From contig NZ_CP107796.1 of NCBI RefSeq assembly GCF_036345995.1, positions 434,001 to 498,000 on the forward strand: a DNA stretch of 64,000 nucleotides, given 5' to 3'. Shown one piece after another: positions 1 to 64,000 of the stretch. The notes below the pieces were generated by a model. That model did no database searches, was not told the origin of the DNA, and saw nothing but the letters and a program-made list of their open reading frames with translations. Source of the DNA: Streptomyces sp. NBC_00557. Lineage in GTDB: Bacteria; Actinomycetota; Actinomycetes; Streptomycetales; Streptomycetaceae. The position numbers and the translations under genes are program-made. Position 1 is the first letter of the stretch, and the number at the start of each line of letters is the position of its first letter.

Positions 1-9480
<9,480 letters not shown>

Positions 9481-9484
<4 letters not shown>

Positions 9485-9593
9485 GCGTGCTCACCCACCT
9501 GGAAGGTCGTGTCGGTCGTGGTGGTGGACGTGCGGCGCGGTGGGGTGCCGGGGGCGCTGCCGGTCACGGCGCCGGGCCGCCTGAAGGGTGCGC

Positions 9594-9597
<4 letters not shown>
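9481..9597 (-). CDS. Small ORF of 38 aa between PKS C and PKS D, translationally coupled to both (putative)
   Basis: The ATG overlaps the TGA of PKS C (ATGA at 9597-9594), and its own TGA overlaps the GTG of PKS D (GTGA at 9484-9481). The peptide begins [13 protein letters not shown], is rich in Pro, Arg and Thr with a TSTTTTDTT stretch, and ends QVGEHA. It has no membrane segment or recognised domain. Counting codons, third positions are about 92% G/C (35 of 38) against about 58% at first positions, as expected for a translated streptomycete frame, although the ORF is too short for this to be decisive. It may encode a real small protein, or serve only to carry ribosomes from C to D. I do not recognise a family. 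Confidence 0.45.
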
Positions 9598-25340
<15,743 letters not shown>

Positions 25341-25376
25341 ATCCCTGAGCCGATGCCAACGGTTTCCCGCGGCTGA
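25341..25376 (-). other. 36-nt spacer between PKS B and PKS C
   Basis: This short gap contains an AGGGAT stretch immediately before the GTG start of PKS C, a modest ribosome-binding candidate. There is no room for a promoter or terminator, so C is probably cotranscribed with B. Confidence 0.6.
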
Positions 25377-28300
25377 TCACGACATCCCGAGTTCTTTGTC
25401 GATGAGGTCGAACAGCTCGTCCGCCGTCTCGACGGAGTCGAGTTCTCCGTCGTCGACGTCGGCGAGTGCCGCTCCGGACCGCCCGGAGCCGGTGCCGTTG
25501 TCGTGTCCGGCACCGCTGCCCTTCGTTGCCAGTTCCTGCCACTTCGCCGTCAGCCGCTGCAGCCGGGAAGTGATCGTCGCGTGGTCGTCGCCGCCGATCG
25601 TCGCGGCGGCGAACGCGGCCTCCAGCCGGTCGAGTTCGGCCAGCAGCGGTGCCGCGGTGGTCCCGGTGGCCGGGCCGTCCGCCTGCCGCGTGCCGGGCGT
25701 CTCCTCCGGCAGGGTGATCTGCTCCAGCAGATGACCGGCCAGCACCGTGGGTGTCGGGTGGTCGAACACCAGCGTGGCCGGGAGCCGCAGCCGGGTGGCC
25801 GCGGCCAGCCGGTTGCGCAGTTCCACCGCGGTGAGCGAGTCGAAGCCGAGTTCCTTGAACGCCTGGTCCGGTTCGATCTCGTCGGCCGAGGCGTGGCCGA
25901 GCGTGGCCGCCGCCTGCGCGCACACCAGGTCGACCAGGTACTGCTCCCGGTCGGCCGGGGCGAGCGCGGCCAGCCGGGCGCCGAGGTCCTGCGGCTCGGT
26001 GTGCGCGCCGGCCGCCGTGCCGGCCGCCTTCCGCGCGGGCGCGCGGACCAGGCCGCGCAGCAGCGGCGGTACGGCCTCGGCGTGGGCGCGCAGCGCCTTC
26101 AGGTCGAGGTCCACCGGCAGCAGCAGCGCCCGGTGGGCGGGGGCCGCCATGGTCGCCAGGCCCGCCTCGTCCAGCAGCCGCAGCCCCTGTTCGGCGCTGA
26201 GCGGCCGCATGCCGCCGCGTGCCATGCGCCGCAGATCGGCTTCGGACAGCTCGGCCGTCATGCCGGTGCCGGGCGCCCAGGCGCCCCACGCGAGGGAGAC
26301 GGCGGGCAGTCCGGCGGCGCGGCGGCCGGCGGCGAAGGCGTCGAGGAAGGCGTTCGCCGCCGCGTAGTTGGCCTGACCGGCGCTGCCGAACGTGCCGGCG
26401 ACGGACGAGAAGACGACGAACGCGGCCAGGTCCGCGTCACAGGTCAGCTCGTGCAGGTGGGCCACCGCGTCGGCCTTCGGCCGCAGGACCCGGGCCAGCC
26501 GGTCCGAGGTGAGCGCGGAGACCACGCCGTCGTCGACGACGCCCGCGGTGTGGACGACCGCCGTGAGGGGGTGCGCGGCGGGGACCGTGGCCAGCATGGC
26601 GGCCAGCTGGTCGCGGTCGGCCACGTCTACGGCGGCCACCTCGACCTGAGCGCCCCATTCGCCGAGCTGCGAGACGAGTTCGGCCGCGCCGGGCGCTTCG
26701 GCGCCGCGACGGCTGGCCAGCAGCAGGTGCCGTACGCCGTGCTCGGTGACCAGGTGCCGGGCGACCAGCGCGCCGAGACCACCGGTGCCGCCGGTCACCA
26801 GGACCGTGCCCTCCGGGTCGAGCGGGGCGGGCACGGTGAGGACGACCTTGCCGACATGGCGGGCCTGGGAGAGGTGACGGAAGGCGTCCGGGGCCCGGCG
26901 CACGTCCCAGCAGGTGACCGGGAGCGGCTTGAGCACACCCGCCTCGAACAGCTCGACGAGGTCCGCGAGCATCTGCCCGATCCGCTCCGGGCCGGCCTCC
27001 CACAGGTCGAACGCCCGGTACAGCACCCCGGCGTGCTCGCAGGCCACCGCCTCGGGGTCGCGGACGTCCGTCTTGCCCATCTCCAGGAAACGCCCACCAC
27101 GCGGCAGCAGCCGCAGCGAAGCGTCCACGAACTCACCGGCCAGCGAGTCGAGTACGACGTCCATGCCCTCACCGTCGGTGGCCGCGAGGAACGCCGCCTC
27201 GTACCCGGTGTCGCGGGACGACGCGATGTGCTCGTCGTCCAGACCGAGTTCCCGCAGGGTGCCCCACTTGCCGGCGCTCGCCGTACCGAACACCTCGGCG
27301 CCGAAGTGCCGGGCGAGTTGGGTGGCGGCCATGCCGACACCACCGGCCGCCGCATGCACGAGCACCCGCTCGCCGGCCTGCAGCGAGCCGAGGTCCGTGA
27401 GCGCGTAGTACGCCGTGAGGAACACGATCGGCACGGACGCCGCCTGCGCGAAGGACCACCCCGCCGGAATCCGGATCACCGTCCGGGCGTCCGCGACGGC
27501 GACCGGGCCGAACGAGCCCGGGAACATGCCCATCACGCGGTCGCCCACGGCCAGCCCGGTGACGCCCGGACCGACCTCCGTCACCACACCGGCGCCCTCC
27601 CCGCCGAGCAGCCCCGCCTCTCCGGGATACATGCCGAGCGCGTTGAGGACGTCACGGAAGTTGAGGCCCGCCGCACGCACGGCGATCCGCACCTGACCCT
27701 CCGTCAAATCGGCGGCGGCCTCGGGGAACGGAAGCAGGGCGAGGTTGTCCAGGGTGCCCTTCTCAGTGCTGTCGAGATGCCAGGCCGACTCGCCCGCCGG
27801 GACCGTGAGCCCGTCGTCCGCCGGGACCCGGCCCAGACGCGGGGCGTACAGGTCGCCGTCGCGCAGGGCGACTTCCGGCTCGCCGCAGGCGAGCGCGGCT
27901 GCGAGCGCGGTACGGGAGGCGTCGGTGCCGTCGGTGTCGACCAGCGCGAACCGGTCCGGCGCTTCGGCCCGTGCGGCCCGGACCAGGCCCCACACCGCGG
28001 CGAGCGCGGGGTCGGGCGCGCCGGCGTCGAGCGCGACGCCGCCTTCGGTGACCACGACCAGGCGGGAGCCCTCGAAGCGGTCGTCGTCGAGCCATGCGCG
28101 TACGGCGTCCAGGACGCGGCTGGTCACGGCACGGACCGCGTCCGGCACGCCGGCGGCTGCCCGCGCCACCGGCACGGGGAACAGCACCGTCGCCGGGACC
28201 TGGGCGGGCAGCTCCTCCAGCGCCGGGTGGACGGCCGCGCCGGGCAGGAGGTCCGCGTCACCGATCACCGCTGCCGCGACGGCCGTGGTCTCGGGCGCGG

Positions 28301-31300
28301 TGAGCCTGGTCCAGTCGACCTGGAAGAGGCTCTCGCGGTGGCCGTCGGACCCGGCGCGGGCGGCGAGGTCGCCGGAGACCTGGCGCAGCAGCAGCGACTC
28401 GACGGAGGCGACGTTGCCGCCCGCCGGGTCGGCCAGCTCCAGGGCGACGGCCTCCGGTCCGGCCTGCACCATGCGCACGCGCAGGGCCCGGGCGCCGGAC
28501 GCCCGCAGCGACACGCCGCTCCAGGAGAACGGCAGCCGTCCCCGTCCGGCTTCCGCCAGCGACACGAACATCATCGCGTGCAGGGCGGAGTCCAGCAGCG
28601 CCGGGTGGATGCCGAAGTCACCCGCGAGCCGCTCGTGCTCGTCGGGCAGGCCGACCTCGGCGAAGACCTCCTCGCCGCGCCGCCAGACGGCGCGCAGTCC
28701 GCGGAAGACCGGCCCGTAGGCGAATCCGGCCTCGGCGAAGCGGTCGTAGAAGTCGGCCACGGAGACGGGTTCGGCGTTCGGCGGAGGCCAGGCGGTCAGG
28801 TCGGCCGCCCCGGGGTCCGCGGGAGACGGGCCGGTGACGAGGGAACCGCTGGCGTTCAGGGTCCACGGGTCGGTGTCGAGGGCGTCCTCGGCCCGCGAGT
28901 AGATCTCCAGGGTGCGGGTGTCGGCGTCGTCCGGTGCGCCGACCCGGACCTGCACCAGTCGTCCGGTGCGCTCGGGCACGACCAGCGGGGCGGCGATCGT
29001 CAGCTCCTCCACCCGGTCGTAACCGAGCTGTCCGGCAGCGCACAGGGCGAGTTCGAGGAAGCCGGTGCCCGGGAACAGGACGGTGCCGGTGACGGCGTGG
29101 TCGCGCAGCCAGGGGTGCGTGCGCAGCGACAGCCGCCCGGTGAACAGCGCCTCCTCGCTGCCGGCCACCCGTACGGCGGCCCCGAGCAGCGGGTGTTCGG
29201 CCGAGCCGAGGCCCGCCGAGCCGAGGTCGCCGAGGGTGACGCCGGTGAGGTTGGGCCAGTAGCGGCGGCGCTGGAAGGCGTACGTCGGCAGCGGCACCGG
29301 CGCGGTCGCGGGAAGCCGCGCCGCCCAGTCCACACCGGCCCCGTCGACGTGCAGCCGCGCCAACGCCCCCACCAGAGTGTCGGCTTCGGAACGGTCCTTG
29401 CGCAGCACCGGTACGAGCACCGACGCCTCAGGCTCGTCCAGGCAGCCCTGCGCGAGCGCGGTGAGCGTGCCGTCGGGGCCCAGCTCCACGAACCGTCCCA
29501 CGCCCTGCTCCGCGAGCACCTGTACGGCGTCGGCGTAACGCACCGCCTGCCGCACATGCCGCACCCAGTAGTCCGGGGAGGTCAACTCCTCCACCGTGAC
29601 CGCCCCACCGGTCACGGTGGAGACGAACGACAGCTTCGGCCGCTCGTAGGCAAGGCTCTCCGCGACCTTGCGGAAGTCGGCGAGCATCGGCTCCATCAGC
29701 GGCGAGTGGAACGCGTGGCTCACGCGCAGGGCGGTGACCTTGCGGTCCTGCGCCCGGAAGTGCGCGGCCACCTGCTCCACGGCCTCTGCCGCGCCCGCGA
29801 CGACCACCGCGCGAGGGCCGTTGACGGCGGCGATGCCCACCCGCTCGTCGTCTTCGAGCAGCGGCAGCACCTCGTCCTCCGACGCCTGTACGGCGACCAT
29901 CGCGCCGCCCGCCGGGAGGGCCTGCATCAGCCGGCCCCGCGCCGCGACGAGACGGCAGGCGTCCGCCAGCGACCACACACCGGCCACGTGCGCGGCGGCG
30001 ATCTCACCGATCGAGTGACCCGCGAGGACGTCGGCCCGTACGCCCCACGACTCCAGCAGCCGGAACAGGGCCACCTCGAGAGCGAACAGCGCCGGCTGGG
30101 CGTATTCGGTGCGGTTCAGGGTCTCCTGGTCCTCGCCGAACACGATCTCCCGCAGCGGGCGCGGCAGTTCGGTGTCGAGGTGGGCACACGCCGCGTCGAA
30201 GGCGTCCGCGAACACCGGGTACGCCTCGTACAACTCCCTGCCCATCCCCAGGCGTTGGGAGCCCTGACCCGCGAAGAGGAACGCGGTGCGCACATCGCGC
30301 CGCGCCGAGCCCGTCACCGCGTTCACCGCCTCCTCACCGGAAGCGACCGCCTCCAGGGCCCGCACCAGATCCTCCCGGCCCGTACCCCACACCACGGCCC
30401 GGTGCTCGAACAGCGACCGCGACCGCACCAGCGACGACGCCACCCCGGCGACCGCCAGGTTCTCGTCTCCGGTGACGCATTCCGCGAGCCGCCCGGCCTG
30501 GTCCCGCAGCGCGGCAGCCGTACGACCCGACACCACCCACGGGATCAGGCCACCGGTGTCGCTCGTGACCTCCTCGGGCGCCTCCTCGGCCGGCGGCTCG
30601 GCCAGCACCACGTGCGCGTTGGTGCCGCTGAGCCCGAAGGAGGACACGCCCGCTCGGCGGGCCCGTCCGTCGGTGCGGGGCCACGCGACGTGGTCGCCGA
30701 GGAGTTCCACGGCGCCGGCGGACCAATCGACGTGGGAGGACGGCTGCTCGGCGTGCAGGGTGCGCGGCAGCATCCCGTGCTGCAGGGCCAGCACCATCTT
30801 GATGACGCCGGCGATACCGGCCGCGGCCTGCGTGTGGCCGATGTTCGACTTCACCGAACCCAGCCACACCGGCCGGTCACGGTCCTGCCCGTAGGTCGCG
30901 AGGATCGCCTGCGCCTCGATCGGGTCCCCCAGCGAGGTGCCGGTGCCGTGCGCCTCCACCGCGTCCACGTCAGCCGGCTTCAGTCCCGCCGACGCCAGGG
31001 CCTGCCGGATCACCCGCTGCTGCGACGGCCCGTTCGGCGCCGTGAGACCGTTGGACGCGCCGTCCTGGTTGACCGCGCTGCCGGCCACCACCGCGAGCAC
31101 CCGGCGACCGGCCGCACGGGCGTCCGACAACCGTTCCACCAGCACCAGACCCGCGCCCTCGGAGAACCCGGCACCGTCGGCCGCGTCCGAGAACGCCTTG
31201 CACCGGCCGTCGGAGGCCAGGCCCCGCTGACGGGAGAAGTCCAGGAACAGCCCCGGCGTCGACATCACCGTCACACCACCGGCCAGCGCCAGGTCGCACT

Positions 31301-34300
31301 CCCCCGCCCGCAGCGCCTGCACGGCGAGGTGCAGGGCGACCAGGGCGGCGGAGCAGGCGGTGTCGACGGTGACCGCGGGGCCCTCCAGGCCGAGCACGTA
31401 GGAGACGCGGCCGGAGACGATGCTCGCGGCGTTGCCGGTGCCGAGGTGGCCGCCGACGTCCTCGCCGGAGGCGACGAGGAGCGGAGTGTAGTCGTTGCCG
31501 TTGGTGCCGGCGAAGACGCCCGTGCGGGAGCCGCGCAGGGTTGTCGGGTCGATCCCGGCGCGTTCGAAGGCCTCCCACGCCAGTTCCAGCAGCAGCCGCT
31601 GCTGCGGGTCCATCGCGAGGGCCTCACGCGGTGAGACGCCGAAGAAGGCGGGGTCGAAGCCGGCCATGTCCCGCAGGAAGCCGCCTTCGCGGGCGGTGCA
31701 GGTGCCGGGGTGGTCGGGGTCGGGGTGGTAGAGGTTGTCGACGTCCCAGCCGCGGTCCGCCGGGAACGGGGCGATGGCGTCGGCGCCGTCGGCGAGCAGC
31801 CGCCAGAACTCCTCCGGGGAGTCGGCGCCGCCGGGGAAGCGGCAGCTCATCGCGGTGATGACGATCGGGTCGTCGCCGTTCGCCGCCGAGGCGGCGGGGC
31901 CCGCCGGGGCGGGCAGCCGGTCGTCGTCGCCCGTGGTGTCGCCGAGCTCGGCGAGCAGCATGCGGGCCAGTTCGGCGCAGTTGGGGTGGTCGAAGACCAG
32001 GGTGGCCGGCAGGCGAAGCCCGGTGATCCTGTTCATGCCGTTGCGGAGTTCGACGGCGCTCAGCGAGTCGAAGCCGAGGTCGCTGAAGGCGCGGGTCGGC
32101 TCGACGGCCTCCGGTCCGGGGTAGCCGAGGACGGTGGCGACGTAGCCGCGGACGACGTCGAGGACGGCGTCGGCGCGTTCGGCGCCGCTCAAGCCAGCCA
32201 GGTGGCGCACCAGCGCGGGGCCGTCGGCGGCGTCGGCGCCGAAGGCGTCCGCCGCGTTCTGCCCGGACGTTGTGCCGTGCGCGGGGGCGAGGGCGCGCTG
32301 GGCGTCGGGCAGGTCGCGCAGCAGGGCGCTGGGGCGGGAGCCGGTGAAGGCGGGCGCGAAGCGTTCCCAGCCGATGTCGGTGACCGCGAGGTAGGTCTCG
32401 TCGTGGTCGAGTGCCTGCTGCAGTGCCTGGCAGGCGAGTTCGGGCTGCATGTCGTAGACGCCGTAGCGGCGCAGGCGTTCGCCGACGGCGCCCTCGCCCA
32501 TGCCGCCGTCGGCCCAGTGGCCCCAGGCGACCGCGGTGGCGGGCAGGCCCTCGGCGCGGCGCCGGGCGGCGAGCGCGTCGAGGAAGGCGTTGCCGGGGGC
32601 GTAGTTGCCGAGGCCGGGGCCGCTGATGGTGCCGGACGTCGAGGAGAACAGCACGAACGCGGACAGGTCCATCCCTGCGGTGAGTTCGTGCAGGTGGACG
32701 GCGGCGGTGGCCTTGGTGCGCAGCACCGGGTCCATGCGGCCGGCGTCGAGGGCGTCGATGACGCCGTCGTCGAGGTGGCCGGCGACGTGCAGCACCGCGT
32801 CGAGCGGCTGGTCGTCGGGGATCGTGTCGAGCAGGTCGCGCAGCGCGTCCCGGTCGGTGACGTCGCAGGCGGCGATGGTGACGCGGCCGGCGCCGAGGGC
32901 GGTCAGCTCGTCGCGCAGCTCGGCGGCGCCGGGCGCGTCGGCGCCGCGGCGGCTGGTGAGCAGCAGGTGGTCGGCGCCGAGGGAGGCGAGCCAGCGGGAG
33001 ACGTGTCCGCCGACCGCGCCGGTGCCGCCGGTGACGAGGACGGTGCCGCGCGGGCGCCAGGGCTCGCCGGGCGGGGTGGCGCCGGCGAGCGGGGCGCGGT
33101 GCAGTCGTCGGCCGTAGGTGCCGGAGGCGCGTACGGCGGTCTGGTCCTCGCCGTCGGGGCGGGCGAGCAGCGCGCACAGCCGGTCGCCGGCGCGCCGGTC
33201 GAGGTCGGCGGGCAGGTCGATGAGGCCGCCCCAGCGGTCGGAGTGTTCGAGTGCGGCGACCCGGCCGAGGCCCCAGACGAGTGCCTGGGGTGCGCTGAGG
33301 ACGTGCTCCGCGCCGGTGACGGCGACGGCGCCGCGGGTGGCGCACCACAGGGGTGCGGCGATCCCGAGGTCGCCGAGCGCCTGGAGCAGGGCGAGGGTGC
33401 CGGCGAGGCCGGCGGGCACGGAGGGGTGGTCGCGGTGCGGGGTCTCGTCGAGCGCGAGCAGGGAGAGGATGCCGCCCAGGTCGTCCGCGGTGAGGGCGTG
33501 TTGGTCGCCGGTGCCGGTGAGGGCGTCGGTGAGCAGGGCGGCCAGGCCCGTGCGGTCGCTGCCGGGGGCGGCGCCGTCGACGGTGACGACGCGTACGGGC
33601 ACGCCGTGGCCGGTGAGGGCCTGTCGGGTGGCGTCGGCCAGCGGGTGACCGGCGGCGGGCACGGCGAGGAGCCAGGTGCCGGCCGGGGGTGCGCCCGCGG
33701 TGTCCTGGGTGAGCGGGGTCCAGCCGACGGTGTAGCGCCAGCCGTCGACGGTGGACTGCTCCCTGCTGCTGCGCCGCCAGGAGGACAGCGCGGGCAGCAC
33801 CTCGCGCAGCGGCGTGTCGCCGCCGAGGTCGAGGGTGGCGGTGAGGGCGTCGAGGTCCTCTTCCTCCACGGTCCGCCAGAAGCGGCTCTCGACCTCGTCG
33901 GAGACGTCGGCGCCGGGGCCGGCGGCGGTGTCGGCGAGGTCGTCGCGCAGTTCGGGCCAGAACCGCGTCCGCTGGAAGGCGTAGGTGGGCAGGTCGACGC
34001 GGCGGGCGCCGGTGCCGGCGAAGACGGTGTGCCAGTCGACGTGCACGCCGTGCGCGTGGGCCTCGGCGAGGGAGGTCAGGAACCTCTCGTGGCCGCCCTG
34101 GTCGCGGCGCAGGGTGCCGAGGACGACGGCGTCGGCGGCGGCGTCCTCGATGGTCTCGCGCAGCCCGAACGCGACGACGGGGTGCGGGGAGACCTCGATG
34201 AAGGTGCGGTGGCCGGCCGCGAGGAGGCCGCGCACGGCGTCCTCGAAGCGGACGGTCTCGCGCAGGTTGGTGTACCAGTAGGCGGCGTCGAGGACGGTGT

Positions 34301-37300
34301 CGTCGTCGAGCCAGTCGCCGGTCACCGAGGAGCGGAAGGGGATCTCGGCGGGGCGGGGCTCCAGCCCGGTGAGCGCGTCGAGGACGGGGCCGCGCAGGGG
34401 TTCGACGTGCGCGGAGTGGCTGCCGTAGTCGACGGCGACCTTGCGGGCCTGGACGCCTTCGCCGGTCAGTTCGGCGAACAGCTCGTCCAGGGCGTCGGCG
34501 GCGCCGGAGACGACGACCGAGCCGGGGCCGTTGACGGCGGCCACGGCGAGCCGGTCGCCGAAGCGCTCCAGCCGCGGGCGCACCTGGCCGGCGGGGAGCG
34601 GCACGGACATCATGCCGCCGTCGCCGGCGATCGCGGTGATGGCCTTGCTGCGCAGGGCGGCCACGCGGGCGCCGTCCTGCAGGGACAGCGCGCCGGCGAC
34701 GACGGCCGCGGCGATCTCGCCCTGGCTGTGTCCGACGACCGCGGCGGGTTCGACGCCGTGCGCGCGCCACAGGTGGGCGAGGGAGACCATGACGGCCCAC
34801 AGGACGGGCTGGACGACGTCCACCCGGTCCAGGTCGGGCGCGTCCGGCCCGCCGCGCAGGGCGGCGGTCAGCGACCAGTCCACCCATGGCGCGAGGGCTT
34901 CCTCGCACTCGGCGATGCGGCGGGCGAACTCCGGTGCGGTGTCGAGGAGTTCGCGGCCCATGCCGGGCCACTGGGCGCCCTGGCCGGGGAAGACGAGGAC
35001 GGGTCCGGTGCCGCGCCGGTCGGTGCCGCGGACGACGTCGCTGACCATGCGGTCCTCGGCGAGGTCGCGCAGGCCGCGCTCGAGGCCGTCGAGGTCGGCG
35101 GCGAGGACGACGGCGCGGTGCTCGAACGCGGTGCGGGTGGTGGCGAGGGACAGCCCGAGGTCGGCGAGGTGGGCGCCGGGGTGCTCGCGCAGGTGGGCGA
35201 GGAGCCGGCCGGCCTGGGCGCGCAGCCCGTCGGGGGTGCGGGCGGACAGCGGCGCGGGGACGAGGGGCAGCGCGGCGGCGGTGTGGTCGCCGCCGGTCTC
35301 CCGGGCGGTGTCCTCGGCCGGCGCGTCGGGGGCCTGCTGGAGGATGACGTGCGCGTTGGTGCCGCTCATGCCGAACGAGGAGACGCCGGCCCGGCGCGGG
35401 CGGCCCGTCTCGGGCCACGGCACGGCCTCCTCCAGCAGCCGTACGGTGCCCGCTGACCAGTCGACCTCGCGGGTCGGTGTCTCGGCGTGCAGCGTGGCCG
35501 GGAGGACGCCGTGGCGCAGGGCCATGACCATCTTGATGACGCCGCCGACACCGGCCGCCGCCTGCGCGTGGCCGATGTTCGACTTCAGGGAGCCGAGCCA
35601 CAGCGGCCGGTCCGCGGGCCGGTCCTGGCCGTAGACGGCGATCAGGGCCTGCGCCTCGATGGGGTCGCCGAGGGTGGTGCCGGTGCCGTGCGCTTCGACG
35701 GCGTCGACGTCGGCCGGGGTGAGGCCGCCCGCGGCCAGGGCTGCGCGGATGACGCGCTGCTGGGAGGGGCCGTTGGGCGCGGTGAGGCCGTTGGAGGCGC
35801 CGTCCTGGTTGAGGGCGCTGCCCTGGACGACGGCGAGGACCGGGTGGCCGTGGCGGCGTGCGTCGGACAGCCGTTCGAGGACGACCATGCCGGCGCCCTC
35901 GGCCCAGCTGGCGCCGTCGGCGTCCGCGGAGAACGGCTTGCAGCGGCCGTCCTCGGCGAGCGCGCGCTGCCGGCTGAACTCGATGAGCGAGCCCGGCGTC
36001 GACATCACGGTGACACCGCCCGCGAGCGCCAGGTCGCACTCGCCCTGGCGCAGGGACTGCACGGCGAGGTGCAGGGCGACGAGGGAGGAGGAGCAGGCGG
36101 TGTCGACGGAGAGCGCCGGGCCCTCGAGGCCGAGGGCGTAGGCGATGCGGCCGGACAGGACGCTCGGCGAGTTGCCGGTGCCGATGTAGCCCTCGAAGCT
36201 GTCCTTCGCGGCGCCGAGGATGCCGACGTAGTCCTGGTAGGTGACACCGGCGAAGACACCGGTGAGGCTGCCGCGCCGGGACGCCGGGTCGATGCCGGCC
36301 CGCTCCAGCGCCTCCCAGGACGTCTCCAGCAGCAGCCGCTGCTGCGGGTCCATCGCGAGGGCCTCGCGCGGGGAGATGCCGAAGAAGCCGGGGTCGAAGT
36401 GGCTCGCGTTGTGCAGGAAGCCGCCTTCGCGGGCGTAGCAGGTGCCCGGGTTGTCGGGGTCCGGGTGGTACAGCTTCGCCAGGTCCCAGCCGCGGTCGGT
36501 GGGGAACGGCGAGATGCCGTCGCCCCGGTTGGCCACCAGCTCCCACAGCTCCTCCGGGCTGGTGATGCCGCCCGGGTAGCGGCAGGCCATGCCGACCACG
36601 ACGATCGGGTCGTCGTCGAGGCGGGCGCGGGCCGTGACGGGCGCCGCCGAATCCGTTGCCGCGCCGAAGAGTTCGGTGTCGAGGTGCGCGGCGAGCGCGA
36701 GCGGGGTGGGGTGGTCGAAGACGAGGGTGGCGGGCAGCAGGACGCCGAGGTCGGCGCTGAGCCGGTTGCGCAGTTCGACGGCGGTGAGGGAGGCGAACCC
36801 GAGGTCCTTGAAGACCCGGCCGGGCTCCACCTCGTCGACGTCGGCGTAGTTCAGGACGGCGGCCGCGGTGCGGCGGACGAGGTCCAGCAGGACGCGCTGC
36901 CGTTCGGCCGGGGAGCGGCCGTCGAGCCGGTCCACGAGCCCCCCGCCCTGAGCCGCGTCGCCGGAGTCGTCGGCGGCGCGGCGGCGCCGCGCACGGGCGG
37001 GAGCGGGCGCCGAGTCCGTACGGGTCTGGGCGGGCGCCGAGTCCGGACGGTGGGCGCTGTCCGCCGGGGCCTGCTCGGCGGCGACGGGGCGCAGCCGCAG
37101 GGAGTCGACGGTGAGGACGGGCCGGCCGGAGGTGTCGGCGGCGAGCAGGGTGAGCGTGTTCTCGCCGGTCCGGGTGAGCCGCACGCGCAGGGTGCCGGCG
37201 CCGTCGGCGTGGAGGGTGGCGCGCTGCCACGCGAACAGCAGCAGCCCGTCGTCGAGTCCGGCGGGCACGCCGAGCCCGAGGGGCTGCAGGGCCGCGTCGA

Positions 37301-40300
37301 GCAGTGCCGGATGCAGGCCGAACCGCCGTGCGGCGTCCCGCTCCCCGTCGGGCAGGGCGACCTCGGCGTACACGTCGTCGCCGTGCCGCCATACGGCGCT
37401 CAGCGCACGGAACGCCGGACCGTACACCGGGCCGGCGCCGGCGGCGAGACGGTCGTACAGGCCGCCGACGTCGACGGGTTCGGCACCTGCCGGGGGCCAG
37501 TCGGCGAGCGGCGTCCGGGGCGGAACGGCGGTGGTGTCGGCGGGCGCGAGCAGCCCCTCGGCGTGGCGGGTCCACACGGTCTCGTCGTACGGCGTGCCGT
37601 CGGCGCCGGAGTAGACGGCGACGGGCCGGGTGCCGCGCGCGTCGGGTTCGCCGACGCGGACCTGGAGGCGGACCGCGCCGCGTTCGGGCACGGTCAGCGG
37701 CGTCTGCAGGGTGAGGTCGCGGACCTCGTCGCAGCCGACGTGGTCGCCCGCCTGGACGGCGAGTTCGAGGAAGGCGGTGCTGGGCACGACGGCGTGGCCG
37801 CCGAGCCGGTGGTCCGCCAGCCACGGCTGGGAGCGCAGCGACAGCCGTCCGGTGAGGACGACCGTGTCGCTGTCCGCGGCCCGCACCGCGGCGGCGAGCA
37901 GCGGGTGGCCGGTGGCGTCGAGCCCCAGCGCCGAGGCGTCACCGGAACCGGCGGGGACCTCGAGCCAGTAGCGGCGGCGCTGGAAGGCGTAGGTGGGCAG
38001 CGCGGTCCGCGGCGCCCGGGCCAGGACGGGCAGGACGCTCGTCCAGTCGACGTCCGCACCACGCGTGAACAGCGCGGAGACGGCCTCCAGCAGGGCGCGA
38101 GGCTCGGGACGGTCGTCGCGCAGCGCGGGCACGTGCAGGGCGTCCGCCAGGGCCGGGCAGGACGCGGCCAGGGTGGTCAGGGTGGAGTCGGGGCCGAGTT
38201 CCAGGCAGCGGGTGACGTGCTGGGCGCCGAGCGCGCTCACGCCGTCGGCGAAGCGCACCGCGTCCCGGACGTGCCGCACCCAGTACTCGGGGGAGGTCAG
38301 CTCCTCGGCGGTGGCGGGCTCCCCGGTGACGTCGGAGACGACGGGGATGCGGGGCGCGGCGTAGGAGAGGGTCTCGGCGACGGCACGGAAGTCGGCGAGG
38401 ACCGGTTCCATCAGCGGGGAGTGGAAGGCGTGGCTGACGCGCAGCCGCCGGGTGCGCCGGCCGAGCGCCTCGACGGCGGCGGTGATCTCCCGCACCGCGT
38501 CCTCGGTGCCGGACACCACGAGGGACAGCGGCCCGTTGACGGCGGCGATGCCGGCCTCGGCCTCGCGGCCGGCGAGCAGCGGCAGCACCTCCTCCTCCGA
38601 CGCCTGCAGCGACACCATCGCCCCGCCCTCGGGAAGGGCCTGCATCAGCCGGCCACGCGCCGCGACGAGCCGGCAGGCGTCCGACAGCGACCACACCCCG
38701 GCCACGTGCGCGGCGGCCAGCTCGCCGATCGAGTGCCCGAGCAGCACGTCCGGACGCACACCCCACGACTCCAGCAGCCGGAACAACGCCACTTCCAGCG
38801 CGAACAGCGCGGGCTGCGCGAACTCGGTCCGGTTCAGGGCCTCCTGGTCGTCACCGAACGCGATCTCCCGCAGTGGGCACGGCAGTTCGGGGTCCAGGTG
38901 AGCGCAGGCCGCGTCGAAGGCGTCGGCGAAGGCCGGGTAGGTGTCGTACAACTCGCGTCCCATGCCGATGCGTTGCGAGCCCTGACCCGCGAACAGGAAC
39001 GCGGTGCGGCCGTCGGTGAGCGCCGAGCCGACGACGGCGCCGGCCGCCGCCTCGTCCTGGGCGACCGCGCGCAGTCCGCGCAGCAGTTCGTCGCGGTCGG
39101 CGCCGAGGACGACGGCTCGGTGTTCGAACACCGAGCGGGTGCGGACGAGGGACGCGGCGACCTCGATCCCGGCGGCACCGGGGCGCGCCTCGACGAAGCC
39201 GGCCAGCCGCTCGGCCTGGGCGCGCAGCGCGGCACGGGTGCGGCCGGACACGAGCCAGGGCAGCAGGGGCGGCTCGGGGGTGAGAGCGGGGGACTCGTCG
39301 TCCGCGCCGGCCGGGGCGGGTTCCGGCTGCTCCAGGATCACGTGGGCGTTGGTGCCGGACACGCCGAACGCGGACACACCGGCGCGGCGGGGACGGCCCT
39401 CGAGCTGCGGCCAGGCGGTGTTCTCCGTCAACAGGGCGACGTCACCGGCCGACCAGTCGACGTGCGAGGAGGGCTCGTCGACGTGCAGAGTGCGCGGCAG
39501 CACGCCGTGCCGCATGGCGAGCACCATCTTGATGACACCGGCGACACCGGCGGCGGCCTGGGTGTGCCCGATGTTCGACTTCAACGAGCCCAGGTACAGA
39601 GGGTGTTCGCGGTCCTGGCCGTACGTGGCGAGGAGGGCCTGCGCCTCGATCGGGTCGCCGAGCGTCGTACCCGTGCCGTGGGCCTCCACCGCGTCCACGT
39701 CGGCCGGGGTCAGCCCGGCCGACGCCAGGGCGGCACGGATGACGCGCTGCTGGGCGGGCCCGTTGGGCGCGGTGAGGCCGTTGGACGCGCCGTCCTGGTT
39801 GACGGCCGAACCGGCGATCACCGCGAGCACGTCGTGCCCGTTGCGGCGGGCGTCGGAGAGCCGTTCGACGACGAGGACGCCGACGCCCTCAGCCCAGCCG
39901 GTGCCGTCGGCGTCGTCGGAGAACGCCTTGCACCGGCCGTCCGCCGCCAGTCCGCCCTGGGCGCTGAACTCGACGAACGCGCCCGGGTCGGCGAGCACGG
40001 TGACGCCGCCCACCAGGGCGAGGTCGCACTCGCCGGACCGCAGGGACTGCGCGGCCAGGTGCAGCGCGACGAGGGAGGAGGAGCAGGCGGTGTCGACGGT
40101 GACGGCCGGCCCCTCGAAGCCGAAGGTGTAGGCGACACGTCCGGAGACCACGCTGCCGGCGACGCCGGTCAGCAGCTGTCCGTCGAGTCCCTCGGGCACT
40201 TCGCGCAGTCCGGCGCCGTAGCCGGAGCTGCCGGCGCCGACGAACACGCCGGTACGGCTGCCGTGCAGCGAGTCCGGCCGGATCGCAGCGTGCTCCAGCG

Positions 40301-43300
40301 CCTCCCAGGACGCCTCCAGCAGCAGCCGCTGCTGCGGGTCGACGGCGAGGGCCTCGCGGGGCGAGATGCCGAAGAAGCCGGGGTCGAACTGCGCGGCGTC
40401 GGCGAGGAAACCGCCGGCGCGGGTGTGACTGCGGCCCCGGCGGGCACCGTCGCCGTCGCTTCCACCGTCGGTCGAGCCGTGGAGCGCGTCGAGGTCCCAG
40501 CCGCGGTCGGTGGGGAACTCCGAGATCGCGTCCGTCCCTTCGACGACCAGACGCCACAGGTCGTCCGGGCCGGTCACGCCGCCGGGCAGGCGGCATGCCA
40601 TGCCGACGACGACCACCGGGTCGTCCGTGGTCGAGGTGACCGGGACGGGCAGTCGTCCGGCGTCCTGCGTGCCGTGGTCGTCGGCGAACAGCTCTTGGTG
40701 CAGCAGGCGGGCCAGTGCGGCCGGCGTGGGGTGGTCGAAGACGAGGGTGCTGGGCAGCTTCAGACCGGTCTCGGCGGAGAGCCGGTTGCGCAGCTCGACT
40801 GCGGTCAGGGAGTCGAAGCCGAGGTCGCGGAAGGACCGGGTGGCCTCCACCGCGCCGACCCCGGTGTGCCCGAGTACGGCGGCGGCACCGCCGCGCACCA
40901 ACTCCAGCAGCTCACGCTCGCGTTCGGCGCCCGACAGACCGGCGAGCCGGTCGCGCAGGCCCGCACCGGCCGTGTCGCCGGAACCGGTGCCCGCGATCTC
41001 GATGGTGGCCGCCTGGGCTTCGGGTAGGCCGGTCAGCAGGGCGCTGGGACGCACGCTGGTGTAGGCGGGGGTGAACCGGGCCCAGTCCACGTCCGCGACG
41101 ACCACGACCGGCTCCGCGCCGGTGACCGCCCGGGCCAGGGCGTGGACCGCCCGCCGGGGTTCGAGTGCCATCAGTCCCCGGCGACGCAGCGCCGCCGTGG
41201 CCTCGGCGCCGGCCGCCATGCCGCCGTCGGCCCACGGCCCCCACGCCACCGACGTACCGACCAGCCCACGTGCACGACGTGCTTCGATCAGGCCGTCGAG
41301 GAAGGCGTTGGCCGCCGCGTAACCGGCCTGACCGCCACTGCCCCACACCCCGGCGATGGAGGAGAACACCACGAACGCGTCCAGCGCCCGCTCCCCCAGC
41401 ACCGCATCCAGATGCACGGCACCGGCCACCTTGCCCGCCCACACCTCGGCAAGCTCCTCGCCCGACATCTCCTCCAACGGCACGTTCACCACCGCACCGG
41501 CCGCATGCACGACCGCATCCACCGGATGCTCGGCGAGAAGAGCCTCCACCGCTTGACGGTCGGCCACATCACAGGCGGCGACCGTCACCCGCACGCCGGT
41601 GGCCGCCAGCTCGTCCCGCAGCTCGGCCGCGCCAGGCGCGTCGAGGCCGCGGCGGCTGACGAGCAGCAGGTGCTCGGCACCGTTCCCGGCCGCCCACCGG
41701 GCCACACGGGCGCCCAACGCGCCCGTACCACCGGTGATCAGCACCGTGCCCCGCGGCCGCCACACCGCCGCGTCCGCCCCGGTAGCGGGCACCCGCTCCA
41801 GCCGCCGCCCGAACACCCCCGACGCCCGCACCGCAACCTGATCCTCATCACCCGCACCGGCCAGCACGGAGGCGAGACGGCCGGCCGTACGGCTGTCGAT
41901 CACCGCGGGCAGGTCGATCAGGCCGCCCCAGCGGCCGGACGCCTCCAGCGCGGCCACGCGGCCGAGGCCCCAGACGGCGGCCTGGAGGGCATCCCCGGTG
42001 CCGTCGGACCGGCCGACCGACACCGCGCCTCGGGTGACGGCCCAGAGAGGTGCGGTCACGCCCGCGTCACCGAGAGCCTGGACGAGCTCGAGGGTGGCGG
42101 AGACGGCCGACGGGACCGCGTCGCTCGGGGCTTCGTCGGCGAGGGCGAGCAGGGAGACCACGCCCGCGACGGGCCGGACGGTTTCGAGACGCGCGGCCAG
42201 TTCGGCGCGGCCGGTCTCGTGGGTCAGCCGCTCCACCTCGGCGCCACGCGCGGTGAGCACGTCGATCACCGACCGCGCCCAGGCGTCGTCGACGTGCGCG
42301 GCCGGCTCCACCACCAGCCAGCGCCCGGAGAGGGCTGCGGAGGCGGGAACGTCCGCGAGGGGCCGCCAGCCGACGTGGTAGCGCAGGGCGTCCACATCGG
42401 CCTGTTCGCGCGTCCGGCGGCGCCAGGAGGTCAGGGCGGGCAGCACCGTGCCCACGACGTCCTGGTCCAGGTCCAACTCCCCGGCCAGCGACTCCAGGTC
42501 CTCCCGCTCGACCGCCTCCCAGAACCGGGCGTCGATCTCACCGCCCGTTCCGACGGCGGCCTTCGGCTGCGCGGGAGCCGGCCAGTACGTCTCGTGCTGG
42601 AAGGCGTACGTCGGCAGCTCCACCGGCTCCACGGCCGGGAACATTCGCGACCAGTCGGCCTCGGCGCCACGAGTGAACGCGGAGGCCACGGCGGACACGA
42701 CGGACACGGCTTCCGGACGGTCCTTGCGCAGTACCGGGACGAACAGCTTTCCGTCCCCGTCCGCCACACAGTCCTGACCGAGCGCCGTGAGGGTGCCGTC
42801 CGGACCGAGTTCCAGGAAGCGCACGGTGGCGTGCTCGTCGGCGAGGGTGCGGACGGCGTCGGCGTAGCGGACGGTGCGGCGGACGTGGTCCACCCAGTAC
42901 TCGGGGGAGGTGATCTCCTCGTCGCTCGCTGAGACACCGGTCACCGTGGACACGATGGGGAACTTGGGACGGTCGTACGACAGGCTCCGCGCGACCTTGC
43001 GGAACTCGGCGAGCATCGGCTCCATGAGCGGCGAGTGGAAGGCGTGGCTCACACGGAGAGCGGTGACCTTGCGGCCCTCGGCACGGAAGCGCGAGGCGAT
43101 CTCCTCCACGGCCTCTGCGGCTCCCGAAATCACCACCGCCTGCGGCCCGTTGACCGCAGCGATGCCCACCTGCTCACCGAGCAGGGGCAGCACCTCGTCC
43201 TCCGAGGCCTGCACCGCCGCCATCGCGCCACCGGCCGGCAGCGCCTGCATCAGCCGGCCGCGTGCCGCCACCAGACGGCACGCGTCCGCCAGCGACCACA

Positions 43301-46300
43301 CGCCAGCCACGTGCGCGGCGGCGATCTCACCGATGGAGTGACCCGCCAGCACGTCCGGTCGTACGCCCCAGGACTCCAGCAGCCGGAACAAGGCGACTTC
43401 CAGGGCGAACAGCGCCGGCTGGGCGTACTCGGTGCGATTCAGCGCGTCGGCGTCCTCACCGAAGACGAGCTCCCGCAGGGGACGCGGCAGTTCGGTGTCG
43501 AGGTGAGCGCATACGGCGTCGAAGGCGTCCGCGAACACGGGGTACTCGTCGTACAGCTCCCGGCCCATGCCCAGGCGTTGGGATCCCTGACCGGCGAACA
43601 GGAAAGCCGTACGACCGCCCTCACCGACGTTACCGACCATCGCACCGGCACCGGCCGGCTCACCGGCGGCGACGGACCGCAGGCCGCTGACCAGCTCGTC
43701 CCGGCCTGCGCCCCAGACCACGGCCCGGTGCTCGAACACCGACCGCGAGCGCACCAGCGCAGCACCCACCTCGACCGGTGACACCCCGGCCCGCTCGGTG
43801 ACGAACTCCGCCAGCCGCCCGGCCTGCGCCCGCAGCGCCTCACGGCTCCGCCCGGACACCACCCACGGCACCAACGACGGCACCGGGCCGCCCTCGACCC
43901 CGGCCCGAGGCTCCTGCTCGACCGGCTGCTCGAGGACGACATGGGCGTTGGTGCCACTCACGCCGAAGGCCGAGACGGCGGCGCGGCGCGGTCGGTCACC
44001 GTCGAGCGACCATTCCCGCTCCTCGGTGAGGAGTTCGACGGCTCCGGCGGACCAGTCGACGTGCGAGGACGGTTCCTCCACATGCAGCGTGCGCGGCAGC
44101 ACCCCATGCTGCATCGCCAGCACCATCTTCATGACACCCGCGACACCGGCAGCGGCCTGCGTGTGCCCGATGTTCGACTTCACCGAGCCCAGATACAGCG
44201 GGCGTTCGCGGTCCTGGCCGTAAGTGGCCAGCAGCGCCTGCGCCTCGATGGGGTCGCCGAGGGCGGTGCCGGTGCCGTGCGCCTCCACGGCGTCCACATC
44301 CGACGGCTTCAGTCCGGCGCTCGCGAGGGCCGCCCGGATCACCCGCTGCTGAGAGGGGCCGTTGGGTGCGGTGAGACCGTTGGAGGCGCCGTCCTGGTTG
44401 ACCGCGCTGCCCCGGACCACCGCCAGCACCCGGTGCCCGTTGCGGCGCGCGTCGGAGAGCCGCTCCACGACGAGGACGCCGACGCCCTCGCCCCAGCCCG
44501 TGCCGTCCGCGCCCTCCGCGAACGCCTTGCACCGCCCGTCCACCGCAAGCCCCCGCTGACGCGAGAACTCCACGAACGCGCCCGGCGTCGACATCACCGT
44601 CACACCACCGGCCAACGCCAGATCGCACTCACCGTTGCGCAGCGCCTGCACCGCCAGATGCAGCGCGACCAGCGACGACGAGCAGGCCGTGTCCACCGTC
44701 ACCGCCGGCCCCTCGAGCCCCAGCACGTACGACACCCGGCCCGACAGCACCGACGCCGCGTTCCCCGTGCCCACATGACCCTCGAAGTCCTCACCCGAGG
44801 CCAGCAGCACACCCGTGTAGTCCTGACCGTTCGTACCGGCGAAGACACCCGTACGACTGCCCCGCAGCCCCCCCGGAGCGATACCCGCCCGCTCCAACGC
44901 CTCCCACGACGTCTCCAGCAGGAGCCGCTGCTGCGGATCCGCCGCCAGCGCCTCCCGCGGACTCATCCCGAAGAACCCGGCATCGAAACGACCCGCACCG
45001 TCCAGGAAGGCGCCGACGTCGACCATGGTGGTTCCGGGTCGGGTGCCCTCCGGGTCGTACAGGGCGGACAGGTCCCAGCCGCGGTCGGCCGGGAAGGGAC
45101 CCACCGCGTCACCGCCCTCCGACAGCAGCCGCCACAACCCCTCCGGATCGCTCACCCGACCCGGGAAACGGCACGCCATCCCCACGATCACCACCGGATC
45201 GTCCGACACCGGCACGGCCACCGTGGACGACGGCTCCGCCTCTGCCAGCTCACCCAGCAGCTGCTCACGCAGATACCGCGCCAGCGCCACCGGCGTCGGA
45301 TAGTCGAACACCACGGTCGCGGCGAGACCGGAGACGCCCGTGAGGGTGACGAGGGTGTTGCGCAGCTCGACGGCGGTCAGGGAGTCGACGCCCAGGTCGC
45401 GGAAGGCACGCTCGGCGGTGACGGACTCGGGGTTCGGGTAGCCGAGGACGCCGGCGGCACAGGACTGGACGGTCTCCAGCAGGACGCGGTCCTGTTCGGC
45501 GGAGGTGAGTCCGGTCAGCCTGCCGAGGAGACCGGCGCGGTCGCCGGGCCCGGTGCGCTCAGCGGCGGCGGCGCCCGCGCCCTCGACGGCGGCCCGTGCC
45601 TCCGGCAGAGAGGCGATGAGCGGGCTGGGGCGTGTCGCGGTGAAGGCAGGGGCGAAGTCGGCCCAGTCGAGGTCGGCGACGACGACGGAGGGCGCAGGGC
45701 GGGCGACCGCGCGGGCGAGGACGTCCAGGGCGGCGGTGCCGGTGAGCGGGAGGACTCCGCCGCGCCGCATGCGGGCGACGGAGGCGCTGTCGTCGGCCAT
45801 GCCGCCGTCGGCCCACGGGCCCCACGCGATGGAAGTGGCGGTCAGTCCGGCCGCGCGGCGGCGCTCGGCGAGCGTGTCGAGGAAGGCGTTCGCCGCAGCG
45901 TAATTGCCCTGCCCGGCCGCGCCAATGCTGCCGGCGAAGGAGGAGAAGAGGACGAAGGCGTCCAGCTCACGGTCGCGGGTCAGCTCGTCCAGGTGCAGCG
46001 CACCGAGCGCCTTGGTCCGCAGGACGCCCGCGAACCGCTCCGGGGACAATGCGTCGATCACACCGTCGTCCAGGACACCCGCCGTGTGCACCACGGCATC
46101 CACCGGGTGCTCGGCAAGGACGTTCTCCACGGTGGCACGGTCCGCCACGTCACCCGCGATCACGCTCACCCGCGCACCGGCAGCCCGGAGTTCGTCCCGC
46201 AGATCGGCCGCGCCCGGCGCGTCGATGCCACGCCGGCTGACCAGCACCAGATGCTCGGCACCCTGCTCGGCGGCCCAGCGGGCCACCCGCGCGCCCAGCG

Positions 46301-49300
46301 CACCCGTCCCGCCGGTGACGAGGACCGTCCCGCGCGGCTGCCACGCGGTGGTGCCACCAGCCGAGGTGACGCGTTCGAGGCGGCGGCCGAACGCCCCGGA
46401 CGGGCGCACGGCGACCTGGTCCTCGTCGGCGGCGCCGCCGGCCAGCACGGAGACGAGCCGCTGTGCGGCGCGCCGGTCGAGGGTGTCGGGCAGGTCGATC
46501 AGACCGCCCCACCGGTCCGGGTACTCCAGCGCCGCCACCCGGCCCAGACCCCACACCGCACCCTGCACCGGATCCGGCGCACCGTCCGAACGGCCCACCG
46601 ACACCGCACCCCGCGTCACCACCCACACCCGGCCACCCACACCGGCGTCCCCGCACGCCTGCAGCAGCGCGGCGACGGTTCCGCAGACCTGGGCGGCGTC
46701 GGCGTCGGTCGTGGGCGTGACGAGGACGACGCCCGAGACGCCGTCGGCGGCCAGGTTCGTCAACTCGGCGGTGAGCGCGGTGCGTTCCGGGGTGGCGGGG
46801 AGTTCGAGAACCGTGGCTTCGGCTCCGCGCGTGGTGAGGGCCGTCCGCAGGGTGGCGGTGCGGTCGTCGCCGGTCGTTCCTTCGGGGACCAGGAGGAGCC
46901 ACCGGCCGGAGAGCGGGGTGTCGGAGGACGGGTCGAGCGGTTGCCAGTGCGGGCGGTACAGCCACCCGTCGGCGCGTGCGCGCTCCTGGCGGCGGCGCCG
47001 CCACGACGACAGGGCGGGGACGACTCCGTCCAGGGACTCCGGGGTGAGGCCGAGCGAGGCGGCGAGGGTGCCGAGGTCACCACGCTCCACGGCGTCCCAG
47101 AACTCGGCGTCGGCGCTGCCGGCGGCCGTTCGTGTGCCGTGCGTGTCGCTGCCGGTGGCGGGACGGCTGTGGTCCGCGAGCCAGTAGCGGCGGTGCCGGA
47201 AGGCGTAGGTGGGCAGGTCGACCCGCTGTCCGCCGGGCACGACGGCCGCCCAGTCGACGGGGGCGCCGTGGGTGTGGAGGCGGGCCAGCGCCGTGACGAC
47301 GGAGGCGGGCTCGTCGCGGTCCTTGCGCAGGGTCGCCGTGAACAGGGTCGCGTCACCGCCGCCCGTCTGCGTCGCGGCCTCGGGGGTGTTCTGGGCGAGC
47401 GCGGTGAGGGTGCCGTCGGGGCCCAGCTCCAGGTAGCGGGTGACGCTGCGGGCGGCGAGGGCGCGTACGGCGTCCGCGAAGCGGACGCTCTCGCGGACGT
47501 GGCGCACCCAGTACTCGGGCGAGCGCAGCTCCGCTGCGGTGGCGGTGGCGCCGGTGACGGTGGAGACGACCGGGAGGACGGGTTCCGCGTAGTCGAGGCT
47601 CTCGGCGACGGCCCGGAACTCGGCCAGCATCGGTTCCATCAGCGGCGAGTGGAAGGCGTGACTCACGCGCAGGGCGGTCGTCTTGCGACCTTGGTCGCGG
47701 AAGTGCGCGGCGATGCGCTTCACAACGTCCGCCGCTCCCGAGACGACCACGGCCTGCGGGCCGTTGACCGCTGCGATGCCCACCTGCTCATCCAGCAGCG
47801 GCAGCACCTCGTCCTCGGCAGCCTGAAGGGAGATCATGGCGCCGCCTTCGGGCAGCGCCTGCATGAGCCGGCCGCGCGCGGCGACCAGGCGGGTGGCATC
47901 AGCCAGCGACCACACCCCGGCCACGTGCGCGGCGGCGATCTCACCGATGGAGTGACCGGCGAGCACGTCCGGCCGTACGCCCCAGGACTCCAGCAGCCGG
48001 AACAGGGCCACTTCGAGGGCGAACAGGGCCGGCTGGGCGTACTCGGTGCGGTTGAGCAGCTCCGCGTCCTCGCCGAACACGATCTCGCGCAGACTGAACG
48101 GCAGTTCGGCGTCCACCGCGTCGAAGGCGGCGGCGAACACGGGGTACGTGTCGTACAACTCCTTGCCCATGCCGAGCCGTTGGGAGCCCTGCCCGGCGAA
48201 CAGGAAGGCCGTACGGCCGTCGGGCTGGGCGGTGCCGGTGACGATCCCGTCGGCGGGCTCCCCGTCGGCGAGGGCAGTGAGCCCTGCCACGAGATCGGCT
48301 TTTCCGGTGCCGATGACGGCGGCGCGGTACGGCAGCGCGGAACGGTGGGCGGCGAGCGACCAGGCGAGGTCGAGCGGGTTGATGTCGGGACGTTCCCGCA
48401 GGCGGGCGAGGAGACGGGTGGCCTGGGCGGGCAGGGCGTCCGGGGTGCGGGCGGACAGCACCCACGGCAGTACGCGCTCACCGGCGGGCGTCGTGGCAGC
48501 CTCACGGCCCTCGTCGGACCGGGTGCCCTCGGGGCCTTCCTCGCGTGGCGCTTCCTCCAGGACGGCATGGGCGTTGGTTCCGCTCACACCGAAGGCGGAC
48601 ACGGCGGCGCGGCGCGGCCGGCCGTCGTACGACGGCCACTCCCGGGCCTCGGTGAGGAGTTCCACCGCACCGGCCGACCAGTCCACGTGCGAGGACGGCT
48701 CCTCCACATGCAACGTGCGCGGCAGCACCCCGTGCTGCAACGCCAGCACCATCTTGATCACACCCGCCACACCGGCGGCGGCCTGCGTGTGCCCGATGTT
48801 CGACTTCACCGACCCCAGCCACAACGGCCGTTCACGGTTCTGCCCATACGTCGCGATGAGCGCCTGCGCCTCGATGGGGTCGCCGAGAGTGGTGCCGGTA
48901 CCGTGCGCCTCCACCGCGTCCACGTCGGCGGGAGTGAGCCCGGCCCCGGCGAGCGCCTGCCGGATCACCCGCTGCTGCGACGGACCATTGGGCGCCGTAA
49001 GACCGTTGGAAGCGCCGTCCTGATTGACCGCGCTGCCCCGGACCACCGCCAGCACCCGATGCCCATGACGGCGCGCATCCGACAGCCGCTCCACCAGCAG
49101 CATGCCCACGCCCTCGGACCAGCCGGTACCGTCCGCGCCCTCCGCGAACGCCTTGCACCGACCATCCGCCGCAAGCCCCCGCTGCCGCGAGAACTCCACA
49201 AAGACGCCCGGCGTCGACATCACGGTCACACCGCCGGCCAGCGCCAGATCGCACTCACCGTTGCGCAGCGCCTGCACCGCCAGATGCAACGCCACCAGCG

Positions 49301-49925
49301 ACGACGAACAGGCCGTGTCCACCGTCACCGCGGGGCCCTCGAGCCCCAGCGCGTATGACACACGGCCGGAGACCACCGACGTGGAGTTGCCGGTGAGCAG
49401 GTGGCCGCGCACGTCGTCGGGGACGTCGGTGAGCCCGGCGCCGTACTCCTGGTTGCTGGCGCCGACGAACACACCGGCGCGGCCGCCCCGCGCCGACTCG
49501 GGGTCGATGCCCGCGTGTTCGAACGCCTCCCAGGACGTCTCCAGCAGCAGCCGCTGCTGCGGGTCCATGGCGACCGCCTCGCGGGGCGAGATCCCGAAGA
49601 AGGCGGCGTCGAAGTCCCCGGCACCGGTCAGGAAGCCGCCCTCCCGGGCGTAACTCCCGTCCTGGCGGCGGGAGTCCGGGTCGTACAGGGCCTCGACGTC
49701 CCAGCCGCGGTCGGTGGGCCATGCGGAGATGGCGTCCACCCCGTCGGACAGGAGCTGCCAGTAGTCCTCGGGGGACCGCACCCCGCCGGGGAAGCGGCAG
49801 CTCATTCCGACGATCGCAATGGGCTCGTCCCCACGCGACTCCAGCTCCTGAAGCCGGCGCCGCGTCTCGGCGAGGTCGGCGGTGACCCACTTGAGGTAGT
49901 CCCGGAGCTTGTCTTCATTCGCCAT
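25377..49925 (-). CDS. Modular type I polyketide synthase B (5 modules, 8182 aa)
   Basis: The protein begins with a typical coiled-coil docking helix ([14 protein letters not shown]...) and ends with a docking tail ([16 protein letters not shown]). The ATG at 49925 is chosen because the family starts here. The frame is open further upstream, but that stretch overlaps the end of PKS A in another frame and encodes nothing PKS-like. Modules by residue: B1 1-1574 KS-AT-KR-ACP; B2 1575-3100 KS-AT-KR-ACP; B3 3101-4436 KS-AT-DH-ACP; B4 4437-6017 KS-AT-KR-ACP; B5 6018-8182 KS-AT-DH-ER-KR-ACP. KS cysteines are at 206, 1748, 3281, 4611 and 6191. Four ATs are malonyl type; B4 is methylmalonyl type. It should accept the chain from PKS A and pass it to PKS C, whose GTG start lies 36 nt beyond the stop. 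The outstanding oddity is B3, which has no ketoreductase. Confidence 0.97.
26699..27690 (-). repeat. ER-KR block of B5 nearly identical to C2 (partner 15440-16431)
   Basis: About 1 kb covering the ER and the start of the KR matches C2 at an offset of 11259 bases, with long runs of identical bases including synonymous sites. Confidence 0.85.
29276..30056 (-). repeat. AT block of B5 nearly identical to D2 (partner 2140-2920)
   Basis: About 780 bp of AT and post-AT linker matches D2 at offset 27136. It ends abruptly at the AT N-terminal part, where B5 reads [20 protein letters not shown] and D2 reads [16 protein letters not shown]. Confidence 0.85.
31875..36617 (-). other. PKS module B4: KS-AT(methylmalonyl-type)-KR(B2-type)-ACP
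   Basis: KS about 36617-35350 (Cys4611), AT about 35010-34130, KR about 33060-32500, ACP with Ser5954 (GFDSLSAVE). The AT is of the methylmalonyl family: [19 protein letters not shown] and YGSHS (Tyr5167), where the canonical motif is YASHS. The KR has [11 protein letters not shown] plus Pro five residues and Asn one residue before the catalytic Tyr ([12 protein letters not shown]), the B2 signature linked with epimerised alpha-methyl products. Predicted output: alpha-methyl beta-hydroxy unit next to the B3 ketone. Confidence 0.88.
36618..40625 (-). other. PKS module B3: KS-AT(malonyl)-DH-ACP, lacking a ketoreductase
   Basis: KS about 40625-39350 (Cys3281), AT about 39010-38160 (GHSIGEL, HAFH), DH about 37950-37080, then directly an ACP about 36925-36680. 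The DH retains [10 protein letters not shown] (HxxxGxxxxP, His4039) and the LLDAALQ aspartate motif. There is no Rossmann TGGTGxxG motif or KR catalytic Tyr/Asn between DH and ACP. Instead there is an Ala/Pro/Asp/Arg-rich linker containing a short tandem repeat. The ACP motif is GFASL (Ala4378, Ser4379) instead of GFDSL. At 1336 residues the module is about 190 shorter than B2. The KS also carries a Gly/Asp-rich insertion ([15 protein letters not shown]) near its N-terminus. Without a KR the beta-ketone should persist, leaving the DH without its normal substrate. An alternative is a KR acting in trans. Confidence 0.9.
37003..37045 (-). repeat. Short tandem repeat in the B3 DH-ACP linker
   Basis: A 16-bp exact direct repeat occurs at 37003-37018 and 37030-37045, 27 bp apart (nine codons), encoding two TDSAPA-type units. 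It sits exactly where a KR would be expected in this module. Confidence 0.8.
40960..41857 (-). repeat. Near-identical KR block of B2 (partner 50513-51410 in A3)
   Basis: Second copy of the A-type KR block (offset 9553), with the same internal break. Confidence 0.85.
44153..44985 (-). repeat. Near-identical KS block of B2 (partner 53718-54550 in A3)
   Basis: Second copy of the A3 KS block (offset 9565). It lies within a wider similarity of the bimodule B1-B2 to A2-A3. Confidence 0.85.
45204..49925 (-). other. PKS module B1: docking helix-KS-AT(malonyl)-KR(B-type)-ACP
   Basis: N-terminal coiled coil at residues 1-35. KS about 49870-48570 (Cys206), AT about 48220-47380 (GHSIGEI, HAFH), KR about 46345-45800 ([30 protein letters not shown], so LDD and N148 without P144, B1-type), ACP with Ser1515 in GVDSL. 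The KS and KR are close copies of A2. Predicted output: malonate unit with a beta-hydroxyl. In the proposed product this hydroxyl is correctly spaced to close a six-membered hemiketal on the ketone left by B3. Confidence 0.9.
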
Positions 49926-49992
49926 TGGAACTTGCCCCATACGTTGTTGGCGGTAGGAACGGTTCGGCCTGCTGCGGCTGCGACGCCGGCGT
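49926..49992 (-). other. 67-nt spacer between PKS A and PKS B
   Basis: This holds no gene. On the coding strand a GGGG run lies about 9 nt before the chosen ATG of PKS B and is the only plausible ribosome-binding sequence. A second in-frame ATG lies 15 nt upstream (49940) with no purine-rich sequence before it. I see no terminator hairpin or promoter-like element, consistent with read-through from A into B. Confidence 0.6.
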
Positions 49993-52900
49993 TCAGGACC
50001 GGCCGAGCTCCCGATTGATGAAGTCGAAGATCTCGTCGTCCGACGCCGCCTCGAGCTGCTGGGAGACCGTGGCCTTGGCATCGGCCTCGTGCTGATCACC
50101 CAGCTCCGCCAGCATGCTGCGCAAACGCGCCTGGGCGAGAGCCCTGACGGCCATCTCTGGGGAAAGCCTTGAAATCGTGGCGGCCAGCCGGTCCAGCTCG
50201 GCGACCAGCGCACTCTCCGCGTCTGCCGCCTCCCCGCCGAACAGCTCCTCGTCGAGGAACGCCGCCAGGTGACGCGGCGTCGGGTGGTCGAAGACGAGGG
50301 TGCTGGGCAGCTTCACCCCGGCGTCGGCGGAGAGCCGGTTGCGCAGCTCCACGGCGGTCAGGGAGTCCACGCCGAGTTCCCGGAAGGCCTGGGCGGACCC
50401 GACGGCCCCGGGATCGCCGTGTCCCAGCACCTCCGCCGCCCGCCGGCGCACCAGGTCGAGCAGGGCCTGCCGGCGCTCTTCCTGCGGCTGCGCGGCGAGC
50501 TGGTCGTGCAGGCCCGCACCGGCCGTGTCGCCGGAACCGGTGCCCGCGATCTCGGCGGTGGCCGCCTGGGCTTCGGGTAGGCCGGTCAGCAGGGCGCTGG
50601 GACGCACGCTGGTGTAGGCGGGGGTGAACCGGGCCCAGTCCACGTCCGCGACGACCACGACCGGCTCCGCACCGGTGACCGCCCGGGCCAGCGCCCGTAC
50701 GGCACGCACCGGCTCCAGCGCCGCCAGACCCCGACGCCGCAACGCCTCCACGGCCTCCGCACCGGCCGCCATGCCGCTCTCGGCCCACGGCCCCCACGCC
50801 ACCGACGTACCGACCAGCCCACGTGCACGACGTGCTTCGATCAGGCCGTCGAGGAAGGCGTTGGCCGCCGCGTAACCGGCCTGACCGCCACTGCCCCACA
50901 CCCCGGCGATGGAGGAGAACACCACGAACGCGTCCAGCGCCCGCTCCCCCAACACCGCATCCAGATGCACGGCACCGGCCACCTTGCCCGCCCACACCTC
51001 GGCAAGCTCCTCGCCCGACATCTCCTCCAACGGCACGTTCACCACCGCACCGGCCGCATGCACGACCGCATCCACCGGATGCTCGGCGAGAAGAGCCTCC
51101 ACCGCTTGACGGTCGGCCACATCACAGGCGGCGACCGTCACCCGCACGCCGGTGGCCGCCAGCTCGTCCCGCAGCTCGGCCGCGCCAGGCGCGTCGAGGC
51201 CGCGGCGGCTGACGAGCAGCAGGTGCTCGGCACCGTTCCCGGCCGCCCACCGGGCCACACGGGCGCCCAACGCGCCCGTACCACCGGTGATCAGCACCGT
51301 GCCCCGCGGCCGCCACACCGCCGCGTCCGCCCCGGTAGCGGGCACCCGCTCCAGCCGCCGCCCGAACACCCCCGACGCCCGCACCGCAACCTGATCCTCA
51401 TCACCCACGCCCGCCAACACCGCCGCTAGTGCGGAACGGGAGGCCGCGTCCCACGAGTTCGGCAGGTCGACGAGACCGCCCCAGCGTCCGGGGATCTCCA
51501 GCGCGGCCACGCGTCCGAGACCCCAGACGGCGGCCTGTACCGCGTCCACCGCCGGGTCCGCCCCGCCGACCGACACCGCGCCACGGGTCACCACCCACAG
51601 CGGTGCCGTCACGCCCGCGTCACCCAGGGCCTGCGCCAGTGTCAACGAGGCCGAGACGAAGAACGGCACGCCGTCGTCCCGGACTTGGCCGACGAGCGAC
51701 AGCAGGGACACCACACCGGTGACCGATCCAACGCCCTCCAGGCGCCGGGCGAGTTCGGCGCGGTCCGCGCCGGTTTCGTGCGCCAGCAGCTCGACGTCGG
51801 CGCCCGCGGTCGTCAGGGCTTCCCGGACCGACACGGCCCAGGAGTCCCCGGCGAGGCCGTCGGGGACGACCAGCAGCCAGCGGCCCGACAGCGCGGCCCC
51901 GCGCGGCAGACTGGTCAGCGGCTGCCAGCGCACCCGGTACCGGGATCCGTTCAGCTCGGCCTGTTCACGGCTCCGGCGACGCCAGGAGCTCAGGGCGGGC
52001 AGCACCGAGCCCATGACATCCTGCTCCAGGTCCAACTCCCCGGCCAGTGCCTCCAGATCCTCGCGCTCGACCGCCTCCCAGAACCGGGCGTCGATCTCAC
52101 CACCCGCACCGGCGACGGCCTCCGGTCGTGCGGGAGCCGGCCAGAACCGCCGGTGCTGGAAGGCGTACGTCGGCAGCTCCACCGGCTCCACGGCCGGGAA
52201 CGCGCGCGACCACTCGACCTCACCGCCCGACACGAAGAGAGCGGCGAGCGCGGACACCACCGAACCGTTCTCAGGGCGGTCCTTGCGCAGGGCCGGCACC
52301 AGCACCGGGGCATCGGCATCCGGCCCGGTGCTGTCGTCCAGCACGGCCTGCCCGAGGGCGGTCAGAGTGCCGTCGGGACCCAGTTCGAGGTAACGACGGA
52401 CACCGTGCGCGTCCAGTGCCCGTACGGCATCGGCGAAGCGCACCGTGGCCCGCACATGCTGCACCCAGTAGTCCGGCGAGATCAGCTCGTCGCCGGTGAC
52501 CTCCTCGCCCGTGACCGTGGAGACGATCCGCAGCTGCGGCTGCTCGTACGACAGACTTTCGGCCACCTTGCGGAAGTCGCCGAGCATCGGCTCCATGAGC
52601 GGCGAGTGGAAGGCGTGGCTCACGCGCAAGGCCGTGACCTTGCGGCCCTCGGCACGGAAGCGCGAGGCGATCTCCTCCACGGCCGTAGCCGCGCCGGAAA
52701 CCACCATCGCCTGCGGCCCGTTGACCGCAGCGATGCCCACCTGCTCACCGAGCAGGGGCAGCACCTCGTCCTCCGAGGCCTGCACCGCCGCCATCGCACC
52801 ACCGGCCGGAAGCGCCTGCATCAGCCGGCCGCGCGCCGCCACCAGACGGCACGCATCCGCCAGCGACCACACGCCAGCCACGTGCGCGGCGGCGATCTCA

Positions 52901-55900
52901 CCGATGGAGTGACCCGCCAGCACATCCGGGCGCACACCCCACGACTCCAGCAGCCGGAACAAGGCGACTTCCAGGGCGAACAGCGCCGGCTGGGCGTACT
53001 CGGTGCGATTCAGCGCGTCGGCGTCCTCACCGAAGACGATCTCCCGCAGGGGACGCGGCAGTTCGGTGTCGAGGTGAGCGCATACGGCGTCGAAGGCGTC
53101 CGCGAACACGGGGTACTCGTCGTACAGCTCCCGGCCCATGCCCAGGCGTTGGGATCCCTGACCGGCGAACAGGAAAGCCGTACGACCGCCCTCACCGACG
53201 TTACCGACCATCGCACCGGCACCGGCCGGCTCACCGGCGGCGACGGACCGCAGGCCCCTCAGCAACTCCTCCCGGCCTGTGCCCCACACCACGGCCCGGT
53301 GCTCGAACACCGACCGCGACCTCACCAACGCAGCACCCACCGCATCCGGTGACACCCCGGCCCGTTCGGACACGAACTCCGCCAGCCGCCCGGCCTGCGC
53401 CCGCAGCGCCTCACGGCTCCGCCCGGACACCACCCACGGCACCAACGGCGGCACCGGACCGGTCTCCACGACCTTACGGTCCTCCTCGACCGGCTGCTCA
53501 AGGATGATGTGGGCATTCGTCCCGGAGACACCGAACGCTGACACGCCAACCCGGCGGACACGCCCGGAGTCGGGCCAGTCCCGCTCTTCGGTGAGGAGTT
53601 CGACGGTGCCGGCGGACCAGTCGACGTGCGAGGACGGCTCCTCCACGTGCAGGGTGCGTGGCAGCACCCCGTGCTGCATCGCCAGCACCATCTTGATCAC
53701 ACCGGCGACACCGGCGGCGGCCTGCGTGTGCCCGATGTTCGACTTCACCGAGCCCAGATACAGCGGGCGTTCGCGGTCCTGGCCGTAAGTGGCCAGCAGC
53801 GCCTGCGCCTCGATGGGGTCGCCGAGGGCGGTGCCGGTGCCGTGCGCCTCCACGGCGTCCACATCCGACGGCTTCAGTCCGGCGCTCGCGAGGGCCGCCC
53901 GGATCACCCGCTGCTGAGAGGGGCCGTTGGGTGCGGTGAGACCGTTGGAGGCGCCGTCCTGGTTGACCGCGCTGCCCCGGACCACCGCCAGCACCCGGTG
54001 CCCGTTGCGGCGCGCGTCGGAGAGCCGCTCCACGACGAGGACGCCGACGCCCTCGCCCCAGCCCGTGCCGTCCGCGCCCTCCGCGAACGCCTTGCACCGA
54101 CCATCCGCCGCGAGCCCCCGCTGCCGGGAGAACTCCACGAACGCGCCCGGCGTCGACATCACCGTCACACCACCGGCCAACGCCAGATCGCACTCACCGT
54201 TGCGCAGCGCCTGCACCGCCAGATGCAGCGCGACCAGCGACGACGAGCAGGCCGTGTCCACCGTCACCGCCGGCCCCTCGAGCCCCAGCACGTACGACAC
54301 CCGGCCCGACAGCACCGACGCCGCGTTCCCCGTGCCCACATGACCCTCGAAGTCCTCACCCGAGGCCAGCAGCACACCCGTGTAGTCCTGACCGTTCGTA
54401 CCGGCGAAGACACCCGTACGACTGCCCCGCAGCCCCCCCGGAGCGATACCCGCCCGCTCCAACGCCTCCCACGACGTCTCCAGCAGGAGCCGCTGCTGCG
54501 GATCCGCCGCCAGCGCCTCCCGCGGACTCATCCCGAAGAACCCGGCATCGAAGAGGTCAGCCCCGTCCAGGAAGGCGCCCATGTCCACGTAACTCGTGCC
54601 AGGGCGTTCGGCGTTCGGGTCGTACAGGGCGGCCAGGTCCCAGCCGCGGTCGGCCGGGAAGGGACCCACCGCGTCACCGCCCTCCGACAGCAGCCGCCAC
54701 AACCCCTCCGGATCGCTCACCCCACCCGGGAAACGGCACGCCATCCCCACGATCACCACCGGATCGTCCGACACCGGCACGGCCACCGTGGACGACGGCT
54801 CCGCCTCTGCCAGCTCACCCAGCAGCTGCTCACGCAGATACCGCGCCAGCGCCACCGGCGTCGGATAGTCGAACACCACGGTCGCGGCGAGGGGGACGCC
54901 GGTGGCCATGGCGAGGGTGCCGCGGAGTTCGACCGCGGTCAGGGAGTCGACGCCCAGGTCGCGGAAGGCGCGCTCCGCGGGCACGGCGGAGGCGCCGGAG
55001 TAGCCGAGGACGCCGGCGGCGCACAGGCGGACCATTTCGAGGAGGACCCGTTCCTGCTCGGCCGGGGTCAGTCCGGTGAGCTGGTGGCGTAGGCCGGAGC
55101 CGTCGCCGCGGCCGAAGCGCTCGGAGGCGGCGCCGGCGCCCTCGACGGCGGCCCGTGCCTCCGGGAGCGACTCGATGAGGGGGCTCGGCCGGGTCATGGT
55201 GAAGGGGGGCGCGTACTCGCCCCAGTGGATGTCGGCGACCATGACGGCGGGCCGGGGTGCGCCGACGGCGCGTTGCAGGGCCAGGATGCCGAGAGCGGGC
55301 TGCAGGGGCAGGACGCCGCCGCGGTGCATGCGCCAGGCGACGACCTCCTCGTCGGCCATGCCGCCGTCGGCCCACGGGCCCCATGCGATGGAGGTGGCGG
55401 TGAGTCCTGCCGCGCGGCGGCGCTCGGCGAGTGCGTCGAGGAAGGCGTTGGCGGCCGCGTAGTTGCCCTGGCCGGAGGTGCCGAGGGTGCCGGCGATGGA
55501 GGAGAAGAGGACGAAGGCGTCGAGGTCGCGGTCGCGGGTCAGCTGGTCCAGGTGCAGCGCGCCGAGCGCCTTGGTCCGCAGGACGCCCGCGAACCGCTCC
55601 GGGGACAGGGCGTCGATCACACCGTCGTCCAGGACGCCCGCCGTGTGGACCACGGCATCCACCGGGTGCTCGGCGAGGAGTGCGGCCAGGGCCTCGCGGT
55701 CGGCCACGTCGCAGGCGATGACGGTCACGCGCGCACCGGTGGCCCGGAGTTCGTCCCGCAGATCGGCCGCGCCCGGTGCGTCGATGCCACGCCGGCTGAC
55801 CAGCACCAGGTGCTCGGCACCCTGCTCGGCGGCCCAGCGGGCCACGCGGGCGCCCAGCGCGCCGGTCCCGCCGGTGACGAGGACCGTCCCGCGCGGCTGC

Positions 55901-58900
55901 CACGCGGTGGTGCCACCGGCCGGGGTGACGCGTTCGAGGCGGCGGCCGAAGACGCCCGAGGGGCGGACGGCAAGCTGGTCCTCGGGGCCCGAGCCGAGGA
56001 GGACTGCCGTGAGGCGGGCCGTGGCGCGCCGGTCGAGGGTGTCGGGCAGGTCGATCAAACCGCCCCACCGGTCCGGGTACTCCAGCGCCGCCACCCGGCC
56101 CAGACCCCACACCGCACCCTGCACCGGATCCGGCGCACCGTCCGAACGGCCCACCGACACCGCACCCCGCGTCACCACCCACACCCGGCCACCCACACCG
56201 GCGTCCCCGCACGCCTGCAGCAGCGTGGCGACGACGGCGGGGCCGAGGGGCAGTCCTTCGGTGTCGGTGCCGGCGAGGTGGGCGAGGGCGAGTACGCCCC
56301 GGACGGGGTGCTGCCCGGTCGCCGTGCGCAGCCGGCCGGCGAGTGCGGCGCGGTGTGTGCGGTCGTCGCCGGTGACTTCGACGGCGGTGACCCGGTCTGG
56401 GCCGCCGAGGGCGGTGACGACGGCGTCCGGGGTCGGGTCGTCGCCCTCGGGGCTGCCGGGCAGGAGCAGCAGCCAGCGGCTGTCCGCCGGTTCGGAGTCC
56501 GCAGTGGGGGGTTCGGTGGCGGCGGGCTTCCACGTCACCCGGTAGTGCAGGGCGTCGACGGCGGTCTGCTGCCGCTGCCGCCTGCGCCAGGACGCGAGGG
56601 CGGGGACGACCGCGCCGATCTGTTCGGCCCGCACGCCGAGGGTCTGGGTCAGGGCGTCGACGTCCTCGCACTCGACGGCTTCCCAGAACCGGTCGTCGAC
56701 GGTGTCGGCGGCGGTCCGCGCGGACGGGGCGCCGGCGTTGTCGGGGGTGGTGCCGTGGTCGAGCCAGTAGCGCTCGTGCCGGAAGGCGTACGTCGGCAGG
56801 TCGACCGCCGGCGCGGTGGGCGCGGCGCCGAACGCCGGGGTCCAGTCGACGTCGACGCCGTGGACGTGGAGCCGGGCGAGGGCGTCGTACAGGCTGGGGA
56901 TCTCGGGGCGGTCCTTGCGCAGCGCGGGCACGAGCAGCGGGGCCGGGCCGGTGGCGGGGTCTGTGGCCGGGTCGTCGGGGAGGCAGGCGCGGGCCAGGGC
57001 GGTGAGGGTGCCGTCGGCGCCGAGTTCGAGGTAGCGGGTGACGCCCTGTTCGCGCAGGCGGCGGATGTCGTCGGCGAAGCGGACGGGCTGGCGGACGTGG
57101 GCGGTCCAGTAGCCGGCGGCGCACAGTTCGCCGGGGTCGGCGAGGGTGCCGGTGAGGTCGGAGACGATCGGGATGTGCGGCCGGTGGTAGGTGAGGCTCT
57201 CGGCGACGCGCAGGAAGTCCCGCAGCATCGGCTCCATCAGCGGCGAGTGGAAGGCGTGGCTGACGCGGAGCCGGGTGGTGCGGCGGCCGAGCCCGGCGAG
57301 GTGTCCGGCGACGCGGGAGACGCCGTCCTCGGTGCCCGAGACGACGAGGGAGCGGGGCGCGTTGACGGCGGCGATGCCGACCTCGGCCTCCAGTCCGGCG
57401 AGCAGCGGCAGCACCTCGTCCTCGGACGCCTCGACGGCGACCATGGCGCCGCCTTCGGGCAGGGCCTGCATGAGCCGGCCGCGGGCGGCGACGAGGCGGC
57501 AGGCGTCCTCCAGGGACCACACGCCGGCGACGTGGGCCGCGACGAGCTGACCGATGGAGTGCCCGGCGAGCACGTCCGGCCGTACGCCCCACGACTCCAG
57601 CAGCCGGAACAGGGCCACTTCGAAGGCGAACAGGGCGGGCTGGGTGAACTCGGTGCGGTCCAGGGCCGCTTGGTCGTGGCCGAAGACGATGTCGCGCAGG
57701 GAGCGGCCCAGTTCGTTGTCCAGGTGGGCGCAGGCTGCGTCGAAGGCGTCGGCGAACACGTCGAAGGCCGCGTGGAGTTCGCGGCCCATGCCGAGGCGCT
57801 GGGAGCCCTGTCCGGCGAAGAGGAACGCGACACCGCCTTCCGTGCCGGCGGTGCCGACGGCGGCGCCGGGGGCCGGTTCGCCACGGCCGACGGCGTCCAG
57901 GGCGGCGAGGAGGGCGGTGCGGTCGTCGCCGACGACGACGGCCCGGTGTTCGAACACGGACCGGGACGTCGCGAGGGCGTGTCCGACCTGTGCGGGGGTG
58001 GTGCCGGGGTGGGCGCGCAGGTGGGCGGCGAGCCGGGTGGCCTGGGCGCGCAGGGCTTCGTCGCTGCGTGCGGAGACTGTCCACGGTACGACGTCGGCAG
58101 GGGGTCGCAGGTCCGGCAGGGCGGGGGTGTCGTCGGTCTGCGGTTCCTCCAGGACGACGTGCGCGTTGGTGCCGCTGAGCCCGAAGGCGGACACGGCGGC
58201 GCGGCGCGGCCGGCCGTCGTACGACGGCCACTCCCGGGCCTCGGTGAGGAGTTCCACCGCACCGGCCGACCAGTCGACGTGCGAGGACGGCTCCTCCACA
58301 TGCAACGTGCGCGGCAGTACCCCGTGCTGCAACGCCAGCACCATCTTGATCACGCCCGCCACACCGGCGGCGGCCTGCGTGTGCCCGATGTTCGACTTCA
58401 CCGACCCCAGCCACAAAGGCCGTTCACGGTTCTGCCCATACGTCGCGATCAAAGCCTGCGCCTCGATCGGATCACCCAGCGTCGTACCCGTGCCGTGCGC
58501 CTCCACCGCGTCCACGTCGGCAGGTGTGAGCCCGGCCCCGGCGAGCGCCTGCCGGATCACCCGCTGCTGCGACGGACCGTTCGGCGCCGTAAGACCGTTG
58601 GAAGCGCCGTCCTGGTTGACCGCGCTGCCCCGGACCACCGCCAGCACCCGGTGCCCGTTGCGGCGCGCGTCCGACAGCCGTTCCACGAGGAGCATGCCGA
58701 CGCCCTCGGACCAGGCGGTGCCGTCCGCGCCCTCCGCGAACGCCTTGCACCGACCATCCGCCGCGAGCCCGCGCTGGCGGGAGAACTCCACAAAGACGCC
58801 CGGCGTCGACATCACGGTCACACCGCCGGCCAGCGCCAGATCGCACTCACCGTTGCGCAGCGCCTGCACCGCCAGATGCAACGCCACCAGCGACGACGAA

Positions 58901-61900
58901 CAGGCCGTGTCGAGGGTGACGGCGGGGCCCTCCAGTCCGAGCGCGTAGGCGACGCGGCCGGAGGCGAGGCTGGCCGCGCTGCCGGTGAGCAGGTGGCCGC
59001 GCACGTCGTCGGGGACATCGGTGAGGGTGGCGCCGTAGCCCTGGTGGCCGCAGCCGACGAACAGGCCGGTGCTGCTGCCGCGCAGAGCTCGCGGGTCGAG
59101 TCCGGCGCGCTCGACGGCCTCCCAGGACACCTCCAGCAGCAGCCGCTGCTGCGGGTCCATCGCGACGGCCTCGCGCGGCGAGATCCCGAAGAACGCGGCG
59201 TCGAACTCGGCGGCCCCGTCGAGGAAGCCGCCCTCGCCGACGTAACTGGTGCCAGGGCGGCGCGCGTCCGGGTCGTAGAGCGCGTCAAGGTCCCAGCCGC
59301 GGTCCGCGGGGAACGCGGAGATGGCGTCGCCGCCGCGGGTGAGGAGATCCCACAGGTCCTCGGGCGAGCCGACCCGGCCGGGGTAGCGGCAGGCCATGGC
59401 GACGATCGCGATGGGCTCGTCACCGCCGGCGCTCCTGGGCGCGCCGGCGGTGTGCTGGACGGTGGGCAGGGTGCCGTCGTCGAGCGCGTGGAGCAGGTGG
59501 TCGGCGAGGGCCACCGGGGTGGGGTGGTCGAAGACGAGGGTGGTGGGCAGGGGGAGGCCGGTCGCGGTGGCGAGCAGGTTCCGCAGTTCCACGGCCGTGA
59601 GCGAGTCGAAGCCGCAGTCCTGGAACGCCCGGGTGGGCTGGATGCTCTCCGGTGTCGGGTGGCCGAGGGCGGTGGCCGCGCTGCGCCGGACCAGCGTCAG
59701 CAGCAGCCTGCGGCGCTCGGCCGCCCCCAGCGGGGCGAGTTCGGCGCGGAGCCGGCCGCCGTGTGCGTCGGCCGGGTCGGCGGCGGCCGCCGCGGCGTGC
59801 GCGGCCTCGGGGATACGGCTGAACAGGGCGCCGCCCGGCAGTCCGCGCCGTCCGTCGGCGACACGGCCCCAGTCGATGTCGGAGACCAGCGCCCAGGTGT
59901 CGTCGTGGGCGAGGATCCGGCCGAGGGCGGTGAGCGCCGGTTCGGCCTCCATCGGGGTCAGCCCGCCGCGCCGCAGCCGCGCCAGGACGGCCGGGTCGTC
60001 GGCCATGCCGCCGCCGGCCCACGGGCCCCAGGCGACGGAGGTGGCGGTCAGTCCGGCGGCGCGGCGGGCACGGGCCAGGGCGTCGAGGTGGGCGTTTCCG
60101 GCCGCGTATCCGGCCTGGCCGGCGGAGCCGAGGGCGCCCGCGATCGACGAGAACAGCACGAACGCGGTGAGGGGGTGCTCCAGGTCGCGGGTCGCCTCGT
60201 CGAGGTTGGCGGCGGCGCGCAGCTTGACGCGCAGGACGGTGGCGTACCGCTCGGGGTCCATCGCGGTGATCGGCGCGTCGTCGAGGGCGCCCGCCATGTG
60301 CAGGACCGCGGTGAGGGGCCGGTCGGCGGGCACGGTGGCGAGCAGGGCGTCCAGGTCCGCCCGGTCGGCGGGGTCGCAGGCGGCGACGGTGACCTCGGCG
60401 CCCAAGTCTTCGAGTTCGCGGCGGAGTTCGCCGGCGCCGGGGGCGTCGGGTCCGCGCCGGCTGACGAGCAGCAGGTGCTCGGCGCCCTGCCGGGCGAGGT
60501 GGCGTGCGACGTGGGCGCCGATGGTGCCGGTGCCGCCGGTGATCAGGGTCGTTCCGGTGAACCGCGGCTCGGGACGGTCGTCGTCGTCGCGGACGACCCG
60601 GACGAGCCTGCGCGCGAACACGGCGGAGTCGCGCACCGCCAGTTCGCTGTCGTCGCCGGGGCGGGTCACGCACGCGATGAGCCGGGTCAGGATGCGTTCG
60701 TCGAGCCGGGACGGCAGGTCGACCAGGCCGGCCCACAGGTCGGAGTGTTCGACGGCGGCGGTGCGGCCCAGGCCCCAGGCGGTGGCCTGCGCCGGCCGGG
60801 TGAGCGGGTCGGCGGCGCCGACGGACACCGCGGACCGGGTGGCCGCCCACAGCCGCGCCCCGGTCCCGGTCTCGGCCAGCGCCTGCAGCAGCAGGGTGTT
60901 CAGGTGCAGGCCGAGGGGCACGTCGTCGTGGCCGGGGTGCGGGGTCTCGGTCAGCGCGAGCAGCGAGAGCAGTTGGGCGGAGCCGCCATGGCGGGCCTCG
61001 CCCAGAGCGGCGGTGATCCGGGCGCGGTCGGCGTCGGGGGCGACCGGTACGGGGATCCCCCTGGCTCCGCCGGCGGTGAACGCGTCCGCGACGGTGGCCG
61101 CGGTCTCGGCGGCCTCGGCGTCGTCGGCGCAGAACGGCACCAGCCAGACCCCGGAGGGCGCACCGGCCGGGACCTCCAGGGGCGTCCACGTCTCGCGGTA
61201 CTGCCAGGACGCGGCGGTGGACCGCCGCACGCTGCTGTGGTGCCAGGCCGTCAAAGCGGGCAGCACGGGCGCGAGGACATCGGGGTCCAGCGCCAGCCGC
61301 CCGGCCAGCTCCTGGACGTCACCCTTGCGGACGGCCGCCCAGAACGCCGAGTCGACCGCCCCTCCCCGTCCGTCGTCCCCGCTCGAGGCCACGTCCGCAA
61401 GCCAGTACCGCTGCCGCTGGAAGGCGTACGTGGGCAGGGCGAGAGCCTTCGCGCCGGGGAACAGCGCGGACCAGTCGGGGCTGAGCCCGTACGCGTGCAG
61501 CGCACCGACGGCGCTCAGCAGGGCGACCTGCTCCGGCCCTTCCTTGCGCAGCGCGGGCACCGCGACGTGTGGCTCGACGGCCGCCTCGGCGTCGTACTCC
61601 GCAGCGGGCAGCACGGCCCCGGCGAGGGCGGTGAGGGTGCCGTCGGGGCCGAGCTCCAGGAAGCGCACGGTGGCGTGCTCGTCGGCGAGGGTGCGGACGG
61701 CGTCGGCGTAGCGGACGGTGCGGCGGACGTGGTCGACCCAGTACTCGGGCGACGTCAACTCCTCGTCACTCGCGGACACACCGGTCACGGTCGAGACGAT
61801 GGGGAGCTTGGGACGGTCGTACGACAGGCTCCGCACGACCTCCCGGAAGTCCGCGAGCATCGGCTCCATCAGCGGCGAGTGGAAGGCATGGCTCACACGG

Positions 61901-64000
61901 AGAGCGGTGACCTTGCGGCCCTCGGCACGGAAGCGCGAGGCGATCTCCTCGACGGCCGTAGCCGCGCCGGAAACCACCACTGCCTGCGGCCCGTTGACGG
62001 CGGCAACACCCACCTGCTCACCGAGCAGGGGCAGCACCTCCTCCTCCGAGGCCTGCACCGCCACCATCGCACCACCGGCCGGCAGCGCCTGCATCAACCG
62101 GCCGCGCGCCGCCACCAGACGGCACGCATCCGCCAGCGACCACACGCCAGCCACATGCGCGGCAGCGATCTCACCGATCGAATGCCCCGCCAGCACATCC
62201 GGGCGCACACCCCACGACTCCAGCAACCGGAACAACGCCACTTCCAGCGCGAACAACGCAGGCTGCGCGAACTCCGTGCGATTCAGCGCGTCGGCGTCCT
62301 CACCGAAGACGACCGCCTTCAGATCGAACGGCAGTTCCGCGTCCACCGCGTCGAACGCCGCAGCGAACACCGGGAACCGCCCGTACAACTCCCGGCCCAT
62401 GCCCAGGCGCTGGGAACCCTGACCGGCGAACAGGAACGCCGTACGCCCCCGCACCGCCGCACCCCGCACCACCCGCGCATGCGACTCACCCGCCGCCACC
62501 GCGGCCAGCCCGGACCGCAACTCCTCCCAGTCCGAGCCCACCACCACCGCACGGTCCTCGAACACCGACCGCGTCACCGCCAGCGACCACCCCACATCCG
62601 CCGCCGACCCCGACCCGTCGGCCACGGACTCCAGCAGCCGCGCCGCCTGCGCCCGCAACGCCTCCTCACCCCGAGCCGACAGCGGCCACACCACCACACC
62701 GTCACCATCGGCCCCAGACCCGGACCCGGACCCGACAGACTCCTGCGGCACCTCCTCCAACACCACATGCGCATTCGTGCCGGAGATGCCGAAGGAGGAC
62801 ACTCCCGCGCGGCGCGGGCGGTCGTCGTGCGTCGGCCATTCCTGGGGTTCGGTGAGGAGTTCGACGGCACCGGCGGACCAGTCGACGTGCGAGGACGGCG
62901 CATCGACGTGCAGGGTGCGCGGCAGCACCCCGTGCTGCATGGCGAGCACCATCTTCATGACGCCCGCGACACCGGCGGCGGCCTGCGTGTGGCCGATGTT
63001 GGACTTCACCGAGCCCAGCAAGAGCGGGCGTTCGCGGTCCTGGCCGTACGTGGCGAGGAGCGCCTGCGCCTCGATCGGGTCGCCCAGCGTCGTACCCGTG
63101 CCGTGCGCCTCGACGGCGTCCACGTCGGCCGGGGTCAGCCCGGCCGACGCCAGGGCGGCGCGGATCACCCGCTGCTGGGAGGGGCCGTTGGGCGCGGTGA
63201 GGCCGTTGGAGGCGCCGTCCTGGTTGACGGCGCTGCCGCGGATCACGGCCAGGATCCGGTGTCCGTTGCGGCGGGCGTCGGACAGGCGCTCCAAGAGGAG
63301 CAGGCCGGCGCCCTCGCCCCAGCCGGTGCCGTCGGCGGCCTCGGCGAACGGCTTGCAGCGGCCGTCGGCGGCCATGCCTCCCTGGCGGCTGAACTCGACG
63401 AAGGCGCCGGGGGTGGACATGACGGCGACGCCGCCGGCGAGGGCGAGGGAGCACTCCCCCGCACGCAGGGCGTGCACCGCGAGGTGGAGGGCGACGAGGG
63501 AGGACGAGCAGGCGGTGTCGACGGTGACCGCGGGGCCCTCCAGGCCGAGGGTGTAGGCGACGCGGCCGGAGACCACGCTGCCGGTGTTGCCGGTGAGGAT
63601 GTGTCCCTCGACCTCTTCGGGGATCTCGCGGAGTCCGGAGCCGTACTCCTGGTTGCTGGCGCCGACGAACACGCCGGTGCTGCTGCCGCGCAGGGCGGCG
63701 GGGGCGATGCCGGCGCGTTCGACGGTCTCCCAGGCGACCTCCAGCAGGAGCCGCTGCTGCGGGTCCATGGCGAGGGCCTCGCGGGGGGAGATGCCGAAGA
63801 AGGCGGCGTCGAAGCGGTCGGCGTCGTGGACGAAGCCGCCCTCGGTGGCGGCGCTGCCCCGGCCGCCGTCGTGCTGGAACAGGCCGTCGAGGTCCCAGCC
63901 GCGGTCGGCGGGGAAGCCGGTCATGGCGTCCGTGCCGTCGGCGAGGAGCCGCCAGAAGTCCTCCGGGGTGTCGGCCCCGCCCGGCCAGCGGCACGCCATC
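49993..64000 (-). CDS. Modular type I polyketide synthase A, 5' end outside window (3 modules visible)
   Basis: The reading frame is open from the window edge to a TGA at 49993-49995, giving 4668 residues from the first visible Met, which is the Met of the KS motif MACRWPGG. The true start therefore lies beyond base 64000. Visible order: KS-AT-KR-ACP (A1), KS-AT-KR-ACP (A2), KS-AT-KR-ACP (A3), then a C-terminal docking segment of about 90 residues ending in [17 protein letters not shown] active cysteines are at window residues 164, 1700 and 3251. All three ATs carry GHSIG and HAFH, the malonyl-CoA signature. The protein elongates an ACP-bound chain by three ketides, each reduced to a hydroxyl. 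Its tail should dock to the N-terminal helix of PKS B, which starts 67 nt downstream. Whether more modules or a loading module precede A1 cannot be seen. Confidence 0.97.
50513..51410 (-). repeat. Near-identical KR block of A3 (partner 40960-41857 in B2)
   Basis: About 900 bp of the A-type KR and the following linker match B2 at offset 9553. Identity breaks inside at about 50690-50770 (41137-41217), where the KR C-terminus differs, so the shared DNA is mosaic. Confidence 0.85.
53718..54550 (-). repeat. Near-identical KS block of A3 (partner 44153-44985 in B2)
   Basis: About 830 bp covering much of the KS of A3 repeats in B2 at a constant offset of 9565 bases with only scattered differences, then resumes around 54639-54890 (45074-45325). 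Third positions are shared as well as first and second, so this is recent duplication or gene conversion rather than protein-level constraint. Confidence 0.85.
54769..59421 (-). other. PKS module A2: KS-AT(malonyl)-KR(B-type)-ACP
   Basis: KS about 59420-58150 (Cys codon 58902-58900), AT about 57850-56940 (GHSIGQL rather than the usual GHSIGEI; HAFH near 57260-57245), KR core about 55895-55380 with [11 protein letters not shown] and GNYAAAN (catalytic Tyr near 55460), ACP about 55050-54840 with GVDSL. LDD plus N148 and no P144 indicate a B1-type KR. The module closely resembles B1 of the next gene, especially in the KS and KR, and forms half of a duplicated bimodule. Predicted output: malonate extension with a beta-hydroxyl. 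Confidence 0.9.
59422..64000 (-). other. PKS module A1: KS-AT(malonyl)-KR(B-type)-ACP
   Basis: Approximate spans: KS 64000-62765 (Cys codon 63510-63508; EAHGTGT and [10 protein letters not shown] present), AT 62460-61580 (GHSIGEI, HAFH near 61890-61880), KR 60600-59990, ACP 59700-59520 (GFDSL, Ser codon near 59604). The KR has a good Rossmann motif (ITGGTGTIG) and LDD in [11 protein letters not shown], indicating a B-type 3-hydroxyl. Residue 148 is Gly rather than the Asn usual in B-type KRs, so the stereochemical call is less firm than for A2. This KR half is clearly divergent from the other KRs of the locus, while its AT is nearly identical to those of A3 and B2. Predicted output: malonate extension with a beta-hydroxyl. 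Confidence 0.9.

What the first reader, a model, noticed from the sequence alone, without database searches (positions are those of the whole stretch)
36618..40625. Module with a dehydratase but no ketoreductase
B3 reads KS-AT-DH-ACP. The DH keeps HxxxGxxxxP and DxxxQ, so it looks catalytically plausible, yet no KR lies in the module to make its beta-hydroxy substrate. Options are a ketone left in the product with a vestigial DH, a KR acting from a neighbouring module or in trans, or a DH recruited for other chemistry such as cyclisation (pyran-forming DHs of the AmbDH3 type are known). The ketone option fits a hemiketal built with the B1 hydroxyl.
Basis: partly seen in the sequence, partly recalled or inferred. 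Interest (0 to 1): 0.72.

Follow-up and report, generated by a model that had tools for sequence, protein, structure and literature searches.

The report
Ketone-leaving PKS module with silent dehydratase
One step of a giant bacterial antibiotic assembly line keeps a dehydration domain but has lost the domain that would feed it, a layout already published for related compounds, and most likely just leaves a ketone that closes into a ring.

Summary
B3 is KS-AT-DH-ACP with 49 residues between DH and ACP and no KR detected. It is not an artefact: nine contigs of other actinobacteria (eight titled Streptomyces) carry the same module before the same neighbour. The architecture is already published. 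Genes P1, P2, P3, A, B, C and D match the PM100117/118 synthase in order and module split, with the same methylmalonyl positions. B3 is its module 13, whose KR-less DH the 2016 paper noted and judged unlikely to act. Notonesomycin has a 'redundant' DH at the equivalent module 12, on a carbon of its hemiketal ring.

What I add: in 21 loci whose DHs group together, the DH keeps His, Asp, Tyr, Phe and Arg (21 of 21 each) while the Pro of LPFxW is Leu in 19. The ACP has lost the Asp of DSL (A/T/S in 19 of 19 distinct sequences, against 1 non-Asp in 268 KR-module ACPs). dN/dS could not tell a used from an unused DH. A DH that itself makes the hemiketal is not excluded.

The parts
39348..40622 (-). 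B3 (module 13) ketosynthase, DTACSS and HGTGT intact
38103..38999 (-). B3 acyltransferase, malonyl-type HAFH
37077..37925 (-). B3 dehydratase: His 37809-37811, Tyr of YGP 37422-37424, Asp 37296-37298, Phe 37233-37235, Arg 37089-37091; AF2 model pLDDT 88.9, best solved match the rifamycin terminal-module DH 4ln9
36930..37076 (-). 49-residue DH-ACP linker; KR and its structural subdomain absent
36702..36929 (-). B3 acyl carrier protein; GFASL (Ala codon 36792-36794, phosphopantetheine Ser 36789-36791) where GFDSL is usual
41211..41756 (-). B2 (module 12) KR, sets the C19 hydroxyl inside the proposed ring
   Evidence: carbon numbering by the published register, inferred
45795..46337 (-). B1 (module 11) KR, sets the C21 hydroxyl proposed to close onto the C17 ketone
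   Evidence: carbon numbering by the published register, inferred
31980..36611 (-). B4 (module 14) KS-AT(methylmalonyl-type)-KR-ACP, conserved downstream neighbour
25377..50213 (-). gene B, modules 11-15, counterpart of GonP5 (ORF start as called mechanically; the true start is probably further in)

Best explanation
B3 is module 13 of a PM100117/118-type assembly line (KSQ loading domain, 20 extension modules, a thioesterase-like end of gene D). It adds a malonate unit and, having no KR, hands on a beta-ketoacyl chain with the ketone at C17. The DH has no beta-hydroxy substrate and does no dehydration. The C21 hydroxyl made by B1 adds to the C17 ketone, spontaneously or in the finished macrolide, giving a six-membered hemiketal that contains the C19 hydroxyl made by B2. 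The DH is inherited from a DH-KR ancestor that probably lost its KR once, before this macrolide family diversified. Shown: the architecture, its conservation, the grouping of the DHs, the match in gene order and module split to the published line. Inferred: the ketone, the hemiketal, the silence of the DH, the single loss.
For: KR absent by Pfam and by sensitive profile. Gene order, module split and methylmalonyl-type AT positions (loading, M1-4, M14, M19) equal those of PM100117/118, whose authors judged the M13 DH unlikely to act for lack of a KR. The notonesomycin module-12 DH is called redundant, and by the register 2(N-n)+3 (N modules, module n) its carbon is C15, beside C16-C18 of the reported hemiketal ring; that register reproduces the C31 and C25 that the PM100117 paper gives for M6 and M9. 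M13-like DHs group together in a midpoint-rooted tree: 21 of 21 under a node holding 22 leaves (support 0.60), 19 of them in a pure clade with support 0.95. In all 19 distinct M13-like ACPs the Asp that modelling pairs with an Arg of both DH and KR is gone, which fits an ACP no longer docked for reduction or dehydration. In demurilactone the hemiketal-carbon module 8 has a DH whose catalytic His is Tyr (passages), so such a ring needs no working DH there.
Against: His, Asp, Tyr, Phe and Arg of the DH are kept in 21 of 21 sequences that are on average 61% identical. The M6 DH of the same clusters, redundant by the published homologue's product, lost Tyr, Phe and Arg in 9 of 9 (read from the alignment). 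So the M13 DH is less decayed than a silent domain need be. No product of this strain was seen. That PM100117 has its hemiketal at C17 is recalled: the word is absent from the paper text (0 hits).
Confidence: 0.68

Rival explanations
1. The DH makes the hemiketal. On the ACP-bound beta-ketoacyl chain its His takes the proton of the C21 hydroxyl and its Asp protonates the C17 carbonyl oxygen, so the pyran closes directly on the ketone, an AmbDH3-like cyclisation without a preceding dehydration.
For: Catalytic and surface residues kept in 21 of 21 relatives while LPFxW and the ACP motif changed in the same group. The model fits solved DHs, the ambruticin dehydratase-cyclase 5o16 among them (44-45% identity in the Foldseek alignment). 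The irumamycin paper speculates that a DH may mediate hemiketal formation (passages).
Against: Six-membered hemiketals form readily without enzymes (general chemistry). Loss of the ACP Asp argues against closer DH-ACP docking. In demurilactone the hemiketal-carbon module 8 has a KR and a DH with Tyr for the catalytic His (passages). In 5 of 21 the Pro of HxxxGxxxxP is Ala. On re-reading for the demurilactone DH I lowered this from 0.17.
Confidence: 0.15
2. The DH is kept only as a structural part (dimer contacts, spacing between AT and ACP); its active-site residues persist because they also hold the double hot-dog fold together.
For: dN/dS 0.36 (0.30-0.44), well below 1 though above KS13 (0.14) and AT13 (0.23).
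Against: Modules with neither KR nor DH exist, so a DH is not strictly needed. The conserved Tyr, Phe and Arg are at the substrate and ACP side by published modelling. DH7, in a fully reducing module and presumably active, has dN/dS 0.44, so the rate does not decide.
Confidence: 0.12
3. A KR from a neighbouring module reduces the B3 ketone and the DH then dehydrates it.
For: Supply of a missing activity by a neighbouring module is suggested for azalomycin module 2 (passage). The DH motifs look competent.
Against: Published relatives keep this carbon at ketone level. The ACP has lost the Asp modelled to dock the KR.
Confidence: 0.03

Closest known systems
PM100117/118 synthase module 13 (GonP5, Streptomyces caniferus)
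   Same: Position 13 of 20, KR-less with a DH, in a five-module protein, M14 methylmalonyl, same seven PKS genes in the same module split
   Different: There the M6 DH has Arg for His and M9 has DH and ER; here the M6 DH keeps His but lost Tyr, Phe and Arg, and A2 (M9) has only a KR, so gene A is shorter (4714 against 5234 aa). Sequences not compared directly: I did not have its record
Notonesomycin module 12 (Nbc40)
   Same: Redundant DH, on a carbon that the register puts in the six-membered hemiketal ring; two PKS genes apart from the other six
   Different: 18 modules, 32-membered ring; whether its module also lacks the KR is not stated in the passages I saw
Guanidino-polyol macrolides (azalomycin F, niphimycin class)
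   Same: Six-membered hemiketal in the lactone ring; the review mentions etherification of a C17 hydroxyl (passages)
   Different: Guanidyl side chain; I did not identify any fetched locus as one of these clusters
AmbDH3 (ambruticin dehydratase-cyclase)
   Same: Fold, 44-45% identity in the structural alignment, catalytic His and Asp kept here
   Different: AmbDH3 dehydrates a beta-hydroxy thioester and then cyclises; B3 has no KR to make that substrate

Membership tests
PM100117/118-type macrolide PKS | KSQ loading domain plus modules split 2/3/2/3/5/3/2 over seven genes | tested here: met
PM100117/118-type macrolide PKS | Methylmalonyl ATs at loading, M1-4, M14, M19 only | tested here: met
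   by motif (YASH, and YGSH with GHSQG in M14)
PM100117/118-type macrolide PKS | Module 13 with DH and no KR | tested here: met
PM100117/118-type macrolide PKS | M9 with DH and ER; M6 DH with Arg for catalytic His | tested here: not met
   A2 is KS-AT-KR-ACP and the M6 DH keeps His. I take these as traits of that one cluster, at odds with its own product, not as defining; if they were, this line would be a sister type
PM100117/118-type macrolide PKS | Naphthoquinone (futalosine) genes and deoxysugar genes | tested here: inconclusive
   one glucose-1-phosphate thymidylyltransferase over its cut-off among 20 flanking proteins scanned with NCBIfam (only to E 1e-60); no full survey
PM100117/118-type macrolide PKS | 36-membered macrolactone product | not testable with these tools
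   no product data for this strain
Active PKS dehydratase | HxxxGxxxxP, DxxxQ/H, YGPxF | tested here: met
Active PKS dehydratase | LPFxW | tested here: not met
   LLFAW here; Pro to Leu in 19 of 21 relatives
Active PKS dehydratase | A beta-hydroxyacyl substrate made in the module | tested here: not met
   no KR
AmbDH3-type dehydratase-cyclase | Acts on a beta-hydroxy thioester | tested here: not met
   no KR to make one; definition from passages of PMC4979870
Pyran synthase (PS) domain | Catalytic Asp replaced by His or Asn | tested here: not met
   Asp kept in 21 of 21; definition from passages

The most novel reading that the evidence does not exclude
Module-13 DHs of this macrolide family are a distinct clade of hemiketal-forming cyclases: they kept the His/Asp dyad but work on a beta-ketone instead of a beta-hydroxyl, paired with an ACP whose DSL Asp was discarded (A/T/S) so that no KR can dock and reduce the ketone. 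The ACP residue would then be a one-letter genomic marker for this hemiketal module.
Probability: 0.13. Interest if true: 0.7.

Novelty: new member of a known kind. Interest (0 to 1): 0.36.

Why it matters
The module itself is a further case of a published oddity. Of use are two sequence correlates over 21 loci: a DH that keeps its dyad and surface residues without a KR, and an ACP that lost the Asp found in 267 of 268 KR-module ACPs examined. They may let the hemiketal carbon of such macrolides be read from sequence, and they make a simple test possible of whether a carrier-protein docking residue decides if a ketone is reduced.

Tried and rejected
KR hidden in the linker: rejected. Assembly gap: rejected, same layout in nine other contigs. 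B4 KR dead: my first motif missed it, but YAPGN keeps Tyr and Asn. dN/dS as proof of silence: the first comparison with DH15 (0.15) looked decisive, then DH7 gave 0.44, so I call it inconclusive. His/Asp retention alone as proof of function: weakened, since the M6 DH also keeps His in 9 of 9 and Asp in 8 of 9. 'The ACP Asp is lost whenever the KR is lost': rejected as a rule, since 18 of 23 other KR-less ACPs keep it (loading modules are among the 23). Two motif counts were wrong because the pattern hit the wrong place in the ACP; replace them. In two azalomycin papers the terms I searched gave nothing on this module (passages).

L016 is missing from the nine-genome dN/dS because its M6 and M7 were not found; the near-identical L017 stands in. 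The M13-like list was drawn up with the ACP motifs in view: L013-L022 and L090-L100, and L120, L128 and L140. The check that does not use ACPs is the DH-only tree, which groups all 21 and leaves the other 11 KR-less DHs out. In the 40 regions picked without looking at ACPs, 4 KR-less DH modules turned up: 3 with Ser (these three) and 1 with Asp (L142, outside the group).
Full report
What is there. The window is C1:434001-498000 of a 9.0 Mb genome. Its minus strand carries genes A (start just outside), B, C and D (end outside) of a giant type I PKS. I fetched 180 kb of flanks and annotated the PKS domains. Upstream lie P1, P2 and P3, with P450-like, ABC-transporter-like and other genes between P2 and P3. 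P1 opens with a KSQ-AT-ACP loading domain, and D ends in a thioesterase-like region with GSSSG, seen by motif only. The line has a loading domain and 20 extension modules, split 2/3/2/3/5/3/2.

The module. B3 is KS-AT-DH-ACP (coordinates under parts). The DH-ACP linker has 49 residues. No KR is seen by Pfam or by a locus-built KR profile with filters off (15 bits and up). KS and AT look active, the AT of malonyl type. The DH keeps HxxxGxxxxP, DxxxQ and YGPxF; LPFxW reads LLFAW. The ACP reads GFASL. The AlphaFold2 model (12 sequences, pLDDT 88.9) is an ordinary DH fold, best matching the rifamycin DH 4ln9 (TM 0.90), with the ambruticin dehydratase-cyclase 5o16 and the erythromycin DH 3el6 among the first eleven rows.

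It is known. PM100117/118 (PMC4763440; abstract, section 8 whole, passages) has the same seven-gene split and the same methylmalonyl positions, and its authors say the M13 DH in GonP5 is unlikely to act because the module has no KR. Protein sizes mostly agree (GonP5 8461 aa, B 8278; GonP6 5238, C 5248; GonP7 3641, D 3645); GonP4 (5234) is longer than A (4714), its M9 having an extra DH and ER. With 20 modules the beta-carbon of module n is C(2(20-n)+3). This reproduces that paper's C31 for M6 and C25 for M9, puts B3 at C17, B2 at C19 and B1 at C21, and so gives a six-membered ring between C17 and the C21 oxygen. In notonesomycin (PMC7081687, passages) module 12 of 18 has a redundant DH; the same rule puts it at C15, next to C16-C18 of the reported hemiketal ring. 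A review (PMC6864768, passages) gives a six-membered hemiketal for all guanidino-polyol macrolides and mentions a C17 hydroxyl. That PM100117 itself has a C17 hemiketal is my recollection; the word is not in the paper text.

It is conserved. Of 45 loci from the search for related loci, 9 (L013-L021; eight titled Streptomyces, one 'Actinobacteria bacterium OK074') show the whole KS-AT-DH-ACP module followed by KS-AT-KR-ACP, and L022 is cut by its contig end. In a sample of 199 genomes of the genus, the own one included, I fetched 18 places in 16 other genomes where the match ran through DH and ACP; 18 of 18 have DH directly followed by ACP, two of them (L088, L089) being L020 and L018 again. 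The match list was truncated and about 9 candidates per genome were scored, so this is a lower bound. Not all belong to the hemiketal type: L094-L096, L099 and L101-L105 have other DHs.

One group. A FastTree of 201 DHs, midpoint-rooted, puts the 21 M13-like DHs under one node with one other leaf, by its position the M20 DH of this cluster (support 0.60); 19 form a pure clade at 0.95. None of the other 11 KR-less DHs falls inside. So the KR was probably lost once. The M13-like DHs are 44-99% identical (mean 61%); 61 of 283 columns are invariant. His, Asp, Tyr of YGP, Phe of LPF and Arg of LxLR are each 21 of 21; Pro of HxxxGxxxxP is 16 of 21 (Ala in L093, L097, L120, L128, L140); Pro of LPF is Leu in 19 of 21. 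As a contrast, the M6 DH (window plus eight of the nine other genomes) keeps His 9 of 9 and Asp 8 of 9 but has His for Tyr in 9 of 9 and has lost Phe and Arg in 9 of 9 (read from the alignment). That M6 is redundant is taken from the PM100117 product; it is not known for this strain.

The ACP. Over 310 distinct ACPs in the loci analysed, the residue before the phosphopantetheine Ser is Asp in 267 of 268 behind a KR, in 9 of 12 behind an AT, in 9 of 11 behind other KR-less DHs, and in 0 of 19 M13-like ones (10 Ala, 5 Thr, 4 Ser). The single KR-module exception is the degenerate module G2 of the neighbouring PKS. Fisher's test gives p 9e-29 against KR modules and 1e-7 against other KR-less ones, but the sequences are related and count as few events; the ACP tree does not show them as one clade. 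Forty regions picked without regard to ACPs gave Asp in 126 of 126 KR modules, 4 of 4 KS-AT-ACP modules and 1 of 4 KR-less DH modules; the other 3 have Ser and fall in the M13-like DH clade. Modelling work (PMC3422181, passages) pairs this Asp with Arg275 of the erythromycin DH and with an Arg of KR. I found no paper on loss of this Asp in KR-less modules; the searches were made, in a partial library.

Selection. dN/dS over nine genomes: KS13 0.14, AT13 0.23, DH13 0.36 (0.30-0.44), DH6 0.42, DH7 0.44; in the five genomes with DH15: DH15 0.15, DH13 0.39, DH7 0.40, DH6 0.42. DH13 is constrained, but DH7, in a fully reducing module, evolves as fast, so rates do not say whether DH13 is used.

Reading. 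The simplest account is a ketone left at C17, closed by the C21 hydroxyl, with a DH that lacks a substrate. In demurilactone (PMC9673147, passages) the hemiketal carbon belongs to module 8, which has an intact-looking KR and a DH with Tyr for the catalytic His, so that ring forms without a working DH. Retention of the DH residues here, and the changes of ACP and LPF motifs in the same group, leave room for a DH that closes the hemiketal itself; I put that at 0.13-0.15. A KR in trans is unlikely. A pyran synthase is excluded by the retained Asp, and strict AmbDH3 chemistry by the missing KR (definitions from PMC4979870 passages).

Noticed in passing
window 40722-46677 and 50275-56233: A 6.0 kb stretch (B1-B2 against A2-A3, KR region of the first to ACP of the second) is 87.9% identical between the two PKS genes; the B2 and A3 KR segments printed are identical, so the copies are recent or homogenised.
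   Followed up: partly
G000:C1:375117-424730, downstream of the window: A second PKS (E-F-G) with its own KSQ loading module; its last module G2 is degenerate (truncated AT, DH and KR motifs lost, GLNSL ACP) and only 14 residues follow its ACP, so no thioesterase there.
   Followed up: partly
window 6884-7777 (D1, module 19 AT): Methylmalonyl-type YASH motif, as in PM100117 M19 and, by homology prediction, notonesomycin M17, where the products lack the expected methyl.
   Followed up: no
window 1202-2077 (D2, module 20 DH): [10 protein letters not shown]: Gly of HxxxGxxxxP is Glu in the last DH, and this DH is the only outsider beside the M13-like group in the tree.
   Followed up: no
G000:C1:534522-549662 (P2, first KS): Active-site motif DTMCSS instead of DTACSS.
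   Followed up: no
L026 15452-15679: A KS-AT-ACP module, with neither KR nor DH, whose ACP also reads GFASL; its product is unknown to me.
   Followed up: no
G000:C2:81689-146610: Further PKS DHs on the second contig.
   Followed up: no
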